From: Paeniglutamicibacter gangotriensis Lz1y
Lineage (GTDB): Bacteria; Actinomycetota; Actinomycetes; Actinomycetales; Micrococcaceae
Length of the DNA stretch: 64,000 nt
Assembly (NCBI RefSeq): GCF_000348945.1
Contig: NZ_AOCK01000003.1
Span: forward strand, 186,001-250,000
Direction: 5' to 3'
Shown: positions 1-64,000 of the stretch, piece after piece
Position numbering within the stretch: the stretch's first letter is position 1
Layout of the letters: each line of letters opens with the position of its first letter
Notes under the pieces: model-generated
The model's database searches: none
Seen by the model: only the letters and a program-made list of their open reading frames with translations
What the model was told of the DNA's origin: nothing
Translations under genes and position numbers: made by a program

Positions 1-443
1 TGGACCCTCAAACCGACAAGCGCCCGCTGGTGCTCCTTGCACCTGGCGTTGAAACCGCCACCGAGATGTGGGACCACCTCATCCGGGTGGGAATCGACAA
101 CGTCGCTGGATATATCACCTCCCTGGATGGCCTGCCGGTCCACACCCCGGAAACCCTGGCCCCTGCCGATCTGGCAGGATTCGATGCCGCCATGCTGCTG
201 GACGTACGAAACAAGACCGAACACACCGCCGGACACATCCCCGGCTCCAAACAGCTCAACGCCGGACGGGTGCTCTGGCACACCGACCAGCTTCCGGCCG
301 ACGGGGCGATCGTGAGCTACTGCCAGTCCGGTGTCCGCAATTCCGTGGCCGCCTCCGCTCTGCGCCGCGCCGGACACAACGTCGTCGAACTGACCGGCAG
401 CTACGCCGGATGGAACGCCTGGAAACAAACGCAGGACGCCTAG
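1..443 (+). CDS. C-terminal part of a rhodanese-domain (probably MBL-fold/rhodanese fusion) protein, 5' partial
   Basis: The frame is open from the window edge (first whole codon at 3), so the start lies outside. The visible 146 residues end in a rhodanese domain with the Cys loop CQSGVR (near base 322), the persulfide-carrying site. The residues before it resemble the C-terminal end of an MBL-fold persulfide dioxygenase-type hydrolase, which in many actinobacteria is fused to or followed by rhodanese, but the catalytic MBL part is not visible, so that is inference. It heads a same-strand run of two further rhodanese proteins and a TauE-type exporter, which suggests sulfide/persulfide oxidation and sulfite export. 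The internal GTG at 30 is a Val codon, not a convincing start. Confidence 0.75.
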   Translation, partial: DPQTDKRPLVLLAPGVETATEMWDHLIRVGIDNVAGYITSLDGLPVHTPETLAPADLAGFDAAMLLDVRNKTEHTAGHIPGSKQLNAGRVLWHTDQLPADGAIVSYCQSGVRNSVAASALRRAGHNVVELTGSYAGWNAWKQTQDA

Positions 444-511
444 GCGTCCCGAACCCGACCACCCACCCTCAAGTTTTCGGTTCCTCGTCCGTCCTTTCGG
501 ATACGGGACCG

Positions 512-529
512 GCCGGGCCCCCGCCCGGC
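512..529 (+). other. GC hairpin in the leader of the second rhodanese gene
   Basis: Perfect 7-bp inverted repeat GCCGGGC/GCCCGGC with a four-C loop. It sits just before the AGAAAGG Shine-Dalgarno stretch of the gene starting at 548. It could stabilise a processed mRNA end or modulate translation; no T run follows, so it is not a classical terminator. Confidence 0.35.
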
Positions 530-547
530 AGAAAGGGCCCCAAAGCC

Positions 548-1132
548 ATGAACACGAATCCCCAGACCACCAGCCCCTCAGAGCTCAAGGAATGGATCAC
601 TTCCGGCGCCGACGTCGTCGTGCTCGACGTACGTTCCGCAGCCGAATTCGAAACCCTGCACATCAGAGGCTCCTACAACATTCCCCTCCCGCTGCTTGCC
701 GAGCACACCGAGGAACTCGCCGCAAGACTCGACACCAAGGTGGTGCTGGTCTGCCAGTCCGGCGTGCGCGCCACCGAGGCCCACGCAAACCTCGCTTCGG
801 TCGGCTTCGGCAACGCACATGTCCTGGCCGGCGGTGTCCCCTCTTACCAACTAGCCGGCGGGGAAACCGTTGAGGGTTCCAAGCGCTGGGCCCTGGAGCG
901 CCAGGTGCGCATGACCGCCGGAACCCTCGTGGTCGCCGGGCTGGCCGGGGGCAAGTTCCTCTCCCCGCAGCTGCGCACCGTCGCCGGCCTCATCGGCGCC
1001 GGACTGACCTTCTCCGCTGCCACCAATACCTGCGCCATGGGCAAGGCCCTGTCCAAGATGCCGTGGAACAAAACCGGCAACGAGCCAACCCGGGAATCGG
1101 TCATCGCCCAGCTTCCGGCCAGCAGGTCCTAG
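548..1132 (+). CDS. Rhodanese-like protein with C-terminal DUF2892-type membrane segment
   Basis: 194 residues. The N-terminal ~100 residues form a rhodanese domain with the active-site loop CQSGVRA; the C-terminal part has two hydrophobic stretches (TAGTLVVAGLAGG and VAGLIGAGLTFSAATN) ending in a Cys-containing tail, the architecture of YgaP-like membrane-anchored sulfurtransferases. The expected role is to take sulfane sulfur at Cys and pass it on at the inner face of the membrane. The ATG at 548 is chosen because AGAAAGG lies upstream and the rhodanese fold starts directly after it; the open frame runs further upstream but only as a shadow of the preceding gene. It is the second of four genes in a likely sulfur operon. 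Confidence 0.85.
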   Translation: MNTNPQTTSPSELKEWITSGADVVVLDVRSAAEFETLHIRGSYNIPLPLLAEHTEELAARLDTKVVLVCQSGVRATEAHANLASVGFGNAHVLAGGVPSYQLAGGETVEGSKRWALERQVRMTAGTLVVAGLAGGKFLSPQLRTVAGLIGAGLTFSAATNTCAMGKALSKMPWNKTGNEPTRESVIAQLPASRS

Positions 1133-1169
1133 CGACTTCCTGGGACCCCGTCGTCCGTTCACCCGGTTT

Positions 1170-1198
1170 CCGGCTCGGACCTCACCTTTCCGAGCCGG
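1170..1198 (+). other. Intergenic hairpin between rhodanese genes
   Basis: Perfect 10-bp inverted repeat (CCGGCTCGGA and TCCGAGCCGG) with a 9-nt loop, in the 101-bp gap between two rhodanese genes. No T run follows, so an mRNA-stabilising or attenuating role is more likely than termination. Confidence 0.35.
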
Positions 1199-1233
1199 GA
1201 AGCACCTGCCCGGCACCTCACGAAGGAACAGCC

Positions 1234-1530
1234 ATGCCCGATATCACCGTCATTGACGCCGAAAAGCGTCGTGCCGAAGACCAGCTCCTCGACGTCCGCG
1301 AAGATTTCGAAGTTGCCGCGGGCATGATCCCCGGCGCCATCCACATCCCCATGGGGGAGCTGAACAGCCGACTGGCGGAGATCGACCAGTTCCGTCCAGT
1401 CATCGTGGTCTGCCGCAGCGGAAACCGCAGCTCCCGCGTCGCCGCGGCATTGACGGCTGCAGGGTTCGCAGCCGACAACATGGCCGGCGGCATGAGCGCA
1501 TGGCAGCGCGCCGGCCTGCCCGTCGGCTAG
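1234..1530 (+). CDS. Single-domain rhodanese sulfurtransferase
   Basis: 98 residues, a stand-alone rhodanese domain of the GlpE size class. The persulfide-forming loop reads CRSGNRSS, and the ending GGMSAWQRAGLPV is the standard rhodanese C-terminus. The start ATG at 1234 has GAAGGA 8 nt upstream. It is soluble, with no signal or membrane segment. It is the third rhodanese in a row, so the operon probably shuttles sulfane sulfur through several carriers, with the exporter directly downstream removing the sulfite product. Confidence 0.9.
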   Translation: MPDITVIDAEKRRAEDQLLDVREDFEVAAGMIPGAIHIPMGELNSRLAEIDQFRPVIVVCRSGNRSSRVAAALTAAGFAADNMAGGMSAWQRAGLPVG

Positions 1531-1599
1531 CGAAAACTCCACGACGACCACCATCCTCCGCGCGCAGACCCGACGCCCGACCCTGCAAGGATTTTCTCC

Positions 1600-2499
1600 A
1601 TGACCCTTACCCTCGCACTCACCCTCCTGCTTTCGGTGCTGATCGGGCTCTCGCTCGGCCTGCTCGGTGGGGGCGGGTCCATCCTCACCGTCCCGATCCT
1701 CACCTATGTTGCAGGCATGAGTCCCAAGGAAGCCATCGCCGCGTCCCTCTTCGTGGTCGGGGTGACCAGTGCGGTCAGCGCCGTGGACCACGCCCGCAAC
1801 AAACGCGTGCGATGGCGCACCGGCCTCGTCTTCGGTGCCGCGGGCATGGCCGGGGCCTTCGGAGGCGGCCTGCTGGGCGGACACCTCCCCGGAACCGTCC
1901 TCATGATCGCGTTCGCGCTGATGATGATCGCCACCTCCCTGGCCATGATCCGCGGCCGCAGGAACTCTTCCCGCGCACCCCTCCCGGGGGATCTGCCCGT
2001 GCCCAAGGTCATCCTCGAGGGCCTGGTTGTCGGTCTGGTCACCGGTTTGGTCGGTGCCGGCGGCGGTTTCCTGGTAGTGCCGGCCCTCGCCCTGCTGGGC
2101 GGTTTGTCGATGCCGGTCGCGGTCGGCACCTCGCTGGTCGTCATCGCCATGAAGTCCTTCGCCGGCCTCGGTGGCTACCTCACCGTGGTGTCCCTGGATT
2201 GGGCGCTAGTCGGCGGGGTCACAGCGGCCGCAATCCTGGGGTCATTCATTGGTGCCCGGCTCGCCGGACGCATCCCTGAATCCTCGTTGCGCAAGGGCTT
2301 TGGCTTCTTCGTGCTCGGCATGGGTGTCTTCGTGCTGTTCCAAGAGCTCCACTCCCCCGCGAACCTCATCCTTGGCATCACCTCCGCCGCCATCGCCGCG
2401 GGTGCCGCGCTGTGCTGGTTCCTCATCCCCGCCTGCCCACTGCGCCGCAGGGGATCCGCGTCCCTTGAAACGGCCGATGTCCACGCCGAAACCCTGTAA
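1600..2499 (+). CDS. TauE/SafE family sulfite exporter
   Basis: 299 residues made of two similar hydrophobic halves with roughly eight membrane segments. The family hallmark GLLGGGGSILTVP occurs near residue 20, and its second copy GLVGAGGGFLVVPAL near residue 150. TauE/SafE proteins export sulfite or sulfoacetate. The short Cys-containing tail (LCWFLIPACPLRR) is a variable part. An AAGGA-like site lies upstream of ATG 1600. Following three rhodanese genes on the same strand, export of sulfite made during persulfide oxidation is the most probable job. Confidence 0.9.
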   Translation: MTLTLALTLLLSVLIGLSLGLLGGGGSILTVPILTYVAGMSPKEAIAASLFVVGVTSAVSAVDHARNKRVRWRTGLVFGAAGMAGAFGGGLLGGHLPGTVLMIAFALMMIATSLAMIRGRRNSSRAPLPGDLPVPKVILEGLVVGLVTGLVGAGGGFLVVPALALLGGLSMPVAVGTSLVVIAMKSFAGLGGYLTVVSLDWALVGGVTAAAILGSFIGARLAGRIPESSLRKGFGFFVLGMGVFVLFQELHSPANLILGITSAAIAAGAALCWFLIPACPLRRRGSASLETADVHAETL

Positions 2500-2650
2500 C
2501 AGGTCCTGAGGGCGAGTTCCAGGCCGCATTCCTGAGTATTGCCAAGCTCAAGGTTTGTGGGAGCTGCGAGCGACGCCAGTCTTGACCATCGACGCAGCTG
2601 CGGCCCCGGGAAGCGATTTGTTCCAAAATATCGTCTGATCGTCAAAGGTC

Positions 2651-2990
2651 TTGCCCGGCCCTCATCTGCATGCCGGGGTCGATCAGCGACCGGCCCGTGA
2701 CCCGCAGCTCTACAACCGCATCGGATTCGCCCATGAACACCGGCAGTCAACCCCGGAGGAACTCACCGCCGTTCTGGCCATACGCTTGCCGCCAGAAGAC
2801 GAGGCCGCCGATGATGGACCGGCCCACGCAAAAGCCATCACGACCATCATCTGGATCATCGGCGGCTACTTCCGCCTCGTCGACCGGCAGCCGACCCGGA
2901 TCGAGCGCGTGCATACGGTGCACAGCTTTACCGGGCTCACGCCGGAAATTGTCGACATCGTGTGGCAGGTCTGCTCATCGGCCATTGAAC
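2651..2990 (+). pseudogene. Remnant of a transposition-associated AAA ATPase (C-terminal part)
   Basis: In the gap between tauE and hutI, one frame reads DPQLYNRIGFAHEHR, then GGYFRLVDRQPTRIER. This matches my recollection of the C-terminal third of actinobacterial IS/Tn ATP-binding proteins (pattern YPQLYSRIGFAHEYR ... GGNFRLLHRLFTQIERI). The Walker motifs and the N-terminal two thirds are absent, and the partial motif MPG before VDQR lies in another frame, so this is a decayed fragment. No partner transposase is visible. Identification is from memory of the family and would need a search. The rest of 2500-3061 holds nothing else recognisable. Confidence 0.55.
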
Positions 2991-3061
2991 GCTGCGAAAA
3001 CCAGGCCACTTACCGTTGCGATTCACCTTCCAGGCAGATCAACAACCCCGGTGCGACCCGC

Positions 3062-4261
3062 CTACAATTTACCGACGACCAAAGCTCCTGCCCGGAACAC
3101 CGGGCCGGACAGGTTCATCCCGGGGCGGTAAGCCAGGTGCGCCACCGCTGGTGCGTTGAGCAACTGAATATCGGCCCGCTTGCCCACTTCAAGGGACCCC
3201 ACCAGATCCTGCACACCCAGGGCGAGCGCTCCCCCATACGTGGCAGCAGTAATGGCTTCCTCAATAGTTAAGCGCATCTGCAAGACCGCGGTGGCCACGC
3301 AAAACGCCATCGAGGAGGTGTAGGAGGTACCGGGGTTGCAATTCGAGGCCAGGGCAATCTGCACCCCGGCATCGATCAGTTCCCGCCCCGGGGCCAGCGG
3401 CTGGCGGGTCGAGAGGTCGCAAGCCGGCAGGCAGGTCGCCACCGTCCCCGCGGCACCCGTTCGTGTTGCTGGGTCCCAGCTCTCCCAGGATCCGGCCAAC
3501 GCTGTCACATCTGCATCATCGAGGTAGTTCACGTGGTCCACGCTGGCCGCACCGAACTCCACGGCAAGCTGTGTTCCGGGACCGGGGCCCAGCTGGTTCC
3601 CGTGTACCCGCAAACCCAGCCCGGCCTGATGGGCGGCTGCGAGCACCTGGCGGGACTGGGCCTCATTGAAGGCCCCGCGCTCGCAAAAGACATCGGCGAA
3701 CTGGACGTACGGGCGGACCCTTTCGAGCATCTCGCCGCAGACCAGGTCCGTGTACTCCTGGGCGTCCATACCGGCCGGGACCAAGTGGGCGCCCAGGAAC
3801 GTCACCTTGTCCACCACGGTGGAGGCGATGCGCGCATGCCTCGCTTCTTCCTCGACGTCCAGCCCGTAGCCGGTCTTGGTTTCGAGGTAGGTGGTTCCCC
3901 CGGCCAGGGCCTCGGCGGCCCTGCCCATCAGCAGGCGAGTCAGGTCGTAGTCGCTGGTCGCCCGCGTGGCGGCGGTGGTGACGGCAATGCCGCCGGCGGC
4001 ATAGTCCTGCCCGGCCATGCGGGCCACGAATTCGGCACTGCGGTCCCCGGCGAACACCAGGTGGCTATGCGAGTCCACCCAGCCCGGCAAAGCTGCCCGA
4101 TATCCGGCGTCGATGACGGTGTCGGCCGCCGGTGCCTGCGCCGCCGAGCCGATCCAGGCGATTTTTTCATCCTCGAGGAGGATTGCGGCGTCCTTGATGA
4201 CCGTGTGGGCGGCGTCGGCGGTGAAGACTTCGGTCAGGTTGGTGATCAGCGTGGTGGTCAT
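3062..4261 (-). CDS. hutI: Imidazolonepropionase
   Basis: 399 residues. It catalyses the third step of histidine degradation, 4-imidazolone-5-propanoate to N-formimidoyl-L-glutamate. It belongs to the amidohydrolase superfamily: the metal-binding HSH (residues 65-67, in GWVDSHSHLVFAG), the TKTGYGL stretch and the C-terminal ASNCNPGTSYTSSM signature are all present, followed by the KRADIQLL end typical of the family. The ATG at 4261 overlaps the stop of hutF (ATGA), so the two are translationally coupled. It is the last gene of the minus-strand hut operon. Confidence 0.95.
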   Translation of the reverse strand: MTTTLITNLTEVFTADAAHTVIKDAAILLEDEKIAWIGSAAQAPAADTVIDAGYRAALPGWVDSHSHLVFAGDRSAEFVARMAGQDYAAGGIAVTTAATRATSDYDLTRLLMGRAAEALAGGTTYLETKTGYGLDVEEEARHARIASTVVDKVTFLGAHLVPAGMDAQEYTDLVCGEMLERVRPYVQFADVFCERGAFNEAQSRQVLAAAHQAGLGLRVHGNQLGPGPGTQLAVEFGAASVDHVNYLDDADVTALAGSWESWDPATRTGAAGTVATCLPACDLSTRQPLAPGRELIDAGVQIALASNCNPGTSYTSSMAFCVATAVLQMRLTIEEAITAATYGGALALGVQDLVGSLEVGKRADIQLLNAPAVAHLAYRPGMNLSGPVFRAGALVVGKL

Positions 4262-5505
4262 GAAAACTCCGGGTTCTGGGTCAAGAAGGCGGTGTAGAGC
4301 TTGGCTGGATCGCCCAGCCGCGTATGGATCCCGTTGAGCGCCACCAGCTGCCCGTTGATGTGCACTTGCGCCACATCCGCGGCGGTGGCGGTGAGTGGTA
4401 GCTGGGTGGTGCGGGAACCGGCGGTCCGCATCGAGTCGGTGCGCACCTGGAGGTGATCGTCGTTGGCTTCCAGGCCCAGGGAGCGCAACCCGGAATCGCG
4501 GGCCGCGGCAGAGAGCTCGGCCGGGGAGAAACGTCCGCGCTGCCCGCTGCGCAACCGTTCCCCGTACTCGAGTCCGCGCTGTTCCAGGTAGGGGTCCAGC
4601 ACCGCGTGCTGGTCGCTGCCCAGGGCGATGTGCGCCCCGGCATCGGCAAGTTCCCGCGCCGGGCCGATCCCGTCACCCAGGTCCGCCTCGGTGGTGGGGC
4701 ACATGACGATATTTGCCTGTGCCAAGCCCAGGGCCTTGATGTCTGCCTCGCTCAGGTGCGTGGCGTGCACCGCTGAGAGTCTGACATCGAGCAATCCGGC
4801 ACCGTCCAGCACCCCGGTGGGGCTGACACCGTACGCCGCGGCGCAGGCCAGGTTTTCTGCTGGTTGTTCGGAGAGGTGGATGTGCAGCGGCTCGCCCGGA
4901 TCCAGGTCTGCGGCGATGGCTGCCATGTCCTGGTCGGTGAGGGCTCGCACCGAGTGGATCGCGGCACCCAGGCTCAGCAATCCCGCCCCGGCGTCGAGTT
5001 CTGCCAGGGCGGTGCCCAGCCGGCGGTGACGCTCCAGCCAGCCGGCGACGGTGCCGTCGCTGAAGCGTCGTTGGGTCGCTTCTAGCTCCAGCACCGCTCC
5101 GTCGGGACCCAGACCGCCCTGCAGGTAGCAGGTATCAAGGAGCACCAGTCGGATGCCTGCATCCAGGGCCGCCTGGCCCAGGGCCAGTTCCATGGCGTGC
5201 GGCTCGGTGTCCGAGCCCGGTGCGCCATAGGGTGTCCCGTCGTGCTGGTGGTGCAGGTAGTGGAACTCGCCCACCGCGCTGTATCCGCTGCACACCATCT
5301 CGGCGAAGACGGCGGTGGCAAGTTGTTGGTACGCGGCAGGGGTCAGCGCATGGGCGTACCTGTACATGTGTTCGCGCCAGGTCCAGAAGGTGCCGGCCCC
5401 ACCGTCCTCACCCTCGTGGGTGCGCCCGCGAAGGATCCGGTGAAACGCATGGGAGTGCGCGTTGACCGGGGCCGGGACCCTGACGGTGGTTGGCTCGGTG
5501 CTCAC
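4258..5505 (-). CDS. hutF: Formimidoylglutamate deiminase
   Basis: 415 residues from the GTG at 5505. It converts N-formimidoyl-glutamate to N-formyl-glutamate plus ammonia, the deiminase branch of histidine catabolism. Visible are the metal site NAHSHAFHR near the N-terminus, the HATHLSEADI region, MCPTTEADLGDG and the LGSDQHAVLDP motif, all characteristic of HutF. The start GTG overlaps the stop of the upstream M20 gene (GTGA). Compared with typical ~450-residue HutF, the N-terminal beta-sandwich strands before HSH are almost absent: only about 16 residues precede the motif. The open frame continues upstream but only inside the neighbouring gene. Either the protein is truly short at the N-terminus or an unusual start is used inside the M20 gene. 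Confidence 0.92.
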   Translation of the reverse strand: MSTEPTTVRVPAPVNAHSHAFHRILRGRTHEGEDGGAGTFWTWREHMYRYAHALTPAAYQQLATAVFAEMVCSGYSAVGEFHYLHHQHDGTPYGAPGSDTEPHAMELALGQAALDAGIRLVLLDTCYLQGGLGPDGAVLELEATQRRFSDGTVAGWLERHRRLGTALAELDAGAGLLSLGAAIHSVRALTDQDMAAIAADLDPGEPLHIHLSEQPAENLACAAAYGVSPTGVLDGAGLLDVRLSAVHATHLSEADIKALGLAQANIVMCPTTEADLGDGIGPARELADAGAHIALGSDQHAVLDPYLEQRGLEYGERLRSGQRGRFSPAELSAAARDSGLRSLGLEANDDHLQVRTDSMRTAGSRTTQLPLTATAADVAQVHINGQLVALNGIHTRLGDPAKLYTAFLTQNPEFS

Positions 5506-6788
5506 AGCAGATCCTCTAGGGCATCGGCCAGCGCCACGACTCCCGCCGAGGCGTCGTCGTCTTCGACGTACTCCTGAGGGGAATGGCTGATCCCGGAAGG
5601 GTTGCGCACATAGAGCATCCCGGAAGGAACCAACGCCGCCAGCACCCCCGCGTCGTGGCCTGCACCGGTGGGAAGCAGCGGGGCACCGGGCACCAGCCGG
5701 CGTACCGACTGGGCCAGCGAGCGGGTGAGCCCCGCATCGAAGTGCACGGTGTTGGAGAAGGATTCCTCGGTGAGGTGCACCGTGCAGCCCTCGAATGCCG
5801 CGAGCTTCTGTGCCTGCCCATGGATCTTTTCCACCAGCATCGCCGTGACGGCGTCCTCCGGGTGGCGGACATCGAGCCACAGATCCACCCTGGAGGCAAT
5901 CACATTGGTGCCCCCGGGAACCGGCTCCAACCGGCCCACGGTGGCCCGGGCGTTGTCCTGCGCCGATCCGATGCTGCGCACCGCGACGATGGTCTGGGCC
6001 GCGGCGATCATCGGATCCGAGCGGTCGGCCATCAGCGTGGTTCCTGCGTGGTTGCCCTGACCGGAGAAGGACAGCCGCCAGCGCCCGTGGCCCAGGATGG
6101 TATCCCCCACCGCGATGGCCGGGCCGCGCCCCGCATGATCGGTGTGCTCCTCGGAGTTCAGCCCCTTGCCCTGCTCCACGTGGAGCTCGATGAAGTCCCC
6201 GATCTGGGCCAGTGCCGTCTCGTCCCTGCCCATCCGGGCCGGGTCCAGGCCGTGCGCCGTCGCCACCTCGGCGAAGGTGTTGCCCTGCTCATCGCGCAGG
6301 TTCAGCGCCCTGACCGGGTCGATGGCCCCGGTCAGCAGGCGCGAACCCAAACAGGCGACCCCAAAGCGGGAGCCTTCCTCCTCGGGAAACACCGTGATGG
6401 CCATGGCACGGTTGCGCACCAGCTCTCCGGAGGCTTCGCGCGCGGCGAGCTGATCGTAGGCGGCCAGCGCACTGGCGACTCCCAACGGTCCGTCAAAGGC
6501 CCCGCCACCGGGCACCGAGTCCAGGTGGGAGCCGGTGACCAGGGCGCCGCGGCGCGAGGCAGCATTTTTGGCCGAGCCGGGAAGATCCCACCAGGCCCAG
6601 ATGATGCCGTTGGCATCGGTGGAAACTTCCAGCGACCGGCCGGTGGCCTCGGCGATGAACCATTCGCGCAGCGTGTTTTCGGCGGCCGAATACACGGGGC
6701 GCGAATAGCCGCCGCGCTTGGCATCGCGGCCGATGTCTTCGATGGCCCCCAGCAGGGAGTTGACTCTTTGGCTGTGCACGTTGTTCAT
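5502..6788 (-). CDS. M20-family amidohydrolase (allantoate amidohydrolase-like); probable formylglutamate hydrolase
   Basis: 428 residues. Family marks of the AllC/hydantoinase-carbamoylase M20 group are present: GSHLDSVPGGGAFDGPLG (metal-binding His and Asp), the EEGSRFG glutamates, ELHVEQGKGL, and GAGHDAGVLA with a His-Asp pair near the end. ATG 6788 is chosen because the M20 fold starts there; the frame extends only a little further. It lies between yjiH and hutF and overlaps hutF by GTGA. HutF makes N-formylglutamate and no hutG is seen in the window, so I infer that this enzyme removes the formyl group to release glutamate. Automated annotation as allantoate amidohydrolase would be misleading here. 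Confidence 0.85.
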   Translation of the reverse strand: MNNVHSQRVNSLLGAIEDIGRDAKRGGYSRPVYSAAENTLREWFIAEATGRSLEVSTDANGIIWAWWDLPGSAKNAASRRGALVTGSHLDSVPGGGAFDGPLGVASALAAYDQLAAREASGELVRNRAMAITVFPEEEGSRFGVACLGSRLLTGAIDPVRALNLRDEQGNTFAEVATAHGLDPARMGRDETALAQIGDFIELHVEQGKGLNSEEHTDHAGRGPAIAVGDTILGHGRWRLSFSGQGNHAGTTLMADRSDPMIAAAQTIVAVRSIGSAQDNARATVGRLEPVPGGTNVIASRVDLWLDVRHPEDAVTAMLVEKIHGQAQKLAAFEGCTVHLTEESFSNTVHFDAGLTRSLAQSVRRLVPGAPLLPTGAGHDAGVLAALVPSGMLYVRNPSGISHSPQEYVEDDDASAGVVALADALEDLL

Positions 6789-6793
6789 GATTC

Positions 6794-8143
6794 CTATCTG
6801 CCGACCATCAGGTAGGCAATCGGGCTGGCAATGAGAATGGTCAGGGCCACGCGTTGGGCCCAAATGACAACCAGGTGCCAGACCTTCAACGGTATCCGGG
6901 TTGCCAGGATGCAGGGCACCACGGCGGAGAAGAAGATGATCGCCGAAACGCAGACCACGCCGATGACCAGGCGCAAATGCTCGGATTCGTGGCCGGCGAC
7001 CACGGTGGCGGGCAGGAACATCTCGGCGATGCCCACGGCGGAGGCCTTGGCGGCCAACAGCGGATCCGGCAATCCAACGACCCAGGTGAAGGGGAGGAAG
7101 ATGTAGCCCAACCAGTCAAAGACCGGGGTGAAGCGGGCCAGCAGCAAGCCGATCAGCCCGACCGACAGGATCGAGGGCAGGATTGCCATGGCCATCAGCA
7201 CCCCGTCCTTGAAGTTGTCGCGCACATTGGCGCCCAGCTTCGGGGCGGTGGCGAGCATCCCCAGGGCATCGCGCCATGCGGTGGCCAAGCGCCGGGATTT
7301 CACCATTTCCTCGGGTTGGGCGGTGGCGGACCAGAAGTAGCTGTCCTCGATCTTGCTCAGCGGTGGGATGCGGACCACGATCGCGGTGACCAGGAACGTC
7401 ACAGCGAAGGTGAGGAAGAAGTAGGGCAGCCACAGGTGCATGATCTCCAACGTCTTGGCCACGATCAGCATGAAGGTGACCGAGACGGTGGAGAATCCGG
7501 TGGCAATGATCGCCGATTCGCGTCCGGTGTAGCGCCCGGACTGGTACATCCGATCGGTGATCAGCAGGCCCAGCGAGTAGCTGCCCACGAACGAGGCCAC
7601 CGCGTCGATGGCCGAGCGGCCCGGGGTGCGCCAGAGCGGGCGCATGACGCGCTGGACCAGCACCCCGACGAATTCCATCAGCCCGTAGCCCACCAGCAGG
7701 GCCAGAAAAACTGCACCAATGGGAACGATCATGCCCACCGGTATCACCAGCTTGTTGAACAGGAACGGTCCAAGGTCCGGATCGAAGAGCAATGCAGGGC
7801 CCACGTTGAACACCAGCATCGTGCCGGTGGCCAGGCCCAAGATGTTCAGGAACGCAAAAAGTGTCTTGACCCCTGAGTCCTTCCAGCGCCCGGAGGCGAA
7901 GGGGTAAATCGTTCCGGCCAGGATCAGTCCCAGGATCAGGTACTTGACCGCGGGTCCGAGCATGGCGGTGATCCAGCTGACCAGGTGGTCTAGCGGGATG
8001 GTGTTTTTCCCGCCGATGGTGATCGGAATGAAGAACATGAAGATCCCGATGAGACTGTAGACGAAGAACCGCCACAACCCCCGAGGCTTCTCGCCGATAT
8101 CTGCTTGTTCCAGGCGCGTCCCGATGGTGCCGTCGTTGGCCAT
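6794..8143 (-). CDS. YjiH-family membrane transporter, candidate histidine/urocanate permease
   Basis: 449 residues with about ten to eleven hydrophobic segments, starting with FFVYSLIGIFMFFIPITIGG after a short cytoplasmic N-terminus. The segment GSYSLGLLITDRMYQSGRYT and the following STVSVTFMLIVAKT match the YjiH/nucleoside-recognition-like membrane family. It is placed between hutU and the M20 amidohydrolase in the hut operon, so uptake of histidine or urocanate is the likely job, but the substrate is not evident from sequence. The stop is 5 bp before the downstream ATG, so co-transcription is certain in practice. Confidence 0.85.
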   Translation of the reverse strand: MANDGTIGTRLEQADIGEKPRGLWRFFVYSLIGIFMFFIPITIGGKNTIPLDHLVSWITAMLGPAVKYLILGLILAGTIYPFASGRWKDSGVKTLFAFLNILGLATGTMLVFNVGPALLFDPDLGPFLFNKLVIPVGMIVPIGAVFLALLVGYGLMEFVGVLVQRVMRPLWRTPGRSAIDAVASFVGSYSLGLLITDRMYQSGRYTGRESAIIATGFSTVSVTFMLIVAKTLEIMHLWLPYFFLTFAVTFLVTAIVVRIPPLSKIEDSYFWSATAQPEEMVKSRRLATAWRDALGMLATAPKLGANVRDNFKDGVLMAMAILPSILSVGLIGLLLARFTPVFDWLGYIFLPFTWVVGLPDPLLAAKASAVGIAEMFLPATVVAGHESEHLRLVIGVVCVSAIIFFSAVVPCILATRIPLKVWHLVVIWAQRVALTILIASPIAYLMVGR

Positions 8144-8151
8144 GGAAGCTC

Positions 8152-9831
8152 CTACTCCGACATCGGGATGCGCACGCCGCGTGCCTGCGCGACTTCGATG
8201 GCACGTTCGTATCCGGCGTCCACGTGCCGGATCACTCCCATGCCCGGGTCGTTGGTCAGCAGCGCCTCGAGCTTGGCCGCTGCCAGCTCGGTGCCGTCGG
8301 CCACCGAGACCTGCCCGGCGTGGATGGAGCGGCCGATGCCTACCCCGCCGCCGTGGTGGATCGAGACCCAGGTGGCCCCGGATGCGGTGGCGGTCATGGC
8401 GTTGAGCAGCGGCCAGTCCGCGATCGCGTCCGAACCATCCTTCATGGATTCGGTCTCGCGGTAAGGGGACGCCACAGAACCGGAGTCCAGGTGGTCGCGT
8501 CCGATCACAATGGGTGCGGAGATCTTGCCCTCGGCCACCAGCTGGTTGAACAGCAGGCCCGCCTGCTGGCGTTCGCCGTAGCCCAGCCAGCAGATGCGTG
8601 CCGGCAGGCCCTCGAATTCGACGTGTTCGGCGGCGGCGTTGAGCCAGCGGTGCAGGTGCTCGTTGTCCGGGAAGAGTTCCTTCAAGGCTTCATCGGTCAC
8701 GCGGATGTCTTCCGGGTCCCCGGAGAGGGCCACCCAGCGGAACGGGCCCAGGCCCTCGCAGAACAGCGGGCGGATGTAGGCCGGGACGAAGCCGGGGAAT
8801 TCGAAGGCGCGCTCGAAGCCGCCCTTGCGTGCCTCGTCGCGGATGGAGTTGCCGTAGTCGAAGACTTCGGCGCCGATGTCCTGGAAACCAACCATGGCCT
8901 CGACGTGTGCGGCCATCGCGTGCTGGGCCTTCTTGGTAAAGCCTGCTTCGTCGGCCTTGGCCTCGGCATCCCACTGCTCGATGGAGTATTCAACCGGCAG
9001 GTAGCTCAACGGATCGTGGGCACTGGTCTGGTCGGTGACGATGTCGAAGGAGACCGTCCCGGCCTTTTGGCGGCGCAGCAGCTCGGGGAAAACCTCGGCG
9101 GCGTTGCCGACATAGCCCACCGAGAGCGCACGCTTTTCATTCTTCGCCGCACTCACCTTGGCCAGGGCTGTATCCAGGTCCAGTTCCACCTCGTCGAGGT
9201 AGCGTTTGCCCAGCCGGCGGCGCAGGCGTTCCTCGGAGACATCCACGATCAGCACCGCCCCGCCGTTGAGGGTGACGGCAAGCGGCTGGGCTCCACCCAT
9301 GCCGCCGCACCCACCGGTGAGTGTCAGGGTGCCGGCCATGGTGCCGCCGAAGCGCTTGACACCGATGGCGGCGAAGGTCTCATAGGTTCCCTGCAGGATG
9401 CCCTGGGTGCCGATGTAGATCCAGGAACCGGCGGTCATCTGCCCGTACATCAGCAGGCCTTCGGCCTCCAGCTTGCGGAACTCGGGCCAGGTGGCCCAGT
9501 CCCCCACCAGGTTGGAGTTGGCGATCAACACGCGCGGTGCCCACTTGTTGGTGCGGAAGACCCCGACCGGCTTGCCCGACTGGATCAGCAGGGTCTCGTT
9601 TTCTTCCAGGTCCGTCAGCGTTTTGATGATGGCGTCATAGGCCTCCCAGGAGCGGGCGGCGCGTCCGGTGCCGCCGTACACCACCAAGTCCTCGGGGCGC
9701 TCGGCTACCTCCGGGTCCAGGTTGTTCATCAGCATGCGCAATGGGGCTTCGGTGGCCCAGGACTTGGCGGTCAGCGTGGTGCCACGCGGGGCACGGATGA
9801 CACGGGACGGATCATGTTGGGTGAAGCTCAT
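8152..9831 (-). CDS. hutU: Urocanate hydratase
   Basis: 559 residues, the usual length for urocanase. It converts urocanate to 4-imidazolone-5-propanoate using tightly bound NAD+. Recognisable are the N-terminal [19 protein letters not shown] start of the family, [20 protein letters not shown] (glycine-rich NAD-binding region), and [18 protein letters not shown] followed by [11 protein letters not shown] near the C-terminus. The minus-strand sequence before ATG 9831 contains AGGAGAA as ribosome-binding site. It follows the iclR gene with 42 bp between and precedes yjiH by 8 bp. Confidence 0.97.
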
Positions 9832-9873
9832 TGATGTGTTCTCCTCGATCAGTGATGCTGAAAATGGTGGTGG

Positions 9874-10560
9874 CTAAGAGCCGGCGGGGATGCCAAGTAA
9901 GGCTCGGGCCTCGGCGGCAACCAGATCGCCGATACGCTGAATTTCCGCCGGGTTCATCCGGTAGCTGGGGGCAACCACCGAGATCGCGGCCAGGGGCCCT
10001 TCGTCCACGGCGGCATCGGTTGCCCCGAGCTGCCGCAGCGGTGCGGCGATGGCCGTGACGTCGAGTTCGACGCCCTTGTCGGAGACCACATAGCCGGATT
10101 CGGGGGTCTTTCCTGCGAATACGACGCCCAGGCTGGAGCCCGAAAGCGGGACGCTGCGACCCACCCAGGAGGCGTGGCGTACCGAATGGGTGCCCTCGGC
10201 GATGGCCAGGTACACGGCGTGGTCGTTTCCCGTTCCCTGGTGGCCGCGTACCGAGAGGTATGCCGACTCTCCTGTCGCTTCGACCAAGCGTTGGAGAGCC
10301 GGTGCCGCCAGATGGATGAGCGATTCGTGGCTCAGCGCTTGGGCACCGAGCTGCACCAGGCGCAGACCGGGTCGGTATTCGCCTTCCTCGTCCTTGCGCA
10401 CAAAGCCGCTGTTTTCCAGGGTGCGCAGCAGGCGCAGGGCGGTGGATGCCGAAAGTTCGGTTTCGCGGGAGACTTCTGCCAGCGATACCGCCCCGGCCTC
10501 ACAGACCGCACCGAGCAATTGCAGCGCGCGTTCCACGGTTCGGGTTGCCGGTTCTGCCAC
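9874..10560 (-). CDS. IclR-family transcriptional regulator of the hut genes
   Basis: 228 residues from GTG 10560, which has GGAGGAA 6 nt upstream on the minus strand. The N-terminal winged helix-turn-helix (LAEVSRETELSASTALRLL, residues ~25-45) is followed by the IclR effector-binding domain with the characteristic LGVVFAGKTPESG and C-terminal ISVVAPSYRM segments. It is the first gene of the iclR-hutU operon and is divergent from hutH, so it most likely controls both directions through the inverted repeat at 10674-10694. Urocanate or histidine is the likely effector (inference). The open frame extends upstream to 10758, but that extension has no family similarity. Confidence 0.88.
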   Translation of the reverse strand: MAEPATRTVERALQLLGAVCEAGAVSLAEVSRETELSASTALRLLRTLENSGFVRKDEEGEYRPGLRLVQLGAQALSHESLIHLAAPALQRLVEATGESAYLSVRGHQGTGNDHAVYLAIAEGTHSVRHASWVGRSVPLSGSSLGVVFAGKTPESGYVVSDKGVELDVTAIAAPLRQLGATDAAVDEGPLAAISVVAPSYRMNPAEIQRIGDLVAAEARALLGIPAGS

Positions 10561-10673
10561 GTCATTCCTCCATATTTGGTGCTTTGGACCTTGAAATACT
10601 TGACCTCGGGGCTCCGAGTGGCGCCCTTCGTGCAAAATCCAAGGATCTAAGGGCTTGCCTCGGAGCCCGTGAT

Positions 10674-10694
10674 GCGTTTCACTTATTGAAACGC
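10674..10694. promoter_or_regulatory. Inverted repeat operator between iclR and hutH
   Basis: Perfect 8-bp arms GCGTTTCA and TGAAACGC separated by CTTAT, in the 217-bp gap between the divergent iclR and hutH starts. Size and symmetry suit an IclR-type dimer. It lies about 84 bp upstream of hutH and 114 bp upstream of the iclR start, a position from which both promoters could be controlled. Confidence 0.6.
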
Positions 10695-10777
10695 TAATTT
10701 CATCCCTTGGCAAGGGGTTGTCGAGATCTGATTCACACGACACCCTTGAAAACCGCACCCGTTAGAAGGAAAAACCC

Positions 10778-12340
10778 ATGAAGGCCAGCATCAGCATTTC
10801 AACCGGAGCCCTGCAACCGGCGGACGTCGTAGCAGTTGCTCGCCACGATGCCCAGGTGGAATTGGGCGCCGATGCCCTGGCCGCCATCGACTCCTCCCGC
10901 GCCGTCATCGACGCACTGGTCAACGACACCGTTCCGCACTACGGGGTCTCCACCGGATTCGGCGCGTTGGCCACCAAGCAAATCCCGATCGAGCTGCGCG
11001 CCCAGCTGCAGCGCTCATTGATCCGGTCCCATGCCGCATCCTCCGGTGCCGAGGTGCCCCGCGAAGTGGTTCGAGCCCTGATGCTCAACCGTCTCTCCAC
11101 TCTGGCCACCGGCCGCACCGGTGTGCGGCCCATCGTGGCCACCACCTATGCGGCGGTACTCAACGCCGGCATTACGCCGGTGATCGGTGAATACGGCTCC
11201 CTGGGCTGTTCCGGGGATCTGGCTCCGCTCTCCCACGCGGCCCTGACCCTGATGGGCGAGGGCCCGGTCCGAGACGCCGCCGGCACGGCCATGGAGGCCT
11301 CCGAAGCACTGGCCGCCGCCGGCATCGCCCCTGTTGTCCTGGCCGAAAAAGAGGGGCTGGCCCTGGTCAACGGCACCGACGGAATGCTCGGCATGTTGTT
11401 GATGGCATCTGCGGACTTGCATGCCTTGTTGTCCATCGCCGACATCTCGGCAGCCATGAGCATCGAGGGACTGTTGGGTACCGATGCGGTCTTCGCGGCC
11501 GACCTTCACGCACTTCGGCCGCATCCGGGACAGCGCGATTCCGCGACCAACATGCGCACGGTGCTGGCAGGCTCGCCCCTCATCGAGGAGCAAAAGGCCG
11601 GCGCCCACAAGTTCACCCGCGTGCAGGACGCCTATTCGCTGCGCTGCGCACCGCAGGTCCACGGGGCCGTGCGCGCCACCCTGGCCCACGCCGAATCCGT
11701 AGCAGCCATCGAACTCACCTCGGCGATCGACAACCCGGTGGTCACCCTGGATGGCCGGGTCGAATCAAACGGCAACTTCCATGGCGCTCCGATCGGCTAC
11801 GTGCTCGATTTCTTGGCCATTGCCGTCGCCGATCTGGCCTCCATCTCCGAACGCCGCACCGACAGGTTCCTGGACAAGGCCCGCAACCACGGACTCAACG
11901 CCTTCTTGGCCGATGACCCGGGCGTTGATTCCGGACACATGATCGCCCAGTACACCGCAGCCGGCATTGTCTCGGAGCTCAAGCGGCTAGCCGTCCCAGC
12001 CTCGGTCGACTCGATCCCGTCCTCCGCCATGCAGGAAGACCATGTCTCCATGGGCTGGCACGCGGGACTGAAACTGCGCAAGAGCATCGATGGGCTGGCC
12101 CGGGTACTGGCCATCGAGCTGCTCACCAGTGCTCGCGCCTTGGACATGCGCGACGGCGGCCTGGGCTCTTCCAAGTCCTCCCCGGTGATCACCGCGGTGC
12201 GCGAAGCCATTCGCACCAAGGTCGAGGGACCGGGCACCGACAGGTTCCTGGCTCCCGAGATCGAAGCGCTCTTCCAGCTGGTCGTCAGCGGCACCCTGTT
12301 GACAGCGGCCAATTCCCAGGCCGAGGTCCCACTGGCCTGA
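10778..12340 (+). CDS. hutH: Histidine ammonia-lyase
   Basis: 520 residues, normal length. It deaminates L-histidine to urocanate, the entry step of the pathway. The active-site Tyr loop HYGVSTGFGAL is near residue 54, and the MIO-forming tripeptide is Cys144-Ser145-Gly146 in GSLGCSGDLAPLSH, with Cys in place of the more common Ala. As far as I recall, Streptomyces-type enzymes share this C-S-G form, so activity is expected. AGAAGGA precedes ATG 10778. It is transcribed away from iclR-hutU and followed by a LysE-type exporter and hutD. Confidence 0.97.
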   Translation: MKASISISTGALQPADVVAVARHDAQVELGADALAAIDSSRAVIDALVNDTVPHYGVSTGFGALATKQIPIELRAQLQRSLIRSHAASSGAEVPREVVRALMLNRLSTLATGRTGVRPIVATTYAAVLNAGITPVIGEYGSLGCSGDLAPLSHAALTLMGEGPVRDAAGTAMEASEALAAAGIAPVVLAEKEGLALVNGTDGMLGMLLMASADLHALLSIADISAAMSIEGLLGTDAVFAADLHALRPHPGQRDSATNMRTVLAGSPLIEEQKAGAHKFTRVQDAYSLRCAPQVHGAVRATLAHAESVAAIELTSAIDNPVVTLDGRVESNGNFHGAPIGYVLDFLAIAVADLASISERRTDRFLDKARNHGLNAFLADDPGVDSGHMIAQYTAAGIVSELKRLAVPASVDSIPSSAMQEDHVSMGWHAGLKLRKSIDGLARVLAIELLTSARALDMRDGGLGSSKSSPVITAVREAIRTKVEGPGTDRFLAPEIEALFQLVVSGTLLTAANSQAEVPLA

Positions 12341-12428
12341 TCCACCACCGGCGGCATCCGATGACGGCGTATGTCGCGTCGGATGCCTGCCGCTGCTCGT
12401 TTCGTTGTTCGGCAGGCCAACCCAGATA

Positions 12429-13094
12429 ATGGATGCCCTGCCGTCTACCGCTCTCCTGGGTTTTGCCGGGGTCGCCCTCGTCGTGGTCCTGTCCCCCGGT
12501 CCCGATACCTTCCTGACCCTGCGCTACGCGTTGAACCGCCCGCGCAACGGGGTTGCCGCCGCCTTGGGCATGATGATTTCCATCATGGGCTGGGCTGCCT
12601 TGGCCGGCCTCGGGGTGGCTGCACTGTTGCAGACCTATCCGGCGATCCACCAGGTGATCGCCGTCGTCGGTGGCGCCTACCTGCTGTACCTGGGGCTCGG
12701 CTCCCTGATCAAGGCACGGTTCCTGGCCGGAGCCTCGGCGGCGACGGCACGCACCGCCACCCGAACCGCCGCCGCCGCCGGCAGTGCGTACACCCTGTTC
12801 CAATCCCTGCGCGCCGGCATGCTCTCGGCGGCTCTGAACCCGAAGCTGGGACTACTGTTCCTGGCCCTGATGCCACCATTTATCCCGGTCGGATCAAATA
12901 TGCTCGGTTCCGCCTTGCTCCTGGGTGCCATCTTCGCACTCATGGGCTTCGCCTATTTGATGGTGCTCACGGCCATCGCGGCCAAGGCCATGGCGTGGTT
13001 CAAAAGCCCCACAGTTGGCATCTGGCTCGAACGGGTGTCCTCTGCCGCGCTAGCCATCATGGGCATCGTGGTGCTCGTCGGGGCGTTCCTCTAG
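12429..13094 (+). CDS. LysE/RhtB-family amino acid exporter
   Basis: 221 residues with about six hydrophobic segments. The N-terminal signature GFAGVALVVVLSPGPDTFLTLRY, split around the conserved PGPD, and the later SALNPK-type motif (SAALNPKLGLLFLALMP) define the LysE/RhtB family. It lies 88 bp after hutH and 20 bp before hutD. Export of an amino acid (histidine excess or a breakdown product) is plausible in this context but the substrate cannot be read from sequence. ATG 12429 is chosen at the natural family start; its ribosome-binding site is weak, and a TTG at 12405 is a possible alternative. Confidence 0.85.
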   Translation: MDALPSTALLGFAGVALVVVLSPGPDTFLTLRYALNRPRNGVAAALGMMISIMGWAALAGLGVAALLQTYPAIHQVIAVVGGAYLLYLGLGSLIKARFLAGASAATARTATRTAAAAGSAYTLFQSLRAGMLSAALNPKLGLLFLALMPPFIPVGSNMLGSALLLGAIFALMGFAYLMVLTAIAAKAMAWFKSPTVGIWLERVSSAALAIMGIVVLVGAFL

Positions 13095-13114
13095 CGGCGG
13101 CTAGACTTCAAACC

Positions 13115-13720
13115 ATGACGACTTCGAACCCCGCCCTGACCGCTGGAACGATGGTGCACCTGGCCGATTCGACCAAAAGAAAATGGGCGCACGGGGACGT
13201 GCGCGAGATCGCCGCGGGGAAGTTGGGCCCGGATGCCGACCTGCTGCCGGCCGAGGGCAACAGTTGGGACTGGCGCTTGAGCATCGCGTCCATCGAACGA
13301 TCCGGGGAGTTCACCCCTTATGAAGGATTCGACCGCACCCTCACGGTGATCGTCGGAGAGCTGCTCGAGCTGACCATCGATGGAACCGTCCAAGCGGTGG
13401 AGGGGCTTCGACCACTGAAGTTCTCCGGGAACAGCACTGTTTCCGCGGCGTTGCCCACCGGCGAGGTGCTGGCGTTGAACTTGATCACCCGCACCGGCGT
13501 GCTCCGCGGAAACGTACGCATCGTGGAGCTGTCCAAGAAGCGCGAGCAGCACCTCTTCGGCGGGCAGTTGGGTGTGCTGCTGCAGGGCAAGGCCACGGTG
13601 CTGCGGGAGGAAACCGAAGCCCCGTTCGAGCTGCGCGACACCATGATCGGAGGGGAAGAAGATTCCCCGCGGATCAGCGGCCGCGGCTTCATGGCCGTGG
13701 TTTCTCTCGACCTTCCTTAA
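13115..13720 (+). CDS. hutD: HutD/Ves-family protein
   Basis: 201 residues. The pattern WDWRLSIASIERSGEFTPYEGFDRTLTVIVG (split here around the F-x-G-x-DR core) is that of HutD, a bicupin-like beta-barrel protein found in hut operons. HutD is thought to tune histidine catabolism, perhaps by binding formylglutamate, but has no proven reaction. The start ATG at 13115 follows the exporter stop by 20 bp. It is the last gene of the hutH transcript. The gap to the next module (13721-13923) shows nothing recognisable. Confidence 0.85.
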   Translation: MTTSNPALTAGTMVHLADSTKRKWAHGDVREIAAGKLGPDADLLPAEGNSWDWRLSIASIERSGEFTPYEGFDRTLTVIVGELLELTIDGTVQAVEGLRPLKFSGNSTVSAALPTGEVLALNLITRTGVLRGNVRIVELSKKREQHLFGGQLGVLLQGKATVLREETEAPFELRDTMIGGEEDSPRISGRGFMAVVSLDLP

Positions 13721-13944
13721 CAGATCAGCTCAACTTAACGGATCACCAAAATCCGGTTTTCCTGAATCAGCAGAAATCTGCTCCCCCGGAGTCAACGGTG
13801 CGGATCAAACCAGAGCTTTTCAGCGGGCCATTCAGGTGTTGCGACAGCTCGGCTTTTTTGGGGACACTGCGAACCATCTCCGGCTGTCCACACGTGGTAG
13901 CGCACCAGCAATTTCGGCGCCTCATGGGTTCCACAATCGACCCC

Positions 13945-14366
13945 ATGGATGCCAAAAATCGATGGACCGTCGAATACAACGAAGAATCGAATTTTTCTTC
14001 CTTCTTTCGAAACCTGAACACCTATGAGCAGGCAGTTGTTCGTGCTGCTATCGAGCAAGTTTTAGAAACCCTAGGCCCCGAAATTTGTGCTGGCCGGTGG
14101 GGGAGACCACTCGGCGGTTGCTTGGTCGAATTTCGTATTGATGCAACGCTTCGCGCCCTCCTAGATGCTGATCGTGCCTTGAACTGGGCTTCGGAGGCCA
14201 ACATCCCAGGGTGCTTGTCCGACTCTTCTGCGTTTTCCATGGTCAACGCATCGTGCTGATTCATCACGGCTATAACAAAGGCAAGAGCCCCGGCCCGAAA
14301 CGGCAATCGAAAGAAATACGCGTGGCCCGCAATATCCATGAAGCCTGGAAGATGAAGATTGATTGA
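13945..14366 (+). pseudogene. HigB/RelE-superfamily (Gp49-like) toxin gene with a frameshift
   Basis: The first frame reads from ATG 13945 (in-frame ATG also at 13924) through NTYEQAVVRAAIEQVLE and GGCLVEFRIDATLRALLDADR. At about base 14209 the homologous frame switches by -1 to VLVRLFCVFHGQRIVLIHHG and continues to GYNKGKSPGPKRQSKEIRVA and a stop at 14364. The two halves together make a normal ~140-residue phage Gp49/HigB-type toxin, with the typical LLR-F-F-x-GYxKK-like end. As written, the first frame ends at 14259 in an unrelated tail. The cause is a lost base (or two gained). The antitoxin gene follows 66 bp downstream. A sequencing error cannot be excluded. Confidence 0.7.
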
Positions 14367-14384
14367 CATCCCATGGGCCGTAAA

Positions 14385-14415
14385 CCATAATTCTAATTAT
14401 GGCCCGAAAGCCATA
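14385..14415. promoter_or_regulatory. Overlapping palindromic operators before the antitoxin gene
   Basis: Two inverted repeats overlap here: CCATAATT-CT-AATTATGG at 14385-14402 (perfect) and TATGGC-CCGAAA-GCCATA at 14398-14415 (perfect). They lie 18-48 bp before the antitoxin ATG and downstream of the toxin stop, so they could serve an antitoxin-specific promoter with autoregulation by the XRE protein. Confidence 0.55.
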
Positions 14416-14432
14416 AATCGAAGGAGTGAAGC

Positions 14433-14729
14433 ATGGCACGTTTCCGTGATTTGGCACGTCAAGCACAGGCCTCATGGTCCGAAACCGACCATGAAATCTA
14501 CGAACGCGCTTCCGCTGCGTTCAAGGAAGAAGCAGAAGCCCAAATCGCATTCGGTAAAAACCTCTGCGCCCTGCGCAACGAGCAACATTGGAGCCAGTCA
14601 TACTTGGCAGACCTGACAGGTATCCAGCAGTCCGAGATCAGCCGTATCGAACGCGGCGCGGCAAATCCGACTCTCGCTACCGTTGCAAAGCTGGCCAAGG
14701 CCTTCGGCAAGGAACTAAAAATCGTTTAG
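14433..14729 (+). CDS. XRE-family helix-turn-helix antitoxin (HigA-like)
   Basis: 98 residues. The C-terminal half is an XRE/Cro-type HTH: SQSYLADLTGIQQSEISRIE with the following RGAANPTLATVAKLAKAFG. It follows the Gp49-like toxin in the toxin-first order usual for HigBA-type modules. The start at 14433 is preceded by GAAGGAG. Two palindromes immediately upstream suggest autorepression. The gene is intact although its toxin partner is frameshifted, which fits loss of the toxin before the antitoxin. Confidence 0.85.
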   Translation: MARFRDLARQAQASWSETDHEIYERASAAFKEEAEAQIAFGKNLCALRNEQHWSQSYLADLTGIQQSEISRIERGAANPTLATVAKLAKAFGKELKIV

Positions 14730-14821
14730 GGCGCCAACGGACCAACAGCTCATTGGCCGTTGGTTCCCCGGAATTTCCTTCTTGATCCCTACCGTTGGCT
14801 GTGACGTACCAACGACCTACG

Positions 14822-15085
14822 TTACTTGTTCAGGCCGGGCTGGACCGGAACAAATCCGACCGCGTTCTTTCTGTGGATTTTTACCGGCGAGCGCGAAAAC
14901 CCCTTGGTGTCCATGTTGTTCTGCAGCCGATATTCAGCCAGCGCCGCATCATAGAGTTCGTTCATCCGACGTCCCGTGGTTTCTTCCTGCGTCCCGTCGG
15001 TGAACGTGATGGACAGGGCCAGCTTCTGCGGAAAATGCCGGTTCATCCGGACGAAGCCTTCGGTGTCCTGTTTGAGATTGATCAT
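14822..15085 (-). CDS. Small uncharacterised protein between two toxin-antitoxin modules
   Basis: 87 residues from ATG 15085, chosen because GAAGGA lies 5 nt upstream on the minus strand. The frame stays open to 15220 without a better start. The sequence contains LALSITFTDGTQEETTGRRM and NELYDAALAEYRLQ, a mixed alpha/beta look with no signal or membrane segment. I do not recognise a family. It lies downstream of the RHH-type module on the same strand and could be a third component or an unrelated gene. The region 14730-14821 shows nothing else. Confidence 0.45.
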   Translation of the reverse strand: MINLKQDTEGFVRMNRHFPQKLALSITFTDGTQEETTGRRMNELYDAALAEYRLQNNMDTKGFSRSPVKIHRKNAVGFVPVQPGLNK

Positions 15086-15203
15086 GTGGTTCCTTCGGTC
15101 GAGAACTGTCAGCCCCAATTCTTCACCATGTTTCACTGTTTTTTTCCGGAGTGCATTCCAGCTAGCCAATTTTCGAGCTTGAACAAACCTTCTGTGCACT
15201 GAC

Positions 15204-15443
15204 TCAGGGGAGAAGATCAAGCATTTGAGGCCAGGCCTTCATGGCGTGAATCACAAGTTCGTTGCCACTATCAAACACAAGGACCACTGTTTCAAGCAGC
15301 CGACCATGCGTATCGAAGCCGATCCGGAGCTGCCTGGCCGGAGTATCATCGTCGAGATCCTCGATCCATACTGCCCACGTTGCAGCCTGCACCACGTCCC
15401 TCGCATTGATTCCATGTCTGAGAGCAGATTCATGGACTTTCAT
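15204..15443 (-). CDS. Small toxin-like protein (BrnT-like, partner of an RHH antitoxin)
   Basis: 79 residues. It starts MKVHESALRHGI and ends IHAMKAWPQMLDLLP; the GFDTHGRLLETVVLVFDSGN strand pair resembles BrnT/DUF4258-type small RNase toxins in layout (HGI near the start, a D-x-x-GRLL turn, a final HAMKA). ATG 15443 overlaps the stop of the upstream ribbon-helix-helix gene (ATGA), a typical type II toxin-antitoxin arrangement. The toxin call rests on size, overlap and general pattern, not on a proven family. Confidence 0.65.
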   Translation of the reverse strand: MKVHESALRHGINARDVVQAATWAVWIEDLDDDTPARQLRIGFDTHGRLLETVVLVFDSGNELVIHAMKAWPQMLDLLP

Positions 15444-15703
15444 GCTGCATACGCCGCCAGCGCTTCGCGCATGATCTCGGAACGAGTCTTATTTTCCTTC
15501 TTCGCTCGCGCGTCGATGACCTGAAGCTCCTCGACTGTCAGCCGCACAGGGACCACTTGCGACGGTTGGGATCCACGCCCGGGGCGTCCGCGCCCACGCT
15601 TCTTCAGTGCCTGCGCATCGTATCCACGTTCGGCTTCTGCAGCCCAAGCTTTTATTTGATCGTCGGTGACCGGTACCCCATTGATTGTTTCTCGCTCACT
15701 CAT
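15440..15703 (-). CDS. Ribbon-helix-helix (CopG-like) antitoxin
   Basis: 87 residues. The C-terminal part PVRLTVEELQVIDARAKKEN followed by KTRSEIMREALAAYA is a ribbon-helix-helix DNA-binding domain; the middle KKRGRGRPGRG is a basic linker and the N-terminus is INGVPVTDDQIKAW. It overlaps the toxin-like gene by 4 bp. There is no Shine-Dalgarno before ATG 15703; instead the minus strand carries TACAAT about 6 nt before the ATG, which would place transcription start at or near the start codon, so the mRNA may be leaderless. Confidence 0.8.
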   Translation of the reverse strand: MSERETINGVPVTDDQIKAWAAEAERGYDAQALKKRGRGRPGRGSQPSQVVPVRLTVEELQVIDARAKKENKTRSEIMREALAAYAA

Positions 15704-15704
15704 A

Positions 15705-15714
15705 ACAATATTGT
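15705..15714. promoter_or_regulatory. Palindrome and putative -10 of the RHH toxin-antitoxin operon
   Basis: ACAATATTGT is a perfect 10-bp palindrome directly before the RHH gene and overlaps the likely minus-strand -10 TACAAT. This is the expected place for the antitoxin to repress its own promoter. Confidence 0.5.
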
Positions 15715-15802
15715 AATACGAAAAAACGCTTATCAGAAGGCCTCCGCAGCTCTTCCTGGGACAGTGGTTGAAGCAGCCACCGGCGACGGTTGGCTCGACA
15801 GC

Positions 15803-16705
15803 TCAGAAGCAGTCTTTTCCCGCGAGGAACAGCGCCCCGAACACCGGATCCTCCCCGAGAAAGGCGATGCCCTCCAGTCCGATGCCGGCCAATGGTGCGC
15901 GAAGTCGCTCCTGGTACAACGGTTGGTGCATGCCCAGCCCGCCGCCGATGACCACAGGCCCGGCGATCCCCAAGACGCTAGAGACATCCCCCAGCGCCGT
16001 CACCATATAGGCGACCGCCTCGTCGATGATCCGCGTGGCTCCAGCGTCGCCGGCCCCGTAGGCCTGGAACACCAGCGGTGACTGCTGGGCCCAGTAACGC
16101 CTGTCAGTATCGCCATGGAACAGCCCGATCAACTCATCCGGCGAGGAGACGTGGTTGGCCTCTAGGACAAGGCGTCCCAGTTCGCCTATGGGTTCCTCCC
16201 TGTTGAATTTACGCAGGGTGTGCCGCACCGCCTCTCGACCCATCCAATACCCGCTGGCTTCGTCTCCGAGCAGGTAGCCCCAGCCACCGGCGCGTGCTTC
16301 CTTCCCAGCGGCATTGATCCCCCAGACGGCCGAACCCGTACCCAAGATGACAGCCATCCCGGTTGATGCATGTCCCGCAGCCAGAATCAGATGTGAATCG
16401 TGCACGACCTCGATGTCCGCCTCCGGCGCATGCACCGCGATCATACTGCGCAACCGCTGCGCATCGGCCGCCGTATCAATGCCGCCGGCACCTGCCACCA
16501 CCTTATCGATGTGCCCGAGGCCCAGCGCCTCGAACATCTGCGCAATATTGTCTTGGGCGACCTGGACGCTCACGTTCTGCACATTGGCGCTACCGGTCTT
16601 GGCCTCCGCAACCACTTGTCCATCAAGCCAACGCACGCCATGGCTCTTGGTCCCGCCGATATCCAGGCCGACCAATGTCGTAGTTTGGGAGCGCGCAGGG
16701 GACAT
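15803..16705 (-). CDS. BadF/BadG-type N-acetylglucosamine kinase-like sugar kinase
   Basis: 300 residues of the ASKHA kinase fold. The phosphate-1 loop LDIGGTKSHGVRW is at the N-terminus; ILGTGSAVWGI (phosphate-2) and GGWGYLLGDEASGYWMGREA, the NAGK/BadF hallmark, follow; GPVVIGGGLGMH is the adenosine loop. It should phosphorylate an amino or related sugar with ATP. It is divergent from a GH38 alpha-mannosidase, which suggests a role in use of mannose- or GlcNAc-containing glycans. It ends about 100 bp from the RHH gene start. Confidence 0.85.
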   Translation of the reverse strand: MSPARSQTTTLVGLDIGGTKSHGVRWLDGQVVAEAKTGSANVQNVSVQVAQDNIAQMFEALGLGHIDKVVAGAGGIDTAADAQRLRSMIAVHAPEADIEVVHDSHLILAAGHASTGMAVILGTGSAVWGINAAGKEARAGGWGYLLGDEASGYWMGREAVRHTLRKFNREEPIGELGRLVLEANHVSSPDELIGLFHGDTDRRYWAQQSPLVFQAYGAGDAGATRIIDEAVAYMVTALGDVSSVLGIAGPVVIGGGLGMHQPLYQERLRAPLAGIGLEGIAFLGEDPVFGALFLAGKDCF

Positions 16706-17068
16706 GACTTCCTTCTCTTCACAAGGCCTTGGTGAGGCCAGACAACCCCGGGAAGCCCCGGCTCGATGGTCCTCGTTCGCTCACCATTACATCACCGACC
16801 CCCATACAGACACCGACCCGACGCACGACTCCTGACCGGCATCCGTAAACCGCTTGGGCTCAGCATCAAGGAAATCCACATATTGCTCACCGCAACCACC
16901 GACAGTCAACGACTCGCGGGTCCCTACCCCCGCCGCCGAAACGGGCCTCGGCTATTGTGGGCACCAAGGGAATCGACGGGCTTTAGTCCCCGTTGAACCA
17001 TCGGAAAAGCGTTGTCAACAGCGACATCGGCGGCACTACCAAGTTGAACGAACTTGCGAAAGGCATCC
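16706..17068. other. Intergenic region between sugar kinase and alpha-mannosidase
   Basis: 363 bp between divergent starts. It must contain both promoters, but I see no confident -35/-10 pair, palindrome or small gene in it. Confidence 0.4.
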
Positions 17069-20000
17069 ATGCACGATGAAACGTCACTGACCATCGCACG
17101 TGCCAGACGAGTCCTGGCCGAACGCATCATCCCCGCCATCTATCCACAGTCACTTCCCCTCGAGGTGGCCGCCCACGCATTGCCCGGCGAACCCATAGCC
17201 CCGGCCGTAGGACTGGCACTCGACTACTGCCCGCACACCGTCGGCACCGAGTGGGGCCCCGCCTGGGGAACCACCTGGTTCCGGATCCGCGGTCAAGTTC
17301 CCACCGACTGGGCAGGGAAACACGTCGAGCTGCGCATTGATCTGGGATTCGATACCTCCACGACCGGATTCCAATGCGAGGGACTGGTCTACCGGGCAGA
17401 CGGACACGCGGTGAAATCCCTCAACCCACGCAACCAATGGGTCCCCGTGGCCGATTCGGCAGCCGGCGGCGAAGACATTGAGCTGTTCATCGAGGCCGCG
17501 TCCAACCCCGTGCTGCTCGAACACCACCCGTTCCTGCCCACCGCACAGGGCGATGTCCGATCCTCCTCTCCGACCCCGCTCTACACCACCAAAACCATGG
17601 ACTTGGTCATCAGGGACCTGGCGGTCTACGAGCTGTCCCTCGACCTGGAGGTCCTGCTCGAGCTGCAAGCCGAACTGCCCGAGGCACCGCGGCGCTTCCG
17701 GATCCTGCAGGCCCTCGACGATGCTCTGGATGTCCTGGACCTGGCACGCATCGGCGACACCGCCGCGGCGGCACGTGCTGCATTGGCCGGCGTCCTGGCG
17801 CAACCGGCCGAAGCCAGCGCCCACCGGTTGGCCGCCATCGGCCACGCCCACATTGACTCCGCCTGGCTGTGGCCCATCCGCGAAACCATCCGCAAGGTCG
17901 CCCGGACCACTTCCTCCATGCTCGAACTGATCGATTCCGACCCCGATTTCATCTATGGCATGTCCAGCGCCCAGCAATACAAATGGCTCAAGGACCAGCA
18001 CCCGGGACTCTACGCACGCATCAAAAAGGCGGTGGCCGACGGACGATTCGTGCCGCTGGGCGGCATGTGGGTCGAATCCGACACCGTGATGCCATCCGGC
18101 GAATCACTGGTGCGCCAATTCCTGTACGGACAGCGCTTCTTCCAAGAAGAATTCCGGATCTCCTGCCACGGAGCCTGGCTTCCCGATTCCTTCGGCTACT
18201 CCCCCGCCCTACCCCAGCTGATGCGCCGGGCCGGGCTCGAATGGTTCTTCACCCAGAAGATCTCCTGGAACCAAACCAACATCTTCCCGCACCACAGCTT
18301 CTACTGGGAGGGCATCGACGGATCACGTGTGCCCACCCACTTCCCGCCCATGGACACCTACAACGCGCAGCTCTCCGGCCACGAGGTCGCCCTGGCCGCA
18401 CGCCAATTCCGCGAATCCCGCAGGGCATCCTCCTCCATCGCCCCGGTCGGCTGGGGAGACGGCGGAGGCGGAACCACCCGAGAGATGGCATCCAAGGCCC
18501 AGCGGCTCAAAAATCTGGAGGGCAGCGCGCGGGTCTCCTGGGAACACCCCGATTCCTTCTACGCGCGCACCGCCGCCGAACTACTCAACCCGGCCGTTTG
18601 GGTCGGGGAACTCTACCTGGAACTGCACCGCGCCACCCTCACCTCCCAGCACCTGACCAAGGCCGGGAACCGGCGCACCGAGCAGCTCTTGGTCGAAGCC
18701 GAGCTCTGGGCCACCACCGCCGCCACCCGCACGTCGTACAACTACCCGTATCAGGAGCTTGATGCCCTGTGGGAAGCGGTGCTGCTGCACCAGTTCCACG
18801 ACATCCTGCCCGGCACCTCGATCGCCTGGGTGCACCGCGAGGCGGTGGCCGAGTATGCGCGCATCACCGCCGCGGCACAAGCCCTCATCAGCGCGGCACA
18901 GAGAGCACTCACCGACCCCGGGGATGTGGAACTGGTGCTGAACCCGGCACCCATCACCCGCAACGGGATCCCGCCCGGAGGCTCCTGCCCGTTGGCCGAG
19001 CTTCCGACACCAGGGCCCGCAGTCACCGCCGTGCAGGATGCCGACGGCATCAGGCTGACCAACGAGTTGGTGTCCATCAACGTGGATCCCGACGGATTGA
19101 TCACCTCAGCCATCGATCTGGCATCGGGCCGCGAGACGATCGCCCCTGGCCAATGTGCCAACCTACTTCAGCTACACCAAGACTTCCCCAACCAGTGGGA
19201 CGCCTGGGATGTAGATGCGTTCTACCGCAACCGGGTCACCGACCTGGTTGCGGCCGACTCCGTGGAGCTAAGTACCGATGCCGAGGGCAGCGCCCGGATC
19301 ACCGTAAAGCGCAGCTTCTCCGCCTCACATATCACCCAGGAGCTGGTGCTGGCCCCGGGTGCGCGGATGCTGGAGATCACCCAGCACACCGACTGGCAGG
19401 AAGTCGAGACGTTCCTGAAGGTCGCCTTCGCACTGGATATCCGCGCCGAGCATTCGATCGCCGAAACCCAGTTCGGCTATCTCAAGCGACCCACGCATGT
19501 GAACACCAGTTGGGAGGCGGCCAAGTTCGAGACTTCCATGCACCGCTTCGTGCTGCTCAAGGAGCCGGGCTTCGGCGCGGCGGTGCTCAACGATTCGAGC
19601 TACGGCTACGACGTCACCCGCGAGGCACTCGATGCCCGGGTGAGCACCACGGTGCGCATCTCACTGCTGCGCGCCCCGCGCTTCCCGGACCCTCACACCG
19701 ACCAGGGCTTGCACACTCACCGCTACGGGTTGCTGATCGGTGCCGACATCGCCTCGGCCACCGCGGCAGGCATCGCGCTGAACACCCCCGAACGCCGCAT
19801 CACCGGAGGATACGCCTTCGACTCGCTGGTGGAACTGGACGGTGAGGGTTTGCTGCTTTCAGCGGTGAAGCTCGCCGCGGACCGCAGCGGAGAGGTGATC
19901 GTGCGGCTCTACGAATCCCTGGGCCGGCGGTGTACCGGCATGCTGCGCGTGAATGCCGATCTCGAATCCGTTTCAACCGTCTCGCTGCTCGAAGACCCGT

Positions 20001-20098
20001 TGGCGGACGGAGAACCTGTGTTCATGGAAACCGGCCATGTGGAACTGTCCCTGGGCGCGTTCGAGGTGCGGACCCTGCGGTTGCGGCTGCGCGACTGA
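17069..20098 (+). CDS. Alpha-mannosidase, glycoside hydrolase family 38
   Basis: 1009 residues, the size of cytosolic/bacterial GH38 enzymes. An N-terminal beta domain (~1-240) is followed by the catalytic (beta/alpha) domain: GHAHIDSAWLWP (residues 258-269, metal-binding His and Asp), GGMWVESDTVMPSGESL, and LPDSFGYS with the nucleophile Asp at about 373; the helical bundle HQFHDILPGTSI (metal His/Asp) and the C-terminal beta-sandwich complete the family plan. No signal peptide, so it acts inside the cell on imported manno-oligosaccharides. ATG 17069 is preferred over TTG 17054 because AAAGG lies 6 nt upstream of it. Confidence 0.95.
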   Translation: MHDETSLTIARARRVLAERIIPAIYPQSLPLEVAAHALPGEPIAPAVGLALDYCPHTVGTEWGPAWGTTWFRIRGQVPTDWAGKHVELRIDLGFDTSTTGFQCEGLVYRADGHAVKSLNPRNQWVPVADSAAGGEDIELFIEAASNPVLLEHHPFLPTAQGDVRSSSPTPLYTTKTMDLVIRDLAVYELSLDLEVLLELQAELPEAPRRFRILQALDDALDVLDLARIGDTAAAARAALAGVLAQPAEASAHRLAAIGHAHIDSAWLWPIRETIRKVARTTSSMLELIDSDPDFIYGMSSAQQYKWLKDQHPGLYARIKKAVADGRFVPLGGMWVESDTVMPSGESLVRQFLYGQRFFQEEFRISCHGAWLPDSFGYSPALPQLMRRAGLEWFFTQKISWNQTNIFPHHSFYWEGIDGSRVPTHFPPMDTYNAQLSGHEVALAARQFRESRRASSSIAPVGWGDGGGGTTREMASKAQRLKNLEGSARVSWEHPDSFYARTAAELLNPAVWVGELYLELHRATLTSQHLTKAGNRRTEQLLVEAELWATTAATRTSYNYPYQELDALWEAVLLHQFHDILPGTSIAWVHREAVAEYARITAAAQALISAAQRALTDPGDVELVLNPAPITRNGIPPGGSCPLAELPTPGPAVTAVQDADGIRLTNELVSINVDPDGLITSAIDLASGRETIAPGQCANLLQLHQDFPNQWDAWDVDAFYRNRVTDLVAADSVELSTDAEGSARITVKRSFSASHITQELVLAPGARMLEITQHTDWQEVETFLKVAFALDIRAEHSIAETQFGYLKRPTHVNTSWEAAKFETSMHRFVLLKEPGFGAAVLNDSSYGYDVTREALDARVSTTVRISLLRAPRFPDPHTDQGLHTHRYGLLIGADIASATAAGIALNTPERRITGGYAFDSLVELDGEGLLLSAVKLAADRSGEVIVRLYESLGRRCTGMLRVNADLESVSTVSLLEDPLADGEPVFMETGHVELSLGAFEVRTLRLRLRD

Positions 20099-20183
20099 GC
20101 GGCCTCGGCCTCACCGGCACCGTACGGAAACCTGTCGGTGGAGTGGCCGTTTCACCGCCAAAAAGGGAGCACCACGACCACCC

Positions 20184-20567
20184 ATGGATTACAACGATTT
20201 CGAGATCGCTGCGTTCTGGGTGCTCTCTTTCGCCGCGGCGGTACCGATGGTCATCCTCGGCGTGCTGGTGCATCTGCGCTGCGGCGCCAAGGCCCGGGGG
20301 CGGTACCTGTTCCTGGGTTGCCTCGCATCGATCATCTACGGGCTCTTCGCCGGCGTGCTGGTCAATGCGATGTTCCCGCCGCCCTACGTCCAGGGGCTTT
20401 CCGAGGGCCGGGGTCTGGATTTGCGCGGCACGGCGCTGATCCTCGGCTCGTGGGTCGGCGGGATCCTGGGTTTCATCGCCGTGGTGACCACGTCTCTGGT
20501 GTCCAGCTGGATGCGCCGGCGCACGGCACGAAGAACATCCGTGCCGCAGCAGCTACCCAACCCCTGA
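20184..20567 (+). CDS. Small membrane protein of unknown function
   Basis: 127 residues with about three hydrophobic segments (FWVLSFAAAVPMVILGVLVH, YLFLGCLASIIYGLFAGVLV, and ILGSWVGGILGFIAVVTTSL) and a basic C-terminal tail RRRTARRTS. Cysteines occur in the loop LRCGAKARG and in segment two. I do not recognise a family. It follows the mannosidase by 85 bp on the same strand. The GGGAG upstream of ATG 20184 is about 14 nt away, longer than ideal, so the start is not certain. Confidence 0.6.
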   Translation: MDYNDFEIAAFWVLSFAAAVPMVILGVLVHLRCGAKARGRYLFLGCLASIIYGLFAGVLVNAMFPPPYVQGLSEGRGLDLRGTALILGSWVGGILGFIAVVTTSLVSSWMRRRTARRTSVPQQLPNP

Positions 20568-20701
20568 CCTACCCAGCGGGTTCAGGCGTGCAGCACGCTC
20601 GTCTCGACCCGTCGGGCACCCAAGAGTCCCCGTCGCGGACCACGTTCACGGCCAACGGCAATTGGTGCGAGGCGCTCTCCACGATGTGCATCAGGTACCC
20701 G

Positions 20702-21641
20702 GCGGTCCCGGCATCCGTCCGAAGGTCGCCAAGGTCTTCTGCGACGAGGAAACGGAGATGATCTGCGATGAGCTGGGCTACGACCTGATCCTGCCACCGG
20801 CCGAACTGCGCGCCCGACTGGATTCGTAGATCGTCACCACCGGTCTGGGCAACGAGGCCGGGGTCGCCTCGGTGCCAAACGTGCTGACCCGCGGCAGTGA
20901 CTGGAGCACGCTGCGCCGCGAGCCCGACGCGGCCCGGCTCGGCGACGAACTGGTGGTCCAGACCCCCTACGGGGACTCGGGCAAAAGCACCTTCTTCATC
21001 AACAACGAATCCGACTGGGACACCCACAGCGCAGACATCATCGGCCAGGACATCAAGGTGATGCGCCGGATCAACAACCTGCCGGTGGCCGTCGAGGCGG
21101 TACTGACCCGCTCCGGCACCGTGGTCGGCCCGTTCCTCACCGAACTCGCCGGTCACCAGGACCTGACCCCGTGCTCGAGTTCATGGAGGTCGAGTTCGAG
21201 CTGGACATCGAGGAAATCAATGCCCGCTGGGAGGCACTCTCCGGCGCGGATACCTGGAGCCAGATGATCATCAAGGAAACCAGTGAGACCGTCGAGCTGC
21301 TCACGGCCACCCCCGCCACCGGCCAGTACCACCTCGATTCCAACGGCGCCCTGGTCTTCGGCCGTGCCGCCGTGGACTGGCACATGCTGCAAAACGAGTC
21401 CGAGGCGTTCTTCCTGCGCATCTACGGGCCCGGCGACTACCGCTGGAAGGGCGGGGACCTGGGCATCCTGGTCACCAAGGGCAGGCTGCAGGTGCGGCGC
21501 AACGGGTCCCCGCAGCTGAGCATCAGGGCCAAGCACTTCATCGATTCCATCCGCGCCGGCTTCACCGGTCTGCAGGTGGACGGCGGTGTCCAGCACGAGC
21601 TGCCAGCCTTCGCCGGGATCGGAGTCAAGACCAGGTGGTAG
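20702..21641 (+). pseudogene. Decayed copy of the ATP-grasp (biotin-carboxylase-like) gene
   Basis: This stretch is a degraded duplicate of the gene at 23702-25617. Fragments in order: GIRPKVAKVFCDEETEMICD then LGYDLILPPAELRARLDS, an in-frame TAG at 20828, VQTPYGDSGKSTFFINN to VLTRSGTVVGPFLTELAGH, then a deletion that removes the part containing the catalytic strand and the E-x-NPR motif, and a frame change into LEFMEVEFELDIEEINARWE through GPGDYRWKGGDLGILVTKG to the natural end VKTRW. About the first 240 residues of the intact gene have no counterpart here. DNA identity with the second copy is very high at 20936-21140 against 24656-24860. Confidence 0.85.
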
Positions 21642-21715
21642 GAGGACCACCCAACAAATTCGCCGCCGCGAAGAGGCCCTGATGCTGCACCCAAGCAGCA
21701 ACCGAGAGGACGGTC

Positions 21716-22992
21716 ATGGACGGCACGAACCTTGAGTACCGACCACCAACCGTGGGCGTGGGCAACTGGCAGCTGCCACACAACCTGAGCTGGTCCTTTC
21801 AGCACTTTGCCGAGTTCCTGCCCACCGCGTTGATTTCGCGGGGGCAGGGACCGGCCTCGGTGCTGCCCATCAATCCCCTGGATCTCAGGGCCATCTCACG
21901 ACCTGCGGCCTTCCCCACCGAAGCACCGATGAGTGTCGGCTCGGTCATCGATTCCACCGACACCGACGCCTAGATGATGATGCACCGCGGCACGTGGTCT
22001 CCGAGGCCTACTTCGGGGATATGGCCCCGCACTCCGCGCACCTGGTGATGTCGGTGAGCAAGTCCCTGGTCGGTGCGGTGGCCGGCTCCCTGTGCGATTC
22101 CGGGCTGCTGGATCCCACGGCGCCACTGACCGATTACCTGCCGGCGCTCACCGGAACCGGCTATGCTGGGGCCACGGTGCGGAACCTGCTGGATATGCGT
22201 TCGGGCATCGGGTTCTCCGAGGACTACCTGGACCCGCGCGCCGAGGTGCGGATGATGGAGGAAGCCATCGGCTGAGCCCATCCCACGGCACCGGGCAGCA
22301 TCGGGATGTACCCATACCTTCGCACATTGCGGCAGAAATGGGCCCACGGCGGGGTCTTTGAATACCGTTCCTGCGAGACCGACGTGCTCGGGTGGGTCTG
22401 CGAGCCAGCGGCCCGGGCACCGATGCCGATGCTGCTGTCCCACCTGTTGTGGGGCAATCTCGGCGCCGAACACAATGCCACCATCGGCATTGACCAGTTC
22501 GGCACCGGCATGTTCGACGGCGGCATCAATGCCACGTTGCGCGATCTGGCCCGTTTCGGCCCACTGTTCCTCAACGACGGCATCTCGTCCACCGGCGAGC
22601 GCGTGTTCTCCCGGTCTTGGGTCACCCAGACGCTGGCCTGGGCCCCGGATTCTCGGGCGGCCTTCACCAACAGCCCGGGCGATAACCGTATGCCCGGCGG
22701 CATGTACCGCAACCAGATGTGGTTCCCCTACCCGGGCAGCGACGTGCTGCTCGCCCGGGGTGTCCACGGTCAGCTGATCTACATCAACCGCTCCGCCCAG
22801 GTCGTCGGGGTGAAGCTTTTCAGCTGGGCCTACCCGCAGGGCGCCTCCAAGCTCTGCCCCACGCTGCGGGCCTTCGACGCAATCTCCGCGACCCACCCCA
22901 CGCAGTACCGCGGGGTGGGCCGGCCGTTCCTGCCACTGTTCAACGTCCCGGCACCCCAGGGCCCTCCGGGCCCCACCGCGCCACCGGCCTAA
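21716..22992 (+). pseudogene. Decayed copy of the NylB-like serine hydrolase gene
   Basis: Aligns by eye along its whole length with the intact gene at 25684-26868. ATG 21716 opens normally, then a TAG at 21971 replaces the Trp codon of the intact D-G-W-M motif, with a nearby deletion that shifts frame; the second block carries the SxxK serine (LVMSVSKSLVGAV) and ends at a TGA at 22273, again where the intact gene has Trp. The third block from about 22306 (MYPYLRTLRQKW to QLIYINRSAQVVGVK) runs to 22992 with a Pro/Gly-rich extra tail. Two Trp-to-stop changes plus a frameshift make this a clear pseudogene. Confidence 0.88.
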
Positions 22993-23023
22993 GCCCGTCT
23001 GTCCGCTCCTCGGGCTCGGGGTC

Positions 23024-23051
23024 GCGCACGCCGGTCGTGGTCGGCGTGCGC
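23024..23051 (+). terminator. Hairpin after the hydrolase pseudogene (possible terminator remnant)
   Basis: Perfect 10-bp stem GCGCACGCCG/CGGCGTGCGC with an 8-nt loop, 31 bp after the stop of the third hydrolase fragment. There is no T run after it, so termination strength is doubtful. Confidence 0.35.
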
Positions 23052-23584
23052 ACCGTGGCCTTCCGCTGCCCTGCTTCATTCCGGAGCATCCGATGCCGCT
23101 GGCCGATTCTTCAGCCAGTGGTCATCAACTGATTTCCCTAGCGTCGCGGGGCACCTGAGGTGCTCACGGCTGTAACAATAGGTCGACGCACTGCATGCCC
23201 GGCCGGTGGCTGTCCACACTGATAATTCCGGGGCACGGTGCCTGCTCGGCGGCATGTTACCGGGCTCACAAACAACCGCGCCGGAGCCACTCATGACCTT
23301 CATCACTGCTTGTCGGACTCGCATACCCGGTCTCCGGGAGGCAAGAGGCACCCGGTGGTTTGCCCCCCATCGGGTACATCCTCGCTCACGAACACCTACA
23401 CGCTCTCCGACAGGCCGGTTCCGACCTGCCCATCAGCACCCTCGGGCGTCATCTATCCCTGCCAGATAGGCAGTCATCACTAAATCGCACTAAGTTGGCT
23501 GGACTTGAAGATTCAAACGGTGAATCCGAATCGGATGGCCCGCGGCAGCCGCCGCAGACATTCTTGGGGAATGGTACTCACCTT

Positions 23585-23642
23585 GTTGCCGGAGGTTCCG
23601 GGCACCGCACGAAAGCGCGGAATGCCCGGTACCTCCGGCAAC
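23585..23642 (+). promoter_or_regulatory. Long inverted repeat upstream of the ATP-grasp gene
   Basis: Arms of 20 bp at 23585-23604 and 23623-23642 match at 19 of 20 positions when one is reverse-complemented; the 18-nt loop can extend the stem through CCGC/GCGG. It ends 59 bp before ATG 23702. No T run follows, so it is more likely a leader hairpin or protein-binding site than a terminator. The decayed copy upstream has no visible counterpart. Confidence 0.55.
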
Positions 23643-23701
23643 GCGGAATTATCCTGACTCCGCCGGTTCTTGGATACATGCCGACGAAAAGGAGTGGGGC
23701 C

Positions 23702-25617
23702 ATGAGCGCAGAAACCAGCCGATCCAGCAAGGAAATCGTCCAGCCGCGTCCGACCACCAAGGTGGTCGTGGCCAAACCGGCAACGGGCACCTCTACCGTC
23801 GTCAAAAAGGCCAAGCCTGCGACGGCCACCACCGTGAAGAAGCCCGCTGCTGCAGCTGCGCCCGCGGCCGCGTCCAAAGCCACAAAACTTGCAGCCAAGC
23901 CTGCTGCGAAGACCACCAAGCCAAGCACCCGCACGACGCCGGCCGCCAAGCCAGTGGTCACCAAGCCACCGGCAACGTCTTCTCCCACCGCGTCTTCGGC
24001 CGCCGTTAGGGCCGCTGCTCCGCTGGCGGACACGGTACCTTCGGTGGATCCGATGCCCCGGGCTGTGCCCACCGACCCGGAGATCCCCGAGGCAACCATC
24101 GGCACCGATGCAGCATTCGCTTCCGACGCCCCCTCGGTGACGGTCCCCCACACGGTCCGCAACATCTCCGAGGTTCGGCACTTCTTCCGCACCAACGACG
24201 TACCGATCTTCTTTGTTGGTGCCACCCCCTTCAACCTGCTGGGCCTGGACCGTTGGGTGCGGAACTTCTCCTATGTCAGCTACTACGACTCCTGGGATGG
24301 CGCCCACCCGAGGATCTTCACCCCCGCGCACAAGCCCGTCACGGACTTCGAATCGGGCGAGGAGATCAACAACTGGTTGCTGCTCAACGCCGAGGTCCGC
24401 GCCCGCATGACCCAGAACCTGCGCCCCGGTCTCCGGCCCAAGGTCGCTCTGGTCTTCTTCAACGAGGAAACCGAACGCATCTGCCGCGAATTGGGCTACG
24501 ACCTGATTCTGCCCGCGGCCGAGCTGCGCGACCGACTGGACTCGAAGATCGTCACCACCAAAATGGGCGACGAAGCCGGGGTGCCCTCGGTACCCAATGT
24601 GCTCTCCAACGGCACCACCTTCAAGGCCCTGCGTGAGGCCGCCGACGCGGCATGGCTCGGCGACGAACTGGTGGTCCAGACTCCCTACGGGGACTCGGGC
24701 AAGACCACCTTCTTCATCAACAACGAATCCGACTGGGACACCCACAGCGCAGACATCATCCGCCAGGACATCAAGGTGATGCGCCGGATCAACAATCTGC
24801 CGGTGGCCGTCGAGGCGGTACTGACCCGCTCCGGCACCGTGGTCGGCCCGTTCTTCACCGAGCTGGCCGGGCACCCGAGCCTGACCCCGTACCCCGGCGG
24901 CTGGTGCGGAAACGAGATGCACCCCGAGGTGCTCACCGCCACGCAGCGTGCCCGGGCCATGGACCTGGTCAAGCGCATGGGCGATCGCCTGGACACCGAG
25001 GGCTACCGCGGCTTTTCCAGGTCGACGTGCTGGTGGACACCGACACCGACGAGGTCTACCTGGGCGAACTGAACCCCCGGATCTCCGGGGCCAGCGCCAT
25101 CGCCAACGTGACAGCCGGCGCCTATGCCGATGTGCCACTGTTCCTCTTCCACCTGCTGGAGTACCTCGATGTCGCCTTCGAGCTGGACATCGATGAGATC
25201 AACGCTCGCTGGGAGGCACTCTCCGGCGCCGACGTGTGGAGCCAGATGATCATCAAGGAGACTTCCGAGACCGTCGAGCTGCTCACCTCGGCCCCCGCCA
25301 CCGGCCAGTACTACCTGGATGCCAACGGGGCCATGGTCTTCAACCGTGCGGCGCTGGACTGGCACATGCTCCAAAACGAGTCAGAGGCGTTCTTCCTGCG
25401 CATCTACGGCCCCGGCGACTACCGCTGGAAGGGAGCGGATCTAGGCGTCCTGGTCACCAAGGGCCGCCTACAGGTCGACCGACACGGGAAAACGCAGCTG
25501 AACATCAGAGCCCAGCACTTCATCGACTGCCTGCGCGCCGGATTTGTCGGGAAACCGCTGGATGACGACGCGCGGGCAGGCTTCACCCCCGGCCGCGGGG
25601 TGAAATCCCAGTGGTAA
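23702..25617 (+). CDS. ATP-grasp (biotin-carboxylase-like) protein with Lys/Ala/Pro-rich N-terminus; apparent frameshift at 25013-25017
   Basis: Starts at ATG 23702 after AAAAGGAG. Residues ~1-110 are low complexity (repeats such as KPAT, TTKPSTRTTPAAKP, AAAAPAAASKATKLAAKPAA), like histone-H1-type tails. The folded part begins near VRHFFRTNDVPIFFVGATPF. ATP-grasp features are VVQTPYGDSGKTTFFINN (nucleotide-binding loop) and EVYLGELNPRISGAS (metal-binding E-x-N-P-R). The frame as written ends at 25072 after GYRGFSRST; one extra T in the run 25013-25016 restores GFFQVDVLVDTDTDEVYLGE and reading to 25617, giving about 640 residues. The loss may be a sequence error, a recent lesion or programmed slippage. 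The reaction is probably ATP-dependent ligation of a carboxylate; no biotin partner is nearby. A NylB-like hydrolase follows after 66 bp. Confidence 0.75.
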
Positions 25618-25683
25618 TGTCCAGATGAGCCAGTGCCGTATGCGCGGCAATGACCGTATGCACGGCAATGACAAGGAGCAGTC

Positions 25684-26868
25684 GTGAACGACACCTTTTT
25701 GGGCGAAGTCCCGCCGCCAGTAGGCATGATGAACTGGCAGCGGCCCGAAAACCTGCGTTGGTCCTTCCAGCACCTCGCCGAGTTCCTCCCCACCGCGGCG
25801 ATCTCCCGGGGCCAGGGACCGATCGCCGAGCTGCCCTTTGCCGCCGCGGATTTAGAATCGATCGTGCTGCCGCCGGCGCTGGCCGGGGAACCGGCGATGA
25901 CCGTCGGCTCGGTCATGGCCTCCACCGACACCGACGGGTGGATGCTGATGCACCGCGGCACCGTGCTGGCCGAGTCCTACACCGGCGAAATGTCCAGCGG
26001 CTCCAAGCACCTGCTGATGTCGGTGAGCAAGTCCCTGGTCGGTGCGGTGGTCGGTGCGCTCTCCGACGCCGGGGTGCTAGATATCGACGCCCCCCTCACC
26101 ACCTATGTGCCCACCCTGGCGGACACCGGTTATGCCGGGGCCACGGTGCGCAACCTGCTGGATATGCGCTCGGGCATCGCCTTCTCCGAGGACTACCTCG
26201 ACCCGCGCGCCGAGGTCCGCCTGCTCGAAGAGGCCATCGGCTGGGCGCCACCGGCGGTGGCGGGCCCCACCGGCATGTACCCGTACCTGATGACGCTGCG
26301 GCAGAAATGGGACCACGGCGGAGTCTTCGAATACCGTTCCTGCGAGACCGACATGCTCGGCTGGATCTGCGAGGCCGCGGCCGGGGCGCCGATGCCCACG
26401 CTGATGTCGCAGCTGTTGTGGTCCAAGATCGGGGCCGAGGCCGACGCGATGATCGGCGTGGACCAGTTCGGCACCGGGATGTTCGATGGCGGCATCAACG
26501 CCACCCTGCGTGATCTGGCCCGCTTCGGCGCCCTGTTTTTGGGCGACGGGCTCTCACTGACCGGCGAACGGGTGCTCTCGGCGCAGTGGATCGCGCAGAC
26601 CCTGGCCGGGGCGCCGGATTCCCGCGAGGCTTTTGCCGCCAGCCCGGGCGATAACCGCATGCCCGGGGGCATGTATCGCAACCAGATGTGGTTCCCCTAC
26701 CCCGGGAATGAGGTTTTGCTTTCCCTGGGCATCCACGGGCAGCTGATCTACATCAATCGCCCCGCCCAGGTCATCGGGGTGAAGCTTTCGAGTTGGCCGC
26801 ACCCGCAGGACGCCACCAAGCTCTTCCCCACCTTGAGCGCCTTCGATGCGATGGCAGCGGCCCTGTAA
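25684..26868 (+). CDS. NylB-like serine hydrolase (beta-lactamase / penicillin-binding fold)
   Basis: 394 residues from GTG 25684, with AAGGAG 7 nt upstream. The catalytic SxxK is Ser113-Val-Ser-Lys116 in LLMSVSKSLVG, and the second-motif Tyr217 lies in FEYRSCETDMLGW, the YRSxxTDxLGW pattern of 6-aminohexanoate-dimer hydrolase (NylB) relatives; MFDGGINATLRDLARFG and GNDR-like DNRMPGGMYRNQMW follow. NylB-type enzymes cut linear amides or esters. No signal peptide, so it is cytoplasmic. It stands between the ATP-grasp gene and a PLP decarboxylase, all on the plus strand, and the upstream pseudogene pair shows that the ATP-grasp/hydrolase pair travels as a unit. Confidence 0.9.
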   Translation: MNDTFLGEVPPPVGMMNWQRPENLRWSFQHLAEFLPTAAISRGQGPIAELPFAAADLESIVLPPALAGEPAMTVGSVMASTDTDGWMLMHRGTVLAESYTGEMSSGSKHLLMSVSKSLVGAVVGALSDAGVLDIDAPLTTYVPTLADTGYAGATVRNLLDMRSGIAFSEDYLDPRAEVRLLEEAIGWAPPAVAGPTGMYPYLMTLRQKWDHGGVFEYRSCETDMLGWICEAAAGAPMPTLMSQLLWSKIGAEADAMIGVDQFGTGMFDGGINATLRDLARFGALFLGDGLSLTGERVLSAQWIAQTLAGAPDSREAFAASPGDNRMPGGMYRNQMWFPYPGNEVLLSLGIHGQLIYINRPAQVIGVKLSSWPHPQDATKLFPTLSAFDAMAAAL

Positions 26869-27016
26869 TGCACCTACGGCTTCACCCCCCAGGCGCCCTA
26901 CGCGGCGTCCGGCGCACCGACACCCCTAAGAGACCGCCACCCGTTCCGGCGGACTTCCACAGAACCCAACCACCGACGCCCCTTCGAAGGCGCCTTCCAG
27001 GAACGGAGCAGCCGTG

Positions 27017-29746
27017 ATGGCACCAACCACCCAGCATGACACCGAACAATATGCCACACCCTCCAGCGTGTGGCGCTTACGCACCGACGCTTGGGAGTAC
27101 CTGGGCTATGCGGCCAAGGCCCTTCCGGGTGCCAGCGAACGAGGCAAATCCGAAGACGGGCTGCTGAAGGAAGTCACCCGGCAGCTGCGCGTGCTCGAAG
27201 CCGTGGAAACCTACTGGGCCGTGCCGGGCAAGGCCCGGGTGCTGGCCCTGCGTGCGAGCATCGAGGCCGGAAACTACGCCGAGGCCCTGGACCAGATCGA
27301 ACCGGTGACCCGCGCCTTCAGCAGGTTCGGGCACGACACCGAGGAGCGGAGCCAGGATTCCGACGGTCAGCTGTCCCCCTTTGATCCCTCCATCGCCACC
27401 GCATCGGACCCGCGGCCCCGGTTCGAGGTGCTGGTCATTGACGACGTGTCCGAGACGGACCGCGAGGAACTCCTGGCTGAAATGGCCCGCCAACGCCGCT
27501 CCACCGACGCCTTCGTCTACGAGATCAATGTGGTCTCCAGCCTCGAGGACGCCATCATTGCGATGCTGCTGAACCCCACCATCCAGGCCTGCATCCTGCG
27601 CCCCGGATTCACCATCCCGGCCCGGCACCGCCCGGGCGAGGACCTGCGCCGGTTCTTGGATGGCTTCGTGGACCCTGACATCGCCAGCTACCCGCCCAAG
27701 GAACGCATCCTCCGGCTGGCCGACAAGCTCAAGGAGCTGCGCCCGGAGGTGGATCTGTACCTGGTGGCCGATGTGTCCATCGAGGAACTTGCCGGGTCGG
27801 TGAACCGGCGCTTCGCCCGGCTCTTCCGCCGCGAGGAGTCCATGGAAATTCACCTCTCGCTGCTCCAGGGTGTCTCCGAACGTTTTGCCACCCCGTTCTT
27901 CGACGCGGTGCAGCAATACAGCCGCAAACCCGCAGCGGTCTTCCACGCGCTGCCCATTTCGCGCGGTGGTTCGGTGGTGAACTCCCGCTGGATCAAGGAC
28001 ATGGAGGAGTTCTACGGGCTGAATCTGCTTCATGCCGAGACCTCGGCGACCTCCGGCGGGTTGGACTCGCTGCTGGATCCACACGGCTCCATCAAGGAGG
28101 CCCAGGACCTGGCCGCGCGTGCCTTCGGGGCCCGACGCTCCTACTTCGTGACCAACGGGACCTCGACGGCCAACAAGATCGTGCACCAATCGATTGTGGC
28201 CCCGGGCAACGTGGTGCTGGTGGATCGAAACTGCCACAAGTCCCACCACTATGCGCTGATGCTCGCCGGCGCCCAGGTCGCCTACATGGACGCCTACCCA
28301 CTGAACGATTTCTCCTTCTACGGGGCGGTGTCGCTGCGGACCATCAAGTCGATGCTGCTTGACTACCGCAGGGCCGGACGGTTGGACGAGGTCACGATGC
28401 TCACGCTGACCAACTGCACCTTCGACGGCATCGTCTACGACGTCGAGCGGGTCATGGCCGAATGTCTGGCCATCAAACCCGATCTGGTATTCCTCTGGGA
28501 CGAGGCCTGGTTCGCGTTCGCTTCCTTCCACCCGGTCTACCGCCGGCGCACCGCGATGGCTGCCGCCGCCAAGCTCGAGAAGGACTTCAAGGATCCCGCG
28601 TACGCAGCCCGCTACGCCGCCCAGCGCGAAACCCTCTTCGATCCGGTCACCGGAGAACCACTTGATGACGAAGCGTGGCTGAACACCCGGTTGCTGCCGG
28701 ACCCGGACACCGCTCGCTTGCGCGTCTACGCCACCCAGTCCACGCACAAGACCTTGACCTCGCTGCGGCAGGGATCGATGATCCATGTCTTCGACCAGGA
28801 CTTCAACCACCTCAACGAGGAAACCTTCCGCGAGGCGTACATGACGCACACCTCCACCTCCCCGAACTACCAGATCCTGGCCTCGCTGGACATCGGCCGG
28901 CGCCAGGCCGAGCTCGAAGGCTACGAGCTGGTCCAACGCCAGGCCTACCTGGCCCAGTCGGTGGCCCAGATGGTGGCCCGCCATCCGCTGCTCAAGAAGT
29001 ACTTCCGGGTGCTGACCACCCTGGATCTGATCCCGGAGGAGTTCCGTGAGACCACCCGGCCGATGCCGTTGCGTGACGGGATCGCGGCCATGGACGAGGC
29101 CTGGCGCAGAGACGAATTTGTGGTGGATCCCAGCCGGCTGACACTACATATCGGCAACACCGGGGTCGACGGGGACACCTTCAAGCACCAGTATCTGATG
29201 GACGGCTACGGGATCCAGGTCAACAAGACCAGCCGGAACACGCTGTTGTTCATGACCAACATCGGTACCTCGCGCAGCGCCGCGGCCTACCTCATCGACG
29301 TGCTGGTCAAGCTGGCCGAGCACTTCGAGACCGAACGCCAGGATATGAGCCCGTGGGCGTTGGCCGCACTCGAAAAGACCGTGGCGTCACTGGTCGGCAC
29401 CCCGCCGCCGCTGCCGGACTTCAGTCGCTTCGCCGACCACTTCCGGGTTGATGACCAAACCATCGACGGGGATATCCGCACCGCGTACTTCGCCACCTAC
29501 AAGACCGGCAGCTGCGGGTATTTGATGCCCGACGAGCTGGCCGAACAGGTGCGTGCGGGCCACGAAGTGATCTCCGCGGGCTTCGTCACCCCGTACCCGC
29601 CGGGATTCCCGATCCTGGTGCCGGGGCAGGTCTTCACCGCCGAGATCCTTTCCTTCATGGCGGCCCTCGATACCCGCGAGATCCACGGCTACGACCCGGA
29701 TCTAGGCTACCGGGTCATCAACGAGTTGCCCGTTCGCAAGGGCTAA
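27017..29746 (+). CDS. Orn/Lys/Arg-type PLP-dependent amino acid decarboxylase
   Basis: 909 residues from ATG 27017 (a GTG at 27014 directly before it is an alternative; GGAG is at 27005). After an unusual ~130-residue N-terminal region comes a receiver-like wing domain (FEVLVIDDVSETDREELL), then the fold-type I core: FVTNGTSTANKIVHQ (phosphate site), LVDRNCHKSHHYALM, LVFLWDEAWFAF (PLP-binding Asp), and the PLP lysine at about residue 578 in TQSTHKTLTSLRQGSM. The C-terminal domain ends in PYPPGFPILVPGQ, the family end. It should decarboxylate lysine, ornithine or arginine to a (poly)amine. It is longer than the usual ~750 residues. It lies 148 bp after the hydrolase. Confidence 0.92.
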   Translation: MAPTTQHDTEQYATPSSVWRLRTDAWEYLGYAAKALPGASERGKSEDGLLKEVTRQLRVLEAVETYWAVPGKARVLALRASIEAGNYAEALDQIEPVTRAFSRFGHDTEERSQDSDGQLSPFDPSIATASDPRPRFEVLVIDDVSETDREELLAEMARQRRSTDAFVYEINVVSSLEDAIIAMLLNPTIQACILRPGFTIPARHRPGEDLRRFLDGFVDPDIASYPPKERILRLADKLKELRPEVDLYLVADVSIEELAGSVNRRFARLFRREESMEIHLSLLQGVSERFATPFFDAVQQYSRKPAAVFHALPISRGGSVVNSRWIKDMEEFYGLNLLHAETSATSGGLDSLLDPHGSIKEAQDLAARAFGARRSYFVTNGTSTANKIVHQSIVAPGNVVLVDRNCHKSHHYALMLAGAQVAYMDAYPLNDFSFYGAVSLRTIKSMLLDYRRAGRLDEVTMLTLTNCTFDGIVYDVERVMAECLAIKPDLVFLWDEAWFAFASFHPVYRRRTAMAAAAKLEKDFKDPAYAARYAAQRETLFDPVTGEPLDDEAWLNTRLLPDPDTARLRVYATQSTHKTLTSLRQGSMIHVFDQDFNHLNEETFREAYMTHTSTSPNYQILASLDIGRRQAELEGYELVQRQAYLAQSVAQMVARHPLLKKYFRVLTTLDLIPEEFRETTRPMPLRDGIAAMDEAWRRDEFVVDPSRLTLHIGNTGVDGDTFKHQYLMDGYGIQVNKTSRNTLLFMTNIGTSRSAAAYLIDVLVKLAEHFETERQDMSPWALAALEKTVASLVGTPPPLPDFSRFADHFRVDDQTIDGDIRTAYFATYKTGSCGYLMPDELAEQVRAGHEVISAGFVTPYPPGFPILVPGQVFTAEILSFMAALDTREIHGYDPDLGYRVINELPVRKG

Positions 29747-29757
29747 AGGATCAGCCG

Positions 29758-29808
29758 GCGTTGGCCGGGGTGCAGGAGCCATCCCGCACCCCGGCCAACG
29801 CTGTTTTT
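29758..29808. terminator. Strong intrinsic terminator after the decarboxylase
   Basis: Perfect 16-bp stem (29758-29773 with 29786-29801), 12-nt loop, followed by TGTTTTT. It separates the plus-strand decarboxylase from the convergent universal stress protein gene and ends the ATP-grasp/hydrolase/decarboxylase run. Confidence 0.9.
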
Positions 29809-29817
29809 ATGCCGGCC

Positions 29818-30318
29818 TCAAGTCTGCGGCCGCACCACCAGCACCGGGCACTGGCCATGGCGCATACATTGTCCGCTGACCGAGCCCAGCCGCATGCCCT
29901 GTAGTCCCCCGCGCCCGCGGGTCCCCAACACCAGCAGGTATGCGTCCCGCGAGATAGCCACCAGGGCCTTGAGCGGGGCGGCATGAACCGGGAGGTAGCT
30001 GATCTCCACGTCGGGAAACTTTTGGGCAACCGGGCCCGCATGACGGAGCATTTCCTCCTTGACCGCTGCAGCAAACTCGTCAAACGGCGGAACGTATCCG
30101 GCGCTCCAGGCGGCCGGGCGCGGTGCCGTGACGATGGACCACGCCCTGACCATCAGCACCGGCCGCCCTAATTTCCCGGCCATCTCCATGGCCATTTCCA
30201 ATGCCGCCTGTGCATCGGCAGATCCGTCGTGCCCCACGACGATGCTTCCGGGCGTTGCGGGTGCGGGTTCGGATTCTTCAGCCATACGGTCCAAAGATTC
30301 TTCGGTGTCCATCGCCAT
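29818..30318 (-). CDS. Universal stress protein (UspA family)
   Basis: 166 residues, a single Usp domain preceded by a ~20-residue acidic extension. The N-terminal strand IVVGHDGSADAQAALEMA and the ATP-binding loop LGTRGRGGLQGMRLGSVS with the closing HGQCPVLVVRP are the standard Usp motifs, so the protein probably binds ATP. It is cytoplasmic. It lies downstream of the ferritin gene on the same strand (57 bp gap); a shared stress response is plausible. Confidence 0.9.
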   Translation of the reverse strand: MAMDTEESLDRMAEESEPAPATPGSIVVGHDGSADAQAALEMAMEMAGKLGRPVLMVRAWSIVTAPRPAAWSAGYVPPFDEFAAAVKEEMLRHAGPVAQKFPDVEISYLPVHAAPLKALVAISRDAYLLVLGTRGRGGLQGMRLGSVSGQCMRHGQCPVLVVRPQT

Positions 30319-30374
30319 GCCTTCCTACTGCTGAATCCTGCCGCAGGGGTTTCTGCGGCCCGGGTTCCCTGACT

Positions 30375-30914
30375 TTAGAGTTCGCCGCCGGCGGCTTCCG
30401 GGTTTCCCGAGCCTCCGCCGGATCCCTGTCCCGCATCGCCCACCGATTCTCGGGCCAGGAAAGTCTCGACCTCAAAGAGGCTCTTGGCTCTGCGCGCAAC
30501 GTTCAGCAGCGTCGACATCGATGCCACTTCTTCGACCTGTTCCTTGAGGAACCACAACATGAATTGCTCACCGAGCGGATCATCCTGGGCCCGAGCCACG
30601 GCAAAGAGCTCCTTGATCCGCTCGGTGACCTCAATTTCTTGTTCGAGGCCCATCACCAGTGCTTCCTCCACGGAACCAAAATCGTTGCGCACCGTACCCA
30701 CCCCGGGGATTTCGGTCCTGATGCCGCGGTCCAACATGTACTGGACCATCATCATGGCGTGGTTCCGCTCTTCGAGCGATTGACGGTAGAAGTGTCTGGC
30801 TAGCTGCGGAAGATCCTGCCCGTCGCACCAGACGGCCACGGCGATGTACTGCTGGGAGGCGGTGAACTCGTTGCCGAGCTGGCGGGTCAGCATGTCGTTG
30901 AACTTCGGACTCAT
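30375..30914 (-). CDS. Ferritin-like iron storage protein
   Basis: 179 residues, a four-helix ferritin. Ferroxidase ligands can be seen in NEFTASQQYIAVAVW (Glu, Tyr) and SLEERNHAMMMVQY (E-x-x-H), with LKEQVEEVASM in the fourth helix. The C-terminal ~20 residues are Gly/Glu-rich (GQGSGGGSGNPEAAGGEL) and probably disordered. AAGGAG precedes ATG 30914 on the minus strand. It stores iron as ferric oxide in the cytoplasm. Confidence 0.92.
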   Translation of the reverse strand: MSPKFNDMLTRQLGNEFTASQQYIAVAVWCDGQDLPQLARHFYRQSLEERNHAMMMVQYMLDRGIRTEIPGVGTVRNDFGSVEEALVMGLEQEIEVTERIKELFAVARAQDDPLGEQFMLWFLKEQVEEVASMSTLLNVARRAKSLFEVETFLARESVGDAGQGSGGGSGNPEAAGGEL

Positions 30915-31228
30915 GATGCTCTCCTTGGCTGGATGTGCACGAATGAGGCGCTGCCGGCCACAGGCCCGCCGGGCCCCAAACCGACCGGGTGCCTGATTCG
31001 AGATTGCCCGCCTCCGCTGCCCGAGTCAAGGGCAGGCGCCCCGGCAATGCGGTCACCGACGAGATCAGCAGATTCCTTGCGTGACGCTCTGTCGTGCCCG
31101 CCGGCCATTCCCCCACCACGTCACCCGACCCCAGGAAATCGCTGGAAAGGTAAGTTCAAATCCACGACCACTCAACTCGTGCAACGAATCGCGCCTGATA
31201 AGGGTTGATTTTCTGAACGCAACCCCGA
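30915..31228. other. Upstream region of the ferritin gene
   Basis: 314 bp between the ferritin start and the stop of the oxygenase-reductase gene, both on the minus strand. It must hold the ferritin promoter, but no clear iron box, terminator or small gene was seen. A short GGGTTG/CAACCC hairpin at about 31202-31226 is weak. Confidence 0.35.
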
Positions 31229-32200
31229 CTAATCCAGCTCGAGCACCAGGCGCAGGCCTCGGCACCGCGACACGCAAATCATCATGGTGTCCCCGGCCTC
31301 GCGTTCCTCGTCCGACAGCAGGGAATCGCGGTGATCGATCTCCCCGGAAACCACCGAAGTCTCGCAGGTGCCGCAGATCCCCTCGCGGCAAGAATTCAGC
31401 GGGCTCATCCCGGCATCCTCCAGGGCCTGCAGGATGCTCACCCCCACGGGGACATTGATCTCCGTGCCATCGGTCCCCTGCACCGTGAACTCGTGGTCTC
31501 CCTCATGCGGAGCGACGGCCGCGCCCGCAGCCTCGGGATCCGCGGCAAAGCGCTCGAAGTGCAGCCGGGAGGGATCGTCCCAGGACTCGGTCATGGATTC
31601 GATCACGTTCAGCAGCGGACCTGGACCGCAGGTGTACAGCTGGAAAGCCGCGTTCGGATCGGCCAGCAACTCGGCCAGCGGATAGAAGCCGCTCTCATCG
31701 TCGGCATGGATGTGGACCTTGTCCCCGTGGATGGCCAACTCCTCAAGGAAGGCCATGTTCCGCCGGCTGCGGCCCAGATAGATCAGTTTCCACGGCACGC
31801 CCGCCGCGGCGGCGGCGCGCACCATGGGCATGATCGGGGTGATGCCGATCCCGCCGGCCAGGAACACGTATTCGGCGGCTGGTGCCAGGACGAAGTTATT
31901 CTTCGGCCCGCGCACCTGGATCTTGGTGCCGGGACGCAATTCGTCATGCACATAGGCCGAACCGCCACGCCCGGCAGGTTCGCGCAGCACCGCCAGGCGC
32001 CATGATTTCCGCACCCCGGGATCCGAGCAGAGCGAGTACTGCCGGATCAACCCGTTGGGCAGCAGCACGTCAAGGTGGGCCCCGGCGCTCCAGTCGGGCA
32101 GATCCTGCCGCAGCGGATGACGCAATTCCAGGGAAAGCACTCCCTCGGACTCGCTGGTGATGCGGTGGACTTCGGTTTCAAAGAATTCCAGACTCGACAT
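31229..32200 (-). CDS. PDR/VanB-type oxidoreductase (Rieske oxygenase reductase: FMN/FAD, NAD, plant-type [2Fe-2S])
   Basis: 323 residues. Domain order is the phthalate-dioxygenase-reductase one: flavin barrel with RQYSLCSDP (residues ~50), NAD domain with FLAGGIGITPIMPMV and YTCGPGPLL, then C-terminal ferredoxin with CREGICGTCETSV and a last Cys in MMICVSRC. It passes electrons from NAD(P)H to the terminal oxygenase, which is encoded seven genes upstream in the same operon. It is the last gene of the operon; ATG 32200 lies 37 bp after the ABC ATPase stop. Confidence 0.93.
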   Translation of the reverse strand: MSSLEFFETEVHRITSESEGVLSLELRHPLRQDLPDWSAGAHLDVLLPNGLIRQYSLCSDPGVRKSWRLAVLREPAGRGGSAYVHDELRPGTKIQVRGPKNNFVLAPAAEYVFLAGGIGITPIMPMVRAAAAAGVPWKLIYLGRSRRNMAFLEELAIHGDKVHIHADDESGFYPLAELLADPNAAFQLYTCGPGPLLNVIESMTESWDDPSRLHFERFAADPEAAGAAVAPHEGDHEFTVQGTDGTEINVPVGVSILQALEDAGMSPLNSCREGICGTCETSVVSGEIDHRDSLLSDEEREAGDTMMICVSRCRGLRLVLELD

Positions 32201-32237
32201 CGGTCTGCGCCCTTTCAAGATTGCGTGTGTGGATGAA

Positions 32238-33041
32238 TCAGAGCACCGAGGCCAGGAAGGCCTTGGTGCGTTCGTGCTGCGGATCACCGATGACGTCCTG
32301 GGCCGTACCCTGCTCCACCACGTATCCGTCGTCCATGAACACCACCCGGTCAGCAACGTCCCGGGCGAACTTCATCTCGTGGGTCACCACGACCATGGTC
32401 ATGCCGGAGGCCGCCAGATCCTTCATAACCTTCAGCACCTCGCCGACCAGCTCGGGATCCAGCGCGCTGGTGGGCTCGTCAAAGAGCATGACCTTCGGGC
32501 GCATGCACAGCGCCCGGGCGATGGCCACGCGTTGCTGCTGCCCGCCGGAGAGCTGGCGCGGGTAGGCCTTGGCCTTGTCCGCCAGCCCCACCGAGTCCAG
32601 CAGGGCCAGCGCCCGCGCGGTCGCGCTCGGGCGCTTCTCCTTCAGCACCAGGCGCGGGGCCTCGATCAGGTTCTCCAGCACGTTCATATGGGGAAACAGG
32701 TTGAAGTGCTGGAACACCATCCCGATCTCCACCCGGCTGCGGCAGATCTTGGCGTGCGGCTGCTCGTGCAACTTGGTGCCTTTGAGGTCGTAGCCCATCA
32801 CCGCCCCGTCCACCCACATCCGTCCGCCCTCAATCGTTTCCAGGTGGTTGATGCAGCGCAGCAACGTCGACTTCCCCGACCCCGAGGGGCCGATCAGGCA
32901 CACCACTTCCCCGCGGTCCACCTGCAGGTCGATGCCCTTGAGGACCTCCAGCCGGCCGTAGCTTTTGCGGACGGCAGCTGCCTTGATCATCGGCCCGGGC
33001 CCCGTGGCGGCGGCAGCGCTTTCCCTGATGGTCGCACTCAT
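32238..33041 (-). CDS. Amino-acid-type ABC transporter ATP-binding protein
   Basis: 267 residues. Walker [11 protein letters not shown]-loop [10 protein letters not shown], signature [15 protein letters not shown], Walker [14 protein letters not shown] and the H-loop VTHEM are all intact, with the spacing of polar amino acid (GlnQ/HisP-like) importers. ATG 33041 overlaps the permease stop (ATGA). It energises uptake by the permease and binding protein encoded directly upstream. Confidence 0.95.
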
Positions 33042-33973
33042 TTCTTGGCTCCCTTGAGGGCTAGGGGATCGTGCACCCGCACGAACCGTTTGAGTTGTTG
33101 CCACGGGGTGGCCGGCAGGCTGCGCTGCCCGCCCTTGGCGTAGTGGCGTTCGACGTAGTACTGCCCGACGCTCAGGATCGAGGTGACCACGATGTACCAG
33201 AGGCTCGCCACCATCAGCAGCGGAATCGTCTCGAAGGTCCGTGCGTAGATGATCTGCGCCGAATACAGCAGTTCCGGGACCGAAATCACCGAGACCAGGG
33301 CGGTGGCCTTGAGCATCCCGATGGCCTCGTTGCCCGTGGGCGGGATGATCACCCGCATGGCTTGGGGCAGGACGATCCGCCGCATGGTCTGCAGCCGGTT
33401 GATGCCCAGCGCTCCGGCGGCCTCGGACTGGCCGTTCTCCACCGACAGAATCCCGGCGCGCACGATCTCGGACATGTACGCGGCCTGGTTCAACCCCAGC
33501 CCCAGGATCGCTGCGGTCATCGGCGTGATGATTGCGTTGGCGTCCAAGTCGACTCCGGGGATCCCGAAGGTGATCGAAGGATAGAGCGCGGCCAGGTTGT
33601 ACCAAAAGAGCAGCTGGACCAACACCGGGGTGCCACGGAAGAAACTCACATAGGCATAGGCCGCGCTGCGCACCACCGGGTTCGCGGCGATCCGCATCAC
33701 GGCCAGGACCACCCCCAGCACGATGCCGATGGCCATGCAGATCACCGTCAGCTGCAGGGTCACCCCGATGCCGCGAACGATCGACACGTCGCGGATGTAC
33801 ATCCCGACGGTCGACCACCCGAAATTCGGGTTGGTGACCACCGAACGCAGCAGCAACAACCCCAGGAACACAATCACCGCCGCGGAAATCCACCGCCCCG
33901 GATGACGCGCGTTGACGATGCTGTACTCATCGACCGCAGACGCGGTCTTCTTGGGTTCGGTCATGATAGTCAT
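33038..33973 (-). CDS. Amino-acid-type ABC transporter permease
   Basis: 311 residues with about five to six membrane segments and the HisM/GlnP-type core: [34 protein letters not shown], and the [20 protein letters not shown] coupling helix (EAA loop). An ~40-residue cytoplasmic N-terminus precedes the first segment. ATG 33973 has GGAG 8 nt upstream on the minus strand and lies 17 bp after the binding-protein stop. One permease gene is present, so a homodimer is expected. Confidence 0.93.
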
Positions 33974-33989
33974 CAGCTGGTCTCCACGC

Positions 33990-34931
33990 TTACTTGAGCA
34001 CGACGTCGGCCGGAGTGATCTCGGTGCTGGCCGGCAGCGCCCACTTGGTGTTGATCTCCTGGTAGGCAGGGGATTCAATCACCGCGACCGTCGCGGCCTG
34101 GATGGCCGGCAGCAGCTCGCTGCCCTTGCCCAATGCCGTGCCGGTCAGCTCCGGCTCGTAGTCCGGGCCGTCAGCGACCTCGAACTTCCCGTCGGCCAGC
34201 TCGCCCTGGTAGGCCAGGGACACCGAATCGGCCATGACTCCCTGAACGCGGCCGGAGGTCAGGGCAAGGTTCGCATCGTTCTGCGTGGGGAAGAACTGCA
34301 TGTCGATCGCGGCGCTCCCGGCCTCGGTGCACTCCTTGGAGAACTCCGGCAGGATGTCCAGGGACTGGATCGAGCCCTTCTGCGCAGCGATCGCCTTGCC
34401 GCACAAGGTTTCCGAGGCCACACTCAGCTTTTCCGGATTCCCCGGCGCCACGGCCACTGCGGTGCCGCCTTGCAGATACGGGACGAAGTCCACTGCCTTG
34501 CGGCGCTCGGGCGTGACGCTGAAGGTGGACATGCCCAGGTCGTACTTGCCCGATTGCAGGCCGGGCAGGATGGTGTCGAAGGTTGCCGGGACGTGCTTGA
34601 CCTTCACGCCCAGCACCGCGCCGAGGGCGTCTCCCATGTCGGCGTCCCACCCGATGATGGTTTTGTTGTCGGTGTCGTAGTACTCGAACGGCGGGTAGGT
34701 GGGGTCCGAGGCAATCGTCAGGACGCCCCGGTCCCGGACCTCCGCCGGGAGCAGTGCGCGGGCGGCCTCGTTGATGCCCAAGGTGGCCGCCGATTCGGCT
34801 GCCGGGGTGTCGGAGCCTTGGGTGTCGGAGCCTTGGGCCGTCTCGGCTTCCGAGACGGTGGTGCAGCCGGTCGTGGCAAGGGCAAGGAGCATGCCGGCGG
34901 CCAGGAAACGGGCGGTGCGGTGCGAGATCAT
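33990..34931 (-). CDS. Substrate-binding lipoprotein of the amino-acid-type ABC transporter
   Basis: 313 residues. The signal peptide LAAGMLLALATTGC has a lipobox Cys near residue 23, so it is anchored outside the membrane. The type-3 solute-binding fold shows GVLTIASDPTYPPFEYYDTD at the start of the mature part and GLQSGKYDLGMSTFSVTPER. The early linker carries a 15-bp perfect tandem DNA repeat (34806-34835) that encodes QGSDT twice. AAGGA precedes ATG 34931. The ligand is unknown; context suggests an amino-acid-like or betaine-like compound degraded by the neighbouring enzymes. Confidence 0.92.
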   Translation of the reverse strand: MISHRTARFLAAGMLLALATTGCTTVSEAETAQGSDTQGSDTPAAESAATLGINEAARALLPAEVRDRGVLTIASDPTYPPFEYYDTDNKTIIGWDADMGDALGAVLGVKVKHVPATFDTILPGLQSGKYDLGMSTFSVTPERRKAVDFVPYLQGGTAVAVAPGNPEKLSVASETLCGKAIAAQKGSIQSLDILPEFSKECTEAGSAAIDMQFFPTQNDANLALTSGRVQGVMADSVSLAYQGELADGKFEVADGPDYEPELTGTALGKGSELLPAIQAATVAVIESPAYQEINTKWALPASTEITPADVVLK

Positions 34932-34998
34932 GTTCTGTCCTTTATCAGTGGTGTCCGGGCCGCGAGCGGCACCGGGCACGGTGGGAAAGTCGGAGAAA

Positions 34999-36051
34999 CT
35001 AGAGTGAGTCGGAATCAAGCAGCGGTGCGATGTACAGCAAGTGTGAGCCGGGGGCCACCAGCGTGGGGCGGCGCATGATCGCGACCACCCCGTTGATCCG
35101 GGCCTGGTATTCACGCGGTGCACGGTCCAGTTCATCGATGAAGTGCACCCGGGCCACCGGCTGCCCGGAGCGCACCGTTTCCCCCAGGTCGACGAGCGGT
35201 TCGAAGAGCCCGGCGGCGGTTGAGGTCACCGGGGACTCGGGCACCAGTTCCAGGAACTGCGGTTCTGCGATCTGCGTTGTTGTCCCCGCGTCGGATTCCT
35301 CCCGCATGATCCCCAGATCGGTCAGAATCCGCGGCAGGCCCTGGCGCATGGCCCCCAGCGCGTGCCGGTCCACGGTCCCGGACCCGGAAAGCTCGGTGGA
35401 AATCGTCAGGATCCCGGCCAGGTCCCCGGCGCTGGACAACGACCCAGGCTCCAGCAGCGGGGCGACCACCATGACATAGGGCAGGCCCAGCAGCTTTGCC
35501 GCGCGCAGCTTCGCCGTCCACAACTTTTCATCGGGGCCGCGGTATATGAACGCACAGGGCAGGTAGGTCGAGTTGGATCCGCCCGAATGCATGTCGATCA
35601 CGAAGTCGGCGCGCGGCAGCAGGTCCCCGGAAATCATCGCCGCCACCTGCCCGGTGGGTCCGCCGCCGGCGTTGCCCGGATAGCTGCGGTTGAGGTTTCC
35701 GCCATCGATCGGCGAGACCCGTGCGGCGCCGCGCACGGCCGGGGAATTGGCTGCCGGGACGACGATCACGGTGCCCGTGAGCCGTTCCGGGTCCAGCTCG
35801 CGGATCAGTTCGTGAGCCAGGACCTGCCCCTCGTATTCGTCCCCGTGGGTGCCGGCGACCAACAGAGCCACCGGCCCGGGGCCCGAGGAAATCACTGCCA
35901 GCGGCACCGGTATGACCGAGCCGTCATGCACGTTGTCCGAATGCACGACGTGCCCGTAGCCCAGCTGTTTCCCGGTGAGGGAGAAATCGATCCCGGTGAA
36001 GGATGCGGCGGCCTTGGTGCGTGGGCGCATCGCCGCCGTCCCGGCGCTCAC
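34999..36051 (-). CDS. Aspartoacylase / succinylglutamate desuccinylase-family hydrolase (DoeB-like)
   Basis: 350 residues from GTG 36051, which overlaps the stop of the upstream gene (GTGA). Zinc ligands are seen in GTHGDEYEGQ (H-x-x-E) and VIDMHSGG (His); the GGNLNRSYPGN segment is the substrate-arginine region of the family. The C-terminal half is a beta domain. Relatives deacylate N-acyl amino acids, including N-acetyl-diaminobutyrate in ectoine degradation (DoeB). Here it lies in a Rieske-oxygenase/ABC-transporter operon, so an N-acyl or lactam-derived intermediate is the likely substrate. The exact reaction is not evident. Confidence 0.85.
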   Translation of the reverse strand: MSAGTAAMRPRTKAAASFTGIDFSLTGKQLGYGHVVHSDNVHDGSVIPVPLAVISSGPGPVALLVAGTHGDEYEGQVLAHELIRELDPERLTGTVIVVPAANSPAVRGAARVSPIDGGNLNRSYPGNAGGGPTGQVAAMISGDLLPRADFVIDMHSGGSNSTYLPCAFIYRGPDEKLWTAKLRAAKLLGLPYVMVVAPLLEPGSLSSAGDLAGILTISTELSGSGTVDRHALGAMRQGLPRILTDLGIMREESDAGTTTQIAEPQFLELVPESPVTSTAAGLFEPLVDLGETVRSGQPVARVHFIDELDRAPREYQARINGVVAIMRRPTLVAPGSHLLYIAPLLDSDSL

Positions 36052-36497
36052 GGGACCCACCGCAGTGCCGCGCCGCGACGCGGGGCCAGCAGTGTGACGG
36101 AGACCCGGGCGTCGTCGGCGGTGAGTGAGACGCGCAGCGATTCGTCTTCCTCCCCCTCCACGATGAACACGTCCCCGGGGTTCAGCCAGCGTTCCCACGG
36201 CCCATTGACCGCCGAGATCAGCACCTGGCCGTGCAGCGAGGTCACCACCATCTGCTGCCCGGAGGGGCGTTCGACGACACCGGTGTGCCCATCGGCGTAG
36301 ACGGTCGTCTGAACCCCGATGTATTCGGGGTCCGCGTCGATGAGCACCTCGGAGCCGGACTCATGCTCGGCCAGCCGCGCCGTCCAGCGCCAGGGGTCTC
36401 CGCGTTCGTCGGTGTCCGGGCAGGCGGCCAGGGTGCGTTGTCCGGCCCCGGCTTCCCAGTAGTCGTCCAGCGAATCGGCTCGTACCAGCATCCACAT
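36048..36497 (-). CDS. Small beta-barrel protein, possibly HutD/Ves-like
   Basis: 149 residues. It opens MLVRADSLDDYWEAGAGQRT and has the strands WRWTARLAEHESGS and QVLISAVNGPWERWLNPGD followed by VFIVEGEEDESLRV, which recalls HutD/Ves proteins (an arginine-containing first strand, a WRxS-like strand, then a ligand-binding barrel). The similarity is loose. It lies 5 bp after the Rieske gene and overlaps the next gene by GTGA, so it belongs to the pathway, perhaps as a ligand-binding modulator rather than an enzyme. Confidence 0.6.
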   Translation of the reverse strand: MWMLVRADSLDDYWEAGAGQRTLAACPDTDERGDPWRWTARLAEHESGSEVLIDADPEYIGVQTTVYADGHTGVVERPSGQQMVVTSLHGQVLISAVNGPWERWLNPGDVFIVEGEEDESLRVSLTADDARVSVTLLAPRRGAALRWVP

Positions 36498-36502
36498 GGC
36501 GG

Positions 36503-37543
36503 CTAGGCCCTTGCCCCGGCGACGGGCCGGTCCGCGGCGGCTGCCTGCTCGCGCTTGAGCAGCGTGGAGAGGATACGTCGGGCCTTGGCCACGCCGCCGT
36601 CCTGGGCGATGAGCACATCGAACTCGCCGGCCGGGCGGGATTGCATGCCGATTTCCTGGGCTTCCAAGGCCTCGGCATCTTCCTGCAGCACGGTGTTCAG
36701 GCCCACGCGCAGGTCCTCGGTGGCCTGCGTATCGTCGAGGGCGAAGTTGCGGCTGAAGGCGTAGTAGTACCAGGAGTTGTGCTCGTCGATGGGGGTGATG
36801 CCGTTGAGCACCTTGATCAGATAGCCCTCCTCGCGGGGACGGCCTTCCCCGGTGATTCCCGAGTGCAGCACGTGCAGGTTGGGGACGAAGAACTCGGTGC
36901 AGTGGAAACGGTCGAACAAACCGCGGGCATCCATGGTGTCGGCGTACAGCGGCGGGGCGGCCACCGAAGGCATCAGCCTATCGACGCTGACCACCGAGCC
37001 CTCGACTTCCACGGTGATGCCGTGCTCGTAGATGTAGTCGTCGCCCACGGTGGTCTGGTGCAGGAACGACTCGTGGGTCAGATCCAGCAGGTTGTCGTGG
37101 ATCAGCCCGGCGCGGCACTTGAAGTGGAACGAGTGGGTGACCGTCGCCCATTCGGGGTCGGTCATCCAGTGCGTGTCCGGCACGTCCGCGGGGTCGGCCA
37201 AATCGACATCGCCCATCCAGGCCCAAATCCAGCCGTCCTTTTCCACCAGCGGGTACTTGCGGACCTTGGCACGCTCCGGGATGGTGCTCTGCGCGGGGAC
37301 CTTGGTACACATCCCGTCTTCGCCGTAGGTGAAGCCGTGGTAACCGCACTCGATGGAATCTCCGATGGTGCGGCCTTTCGAGAGCGGGAAGGCGCGGTGG
37401 GCGCAGCGATCGGCCAGGGCCACGGGCGTGCCGTTCTGGGTGCGGAAGAGCACAATCGGCTGCTCGCAGATCACGCGTTTGACCGGCTTGCGGTCGACCT
37501 CGTTGCTCCAGGCCGCCACATACCAAGTGTTCAGGACATACAT
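36503..37543 (-). CDS. Rieske non-heme iron oxygenase (VanA-like terminal oxygenase)
   Basis: 346 residues, a single-subunit terminal oxygenase of the vanillate-demethylase type. The Rieske cluster ligands are CAHRAFPLSKG (Cys-x-His) and CGYHGFTYG (Cys-x-x-His); the mononuclear iron site is DNLLDLTHESFLH with two His. Members O-demethylate, N-demethylate or hydroxylate small compounds. It is the first gene of the seven-gene operon whose last gene encodes the matching reductase. It starts at ATG 37543 and faces the divergent GntR gene across 168 bp containing a strong inverted repeat. Confidence 0.94.
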   Translation of the reverse strand: MYVLNTWYVAAWSNEVDRKPVKRVICEQPIVLFRTQNGTPVALADRCAHRAFPLSKGRTIGDSIECGYHGFTYGEDGMCTKVPAQSTIPERAKVRKYPLVEKDGWIWAWMGDVDLADPADVPDTHWMTDPEWATVTHSFHFKCRAGLIHDNLLDLTHESFLHQTTVGDDYIYEHGITVEVEGSVVSVDRLMPSVAAPPLYADTMDARGLFDRFHCTEFFVPNLHVLHSGITGEGRPREEGYLIKVLNGITPIDEHNSWYYYAFSRNFALDDTQATEDLRVGLNTVLQEDAEALEAQEIGMQSRPAGEFDVLIAQDGGVAKARRILSTLLKREQAAAADRPVAGARA

Positions 37544-37578
37544 GTTTTTCCTTTGTCGGGAGAGGGAACGCTATGAAT

Positions 37579-37604
37579 TGTATTCACCGTATACAGTGGA
37601 TACA
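37579..37604. promoter_or_regulatory. GntR/FCD operator between the Rieske operon and its regulator
   Basis: Nine-base arms TGTATTCAC and GTGGATACA (8 of 9 positions complementary) flank CGTATACA, which itself contains the palindrome GTATAC. The site is 36 bp before the oxygenase ATG and about 108 bp before the gntR ATG. GntR/FCD regulators favour GTATAC-centred sites. Confidence 0.7.
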
Positions 37605-37711
37605 GATAGGTCAAGGCTTTTTTGTGACGTACGCCACCAGCGCCGTGTCGGGGAACAAAAGCCGCACGCTAGACTGCTGGGAACCGCGACGAAACATTTT
37701 CAGGGAGACGC

Positions 37712-38374
37712 ATGGCTACGGGAGTCCACGACGCAAGGCCACTGGCGGTACGCGTCCACGAACAAATCGCCTCCGAAATCGTCAGTGGCGCGCTGAAGCC
37801 GGGAACCGCCCTGGTCCAAGAACAGGTTGCTGCGCAATACGGAGTTTCGCGGACCCCGGTGCGCGACGCGCTGGCTCTGGTCGCCATGGAAGGCCTAGCC
37901 ACGCTGGTGCCCGGGAGCGGGTACGTGGTCAACAACCTCACGGCTCAGGACGTGTACAACGTCTTCGAGGTGCGATACCACCTGGAGCAGCTGGCGATGG
38001 CACAGGCCATCGGCAGGCACTCCCCTGCGCAACTGGTACGACTGCGGGCGCTCATCGACGAATTCGAGACGCTGGAACCCACCGACGCGGAGGAACAGTT
38101 CCGCCTCGGCAAGGAATTCCATCTCAGGCTCATCGACCCCTGCCCCAACCAGTACCTACGCGAGACCCTGGGAAGCATCTGGGGACACCCGATCCAGCGG
38201 CGGATCACCCGTGTCTACCAGCTGGGTCCGGAACACCAGGCATCCATTGCGCAGGCGCACCGCGATATCCTAGAGGCGCTCCCCGCAGGCGACCTGGAAA
38301 CGATCATCCGGGTCCTGGGCCACTGCCACGACGCCGGCGACATCAACCCGCAGGACCTCCCCTCCCGGGAGTGA
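37712..38374 (+). CDS. GntR-family regulator, FCD subfamily
   Basis: 220 residues. The N-terminal winged HTH reads LVQEQVAAQYGVSRTPVRDAL (split by the conserved VSRTPVR), and the helical FCD domain with its metal/effector-binding His and Asp (EVRYHLEQLAMA, KEFHLRLID, HRDILEAL) follows. GGGAG lies 6 nt before ATG 37712. It is divergent from the Rieske operon and probably represses it until a pathway metabolite binds. Confidence 0.92.
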   Translation: MATGVHDARPLAVRVHEQIASEIVSGALKPGTALVQEQVAAQYGVSRTPVRDALALVAMEGLATLVPGSGYVVNNLTAQDVYNVFEVRYHLEQLAMAQAIGRHSPAQLVRLRALIDEFETLEPTDAEEQFRLGKEFHLRLIDPCPNQYLRETLGSIWGHPIQRRITRVYQLGPEHQASIAQAHRDILEALPAGDLETIIRVLGHCHDAGDINPQDLPSRE

Positions 38375-38394
38375 AGCCGGATTACCGGGTACGG

Positions 38395-39957
38395 CTATGA
38401 TCCGGTGAATTTCGCTCTGATCCGCAGGATCTCCTCCTGGTAGGCGAGGTACAAGTTGGCGATCAAGCCTGTCTCATTCAAGTTCCCGCCCAGAATCTCA
38501 CCGACCCTCTTGACTCGATAGCGCACCGTGTTCGGATGGACGTAGAGCCAGGCCGCCACTCTGGCGACGTCCTGGTCCATGGCCAGGTACCCCTGGATGG
38601 TTTCCACCAGTTCCTTCTCAAGCCGCAGCGGCTGTGTGAATTTCGTCAGCCGCTTGCGATCCGCGGGGCCCCGGAGTCCGGCCAAGAACCAGCTTGCCGG
38701 ATCGACGTCATCCATCCGGATCAGGCTACCGCCTGACTCCGCCCCACCGACGGTGCGCCGCCGAGCTATGCTCACGGCGAGTTCGGCATCCAGGAATTGT
38801 TGGGGGACTTGTGCCAATGATCCGGTGGTCTCGCTCAATCCGATCGCCAAACCCTGTCCGCCTGCCGCCAACCACTGCTCGCTTGCCCTGGTGTCTGGCA
38901 GCAAGGCGTGAAACCCTGGCGGCACTTCTGGCGTCCTGCCATTTTCCGCAAAGAGTAGGGGGACGCCCATGCGCTCGGCGGAATCAATCAAGGTCTCGAC
39001 CCTGGCCGGGGTCAACAACTCGTCGCCCAACGTGGTGGCCACCAACGAGCGGATCGGTTCGAAGGCCTTGAACCCCAAGGGCTTGAGCAACTCCCAGTAG
39101 CGCAGTTCACGGGAGACCTCGATCCCGTCCTGCAGGGAGGTGAGCAGCCGGGCATTCTCATGTCGCTGGCGTGAGGTGTCCAAGTGGCTGATGCCCTCGA
39201 TGGCTCCGAGCATGCGCTGCGTGGTTTCAAGCAGAACATCGCCTAGTTCATCGAGCATGGCCCCGTTCCGTGTGGCAATCGCCAGATGGTAGCCGCGGCG
39301 GCGCAGTACCACGGAACGGTACATGACCTCCCAGCGACCGATCGAAATCCTGTCCTGGGGCGAGCCCCCGTTGCCGATGGCCGCGAAGATAAGGTTCGTG
39401 GGCCCTTCCCCCGTCGATTCAACAATCGCGCCGGAATCCTCGTAGAGCACCGCAGTGCCACGGCAGACGGTTCCCAACCTGGCGATCAACGACTTGATGG
39501 GTGTATCCGAGGAGATGCTGTCCAACAGGTCGTTGGTCAGCCAGAGCATACGCTTGAGCCCGTAGCCACCCGGAGCGGGTGCGTTCTGGTTGACGTAGCT
39601 TTCGATGTGCTGGAAGGGCACCTCCGGGGCAACCGCCACCAATGGCAGCCCAAACTCGAGGCAGCACTGACGCAACTGGTCGGGTATCGATGCAAAATAC
39701 ACGCCGATGCCGAAGAACAACGCGGCGACCTTCGCCCGGTGCAGTCCCTCCACCAGCTCCCGAGCCGCAGTCCCCGGCTGCCCCTCGTTGAGGAAGCGCA
39801 TGCCCGTGGTCAGCATGATGTTTCCCGGTTCAAACCACCGGGCCGGATCATGTATCTCCGAGCTGTGCGCCCCGCTGACCTGGGGGTCGAACGAACCGAC
39901 CACTACGAGCTCCAGGCCCAGGGTTTTGTCCTTCAGAACGTCGCTCAAGTGCAGCAC
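38395..39957 (-). CDS. PucR/CdaR-family transcriptional regulator
   Basis: 520 residues. The N-terminal PucR domain (LSDVLKDKTLGLELVVVG ... GNIMLTTGMRFL) is followed by a long GGDEF-like middle region and a C-terminal PucR-type HTH (VAAWLYVHPNTVRYRVKRVG) ending near residue 495. PucR proteins activate purine, allantoin, hydantoin or amine catabolism. It is divergent from hyuAB and so probably their regulator. Its stop is 21 bp from the convergent gntR stop. Confidence 0.9.
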   Translation of the reverse strand: MLHLSDVLKDKTLGLELVVVGSFDPQVSGAHSSEIHDPARWFEPGNIMLTTGMRFLNEGQPGTAARELVEGLHRAKVAALFFGIGVYFASIPDQLRQCCLEFGLPLVAVAPEVPFQHIESYVNQNAPAPGGYGLKRMLWLTNDLLDSISSDTPIKSLIARLGTVCRGTAVLYEDSGAIVESTGEGPTNLIFAAIGNGGSPQDRISIGRWEVMYRSVVLRRRGYHLAIATRNGAMLDELGDVLLETTQRMLGAIEGISHLDTSRQRHENARLLTSLQDGIEVSRELRYWELLKPLGFKAFEPIRSLVATTLGDELLTPARVETLIDSAERMGVPLLFAENGRTPEVPPGFHALLPDTRASEQWLAAGGQGLAIGLSETTGSLAQVPQQFLDAELAVSIARRRTVGGAESGGSLIRMDDVDPASWFLAGLRGPADRKRLTKFTQPLRLEKELVETIQGYLAMDQDVARVAAWLYVHPNTVRYRVKRVGEILGGNLNETGLIANLYLAYQEEILRIRAKFTGS

Positions 39958-40033
39958 TGCGGTTCCTCTTGCTCGATGCGCTCGCGGTTTTCCGGGCCGT
40001 GAAGCCTAGAATCATCCCGAGCCCGGCCGGAAT

Positions 40034-40048
40034 TTGTAGAAATTACAA
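40034..40048. promoter_or_regulatory. Short inverted repeat upstream of hyuA
   Basis: TTGTA-GAAAT-TACAA, perfect 5-bp arms, in the 188-bp gap between the divergent pucR-type gene and hyuA. It may be the regulator's binding site or part of a promoter; it is short, so this is tentative. Confidence 0.35.
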
Positions 40049-40145
40049 TCATAGGACCGCGATCTTTGAATTCCGCTAATGACAGCGACACGCGTCACAT
40101 TGCATGGTTGGTTGAAGCAGAATCCGAACCACCAAGGAGCACACA

Positions 40146-42200
40146 ATGGCGAATTTACGAGTTGCCGTGGACGTCGGAGGCACATTCACCGACGTCTGCA
40201 TTTTCGACGAGGAGACCCAGGAAATGCGGGTCACCAAGGTTCCTTCCACGCCGCACGACCCCATGGTGGCCGTCATGGGGGGCGTAGAAAGGGCCAACAT
40301 CAATCTTGCCGACGTCTCATTGTTCTCACATGGAACGACCGTGGCGACAAACGCCCTTATCACTCGCAAGTTCCCGGCTTCGGCCATGATCACCACCCGC
40401 GGGTTCCGCGATGTGATCGAAATCCGCGACGGAACCAAGGACGATCTTTGGGATGCCTACAACGACGTCTCGGGTCCCTACATCCGACGACGCGACCGCT
40501 TCGAGGTCACCGAGCGAATCGACTTCTCCGGCAAGGTCGTCACCGCCTTGGATGAGGTCGGGGCCCGGCGGCTCGCCGCCTTGCTGCGCAAGCGCGGAAC
40601 CACCACGATTGCCGTGTGCTTCATCAACTCCTACGCCAACCCGGCCAACGAGATCCGGATGCGCGAGATCCTCCAGGAGGAACTTCCCGAGGCCACAGTC
40701 TCGGCATCCGCCGAGATCCTTCCCGAGATCTTCGAGCACGACCGTTTCAACACCGCGGTCTCCAACGCCGTGCTGGCCCCGCTGGTGACCGGATACGTGG
40801 ACCGTCTGGCCACACAACTCAAAGACGGCGGATATTCCGGGGACCTGTTGCTGCTTCACTCCGGCGGCGGATCGATGACCCCGCGAATGGTCAAGCGATA
40901 CCCGGTGAGACTCGCCGCCTCCGGCATTGCCGCAGGCGCCATCGCCGCCAAGCATGTCGCCCAGCAATGCGGCTTCGAGAACGCCGTCGGGTTGGACATG
41001 GGCGGCACCTCCACGGACATCTGTCTGGTCTCGGGCGGCGAATTGCGCATCACCAAGGAATGGCAGGTCGAATACGGCCACCCCATCGTCTTCCCCTCCA
41101 TCGAGGTCATGACCATCGGTGCCGGCGGCGGTTCCCTGGCACATATCGACATCGCCGGGTCCCTGCGCAACGGCCCCCAGTCCGCGGGCGCGGCACCGGG
41201 CCCGGCCTGCTACAACACCGGCGGCGAAGAGCCCACCAACTGCGACGCCAACGTGGCCTTGAACCGCTTGGGAACCAACTTGGCTGGCGGCGCCAAGTCC
41301 CTGGACCGTGCCCTGTCCCTGGAGGCCATCAAGCGCGTCATCGCCGTGCCGCTGGGCATGGAAGAGGCCGAGGCCGCCCACGCCGTCCTGCAGGTCGCCA
41401 ACGCCAACATGGCCGACGCGGTCCGCCTAATCTCCATCCGCCGCGGCTACGACCCGCGCGATTTCGCGCTCATCGCCTTTGGCGGGGCCGGTGCGCTGCA
41501 TGGCGCCGAGGTGGCACGCGAGCTGAGCATCCCCACCGTCGTGGTCCCGGCGAACCCCGGGGTCACCTCCGCACTGGGCTGCCTGCTGGTCGACATCCGC
41601 CACGATCTCTCGGCCATGTTCACGGGCCTGGCCTCCGAGACCGATCCGGCCGAAATCGAAGCCCGGTTCACGACCCTGGAAAGGGAAGCCTCCTCGCGCC
41701 TGCGGCACGAGGGCGTCAGCGACGATAATGCCGTCCTGCAACGCGAGATCTCCATGCGCTACGCGGGACAGTGGCGCTCGCTCTCGGTCCCCATCGGGTC
41801 CGGACGCGGTTCCCTGGACACCGCCATTGAGACCTTCCACCAGGAACACGAGCGGGAATTCGCCTTCCGCCAAGACGACCAACCGGTCGAGATCTACCAG
41901 CTACTGCTCAGCGCCGTCGGCAAGACCCCGAAGCCGGCCTTTCTTCCGGCCACCGAGCTCAACGCAGCCCCGGGTCCCCCGGCCTCCACGCGGGAAGTCT
42001 ACTTCGGGGATGCCGGATGGCTGGACACTCCTGTCTACGACCGGAGCCGGCTTCCCGCCGGTGCCACGTTCCCCGGACCGGCCATCATCGACCAGCTCGA
42101 TTCCACCACCGTCGTGCCACCGCGCACGACCGCCGAAATCGACGGCTGGGGCAACATCCGCATCCACCTCCACGACCTTTCCTCAAGCAAGGAGTCCTAG
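40146..42200 (+). CDS. Hydantoinase/oxoprolinase family protein, subunit A (HyuA-like)
   Basis: 684 residues. The ASKHA-type ATP site is seen in VAVDVGGTFTDVCIFDEE near the N-terminus and VGLDMGGTSTDICLVSGG in the middle; LIAFGGAGALHGAEVA is the third family mark. With HyuB it forms an ATP-dependent amidohydrolase that opens cyclic amides such as (N-methyl)hydantoin or 5-oxoproline; the acetone carboxylase family is related. AAGGAG precedes ATG 40146. The stop is 2 bp before the hyuB start. The substrate is not evident from sequence. Confidence 0.93.
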   Translation: MANLRVAVDVGGTFTDVCIFDEETQEMRVTKVPSTPHDPMVAVMGGVERANINLADVSLFSHGTTVATNALITRKFPASAMITTRGFRDVIEIRDGTKDDLWDAYNDVSGPYIRRRDRFEVTERIDFSGKVVTALDEVGARRLAALLRKRGTTTIAVCFINSYANPANEIRMREILQEELPEATVSASAEILPEIFEHDRFNTAVSNAVLAPLVTGYVDRLATQLKDGGYSGDLLLLHSGGGSMTPRMVKRYPVRLAASGIAAGAIAAKHVAQQCGFENAVGLDMGGTSTDICLVSGGELRITKEWQVEYGHPIVFPSIEVMTIGAGGGSLAHIDIAGSLRNGPQSAGAAPGPACYNTGGEEPTNCDANVALNRLGTNLAGGAKSLDRALSLEAIKRVIAVPLGMEEAEAAHAVLQVANANMADAVRLISIRRGYDPRDFALIAFGGAGALHGAEVARELSIPTVVVPANPGVTSALGCLLVDIRHDLSAMFTGLASETDPAEIEARFTTLEREASSRLRHEGVSDDNAVLQREISMRYAGQWRSLSVPIGSGRGSLDTAIETFHQEHEREFAFRQDDQPVEIYQLLLSAVGKTPKPAFLPATELNAAPGPPASTREVYFGDAGWLDTPVYDRSRLPAGATFPGPAIIDQLDSTTVVPPRTTAEIDGWGNIRIHLHDLSSSKES

Positions 42201-42202
42201 TC

Positions 42203-44200
42203 ATGACCGATACACTCGTTGCCCCAGATACCCTGGCCAACACGGCAAAACATCCATCACTGGACCCCGTCACCTTCGAGGTGCTCAAGAACGCGTTCGC
42301 GACCTCGGTCGACCTGATGAGCGAACAGATCCTGCGCACCTGCTACTCCTTCGTCATCTACTCCCGCGACTTCTCCTCGGCATTGTGCGATGCCCAGGGC
42401 AACACCGTGATGCAGGGCTCCGGCGACATCGCGGTGCACGTGGGCACGCTGCACTTCCAGTGCAAGGCCGTGCTCGAGGAGTTCGGCACGGATATCCACC
42501 CCGGCGATGTCTTCGCGATCAACGACCCCTACCGCGGCGGGACGCACTTCAACGACGTGTCCTTCATCCGGCCGGTTTTCGCCGACGGAGAGGTCATCGC
42601 CTTCGCCCAGAACAAGGGCCACTGGGCAGACATCGGCGGCAATGTCCCGGGATCCTTCGACGTCAACGCCAAGGACCACTTCGGCGAAGGACTGCGCATC
42701 ACCCCGGTGCGGATTTGGTCCAAGGGCGTCTTCCTGCACGACGTCGCCCAGCTGCTGGTGTCCAACACCCGCGCCCCGCGCCAGGCCATGGGCGACCTCC
42801 ACGCCCAGTCCGAGGCCACCGCGGTCTGCGAGCGCGAGGTGCACCGGCTGGTCGGCAAATACACCAAGGGCACCGTGCTGGCGGCCATGCAGGAAACCCA
42901 GGACTATGTGGAGCGCACGGTGTTGCGGCAGCTGGAGTCCCTGCCCCGCGGCGAATGGGAAACCACCGACTACATCGACGTGGACCCGGGCAAGGGCGAG
43001 GGCCTGGTGCCGATCAAGATCAAGCTCACCCTCGACGGGAACGGCATCCACTACGACCTGACCGGGTCGGCTCCCGCCGTGGCCACATTCCTGAATTCCG
43101 GGTACGGAACCACGCACTCGGCCATCTACGCCGGCACCAAGACCTTCTTCCCGGAGGTCCCGCTGAACTCGGGTTTCTACGCCGCGGTCCGCGCCGAGAT
43201 CGGCCCGGAAGGCACCGTGGTCAACGCCGGATGGCCCTACGCCGTCACCGGGTTCTGTTCCGGCCCGTACGAGAAGATCATGAACGGGATCTTCGAACTG
43301 TGGAGCCAGATCATGCCCGAACGCGCCATGGCGTGCGCGTTCAACCTCGAGTACCTGCTGGTTGGCGGCAAGGACGCCCGGACCCCGAACAACGAGTACT
43401 TCATGTGGTACGACTGGATGGCCGGCGGTTGGGGCGGACGGGCCAGCAAGGACGGATCCTCGGCCACGGCTCCGGTCTTCGGCCCGGGCCTGGCCGTGCA
43501 GCCGGTCGAGGGCCAGGAACGGCTCTCGCCCGTGCTGACCACCCGGCACGAGATCGCCATGGACTCCGCCGGTCCGGGTCGCTACCGCGGCGGACTGGGG
43601 ATCGAAAAGGGCGGGGTGCTCACCGATGCCTTCGACACCGTGATGAGCTACTGCTGCGACCGGGCCCGCTCCATCACCTGGGGCATCGAGGGCGGCCTGC
43701 CCTCCATCCCGCACGGGGTCTGGCTGAACAAGGGGACGGAGCAGGAACGCTACCTCGGCTCGAACTTCTCCTCCGTGCCGGTCCAGTCCGGGGACACCTT
43801 CACCCGGCCCTCCGCCGGCGGCGGCGGCTTCGGCGACCCGCTGCTGCGCACCGCCGACGAGGTCCGGGAGGACGTCATCGACGGCTACGTCTCGATCGAA
43901 CGCGCCGCCAAGGACTACGGCGTGGTGATTCGCGAGATCGACGCGGAACTCGACGAGTTCGAGATCGACGAGGCCGCCACCACCGCGCTGCGCGAACAGA
44001 TCCGTGTCGCGCGGCCGGGCTGGCTCACCGAGGATGCGCACGCGGTCGCCGAACGCTACCGCAACGGCACCACGGGCATGCTCGATGTCATCCGCCGCCA
44101 CGGCGTGATCCTGGACTGGGGCACCGGCGAACTATACGAAAACACCACCGCGGAGTACCGGCAGTTGATGAAGCGCCGCTCATCGGCCCACTGGCACTAG
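42203..44200 (+). CDS. Hydantoinase B/oxoprolinase family protein (HyuB-like)
   Basis: 665 residues. The N-terminus LDPVTFEVLKNAFATSVDLM and the metal-binding GDVFAINDPYRGGTHFNDV segment are typical of HyuB; NKGHWADIGGNVPGS follows, and SAGGGGFGDPL is the standard C-terminal mark. AAGGAG at the end of hyuA lies 8-9 nt before ATG 42203. It acts as a complex with HyuA. After it comes a decayed permease-like fragment. Confidence 0.93.
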   Translation: MTDTLVAPDTLANTAKHPSLDPVTFEVLKNAFATSVDLMSEQILRTCYSFVIYSRDFSSALCDAQGNTVMQGSGDIAVHVGTLHFQCKAVLEEFGTDIHPGDVFAINDPYRGGTHFNDVSFIRPVFADGEVIAFAQNKGHWADIGGNVPGSFDVNAKDHFGEGLRITPVRIWSKGVFLHDVAQLLVSNTRAPRQAMGDLHAQSEATAVCEREVHRLVGKYTKGTVLAAMQETQDYVERTVLRQLESLPRGEWETTDYIDVDPGKGEGLVPIKIKLTLDGNGIHYDLTGSAPAVATFLNSGYGTTHSAIYAGTKTFFPEVPLNSGFYAAVRAEIGPEGTVVNAGWPYAVTGFCSGPYEKIMNGIFELWSQIMPERAMACAFNLEYLLVGGKDARTPNNEYFMWYDWMAGGWGGRASKDGSSATAPVFGPGLAVQPVEGQERLSPVLTTRHEIAMDSAGPGRYRGGLGIEKGGVLTDAFDTVMSYCCDRARSITWGIEGGLPSIPHGVWLNKGTEQERYLGSNFSSVPVQSGDTFTRPSAGGGGFGDPLLRTADEVREDVIDGYVSIERAAKDYGVVIREIDAELDEFEIDEAATTALREQIRVARPGWLTEDAHAVAERYRNGTTGMLDVIRRHGVILDWGTGELYENTTAEYRQLMKRRSSAHWH

Positions 44201-44339
44201 CCGCCGGCCCACCGCCGCCAAGCGGAGGGGGTCCGGAAAGCAGCCTGGTTTCCCGGCGGCTTCGCGCCCCTTCCGCCCGGCCGCACCGCCTTCCTAGGGG
44301 CCCGAAGGATTCGCCGGCGGGTGTCCCCCCCTGCCGAGG

Positions 44340-44565
44340 TGGTTCCCTTCCCGATTCAGCTTTCCCTGCGCTGAACCGGGCCGGGGTCGCGGCCTGGGTG
44401 CTCTCGGCAGCGGCCGGGATCACGCTGATCCAATCCGGCAGCCCCTGGGCCTCGAACATCGGCTCGCTGGCCACCCCGGTCTTGGCGGCGCTGATCTATG
44501 GGGCCTTGATTCGCCGCTCTCGCTCCGAAACCGCGGCCCCCGCGGCGAGCCTGGCCGGCCGGTAG
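44340..44565 (+). pseudogene. C-terminal remnant of a membrane transporter (cytosine permease/NCS1-like)
   Basis: One frame reads FPALNRAGVAAWVLSAAAGI then NIGSLATPVLAALIYGALIR and a stop at 44563: two hydrophobic segments with the layout of the last part of NCS1/cytosine permeases, which often accompany hydantoinase genes. There is no start or N-terminal part; 44201-44340 is unrecognised GC-rich sequence. I judge it a decayed or deleted permease gene; family assignment is from general pattern only. Confidence 0.4.
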
Positions 44566-44633
44566 GACCCGTCCGCACCGGATGCACGGTGGCATCCTTG
44601 CCGGCTCCGACAGCTGGCCCACCACCACTGAAA

Positions 44634-44688
44634 CAGGCATCGCCCGCACTCCCCCGGCCAGGGGGAATCCGGGCGATGCCTGTTTTTG
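44634..44688. terminator. Intrinsic terminator between hyuB remnant and kbl
   Basis: Perfect 13-bp stem CAGGCATCGCCCG (44634-44646) with CGGGCGATGCCTG (44670-44682), then TGTTTTTGCTTTT on the plus strand. It ends the hyuAB transcript and lies 4 bp from the kbl stop, so it may serve both directions. Confidence 0.85.
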
Positions 44689-44691
44689 CTT

Positions 44692-45888
44692 TTAGCGGCT
44701 GGCGACGAACGCCTTCACGCAGGCCTCGATGTCCTCGGCCGAGTGCGCTGCCGAGAGCTGCACGCGGATACGCGCCGCGCCCTTGGGCACTACCGGGAAG
44801 CTGAAGGCCGTGACAAAGACACCGTGCTCGAGCATCTTGTCCGCGACCTCGGCGGCCTTGACCGCATCTCCGAACATCACCGGGATGATGGCGTGTTCGC
44901 CATCGAGCAGGTCGAAGCCTTCCTCGGTCATCCGGGTCCGGAAGTGCGCTGCGTTTTCGAAGAGCTTGGTGCGCAGTTCGCCCGATCCCTCGACCAGTTC
45001 CAGGGCCTTGAGCGTGGCGGCAACAATGGCCGGGGCCAGCGAGTTGGAGAACAGGTAGGGCCGGGCCTTTTGTCGCAGCATCGCCACGATCTCGTTGCGT
45101 GCTGCAACATAGCCGCCCGAGGCACCGCCCAGGGCCTTGCCGAAGGTGCCGGTGTAGATGTCCACGCGCTCCGAGACCCCTGCGTGCTCGGGGGTGCCGG
45201 CGCCGGTGGCGCCCATGAAGCCCACCGCGTGGGAGTCATCGACCATCACCAGTGCACCGTACTTATCAGCCAGATCGCAGATGGCCTGAAGCGGTGCGAT
45301 GAAACCGTCCATGGAGAAGATACCGTCGGTGACGATGATGGTGCGCCGTGCCCCGGCCCCGTCGTTCATCGCCGCTGCGGCCTGCAGCTGGGTCTCCAGG
45401 TCCGCCATGTCCTGGTTCTTGTAGCGGAAGCGCTCGGCCTTGGACAGGCGGATGCCGTCGATGATCGAGGCGTGGTTCAGCGCGTCGGAAATGATCGCAT
45501 CTCCCGCGCCGAAGAGCGATTCGAAGACCCCGCCGTTGGCGTCGAAGCAGCTGGAGAACAGGATTGTGTCTTCGGTGCCCAAGAATTTTGAGACCGCGGC
45601 CTCGAGTTCCAGGTGCAGGTCCTGGGTGCCGCAGATGAAGCGGACCGATGCCATGCCGAAGCCGCGAGTGTCCATGGCGTCCTTGGCCGCTTGGATGATG
45701 CGCTCATCGTCGGCCAGGCCCAAGTAGTTGTTGGCGCAGAAGTTCAGCACCTGTTTGGAGGCGGCACCGAGCTCGCCGGCGGAGATGCTGGCCGACTGGG
45801 CTGAGTCGATGTGGCGTTCGGACTTGAACAGGCCGTCGGTGCGCAGCTGGGCCAGTTCGGCTGCCAGCTCGTTTTTCATGGTGTACAT
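44692..45888 (-). CDS. kbl: Glycine C-acetyltransferase (2-amino-3-ketobutyrate CoA ligase)
   Basis: 398 residues, normal length. It cleaves 2-amino-3-oxobutanoate with CoA into glycine and acetyl-CoA. PLP fold-type I marks: [12 protein letters not shown] near residue 50, [15 protein letters not shown] (PLP Asp), and the PLP lysine in [15 protein letters not shown]. It follows tdh by 47 bp on the same strand, completing the two-step threonine-to-glycine route. AGGAG lies upstream of ATG 45888. Confidence 0.96.
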
Positions 45889-45935
45889 GTGCTTCTCCTG
45901 GAAGTCGCGGGTGGAGGGGGGAAGATGCGTAGGGG

Positions 45936-46982
45936 CTAGAAAACGGTCCAGTCAAGCACGACTTTACCGCCGTGGCCGGAGCGGGCGGCGGCGAAGCCTG
46001 CCTCCCAGTCCGTGGCCGGCAGGTAGTCGGTGACCACCGAGGAGATGCGCTCGCGCAAGACCGGGTTGGAGGTGAGCATGGCGCTCATGGCGTACCAGGT
46101 CTCAAACATCTCGCGGCCGTAGATGCCCTTGAGGGTGAGCATGTGGGTGACGACCTTGCCCCAGTCGATGTCGATGGAGCTGGAGGGCAGACCCAGCATC
46201 GAGATGTGCCCGCCGTGGTTCATGTTCTCGATCATTTCCGGCAGCGCGGTGGGATGACCGGACATTTCCATGCCGAAGTCGAAGCCCTCGCGCATGCACA
46301 GCTCGCGCTGGGCGTCCTTGATGCGGGTCTTGGACACGTCGATGGCCAAATCCACGCCCATCCCGCGGGCCAATTCCAAGCGCTGCGGGGAGACATCGGT
46401 GATGGCGATCTTGCGTGCCCCGGCATGGCGGGCCACGGCGATGGCCATTAGCCCGATGGGCCCGGCTCCGGTGATCAGCACGTCCTCGCCGACCATCGGG
46501 AAGGACAGTGCGGTGTGCACGGCGTTGCCGAACGGGTCGAAGATCGCACCGAGTTCCGGGGAGATCGATTCATCCTGGTGGACCCAGACGTTGGCCTCGG
46601 GGATGACCACGTATTCGGCGAAGGCGCCATCGCGCTGGACACCGACCGAGACGGTGTTGATGCACATATGGCGTCGACCGGCCCGGCAGTTCCTGCACAT
46701 CCCGCACACCACATGGCCCTCGCCAGAGACCCTGTCCCCGACCTTCACGTCGTGCACTTCGTCGCCGATTTCAACGATTTCGCCGTAGAACTCGTGTCCG
46801 GGGATCATCGGGGCCTTGATCATGGCCTTGGCGGCATCATCGTAGGCCTGGATGTGCAGGTCGGTGCCGCAGATCCCTGCCGTCATCACGCGGATCTTGA
46901 CGTCGTGCACGCCGGGGACCGGTTCGGGGCGGTCAACCAGCTCAAAACCTGCATGCGGTCCGGACTTGTACAGTGCCTTCAT
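45936..46982 (-). CDS. tdh: L-threonine 3-dehydrogenase
   Basis: 348 residues of the zinc medium-chain dehydrogenase family. Catalytic zinc site GICGTDLHI with [13 protein letters not shown]; four structural-zinc cysteines in [15 protein letters not shown]; Rossmann loop [12 protein letters not shown]. The product 2-amino-3-oxobutanoate is the substrate of the next gene, kbl. ATG 46982 is chosen at the family start ([12 protein letters not shown]). It is divergent from a LysR-type regulator. Confidence 0.96.
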
Positions 46983-47060
46983 CGATGGCTCCTCATATTG
47001 CGCCGCCACAGCGCGTTCAACAGACGATTGGACTCCAGTCTGGCATCTTGGCCCCACGGT

Positions 47061-47078
47061 AGATACCTTAGAAGATAC
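47061..47078. promoter_or_regulatory. AGATAC direct repeat in the tdh/lysR divergent region
   Basis: AGATAC occurs twice at 12-bp period (47061-47066 and 47073-47078) in the 131-bp gap between tdh and the LysR gene. It may be part of the LysR-type binding region; evidence is only position and repetition. Confidence 0.3.
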
Positions 47079-47113
47079 GCATGTTTCTCAAACAACGATT
47101 TAGGATTCACTAC

Positions 47114-48022
47114 ATGGAAGTCAGTCAGCTGCAGATCCTTCGTGAACTCGGCGACCTCGGTTCGGTCACGGCCGTCGCCCACGCCATGTACGTCACCCCC
47201 TCCGCCGTCTCCCAGCAACTGGCCCTGCTCCAACGCAATATCCAGGTCCCCTTGACCCGAAAAGAAGGCAGAAATCTGGTGCTGACCGAGGCCGGCGAGG
47301 TGCTGGCGGCGGCGGGAGCCTCGGTCATTTCCTCGCTGGCGGCCGCTCGCGCCGCGATCGGCGACTTCCAGGAAAGCCCTGCCGCAGCGGTGTCGGTCGC
47401 TGGGTTCCACTCCGTGGGCCAGGCGCTCTTTGCCCCGTTGCTGGCCAAGCTGGAAGCCCACGGGGCACCGGTGCCGAGGTTCTTCGACGAGGACGTTGCC
47501 CAGCAGGACTTCCCGGCGCTCACGGCCCGCTATGATCTGGTGCTGGCCCACCGCATGGACTTCTCCCCGGTGTGGCCGGCGGACAAGGTGGTGGTTTCGG
47601 CCCTCGCCCACGAACCCTTGGACATCGCACTTCCGGCCGGACACCGGCTCGCGGCCAAACGCACGCTGGTCCCCTCCGATCTGACCGAGGAGCGTTGGGT
47701 CGTCAGCCGCGAGGGCTATTCCCCGGCCGATGTCCTTCTGGCCATCAGCGCCGTCTCCGGGGTGGCCCCGCAGATCGTCCACCGCATCAACGATTACGCG
47801 ACCGTCGCCACGCTGGTGGCCGCGGGAGAAGTTCTGGGCATCATCCCGCGCTACACCGCCGGAGCCGTGCTGGGCACCTCGGTGGTGCTGCGCCCCTTGG
47901 AGGGGATCGCCAACCGGCGACGCATCGATTTGTTGGCGCGACCCGAATCCATGCAACGGCTCAGCGTGCAGCTGGTGGCCAGGGCCATGGGTGAGGCGAT
48001 GGCCGAGCTCAGCACTCCCTGA
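47114..48022 (+). CDS. LysR-family transcriptional regulator
   Basis: 302 residues from ATG 47114 (AGGA 8 nt upstream; an in-frame ATG at 47081 is possible). The N-terminal HTH reads LGSVTAVAHAMYVTPSAVSQ followed by the QLALLQRNIQVPLTRKEGRN linker; the remaining part is the two-lobed effector domain. It is divergent from tdh-kbl and so the probable regulator of threonine degradation; the effector is unknown. Confidence 0.9.
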   Translation: MEVSQLQILRELGDLGSVTAVAHAMYVTPSAVSQQLALLQRNIQVPLTRKEGRNLVLTEAGEVLAAAGASVISSLAAARAAIGDFQESPAAAVSVAGFHSVGQALFAPLLAKLEAHGAPVPRFFDEDVAQQDFPALTARYDLVLAHRMDFSPVWPADKVVVSALAHEPLDIALPAGHRLAAKRTLVPSDLTEERWVVSREGYSPADVLLAISAVSGVAPQIVHRINDYATVATLVAAGEVLGIIPRYTAGAVLGTSVVLRPLEGIANRRRIDLLARPESMQRLSVQLVARAMGEAMAELSTP

Positions 48023-48092
48023 AACGCCCCTCGACACCCCCTGCTCCGAGCCAGGTCCGTACGGGTCTGCACCAGTTCTTTCGCTCCCCGTT

Positions 48093-49070
48093 CTAACCCT
48101 CGTCCAGTAATTGCTCGATGCCGTGGATGCCAACCTCCCGCAGAGGGTCCCCGTCCTCCAGGGAAGACATCAACACCGCGTAGTTCACCGCCCAGGCACG
48201 GGCCCGCTCCCAGATGCCCGCTGAATACAGCCCGTGGCGCTCCAGTCCTGCGCGCAGTTGCCTCCGGCCCTGAGGTGTGAAGTGCAGCCAGGCCACGGCC
48301 AGGTCGCTGGCAGGGTCACCGGCGGTCAGGTCCCCGAAGTCGATCACCGCTTCCAATCGCGCAACCTCCGGGGCGGTGCCGACAACAGCCTGCCCCAGGC
48401 CCTCGGCGCCACGTGGTCCAGCCTTCCCGGCACCGCTAATGAGCATATTGTGCGGGTGCGGATCCCCATGCAGCCACAGGCGCGGACCGACACGCTCCGG
48501 TGCGGCCAGCCCCTGCTCCCACAGCTCCAACAGCCCGGTGCGTTGGGGTTCGGCCACGGCCTCCATCCGAGTGCGGGCCGCCAGGTCGCGATCCCGCAGC
48601 GGCACCCCACGCACCGGGTTCACCGGCGCATCGGCCGGCGCCGGCACATGCAGCGCCCTGAAGAATGCGGCCAGCGTTGAGGCATAGCCATCGCGTGCCA
48701 CAGCGGGCACCGACGCCGCGCTGATCCCGGGCAGCCACCGCATCACCGCCCAGTGGTAGGGATAGCCCTCCCCCGGTTTCCCGCGATGCACCGGCACCGG
48801 GACCGGAAGCGGCAACCTGGGCGCCAGGAACGGCAACCAGCGCACCTCTCGGAGCAACAGCACGTGCGCCGACTCCCGGCGCGGCAGCCGAACCGCATAC
48901 TCCGGGCCCAGCCGGTAGATCACGTTGTCCCAGCCGTCGTCGAGGAACTCCAGTCCGAGGCCGGCAAGCTCGGGACATTGCGCGCGCAGCAGCGCTTGCA
49001 CCAGTTCCCCATCGATGTGGACGTCGGCCGCGGGCCGGGTCGGTGGCGGTGGTGCTGGTTCGGCGTTCAC
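48093..49070 (-). CDS. Aminoglycoside/macrolide phosphotransferase-family kinase (APH fold)
   Basis: 325 residues from GTG 49070, which overlaps the stop of the upstream VOC gene (GTGA). The kinase catalytic loop is LWLHGDPHPHNMLI (HGD-x-x-x-x-N) and the metal site is VIDFGDLTAGDPASDLA. The N-lobe WDNVIYRLGPEYAVRLPRR fits macrolide/APH-like proteins. Many family members phosphorylate antibiotics and others act on ordinary small molecules; resistance cannot be inferred from the sequence alone. It converges on the LysR gene with 70 bp between. Confidence 0.88.
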   Translation of the reverse strand: MNAEPAPPPPTRPAADVHIDGELVQALLRAQCPELAGLGLEFLDDGWDNVIYRLGPEYAVRLPRRESAHVLLLREVRWLPFLAPRLPLPVPVPVHRGKPGEGYPYHWAVMRWLPGISAASVPAVARDGYASTLAAFFRALHVPAPADAPVNPVRGVPLRDRDLAARTRMEAVAEPQRTGLLELWEQGLAAPERVGPRLWLHGDPHPHNMLISGAGKAGPRGAEGLGQAVVGTAPEVARLEAVIDFGDLTAGDPASDLAVAWLHFTPQGRRQLRAGLERHGLYSAGIWERARAWAVNYAVLMSSLEDGDPLREVGIHGIEQLLDEG

Positions 49071-49468
49071 ACCCCCGGTGTCTCGTTCATGGCCTGGATC
49101 TGGATCAGGTTCCCGCAGGTGTCATCGAGCACCGCGGTGGTCACCGGCCCCATGCTGGTCGGCGGCTGGGTGAAGACGACGCCGAGCCCGGTGAGCCGTT
49201 CGTACTCGGCCTGCACGTCGGTGACGGCGAAGGCGGTGAACGGGATCCCGTCGGCCACCAGCGCGTCACGGAACGGTCCGACAGCACGGTGGTTGGCCGG
49301 TTCCAGCACCAGCTCGACCCCGTCGCGGGCCTCGGGCGAGACCACCGTCAACCAGGAGAACTCGCCCATCGAGACCTCGGTCTTCTTCTCGAAGCCCAGC
49401 TTCGTGGTGTAGAACTCCAGCGCCTGGGCCTGGTCGGTTACGAAGATACTGGCGAGGTGGATTCTCAT
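49067..49468 (-). CDS. VOC (glyoxalase/bleomycin resistance) family protein
   Basis: 133 residues, one pair of beta-alpha-beta-beta-beta units. It opens MRIHLASIFVTDQAQALEFY TTKLGF and ends with LDDTCGNLIQIQAM, where the Glu of classical metal ligands is replaced by Gln-rich residues. The family binds metal and small molecules (dioxygenases, isomerases, antibiotic-binding proteins). It overlaps the phosphotransferase gene, so the pair may act together. ATG 49468 is at the family start. Confidence 0.88.
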   Translation of the reverse strand: MRIHLASIFVTDQAQALEFYTTKLGFEKKTEVSMGEFSWLTVVSPEARDGVELVLEPANHRAVGPFRDALVADGIPFTAFAVTDVQAEYERLTGLGVVFTQPPTSMGPVTTAVLDDTCGNLIQIQAMNETPGV

Positions 49469-49827
49469 GGTTCGGTCCTTCGTCTGAAGTCGTGGTTTGG
49501 TCCCGTGGACAGCGCAGCAACCTGCAACTCCTGTCCCACCGCGGTGGCCCACTGGCCCGGGATGAGAGGGGCCGTGTTCAACGCATAATATCCGCTCGCC
49601 ATGACTCCCGAGAATACTCGCGGAGAAGAACCAACATCCTCTCTAAGCCGGACGGCCCCACCCCATTGGCTTCCACGGTGCTTTCGTCAGGAAGTCCGCG
49701 GGATTTCCGGCACTCTCGGACTCCCCCAAACTCACGCAAGCCATCCTCAGGCACAGGTGCCCTCCGAGTTATCCACATTCCCCGATGCTCCGCACCACTG
49801 CCTCAGCCCGTGGCGCATGCTAGACCC
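49469..49827. other. Divergent gap upstream of the VOC and DUF222 genes
   Basis: 359 bp containing the promoters of the divergent genes. The frame of the DUF222 gene is open back to 49492, but this part has no family similarity. No palindrome or small gene was recognised. Confidence 0.4.
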
Positions 49828-51678
49828 ATGACCACAGCAGCAGCCATCGCCCTGCTCGCGGGAGACCGCGAGGATCCGAGGTACCCAGCTACCCCGGACG
49901 ATGAGTTGCGCGCCTACACCGCTCTGGCGTTGGCCCTCGAGGAACTCGGGCCGCGCATCGCCAAGCACACTACCTCGCCTGCCGACGCCGCCTACTTCGT
50001 CCAGGTGGTCGAACGTACCCACCGCAACATCGGCTTCACCCAACTCTCGGCCACCGGCCTGGCCCAGCGCACTCTGGTCCACGAGCTACCCGAAGACACC
50101 TTGGTCGGCATCAACCAGTGCCTCACGGACCCGCCTGCCTACATCGCCGGAACCCTCGAGATGCCCGAAGCTCCCGCCACTCCTCCCAAGGGGCGGCCCA
50201 CCTTCAAGAACACCGTCGAGTTCCTACAAAACACGTTCCGCATCGGTTTCAACGAGGCCCGGGACCGCGTGCAGGCAGCCACGCGCTTGTTCCCGGGTAT
50301 CGATATCCACGGCATCGAGCATCCGCCGGCGTTCCCGCTCTTGGCCGATGCGCTCGCGAGCGGCAAGGCCTCGCCCCAGCAGCTCGCCGATGCCGCCAAA
50401 AAGCTTGAGCGGATGCGGCCGGAGATCAAGCAATACCCCAACTCCGACGAGCTAGCCAGCGAGTTAGAGGCGCAAGTCGCCGATTCGGTGAAGGAACAAG
50501 TTCCACGCACCACCAACAAGCTCTTCAACGCCATCCAGGTCGCTCTCGATCATGGCGTCAAGGAACCCACCGAGGAAGTGCTGCGCACCAAACTCGGTGC
50601 CTTCTACCGCGGCACCAACGCGGGCATCGCGGAGTTCATCCTGCGTGTCCGGGCGGCCGATGCCGAGCTCCTGCTCACGCTTTTTGCCCAGCTGGACAAC
50701 GCGCGGACCAAAGCCGGTGACCGCGACGCACTGCGCCAGCAAGCCACCGGAGTGCCCAAGGAAACCGACGGCGCGAACGGGACCGACGGATCGAATGGTT
50801 TCGTGGATTCGAAGGATTCCGACGCTTCCGCGAACTTCGACTCCGACTCCACCGAACCCCCTGAATCGCCCGAAGCACCAGAAGCCATCGCCGACGACGC
50901 CGGAAACGACACTCACGCCGACACCGCGCCCATGCTGCCGGACTTCCCCGACTTCCTCATCGATCCGGCGACCGGCCTCCCGCTGACCGACCCGGCCGAA
51001 GCCAACAAACTGACCTTGGACCCAGTGCCCTCCGAAGCCAACCTCCTCGAAGCCATGAACAACACCGATTATGGTTCCGACGGCCTCACCCCGCCGCAGC
51101 GGCATCTTCAAGGTTTGATGAACTTGCTCAAAACCAACGGCAGAGCACCGAAGGGAACCAAGACCGCGGGGCTTCCTTCTCCGGAAATATTCATCATCAC
51201 GACGCTGGCCGAGCTCGAGGGTAAAGCTGCCCAAACTGGCCTCACCCTGCACGGCCAAAAATACACCCCGGCCCAACTCAGACATGCTTTGTGTATTGGC
51301 GGGGCAATCCCCATCACGATGAACGGCAAAAGCCGGATCCTGGATCTGGGCACCGAGCAGCGCTACTTCCCTGACTACATGCGCAAGGCAATCCTCGCCA
51401 TCTATGGCGGGTGCATCTTCCCCGGGTGCACCGTGCCACCGGAACATTGCGAGATCGACCATGACGACGAATGGTCCCAGGGCGGAACCACCCGGATCAA
51501 CGACGGGCGGGCCTTGTGTTCCGGACACCACCACGCCAGACACACCGGACAGCTCAGCGTTATCCGGGACACCGACGGGCTCTATTCCGTGATCCTGCCG
51601 AAGTACCTTGACCCGGAGCAAAAACCACGACGCAACACCTATTGGCGCCAAGCCCCCAATGCCCTGCCATTGTTCTGA
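49828..51678 (+). CDS. DUF222 / HNH-endonuclease-domain protein
   Basis: 616 residues. The N-terminal helical DUF222 region (~1-310) is followed by a low-complexity acidic linker (~310-400, with runs such as DGSNGFVDSKDSDAS and PPESPEAPEA), a second helical block, and a C-terminal HNH domain with CIFPGCTVPPEHCEIDHDDE and the following LCSGHHHARH. This is the common actinobacterial DUF222-HNH family, found in many copies per genome and linked in part to mobile DNA; its function is not known. ATG 49828 is chosen where the family starts. Confidence 0.88.
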   Translation: MTTAAAIALLAGDREDPRYPATPDDELRAYTALALALEELGPRIAKHTTSPADAAYFVQVVERTHRNIGFTQLSATGLAQRTLVHELPEDTLVGINQCLTDPPAYIAGTLEMPEAPATPPKGRPTFKNTVEFLQNTFRIGFNEARDRVQAATRLFPGIDIHGIEHPPAFPLLADALASGKASPQQLADAAKKLERMRPEIKQYPNSDELASELEAQVADSVKEQVPRTTNKLFNAIQVALDHGVKEPTEEVLRTKLGAFYRGTNAGIAEFILRVRAADAELLLTLFAQLDNARTKAGDRDALRQQATGVPKETDGANGTDGSNGFVDSKDSDASANFDSDSTEPPESPEAPEAIADDAGNDTHADTAPMLPDFPDFLIDPATGLPLTDPAEANKLTLDPVPSEANLLEAMNNTDYGSDGLTPPQRHLQGLMNLLKTNGRAPKGTKTAGLPSPEIFIITTLAELEGKAAQTGLTLHGQKYTPAQLRHALCIGGAIPITMNGKSRILDLGTEQRYFPDYMRKAILAIYGGCIFPGCTVPPEHCEIDHDDEWSQGGTTRINDGRALCSGHHHARHTGQLSVIRDTDGLYSVILPKYLDPEQKPRRNTYWRQAPNALPLF

Positions 51679-51714
51679 GCCCTGCCCGCACCCGGACAAG
51701 GAACACCCTTAACG

Positions 51715-51761
51715 GCCTCGAGCCCCGGCCCCCACTTCAGTGGGTGACCGGGGCTCGAGGC
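51715..51761. terminator. Hairpin between the convergent DUF222 gene and gatB
   Basis: Perfect 14-bp stem (51715-51728 with 51748-51761) and a 19-nt loop in the gap between two convergent genes. No long T run, but position and stability suggest a bidirectional terminator. Confidence 0.65.
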
Positions 51762-51786
51762 TGTCTGAAGCGGAAAACTTCGGGAA

Positions 51787-53301
51787 CTAGCCCTCGATGC
51801 CCAGCTTCTCCAGCACCAATTCGCGCACGCGGCCGGCATCGGCCTGTCCGCGGGTGGCCTTCATGACCGGGCCCATCAGCGCACCGATGGCCTGCAGCTT
51901 GCCGCCCTTGACCTTGGCGACGACGTCGGGCATGGCTTCCATGGCAGCGTCGATTGCGGCACCCAGTGCCGCATCGTCGTTCACCACCGCAAGCGAACGC
52001 TTCTCGACGATCTCGGAGGGCGTTCCCTCGCCGGCAACCACAAACTCGAGCACCTGGCGGGCGATCTTGTCGTTGATCTTCTTCGCGCCGATCAGCGAGT
52101 TCAGTTCCACGATCGTGGCCGGAGTGACACCCAGATCTGCAACGTCCTTATCGGCGTTGTTGGCCAGGCGCGCAATCTCGCCCATCCACCACTTGCGGGC
52201 CACCGCGGCGGTGGTTCCAGCGGCAATGGTCTCCTCGATCTGCTCGGTAACACCCGCGTTCACGACGTCGCGGAACTCGGCATCCGAGTAACCCCAGGCT
52301 GCCTGCAGGCGCTTACGGCGCTCGGCCGGCGGCTCGGGCAGGCGGGCGCGCAGCTCCTCGATCCACTCGGGCGTGGTGATAATCGGCACCAGGTCCGGTT
52401 CCGGGAAGTAGCGGTAGTCATCCGCGTCCGACTTCGGGCGGCCCGAGGTCGTGGTGCGGGTGTCCTCGTGCCAGTGGCGGGTTTCCTGCACGATGGCAGC
52501 CCCCGAGTTAAGCACCGCTGCGTGGCGCTCGATCTCAAAGCGCACCGCGTGATCCACGGCGCGCAACGAGTTCACGTTCTTGGTCTCGGTGCGGGTACCG
52601 AACTTCTCGGCTCCCTTGAGCATCAGCGAGACGTTGGCGTCGCAACGCACGTTGCCGCGCTCCATCTTCGCGTCGGAGACATCCAGTGCCTTGACGATCT
52701 CGCGGATCGCCGCGACGTAGGCCTTCGCCAGCTCGGGGGCGCGCTTGCCGGCACCCTCGATGGTCTTGGTGACGATTTCCACCAGCGGCACGCCGGAGCG
52801 GTTGTAGTCCACCAGCGAGTAGTCGGCACCCTGGATGCGGCCGGTGGCCCCGCCCATGTGGGTGAGCTTGCCGGCGTCTTCTTCCATGTGTGCGCGTTCA
52901 ATCTCCACGCGGAAGACCTCGCCGTCGGACAGCTCGATGTCGATCCAGCCGTCGTACGCGACCGGGTCGTCGTACTGGGAGGTCTGGAAGTTCTTCGGGG
53001 TGTCCGGGTAGAAGTAGTTCTTCCGGGCGAAACCGCAGCGTTCGGCGATCTTGCAGTTCAGCGCCAGACCGATCATGATCGCGTATTCCACCGCGGTCTT
53101 GTTGACCACCGGCAGCACGCCGGGCAGGCCCAGGCAGACGGGGGTCACATTGGTGTTGGGCGTATCGCCGAACACGTTCGGTGCGGAGGAGAACATCTTG
53201 GTCTTGGTGTTCAGCTCGACGTGGACCTCAAAGCCCAACACCGGGTCGTATTTTTCCAGTGCGACATCGAAGTCGACAAGTTCTTCTTGGTGCATGGCCA
53301 T
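51787..53301 (-). CDS. gatB: Aspartyl/glutamyl-tRNA amidotransferase subunit B
   Basis: 504 residues. It phosphorylates and amidates the misacylated Glu-tRNA(Gln)/Asp-tRNA(Asn) within the GatCAB complex. Family marks include GFEVHVELNTKTKMFSSAPN, ARKNYFYPDTPKNFQTSQYD and MERGNVRCDANVS; the C-terminal YqeY-like domain ends IGALMGPVMKATRGQADAGR. ATG 53301 is 1 bp after the gatA stop; an ATG two codons later is an alternative. Confidence 0.97.
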   Translation of the reverse strand: MAMHQEELVDFDVALEKYDPVLGFEVHVELNTKTKMFSSAPNVFGDTPNTNVTPVCLGLPGVLPVVNKTAVEYAIMIGLALNCKIAERCGFARKNYFYPDTPKNFQTSQYDDPVAYDGWIDIELSDGEVFRVEIERAHMEEDAGKLTHMGGATGRIQGADYSLVDYNRSGVPLVEIVTKTIEGAGKRAPELAKAYVAAIREIVKALDVSDAKMERGNVRCDANVSLMLKGAEKFGTRTETKNVNSLRAVDHAVRFEIERHAAVLNSGAAIVQETRHWHEDTRTTTSGRPKSDADDYRYFPEPDLVPIITTPEWIEELRARLPEPPAERRKRLQAAWGYSDAEFRDVVNAGVTEQIEETIAAGTTAAVARKWWMGEIARLANNADKDVADLGVTPATIVELNSLIGAKKINDKIARQVLEFVVAGEGTPSEIVEKRSLAVVNDDAALGAAIDAAMEAMPDVVAKVKGGKLQAIGALMGPVMKATRGQADAGRVRELVLEKLGIEG

Positions 53302-53302
53302 G

Positions 53303-54850
53303 TTAGGCAACCCCTCCGGTGGTGGTGGCGGACAATTCGGGGGCCTGATCCAATAGACGGCCACCCCAAGAGTCTTCCAGCAATTTCTCAAGTGCCGCTC
53401 CGACACGGTACAGACGCGCGTCTTCGCGAGCCGGGGCCAGGAACTGGATCCCGACCGGCAGGCCCTCGGACAGTCCACCGGGAACGGTGATGCCCGGGAT
53501 CCCGGCCATGTTCGCCGGGATGGTGGCCACGTCGTTGAGGTACATCGACAACGGGTCATCGATCTTGGAGCCCAGCTCGAAGGCGACGTTCGGGGAAGTC
53601 GGGGAAATCAGCACGTCGGCGAGCGCAAACGCGGCGTCGAAGTCGCGCTGGATCAGCGTGCGGACCTTCTGCGCCGAGCCGTAGTAGGCATCATAGTAGC
53701 CCGCGCTCAACGCGTAGGTGCCCAGGATGATGCGGCGCTTGACCTCCTCGCCGAAGCCTGCGGCACGGGTAGCACCCATGACGCGTTCGATGGTCAGCGG
53801 ACCCTCTTCGGGCAGCACACGGGTGCCGAAGCGCACGCCGTCGAACTTGGCCAAGTTGGAGGATACTTCCGAGGGCATGATTAGGTAGTAGGCGGCCAGC
53901 GCGTACTTGAAGTTCGGGCAGGAGACCTCCACGATCTCGGCTCCGGCGGCACGCAGTGCCTCCAGTGATTCGTCGAAGCGTGCCTGGACTCCAGCTTCGT
54001 AGCCTTCGCCCTGCAGCTCCTTGATGACGCCCACGCGCACCCCGGTCATGTCACCGGTTGCGCCCTGTTCGGCGGCGGCGATGAGCGCCGGCACCTGTTC
54101 GTTCAGCGAGGTGGAGTCGGCCGGGTCGTGCCCGCCGATCAGCTCGTGCAGGTAGGCCGAGTCAAGCACGGTACGGGCGACCGGTCCGATCTGATCCAGC
54201 GAGGAGGCCATCGCGATGGCTCCGTAGCGCGAGACTCCGCCATAGGTCGGCTTCACGCCGACGGTGCCGGTGACAGCACCTGGCTGGCGGATCGATCCGC
54301 CGGTATCGGTGCCCAAGGCCAGCGGAGCTTCGAAGGAGGCCACCGCTGCAGCGGAACCGCCGCCGGAGCCACCGGGGATCCGGTCCAGGTCCCACGGGTT
54401 GCGGGTCGGGCCGTAGGCCGAGTGCTCGGTGGAGGAACCCATCGCGAATTCGTCCAGGTTGGTCTTGCCCAGCATCGGCAGCTTCGCCGCGCGGATCTTG
54501 GAAATCACGGTTGCGTCGTAGGGGCTCATCCAGCCCTCGAGCATCTTCGAGGCGGCGGTGGTCGGCTGCCCCTTGGTGACGATGAGGTCCTTGATGGCGA
54601 TCGGCACGCCGGCCAACGGGTGCAGTGCCTCGGCTTCGGCTCCGCCGGCGGCGCGAATGGCGTCGACCTCGGCGGCAACTGCCAGTGCTTCGTCGGTGTT
54701 CACGTGCAGGAAGGCGTGAACTCCGCGCTCCCCGCCGTCAATCTCGGCAATGCGGTCCAGGTGCGCCTGCACGGCTTCGACGGACGTGATTTCGCCGGCA
54801 CGCAGCTTGGCTGCAAGCTCGGTGGCGGAAAGTTGGATGATCTGGTTCAT
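53303..54850 (-). CDS. gatA: Aspartyl/glutamyl-tRNA amidotransferase subunit A
   Basis: 515 residues of the amidase-signature family. The catalytic Lys is in [14 protein letters not shown], and the cis-Ser/Ser pair in [13 protein letters not shown] with [12 protein letters not shown]. It releases ammonia from glutamine for GatB. It starts 3 bp after the gatC stop. Central in the gatC-gatA-gatB operon. Confidence 0.97.
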
Positions 54851-54853
54851 GAA

Positions 54854-55150
54854 TTACTCTCCATCCAAAATGGCCGGCACCCTGAAGCGGGTATCGACGG
54901 AGTCCGGTGCGTTCATCAGCGCTTCTTCGGCGGTAAGCGTCGTTCCCACGACGTCTTCGCGGAACACGTTCGTCAGGGCAATGGGGTGCGAGGTGGCCGG
55001 AACATCGGCCGAGGCGGCCTCGGAGACCGACGCGATTGATTCGACAATGACACCGAGTTCGCCGGTCATTTTCTCCAGCTCGGCATCGCTCATCTCGATG
55101 TGGGCCAGCTGCGCCAAATGCGCAACGTCCTCACGGCTGATGGCAGACAT
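54854..55150 (-). CDS. gatC: Aspartyl/glutamyl-tRNA amidotransferase subunit C
   Basis: 98 residues. It opens SAISREDVAHLAQLAHIEMS and contains DVPATSHPIALTNVFREDVV and RFRVPAIL at the end, all GatC marks. It links GatA and GatB. ATG 55150 is chosen because GGGAG lies 5 nt upstream on the minus strand; the frame stays open to 55204 but without similarity. First gene of the operon. Confidence 0.96.
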   Translation of the reverse strand: MSAISREDVAHLAQLAHIEMSDAELEKMTGELGVIVESIASVSEAASADVPATSHPIALTNVFREDVVGTTLTAEEALMNAPDSVDTRFRVPAILDGE

Positions 55151-55284
55151 ATATCTCCCTAGGTGGGGCGGATGGGGTTTCCCCCCTAGTCTAGTACGCC
55201 CCACCGGCCCTCGATGGCGTCTGCGGGACCATCGCCCGCGCCATCGTTATCCCCGGCAACCCGCGGGTTGTCGGGGTCTCTCAG

Positions 55285-55863
55285 CTAGGAGAATTCGAGC
55301 ACTGCCCCGTCGACGGCCACACCGTTTTCGCTCCAGGGCGAACTGACCCATGCGGTGGCCGCGTCCGACGCGGAGCCACCGGCCACCGGCCGGCGGATCA
55401 CGCGGATCTCGGTGTCCGCCTGCTCCACCCCGTCCTGCGCAGGGCGCTGCACCTTGACCAGCGGCTCGAGGGTGAAGGAGGTGTTTTGGTGCTGCGCCTC
55501 GACCTGGCCGGCCAACAGGGCCCTGACCTGTGCCTGCCACACGGGGTCGCCGGTGCCGTCGTAGATCCAGCGCTTGCCCAGCACCCCGTGCTCGCTGGTA
55601 CCCAGCAGCGAGGCTTCCGCTCCAGGCAGTTCTTGCCCGCGGTAGCTCAACGGCACGTGGTAAATGACCGGGCTTTCCGTAGCCGTATCGGCCACGACGA
55701 TGAATTCCATGCCTACCTCGCCGGCCGGATCATCAAGACGGAACCCGCCCAAGGTCTCCAACACCGGTTCGCCCTCGCCGGCGAACCAGTCCTGCTGGGG
55801 CAGCCACGCGGCCATCAGTTGGTGCTTGGTCGGATCCATGGTGGTGTTGAAAATCTCGCTCAT
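55285..55863 (-). CDS. Maltokinase N-terminal-cap-like protein
   Basis: 192 residues from ATG 55863 with AGGAG upstream. The sequence WLPQQDWFAGEGEPVLETLG, the strand VVADTATESPVIYHVPLSYR, and LGKRWIYDGTGDPVWQAQVR resemble the cap domain that precedes maltokinase (TreS/Pep2-type) enzymes, here as a stand-alone protein without the kinase part. In corynebacteria and relatives such single-cap proteins exist without known function. It lies upstream of gatC on the same strand with a 134-bp gap. Confidence 0.75.
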   Translation of the reverse strand: MSEIFNTTMDPTKHQLMAAWLPQQDWFAGEGEPVLETLGGFRLDDPAGEVGMEFIVVADTATESPVIYHVPLSYRGQELPGAEASLLGTSEHGVLGKRWIYDGTGDPVWQAQVRALLAGQVEAQHQNTSFTLEPLVKVQRPAQDGVEQADTEIRVIRRPVAGGSASDAATAWVSSPWSENGVAVDGAVLEFS

Positions 55864-56024
55864 GTTGTTCTCCTGCACGACGTCGACGGATGAAACCTCT
55901 GTTGGGCCGGCGATACCTGTGAATCCTCACCGATGCCCGACCCCCACCCTAGCCACACGCGCCGGGCATCGGACCGACGGCACTCGGAGGGAGACACCCT
56001 CGGAGCTGCTGGTTAGGTGCAGAA

Positions 56025-56060
56025 GGCCCCTGACACCGGAAATTCTCGATGTCAGAGGCC
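56025..56060 (-). terminator. Hairpin downstream of the GNAT gene
   Basis: 11-bp arms GGCCCCTGACA and TGTCAGAGGCC with one mismatch and a 14-nt loop, about 80 bp past the acetyltransferase stop on the minus strand. Only a short T stretch follows, so it is a tentative terminator. Confidence 0.4.
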
Positions 56061-56139
56061 CGCGTCCCCGCTCATTTCCCCGTACCCCGCACGGGAAGCG
56101 AGCGGCAGGAAAAGAACACAGGAATCAGCGTGGGTAGTT

Positions 56140-56664
56140 CTAGAGCACGTAGGTGTAGACGACCAGGACGATCTCGGTGTTCGGGACATACCAGTCGCGT
56201 TCTGAGGCGTGGGTGAACCCGTCGGCCTCGTAGAGTGCGCGGGCTGCGATCCAGTGTCCTCCGGTGGTCAGCGAAATGGTGTGCACCTCGTCGATTTCCC
56301 GGGCACGGGCAATCACCGCGTTGAGCAGTGCGCGTCCGGCTCCCGAGCGCTGCACCTCAGGGTCAACAACGAGCATCCTGAATTCGAGTTCGCCGGGCAG
56401 TGCGATGTCCGCGTATTCGCTCCCGTGACGCACCAGCGTGACGGATCCGATGACCTTCCCGTCGCGTTCAGCGACCAGGATCTCGGCCGCGGCGTGGCGT
56501 GCGGCAACCTGCGCCACGAACTGCAGGTATTCGTGGTCGGGATCATCGAAGTGCCCCGCATGCAGGTAAGAGTCCAACGTGATCCGCGCGATATGCGGGT
56601 AATCGGCTTCGGTGGCCGGACGGATCACCAGGGTATTTGCGGGTGCGATGGTTGTCGTAGTCAT
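56140..56664 (-). CDS. GNAT-family N-acetyltransferase
   Basis: 174 residues from ATG 56664 (TTG 56673 is an alternative). The GNAT fold shows LVIRPATEADYPHIARITLD at the start, EFRMLVVDPEVQRSGAGRAL (acetyl-CoA loop with Q-x-x-G-x-G pattern) and ALYEADGFTHASERD in the last motif. Substrate unknown. It lies beside decayed sugar-transport genes on the opposite strand. Confidence 0.9.
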   Translation of the reverse strand: MTTTTIAPANTLVIRPATEADYPHIARITLDSYLHAGHFDDPDHEYLQFVAQVAARHAAAEILVAERDGKVIGSVTLVRHGSEYADIALPGELEFRMLVVDPEVQRSGAGRALLNAVIARAREIDEVHTISLTTGGHWIAARALYEADGFTHASERDWYVPNTEIVLVVYTYVL

Positions 56665-56699
56665 TATCTTCAAGTGTGCCAGCCCGGGCCCCTGCTGTC

Positions 56700-57011
56700 C
56701 CGTACGCTTCGGCTACTTGTTGCGAACCTCACCAGCGCCGCCGGCCCCCGGGCATGGTGGCCTCGGGTGTCTACGCGTTCCTGCAGGCGTGGAACGAATT
56801 GACCGTTGCCTTGGTGGGGATGACCGAGGACTAGATGAAGACCCTCCTGCTGTGGCTGCGCGGCTTCGTACAGGCCTCGGCCACCCGCGAGACCGACTGG
56901 GGCATGGTTATGGCCGCCTCCATGATGGTCGCGGTCCCGGTGATCGCCTTCTTCATGATCGTGCAGTCCAAGATGTCCTCGGGGCTGGTCGGCGGTGCGG
57001 TGAAGGACTAA
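56700..57011 (+). pseudogene. Remnant of a sugar ABC transporter permease (MalG-type) C-terminus
   Basis: The frame through 56751 reads GMVASGVYAFLQAWNELTVA then LVGMTED, a TAG at 56832, and continues in the same frame MKTLLLWLRGFVQASATRET, MVMAASMMVAVPVIAFFMIV, ending SSGLVGGAVKD at the TAA 57009. This is the last ~90 residues of a MalG/UgpE-type permease with a stop where the intact family has a Ser/Thr stretch. The N-terminal part is missing. It lies directly before a decayed GH3 gene, an order seen in GlcNAc/chitobiose clusters. Confidence 0.75.
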
Positions 57012-57055
57012 TGATGTTCCCCAACTTCGACCCGCAATCACAAGACGTCGCCGAG

Positions 57056-57616
57056 AATTCGACGGCATTCGACGGCGGAACCAGCAGCAATCGTTGCTGC
57101 CCGCCCGCACGAGCCGCGGCTACGCACGTTGGCCGCCGCCACCTTGATGCCGGGATTCAGCGGCACCACCATGCCCGGCTGGATCGTCGACGCACTGGCC
57201 GCCGGGATGGGGTCGGTGTGCATCTACGGTACCAACGTCGTTTCACCCGGCCAGCTGAAGGCATTGCTTGGTCAGCTGCGCGACTCCTCCGACACCGTGC
57301 TGCTGACCATGGACGAGGAGGGCGGGGACGTCACCCGCCTGCACTACCTCACCGGGCCCAACCAGCCGGGCAACGCGGTGCTCGGCCGCATCAATGACGA
57401 AGCAACCACCGCCGCGGCGGCCGCGGACTCGATACCTGTCACCCGATTTGGGCGCTTGCCGATCAGCTGCGGGCCGACGAACGCACGGTCATGGTTGTTG
57501 AATGCGGTTGGCCACGTTCGGCAGCGGACCTCTACACGTTCGGGGCCTCCCGCAGCGTCTCCCGTGCCCTGGGCCAATTACTGGCTCCGACCTGCATCCC
57601 AGGACCTTTTGAGTGA
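57056..57616 (+). pseudogene. Decayed glycoside hydrolase family 3 (beta-N-acetylglucosaminidase-like) gene
   Basis: The N-terminal block ATLMPGFSGTTMPGWIVDAL continues through MGSVCIYGTNVVSPGQLKAL and TMDEEGGDVTRLHYLTGPNQ, the start of the GH3 barrel. It breaks off near 57430, and the next recognisable block is in another frame: LADQLRADERTVMVVECGWP, SAADLYTFGASRSVSRALG and a stop at 57614, which is the end of the same family. Several hundred middle codons, including the catalytic Asp region, are deleted. The gene is dead; nagB follows 187 bp later. Confidence 0.8.
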
Positions 57617-57803
57617 AGCGCCCGACCGGTGGATGCTGGCCACCGGACCCCGCCCGCGGACCCCAGCGCGCCCGCTTGTCCGGGCCCACGCACCCACGAA
57701 GTGGAAGACCCAGCCTCGCACAAGATACGCTCTATGACGTTGGCTAGGCCTGCTTTGCCGCACCCGTAACGATATTCCGGCCCCACCCATAAGGAACACA
57801 CCC

Positions 57804-58592
57804 ATGGAAGTTTTGATCGCCGCAACCCCCGAAGAAGCAGCTCAGTTCGCAGCCGAAGCGGTGCTTGAGGGATTGCAAACGCGCACCGAGGGCCACAACG
57901 TACTGGGAGTGGCCACGGGGTCCACCCCGCTGGGACTCTACGGAGAACTGGCCAAGGCCGTGAAGAACGGCGAGGCTGACTTCAGCAACACCATTGCTTT
58001 CGCCCTGGACGAATACGTCGGGCTGGAGAGCACCCATAAGCAGTCCTACCGCCAGACCCTGATCCAGGAACTCTGCAAGGTCATCGGCCTGCCCGAAGCC
58101 AACTTGAACACCCCCAACGGCTTCGGCGACTCCGAGGAACAGATCCGCAAACAGGCAGCTGCCTACGATGCGGCCATCGTGGCGGCAGGTGTCGACGTGC
58201 AGATCCTGGGCATCGGGACCAACGGCCACATCGGCTTCAACGAGCCCGGATCCTCGCTGCGTTCACGCTCACGTATCAAGCGCCTGTCCAACAAGACCCG
58301 CGAGGACAATGCGCGCTTCTTCGATGGCATCGATCAGGTCCCCACACATTCGGTGACCCAGGGCCTGGGCACCATCTTGGAAGCCCGCCGCGTGGTACTG
58401 ATCGCCACCGGTTCCAACAAGGCCGAAGCCATTGCCACGGCGCTCGAGGGCCCGCTGTCCTCCGCTTGCCCGGGTTCGGCCGTGCAGCTGCACCCCGACG
58501 CAGTGATTGTCTTGGATGAGGCTGCCGCCGCCGGCCTGAAGAACCGCCTCTACTATGACGACTCGGCCGCCGGCCTGCAGTTCGGCATCTAG
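57804..58592 (+). CDS. nagB: Glucosamine-6-phosphate deaminase
   Basis: 262 residues, normal size. It converts glucosamine 6-phosphate to fructose 6-phosphate and ammonia. Marks: TGSTPLGLYGELAKAV, FALDEYVGLESTHKQSY, and GIGTNGHIGFNEPGSSLRSR (active-site Asp/His region). AAGGA lies 9-10 nt before ATG 57804. It stands downstream of the dead permease and GH3 genes, suggesting a former amino-sugar uptake cluster of which only this gene is intact. Confidence 0.95.
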   Translation: MEVLIAATPEEAAQFAAEAVLEGLQTRTEGHNVLGVATGSTPLGLYGELAKAVKNGEADFSNTIAFALDEYVGLESTHKQSYRQTLIQELCKVIGLPEANLNTPNGFGDSEEQIRKQAAAYDAAIVAAGVDVQILGIGTNGHIGFNEPGSSLRSRSRIKRLSNKTREDNARFFDGIDQVPTHSVTQGLGTILEARRVVLIATGSNKAEAIATALEGPLSSACPGSAVQLHPDAVIVLDEAAAAGLKNRLYYDDSAAGLQFGI

Positions 58593-58660
58593 GTTTCATT
58601 CGTTCCGCGGCCCCGAGGCTTCCGGACACACTGATCGTTTTCCCGTGAGGGAATATCTGA

Positions 58661-58710
58661 CGAAGGACCCGCAGCACCGTGGATCACTCCCCGGAGCGGC
58701 GGGTCCTTCG
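58661..58710. terminator. Hairpin between nagB and the inositol-monophosphatase-family gene
   Basis: Perfect 12-bp stem CGAAGGACCCGC (58661-58672) and GCGGGTCCTTCG (58699-58710) with a 26-nt loop, in the gap between two convergent genes. A T run is lacking; it is probably a bidirectional terminator. Confidence 0.6.
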
Positions 58711-58749
58711 CATGTGCCCCAAGAGGCACCAAACCTTCGCTGAACCTTC

Positions 58750-58800
58750 GCCCAGCCCAGCGCCCGGCCCGGCGCCAGGCCCGGCGCCCGGCGCCCGGCC
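58750..58800. repeat. Short GC-rich imperfect repeat
   Basis: Several imperfect copies of a CCCGGCGCC-like unit in about 50 bp, downstream of the hairpin and before the stop of the minus-strand gene. Simple-sequence origin is likely; no coding role. Confidence 0.45.
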
Positions 58801-58823
58801 CATCACTCGGCCCTTCGACGGTT

Positions 58824-59846
58824 CTAGTGTGTGGCCTGCTCGGCCGGCAACGCATCAAAGTCTAGGTAGCCGGCGGCCTGCCAGCCCGGATTGGTGCGCG
58901 GGCGCAGCACCGGCAGCCCCGCTTCTGCGGCGATCAGCGCCCCTGCCGCCCAATCAAATTCCTGGGTCCCGTATTCGGCGTAGGCGTCAAGGGTGCCGTC
59001 GGCGACCAGGCACAGATCCAGGGCAGCCGATCCGATGCGGCGGACATTCGCGAAGCCGGGCATCAGCCCCAGCAGCGCACCGACCTGGAACTGGCGCCGA
59101 TCCGCGTCGTAACCGAATCCCGTGGCCAGCAACTTGCCTGCTTCGTTCTGGTCTCCGCCGTGCAACCGTTGGGCACGGGTTGCGCTGCCGCCGCGCCGTG
59201 ACCCGCTGCCGGCGACCTGCGTGGAATCGATGAGCCAGGCCCCGTCCCCGGCGGCGGCGTAGTATTCGGTGCCCAAGGCTGGGGCGTTGATCGCCCCGGC
59301 AAGCCAGCCGTGGGTTCCGGTATCCATCGCGGCTCCGTCGGCGGCCAGCGAATTGCCGTCTTCCGGCGCTACGGCGCCCTGGGCCGGCGCGGTTTTCATT
59401 TTCGCCGGGTGTGCACCCGCGGCAGGAACCGCTGGCCCATCCACCGGACCGAAGACCGCCACCGAGGTGCAGTAGTACACAATGCCGCGCACGAAGTTCG
59501 CTGTGCCATCCAACGGGTCGATGGACCAACGGTACCCGGAGGGTTCGGCGGGGTCGGTGTGCCCGTATTCTTCCCCGGTGATCGCGTCATGCGGCCTAGC
59601 CGCGGCGATCACATCGCGCACCGCCATCTCCGCCCGCCGATCAAAGTCGGTGACCCAGTCCCCCGCAGCCGACTTGGTGTCGGCGGCCACCCGTCCACGG
59701 CCGCGTTCGGCCAGCACCGCGGCGCCGGCCGCTGCGGCTTCACGGGCCACGGCCAACAGTTCGCGGCGCACCTGCGGGGCCCCGGTCTCTGGCTTGCCGG
59801 CCGACGGTGCGCCTTGCAGGTGCTTGGGCTGTGGATTGGTGCTCAT
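58824..59846 (-). CDS. Inositol monophosphatase-family phosphatase
   Basis: 340 residues from ATG 59846. Li-sensitive phosphatase marks: WVTDFDRRAE, ITGEEYGHTDP (metal Glu) and WSIDPLDGTANFVRG (metal Asp-x-x-Asp-Gly-Thr), with QEFDWAAGALIAAEAG near the end (last metal Asp). A ~45-residue insertion rich in Ala/Pro/Gly (KTAPAQGAVAPEDGNSLAAD) lies in the middle, longer than in usual ~270-residue members. The N-terminal ~30 residues are low complexity. Substrate could be inositol-, histidinol- or another sugar phosphate. Confidence 0.88.
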   Translation of the reverse strand: MSTNPQPKHLQGAPSAGKPETGAPQVRRELLAVAREAAAAGAAVLAERGRGRVAADTKSAAGDWVTDFDRRAEMAVRDVIAAARPHDAITGEEYGHTDPAEPSGYRWSIDPLDGTANFVRGIVYYCTSVAVFGPVDGPAVPAAGAHPAKMKTAPAQGAVAPEDGNSLAADGAAMDTGTHGWLAGAINAPALGTEYYAAAGDGAWLIDSTQVAGSGSRRGGSATRAQRLHGGDQNEAGKLLATGFGYDADRRQFQVGALLGLMPGFANVRRIGSAALDLCLVADGTLDAYAEYGTQEFDWAAGALIAAEAGLPVLRPRTNPGWQAAGYLDFDALPAEQATH

Positions 59847-59925
59847 CTGGTGCTCCTTGGAACGTGTGTGGGGGGGTGCGTGTCGGTGCGGGGATGGGCG
59901 GGCAGGAGCGTGCGCCGGGTCGGTG

Positions 59926-62301
<2,376 letters not shown>

Positions 62302-62439
62302 CTACGGGCTCCCGAGTGCTGGTGGCGCGTGGGCCCCCGGTTGCCTAGGGGGCTCCGGTAAGAGCCTGTCCTCGGATGCCGCCCGGGAAGGGGCAGGTAC
62401 CCGGGGGTCAGCCATCGGGGGCGGGCACCGAAGTTTCTG

Positions 62440-63594
62440 TCAGGGAGACTCGACGTCGATGATGATCACCGAGATATTGTCCCGGCCGCCGCTGGCTAGG
62501 GCGGCGTCGATGAGCTGGTGAACCGCTGCGGCGCGATCCGGGACGTGGGCGAGGATCTGTTCCATGGCGGAGTGCTCGACCTCTCCGGTGAGCCCGTCGG
62601 TGCACAGCAGGTAGCGATCCCCCGGGCGCGGGATGTGGAACTGGGTGTCGGGCACCGCGTTGCCGCCGGCGCCCAGAGCGCGGGTGATCAGGTTGCGTTG
62701 AGGGTGAATGCGGGCTTCGGCCTCGGTGATGATCCCGGCGTCCAGAAGTTCCTGGACCGCCGAGTGGTCCCGGGTCAGCTGGGTCAGCACACCGTTGCGC
62801 AGCCGATAGCCGCGCGAATCCCCGACGTTGAGCAGCATCAGCCGCACCTGCCCGGTGGGGGCCGTGGTGGCGGTGGGGGTGGTTGCCGGGGCAGGGGTAT
62901 CAGGTGCCTGGGCCCCGGGGATCGGGGTGACCTTGGCGGAGGTGACTACCACCGGCGGCACGGGGGCAGGCTCAGCCAGTGCGGCTTCGAGTTCGGCGCG
63001 CGGGAGCACATCGGTGGTAGGTTCCGGGTGATCGGCGGTGGCCGGGTCGCTGAGTGGTTCCTCGTCGGGACCGGGGGTCGGGGGCGTCGAGGCGTGTGCG
63101 GCCTCGAACGCTTCGTCGGTGCCCGGCAGGTAGCGCGGCTCGCCCAGGGCAGGCATCGGCAGGCGCAGCACATCGGTGGCGGGAGCCGGATGCGTTCCTT
63201 GGCCCGGCGAAGACTCCGGGGCGTGGTCCCCCGAGACGGGCCAGGTGCCGCCGTTCTGTTCCGTGCGCACCAGCGCCAGCGCGCAGAGCGTGGTTCCGCC
63301 GCGGGCCCCGATGGCCCGACGAATGGACTCGTCGGCTGCGTTGACCCGGGCCAGCACGTCGCTGGCGTGCGGCAGCGTGCGCGGGGAACCAGAGTTTGCC
63401 CCCGCGGTATCGGCAAGTTCTGCCAGGGCGGCGATGCCCAGCCGGGAGGCCAGGTCCCCGGCCTCGTGACCACCCATGCCGTCGGCCACGGCAAAGATCG
63501 TTCCGGCGTCGAGCACCGCGTCTTCATTCACGGCCCGGCGCAGCCCGATATCTGTTGCCGCAGTGGCATGCACCTGCCCGAATCCGTAGTCCAT
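62440..63594 (-). CDS. PP2C-family Ser/Thr protein phosphatase with a long Pro/Ala/Thr insert
   Basis: 384 residues. PP2C metal-site motifs are intact: RRAVNEDAVLDAG, FAVADGMGGHEAGDLAS, NVGDSRGYRLRNG, LLCTDGLTGEVE and GGRDNISVIIID. Between the third and fourth strand group (about residues 115-230) lies an insertion rich in Pro, Ala, Thr and acidic residues (TPPTPGPDEEPLSDPATADH, PAPATTPTATTAPTG), splitting the catalytic domain. It would remove phosphate from Ser/Thr-phosphorylated proteins in the cytoplasm. It is directly adjacent to the cyclase gene on the same strand (start next to its stop). Confidence 0.9.
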   Translation of the reverse strand: MDYGFGQVHATAATDIGLRRAVNEDAVLDAGTIFAVADGMGGHEAGDLASRLGIAALAELADTAGANSGSPRTLPHASDVLARVNAADESIRRAIGARGGTTLCALALVRTEQNGGTWPVSGDHAPESSPGQGTHPAPATDVLRLPMPALGEPRYLPGTDEAFEAAHASTPPTPGPDEEPLSDPATADHPEPTTDVLPRAELEAALAEPAPVPPVVVTSAKVTPIPGAQAPDTPAPATTPTATTAPTGQVRLMLLNVGDSRGYRLRNGVLTQLTRDHSAVQELLDAGIITEAEARIHPQRNLITRALGAGGNAVPDTQFHIPRPGDRYLLCTDGLTGEVEHSAMEQILAHVPDRAAAVHQLIDAALASGGRDNISVIIIDVESP

Positions 63595-64000
63595 CTAGTC
63601 CAACACCAGTCCCGATCCGGTACCAGGTGCCAGGCGCACCGGGGTGACATCGCCGAAGCCGCGCACCGCGGTGGTTTCCTGAGGTTCAAGCACAAAGCGC
63701 GCATCCCCGGCCAGCGTGGAGGCGGTGAGCTCGTCGGTGAGCACCGTGCCGGGCTCGGCCAGCGAGGTCAGCCGCGCGGCAAGGTTCACCGTCGGACCGT
63801 AGATGTCTCCTAGTCGGGAAAGCACCCTGCCCCAGACCAGAGCGACGCGGGTGTTGGGCAGCAGCTCGTCGGCGGCGAACTCCTTGGACATCGCCAGGGA
63901 GATCTGCGCGCCGGCCTGTGGGGTCTCGGCCACAAAGAGCACCTCATCGCCGACGGTCTTGACCAACCGGCCACCGCCGATGGAGATGATCTCGGCGCAC
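63595..64000 (-). CDS. Class III adenylate/guanylate cyclase catalytic domain (5' part outside window)
   Basis: The frame runs off the window end, so only the last ~134 residues are seen. LVKTVGDEVLFVAE carries the second catalytic metal Asp region (G-D-E/S), and VLSRLGDIYGPTVNLAARLT is the strand-helix end of the CHD domain with the conserved N-x-x-A-R. The protein ends soon after the domain (VRLAPGTGSGLVLD). It would make cAMP or cGMP. Its stop is immediately followed by the PP2C start, so the two are co-transcribed and may belong to one signalling unit. Confidence 0.85.
   Translation of the reverse strand, partial: CAEIISIGGGRLVKTVGDEVLFVAETPQAGAQISLAMSKEFAADELLPNTRVALVWGRVLSRLGDIYGPTVNLAARLTSLAEPGTVLTDELTASTLAGDARFVLEPQETTAVRGFGDVTPVRLAPGTGSGLVLD

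Follow-up and report, generated by a model that had tools for sequence, protein, structure and literature searches.

The three-gene set of Paeniglutamicibacter gangotriensis Lz1y, which encodes an ATP-grasp protein, a NylB-like hydrolase and an Orn/Lys/Arg-type decarboxylase, consists of real genes whose grouping is not accidental, and it is probably a so far unstudied route for handling arginine-type amines. Our tentative reading, with a probability of about 0.4, is that the trio is an amine- or arginine-catabolic module that would work like γ-glutamylation (Puu, GlnA3) with unrelated enzymes. The observed basis is gene conservation, co-occurrence, an exchange of the hydrolase, the neighboring genes, the lack of a biotin-carboxylase motif and two substrate positions of the hydrolase that are occupied by acidic residues. 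No description of the three-gene set was found by title or abstract opening among the matches listed, in a search that mostly covered journals other than subscription journals.

The Locus in Lz1y

The window, a stretch of 64,000 nucleotides, features three plus-strand genes in a row. The ATP-grasp gene (23702..25617) belongs to NF005096/PRK06524, which databases name "biotin carboxylase". It is followed by the gene of a serine hydrolase with a β-lactamase fold (25684..26868; PF00144, 1.2e-31) and by that of a PLP decarboxylase in the long, Rv2531c-like form of 910 amino acids (27014..29746; PF01276, 4.5e-75). The hydrolase and decarboxylase genes are intact open frames, as the preliminary description had it, but the ATP-grasp gene is split over two frames. 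The strong terminator that it placed at the end of the unit was borne out: the plus-strand intrinsic terminator at 29758..29808 (stem 29758-29801, T run to 29808) has a stability of −48.8 kcal/mol (z −6.7) that 0/200 shuffles equaled, and it is absent from the output of a simple terminator scan.

The ATP-grasp reading frames span 23360-25072 and 24652-25617, and the gene runs in the former to ~25015 and in the latter from ~25018. Compared with 8/8 relatives, the window is one nucleotide short at the T run 25013-25016. Additionally, the protein deviates at 3 of 159 residues that are invariant in 42 relatives, namely G237R, E323Q and T351A (numbered after the ATP-grasp protein of locus L074, from Paeniglutamicibacter quisquiliarum). 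Because these residues differ too, a lone homopolymer error appears unlikely, and a real early pseudogene is likelier than an assembly error. Both pieces match the NF005096 profile (6.1e-124 and 1.2e-79), each below the curated cut-off of 684 bits, which is exceeded in 12 of 15 genomes of the same genus. The frameshift was overlooked when the unit was first taken to work as a ligase, hydrolase and decarboxylase in this strain; the ligase step has probably been lost in Lz1y, and the unit as it stands therefore probably makes nothing.

A decayed second copy of the first two genes lies upstream on the plus strand, as previously described. The ATP-grasp remnant (20707..21643, approximate) features an internal stop and has lost its middle part, and the NylB-like remnant (21711..22992, approximate) is interrupted by stops, with PF00144 matching two fragments. 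The base identity between the upstream and downstream copies is 76% over 1733 columns and 85% over 466 columns, which is about the identity of each copy with other species. A recent tandem duplication was excluded as the origin of the remnants by these values, and the second copy is read as an older one in ruins.

The Three Proteins

The ATP-grasp protein features an N-terminal tail rich in Ala, Thr, Lys and Pro (23702..24142, plus strand) with the conserved motif GTDAAF at 24101-24118. The length of the tail is highly variable among relatives; a DAA(F/Y)-like motif lies at most 60 residues from the ATP-grasp core in 68/80 actinobacterial loci (best 80 of 137). Alignment with pyruvate and methylcrotonyl-CoA carboxylases revealed that Ser-Gly-Ala replaces the Gln-Val-Glu that follows NPR(I)/NTR, and four Pseudomonadota proteins have Cys-, Thr- or Ser-Gly-Ala at this position. 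We take Gln-Val-Glu after NPR/NTR of the ATP-grasp motif to be the bicarbonate site of biotin carboxylases. A biotin carboxylase identity was rejected on the missing motif, which agrees with the earlier view that this is not an ordinary carboxylase locus. No carboxyl-carrier or transferase partner was found among the annotated neighbor proteins; two recurring clusters and most single neighbors are unannotated.

NylB-type hydrolases are known chiefly for cutting nylon oligomers. The window enzyme matches NylB structures along almost all of its length (residues 15-375, 7.2e-70), its AlphaFold model has a pLDDT of 93.3, and Ser113, Lys116 and Tyr217 are invariant in 39 sequences. It thus has the Ser-x-x-Lys motif, the catalytic Tyr and the full-length similarity of a NylB-type serine hydrolase, and shares its family and catalytic motifs with NylB, the 6-aminohexanoate-dimer hydrolase of Arthrobacter. 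Asp181 and Asn266 of NylB are named as important for dimer hydrolysis in PMC7019077. The window enzyme differs from NylB in having Glu182 and Asp268 at these positions, both invariant in the 39 sequences, and so lacks the residues of a 6-aminohexanoate-dimer hydrolase proper. The two acidic residues would be fitting for a substrate bearing a positive end.

The decarboxylase features the PF01276 major domain and a Ser-x-His-Lys motif (S576, H578, K579), invariant in 13 sequences, which we take to be the PLP site of the Orn/Lys/Arg decarboxylases; the protein thereby belongs to this family. It matches the Rv2531c-type structure 9n0n along its length (3.1e-231, residues 22-904), which comes from another organism and gene context. 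According to PMC12910592, the activity of 9n0n has yet to be clarified.

Conservation in Actinobacteria and on Pseudomonadota Plasmids

The pairing of ligase and hydrolase proposed from the window is widely kept. The hydrolase directly follows the ATP-grasp gene in 29/29 family loci and in 72/80 named actinobacterial loci (best 80 of 137), and in these 80 it is present in any arrangement in 17 of 18 lineages, grouped by record titles. In three Mycolicibacterium/Mycobacterium loci the ATP-grasp gene occurs with no hydrolase, which counts against a module. The actinobacterial scan used two exact peptide patterns from Actinobacteria and is therefore uninformative about other phyla; of the 137 loci that it confirmed, the best 80 were retained. 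Gene calls around these loci and the unlinked decarboxylases are our own rough predictions.

The neighborhood check found the trio together in other genomes, which is the opposite of what the preliminary description had named as refuting the unit. The decarboxylase lies close to the ATP-grasp gene in only 14/80 loci (best 80 of 137). Across genomes its presence nevertheless tracks that of the ATP-grasp gene, even when the two are unlinked: it is present in 22/24 carrier genomes versus 5/125 non-carriers (odds ratio 264; counts exclude 12 genomes reached via 13 loci picked partly for nearby amine-type genes), compared with an odds ratio of 3.5 for the control gene alpha-mannosidase. By genus, the counts are 7/7 carriers versus 2/25 non-carriers. 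Judged from these sequence counts, the decarboxylase is a real partner of the pair, but optional as a close neighbor.

On Pseudomonadota plasmids, the ATP-grasp gene precedes a C45-family hydrolase in 14/14 loci, which represent 14 of 24 near-full-length records. These loci were chosen from 32 records, of which 24 cover at least 80% of the query and 10 of those 24 were left out, as were eight further Sinorhizobium records in pieces (39-47% of the query); six of the 14 loci are from Rhizobium leguminosarum, and in L215 the C45 match has no gene annotation. The same decarboxylase type lies upstream of the ATP-grasp gene in 10/14 loci from five genera, being short or in pieces in L208, L214 and L215. 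The set therefore occurs in two phyla, with one hydrolase substituted for another. Three of the four plasmid loci without this decarboxylase (Roseateles, Shinella and a Sinorhizobium) instead feature an aldehyde dehydrogenase, a 5-guanidino-2-oxopentanoate decarboxylase that exceeds the NF005712 cut-off and an agmatinase-family enzyme that exceeds that of TIGR01230, and were counted as one lineage because they are >90% alike; the fourth, L210, has neither.

Neighboring Genes

The neighbors of other lineages (GABA transaminase, amine oxidase, agmatinase) point to catabolism, contrary to the synthesis and trimming of a product first proposed. Locus L110 features, head to tail, a copper amine oxidase, an aldehyde dehydrogenase, a permease, an agmatinase, the ATP-grasp protein and the NylB-like enzyme. 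Neighbor counts were compared between the best 80 of 137 loci and 39 control windows, whose genomes partly differ from those of the 80; because the profiles were built from the loci themselves, low thresholds were applied to loci and controls alike. The decarboxylase (14/80 versus 0/39, one-sided p 0.003) and GABA transaminase (10/80 versus 0/39, one-sided p 0.015) are enriched near the ATP-grasp gene, whereas copper amine oxidase (6/80 versus 0/39, one-sided p 0.087) does not reach significance and permease (14/80 versus 4/39) and aldehyde dehydrogenase (15/80 versus 4/39) are not enriched.

An oxidase, aldehyde dehydrogenase and GABA transaminase lie near the pair in several lineages and are missing in others. 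Counting against the catabolic reading, profile searches in Paeniglutamicibacter itself detected no oxidase or GABA gene within ~8 kb of the trio, and no decarboxylase, transaminase, copper oxidase or dehydrogenase was detected at the 20 Brevibacterium loci; a DAO-family oxidase is present in 10 of these 20.

Proposed Function and Alternatives

That the ligase is kept across phyla but its hydrolase is replaced strongly hints at an amide that is made and later cut. The Rv2531c-type decarboxylase would convert a basic amino acid, most likely arginine, to a diamine or guanidino-amine. The ATP-grasp enzyme would then form an amide, at the expense of ATP, between a carboxylic acid and an amine or ω-amino acid, and we infer that the amine from the decarboxylase enters this amide. 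Varying oxidases and an aldehyde dehydrogenase would oxidize the other end, the NylB-like enzyme, or C45 in Pseudomonadota, would cleave the amide to GABA or a similar ω-amino acid, and GABA transaminase would take this up. The substrates, the order of the steps and the catabolic direction are likewise what we infer. In its two-phylum form, which is possible though still short of even odds, the ATP-grasp enzyme would conjugate a decarboxylation product of the agmatine or putrescine type, or an ω-amino acid, and either of two unrelated hydrolases, the NylB-like or the C45 enzyme, would free it again.

The trio resembles the γ-glutamylation pathway of polyamines in E. coli (Puu) and Streptomyces (GlnA2/GlnA3; see PMC8998196) in combining an ATP-dependent ligase with a later amide hydrolase and, in some lineages, in having amine oxidation, aldehyde dehydrogenase, GABA transaminase and an amino-acid permease alongside. 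It differs in that the γ-glutamylation ligase has a glutamine-synthetase fold and its hydrolase is of the PuuD type, where here an ATP-grasp ligase and a NylB-like or C45 hydrolase are found. The window genome features three glutamine-synthetase-type genes, and may therefore have the classical route as well. The arginine oxo-acid/4-guanidinobutyrate pathway is a second relative: its decarboxylase (NF005712), aldehyde dehydrogenase and agmatinase-family hydrolase surround the ATP-grasp/C45 pair, a likeness that comes from the three nearly identical Roseateles, Shinella and Sinorhizobium loci. That pathway is not known to include an ATP-grasp ligase or C45 hydrolase. The proposed conjugation and release with a C45 enzyme is also reminiscent of the insect Ebony/Tan cycle, where Tan, a member of the C45 family, hydrolyses β-alanyl amines.

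Alternatively, the ligase and hydrolase may form and later cleave a peptide (X-Arg or GABA-X) that serves to store or transport a basic amino acid, with the decarboxylase or the oxo-acid route degrading the released amino acid. ATP-grasp dipeptide ligases are known, and arginine would be common to both alternative degradation gene sets. In Roseobacter and on several Rhizobium plasmids the trio is followed by ABC transporters, which in L205 and L218 bear the name oligopeptide or peptide transporter, and a peptide symporter lies by the unlinked decarboxylase in three loci of one genus. We consider this explanation unlikely, as it does not account for the amine oxidase, agmatinase and GABA transaminase beside the pair in other lineages.

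In a biosynthetic unit, along the lines of the preliminary description, the ATP-grasp enzyme would build the amine from the decarboxylase into a small amide natural product, which the hydrolase would trim. The order and conservation of the trio fit this proposal, as does the position of the trio near nifHDK or near peptide-maturation genes on rhizobial plasmids. It is rather improbable, however, as most of the recurring annotated neighbor families belong to catabolism, transport or general functions; they include an efflux transporter (cluster 35, three lineages), and the recurring clusters 33 and 45 are unannotated.

The decarboxylase could also act on histidine or its product in a histamine or histidine-conjugate system, in which the pair would conjugate and free the amine. 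Urocanase or lyase genes lie beside the unlinked decarboxylase in 5/12 loci, and this decarboxylase is located within or next to a histidine-utilization (hut) locus in other genera; such hut genes do not fit the arginine/amine model and hint at histidine. The hut locus of the window (3062..13720, strand not given), included here as context, is ~13 kb away from the decarboxylase, and 3/29 family loci have a match of the histidine ammonia-lyase type at a distance of 6-8 kb from the trio (L053, L057, L062). Two hut queries matched none of the 39 control windows; however, they were also silent near the pair in 79/80 loci (best 80 of 137), the exception being L075 at the edge, and no gene is named hut in the nine plasmid loci carrying annotation, which makes a histidine system improbable by a wide measure. 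A true biotin-dependent carboxylase subunit beside chance neighbors has next to no probability, given the replaced Gln-Val-Glu and the neighbors kept across two phyla.

The amine-catabolic reading offers a testable function for three groups, namely the misnamed "biotin carboxylase" family, the Rv2531c-type decarboxylases and the NylB-type hydrolases. If it is true, the NylB-type "nylonases" would gain a natural role as ω-aminoacyl- or acyl-amine hydrolases.

Conservation in Actinomycetota

The ATP-grasp protein belongs to NF005096 (PRK06524), a family called 'biotin carboxylase' in databases. A profile search found a protein above the NF005096 cut-off in 12 of the 15 genomes of Paeniglutamicibacter, while the genome carrying the window (4.32 Mb) has it in pieces and two genomes have weak matches only. 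All 29 carriers above the cut-off in the bacterial family were fetched, and the gene for the NylB-like hydrolase lies 3' of the ATP-grasp gene in each of these loci. The Orn/Lys/Arg-type decarboxylase gene is downstream on the same strand in 12 of 12 loci of the genus (L053-L064). In other genera of the family it is nearby on the opposite strand in some loci (e.g. L050-L052, L069 and L071), and in further genera it is at another genome position. A scan limited to a single genome for each species yielded 137 confirmed loci, of which the best 80, all Actinomycetota by title, were analysed (L074-L153). The hydrolase gene is immediately 3', with a gap of 20-283 bases, in 72 of these 80; of the remaining eight, three (Mycolicibacterium/Mycobacterium) lack it, two sit at the end of a contig and three are otherwise arranged. 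In the three mycobacterial loci (L089, L094 and L098) the ATP-grasp gene adjoins genes for a Ser/Thr kinase and a PucR-type regulator. Locus L078 features an extra NylB-like gene 5' of the pair (5482-6633, the same as 6179-7330 of L058) that has no adjoining ATP-grasp match.

Co-occurrence was determined in 149 genomes of the family, with the broken ATP-grasp copy of the window included. The ATP-grasp gene is present in 24 genomes and the decarboxylase in 27, a count that takes in a fragment in G081, a gene in two pieces in G102 and genes with an internal stop in G051 and G073. Both genes occur in 22 genomes, the ATP-grasp gene alone in 2, the decarboxylase alone in 5 and neither in 120, which gives an odds ratio of 264, a genome-level value inflated by kinship; a control gene from the same window, alpha-mannosidase, gave 3.5 (p 0.014). 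By genus, the decarboxylase is found in 7 of 7 genera with the ATP-grasp gene versus 2 of 25. Five genera have both genes within the same genomes, two (g8 and g24) have both only in separate genomes, and g16 and g26 have the decarboxylase without the ATP-grasp gene. The two genes are far apart or on separate contigs in 9 of the 22 genomes with both, so the co-occurrence is not caused by linkage.

Pseudomonadota plasmids

A protein search found the ATP-grasp protein in 30 plasmid records from Rhizobium, Sinorhizobium, Cupriavidus, Roseobacter, Pseudorhodobacter, Roseateles and Shinella, with 45-51% identity among the 15 matches listed and annotated as 'biotin carboxylase' or not at all. In all 14 fetched loci (L205-L218) a C45-family gene or a piece of one, assigned via PF03417 in the three proteins tested, lies directly 3' in place of the NylB-like enzyme; it is shortened in L208 and follows a second ATP-grasp piece in L218. 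The strongest evidence for an amide that is first built and afterwards cleaved is this alternation of two unrelated amide hydrolases behind the ligase gene.

A long-type decarboxylase of the same type is found 5' in 10 of the 14 loci, in five genera, and the C. necator locus has neither this gene nor its replacement. In the Roseateles, Shinella and Sinorhizobium RAC02 loci its place is taken by another gene set. This set encodes a 5-guanidino-2-oxopentanoate decarboxylase and an agmatinase-family enzyme, which score above their cut-offs (733 against 500 bits and 216 against 174.3 bits), together with a racemase-arginase fusion, an FAD amino-acid oxidoreductase and an aldehyde dehydrogenase. 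The proteins of these three loci are more than 90% alike and therefore count as one lineage. This exchange for other genes of arginine degradation points to arginine as the putative substrate of the long-type decarboxylase. The fusion protein of L206 (595 residues) features an alanine-racemase domain and an arginase-family domain, its gene adjoins the ATP-grasp/C45 pair, and close matches occur in L207 and L212. On a Rhizobium leguminosarum plasmid (L214) nifHDK adjoins the decarboxylase, ATP-grasp and C45 genes, and in L215 and L216 Nif11-type peptide genes and radical-SAM genes are near this set.

Neighbouring genes

The neighbours of the 80 actinobacterial loci, which represent 18 lineages, were clustered without prior choice of families. 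The commonest families beyond the pair are an amino-acid permease and an aldehyde dehydrogenase (8 lineages each) and the decarboxylase and a GABA transaminase (5 each). The transaminase is above its own cut-off; the dehydrogenase is nearest to succinate-semialdehyde dehydrogenase, yet under that cut-off. Two unannotated clusters (33 and 45) occur in 4 lineages each, and NAD-glutamate dehydrogenase, copper amine oxidase, M20 peptidase, an efflux transporter and an AMP-forming ligase in 3 each. Compared with 39 control windows taken at fixed places, the decarboxylase is close to the ATP-grasp gene in 14 of the best 80 of 137 loci versus none (p 0.003), the transaminase in 10 versus none (p 0.015) and the copper amine oxidase in 6 versus none (p 0.087). 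The permease (14 of 80) and the aldehyde dehydrogenase (15 of 80) carry no weight alone, because each is also in 4 of the 39 controls. At least one of decarboxylase, transaminase, copper oxidase and dehydrogenase is present in 30 of 80 loci (13 of 18 lineages) versus 4 of 39 controls, and at least two of five families, these four and the permease, in 15 versus 1. In a Propionibacteriaceae locus (L110) the genes for copper amine oxidase, aldehyde dehydrogenase, permease, agmatinase, the ATP-grasp enzyme and the hydrolase form a head-to-tail array, in which the oxidase gene is truncated at the contig edge. Profiles found none of the four enzymes in the 20 Brevibacterium loci, 10 of which have a DAO-family oxidase.

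The three proteins

The predicted fold of the ATP-grasp protein (pLDDT 80.9) resembles carboxylases, GAR synthetase, PurK and PylC to the same degree, and Glu-x-Asn-x-Arg of the ATP-grasp site is invariant in 42 sequences. Assignment as a biotin carboxylase was rejected by motif comparison, the Gln-Val-Glu motif being Ser-Gly-Ala here and Cys/Thr/Ser-Gly-Ala in four aligned Pseudomonadota proteins. The actinobacterial proteins feature an Ala/Thr/Lys/Pro-rich tail of highly variable length (23702-24142 in the window; several hundred residues in some relatives), and a DAA(F/Y)-like motif is conserved ahead of the core in 68 of the 80 loci; the four aligned Pseudomonadota proteins lack the tail.

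The hydrolase is NylB-like across almost its entire length. Its Glu182 and Asp268, invariant in 39 sequences, correspond to Asp181 and Asn266 of NylB, which PMC7019077 describes as important for 6-aminohexanoate dimer hydrolysis. According to PMC11052090, it is the amino end of the substrate that NylB binds first, and a 4-aminobutyryl compound is scarcely cleaved. Speculatively, the longer acid of the hydrolase could fit an omega-aminoacyl group of shorter length, GABA for instance. The decarboxylase belongs to the Rv2531c type, the activity of which is described as not yet clarified in PMC12910592.

The trio in the window

The preliminary description of three consecutive plus-strand genes holds for the hydrolase (25684-26868) and the decarboxylase (27014-29746, with a strong terminator 3'), both intact frames, and fails for the ATP-grasp gene (23702-25617, plus strand), the frame of which is broken. 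Its N-terminal part matches NF005096 to position 300 and the remainder matches from 304 in a different frame, and the junction is one base short relative to 8 of 8 relatives. Of 159 residues that all 42 relatives compared share, the protein deviates at 3, as against 1 of 77 for the hydrolase and 4 of 305 for the decarboxylase. These three changes alone prove nothing, since individual relatives deviate at 0 to 9 otherwise invariant positions; added to the frameshift, they point to an early pseudogene. An older copy of the ATP-grasp and hydrolase genes at ~20.7-23.0 kb is ruined, with 76-85% DNA identity to the downstream copy. Both ligase copies of this strain therefore look broken, with hydrolase and decarboxylase retained.

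Proposed function

The most likely working, with a probability of roughly 0.4, is a route of amine or arginine catabolism in which the decarboxylase would produce an amine, the ATP-grasp enzyme would conjugate it, the conjugate would be oxidised, the hydrolase would cleave the amide to release a GABA-like acid, and GABA transaminase would take up this acid. The step order is modelled on the gamma-glutamylation pathway (see PMC8998196). The probability is limited by observations that speak against the route. Profile searches found no oxidase or GABA gene near the trio in Paeniglutamicibacter. Decarboxylases of the same type that are unlinked to the ATP-grasp gene lie within or beside histidine utilisation (hut) genes in 5 of 12 loci, the five being from other genera, with hut genes present as urocanase in L158, L160, L161 and L165 and as a lyase match of only 30% identity in L159. 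The window has its own hut locus (3062-13720), with amidohydrolases, an M20 peptidase, a transporter, urocanase, an IclR regulator, histidine ammonia-lyase and a HutD domain, and its genome has three glutamine-synthetase-type genes. Peptide storage and a biosynthetic role are less likely alternatives to the catabolic route.

The earlier interpretation of the trio as a unit is supported in part: it stands for the conserved set and probably not for the window strain with its broken ligase. The decarboxylase/ATP-grasp/hydrolase set is a real module across two phyla, and apparently one so far undescribed.
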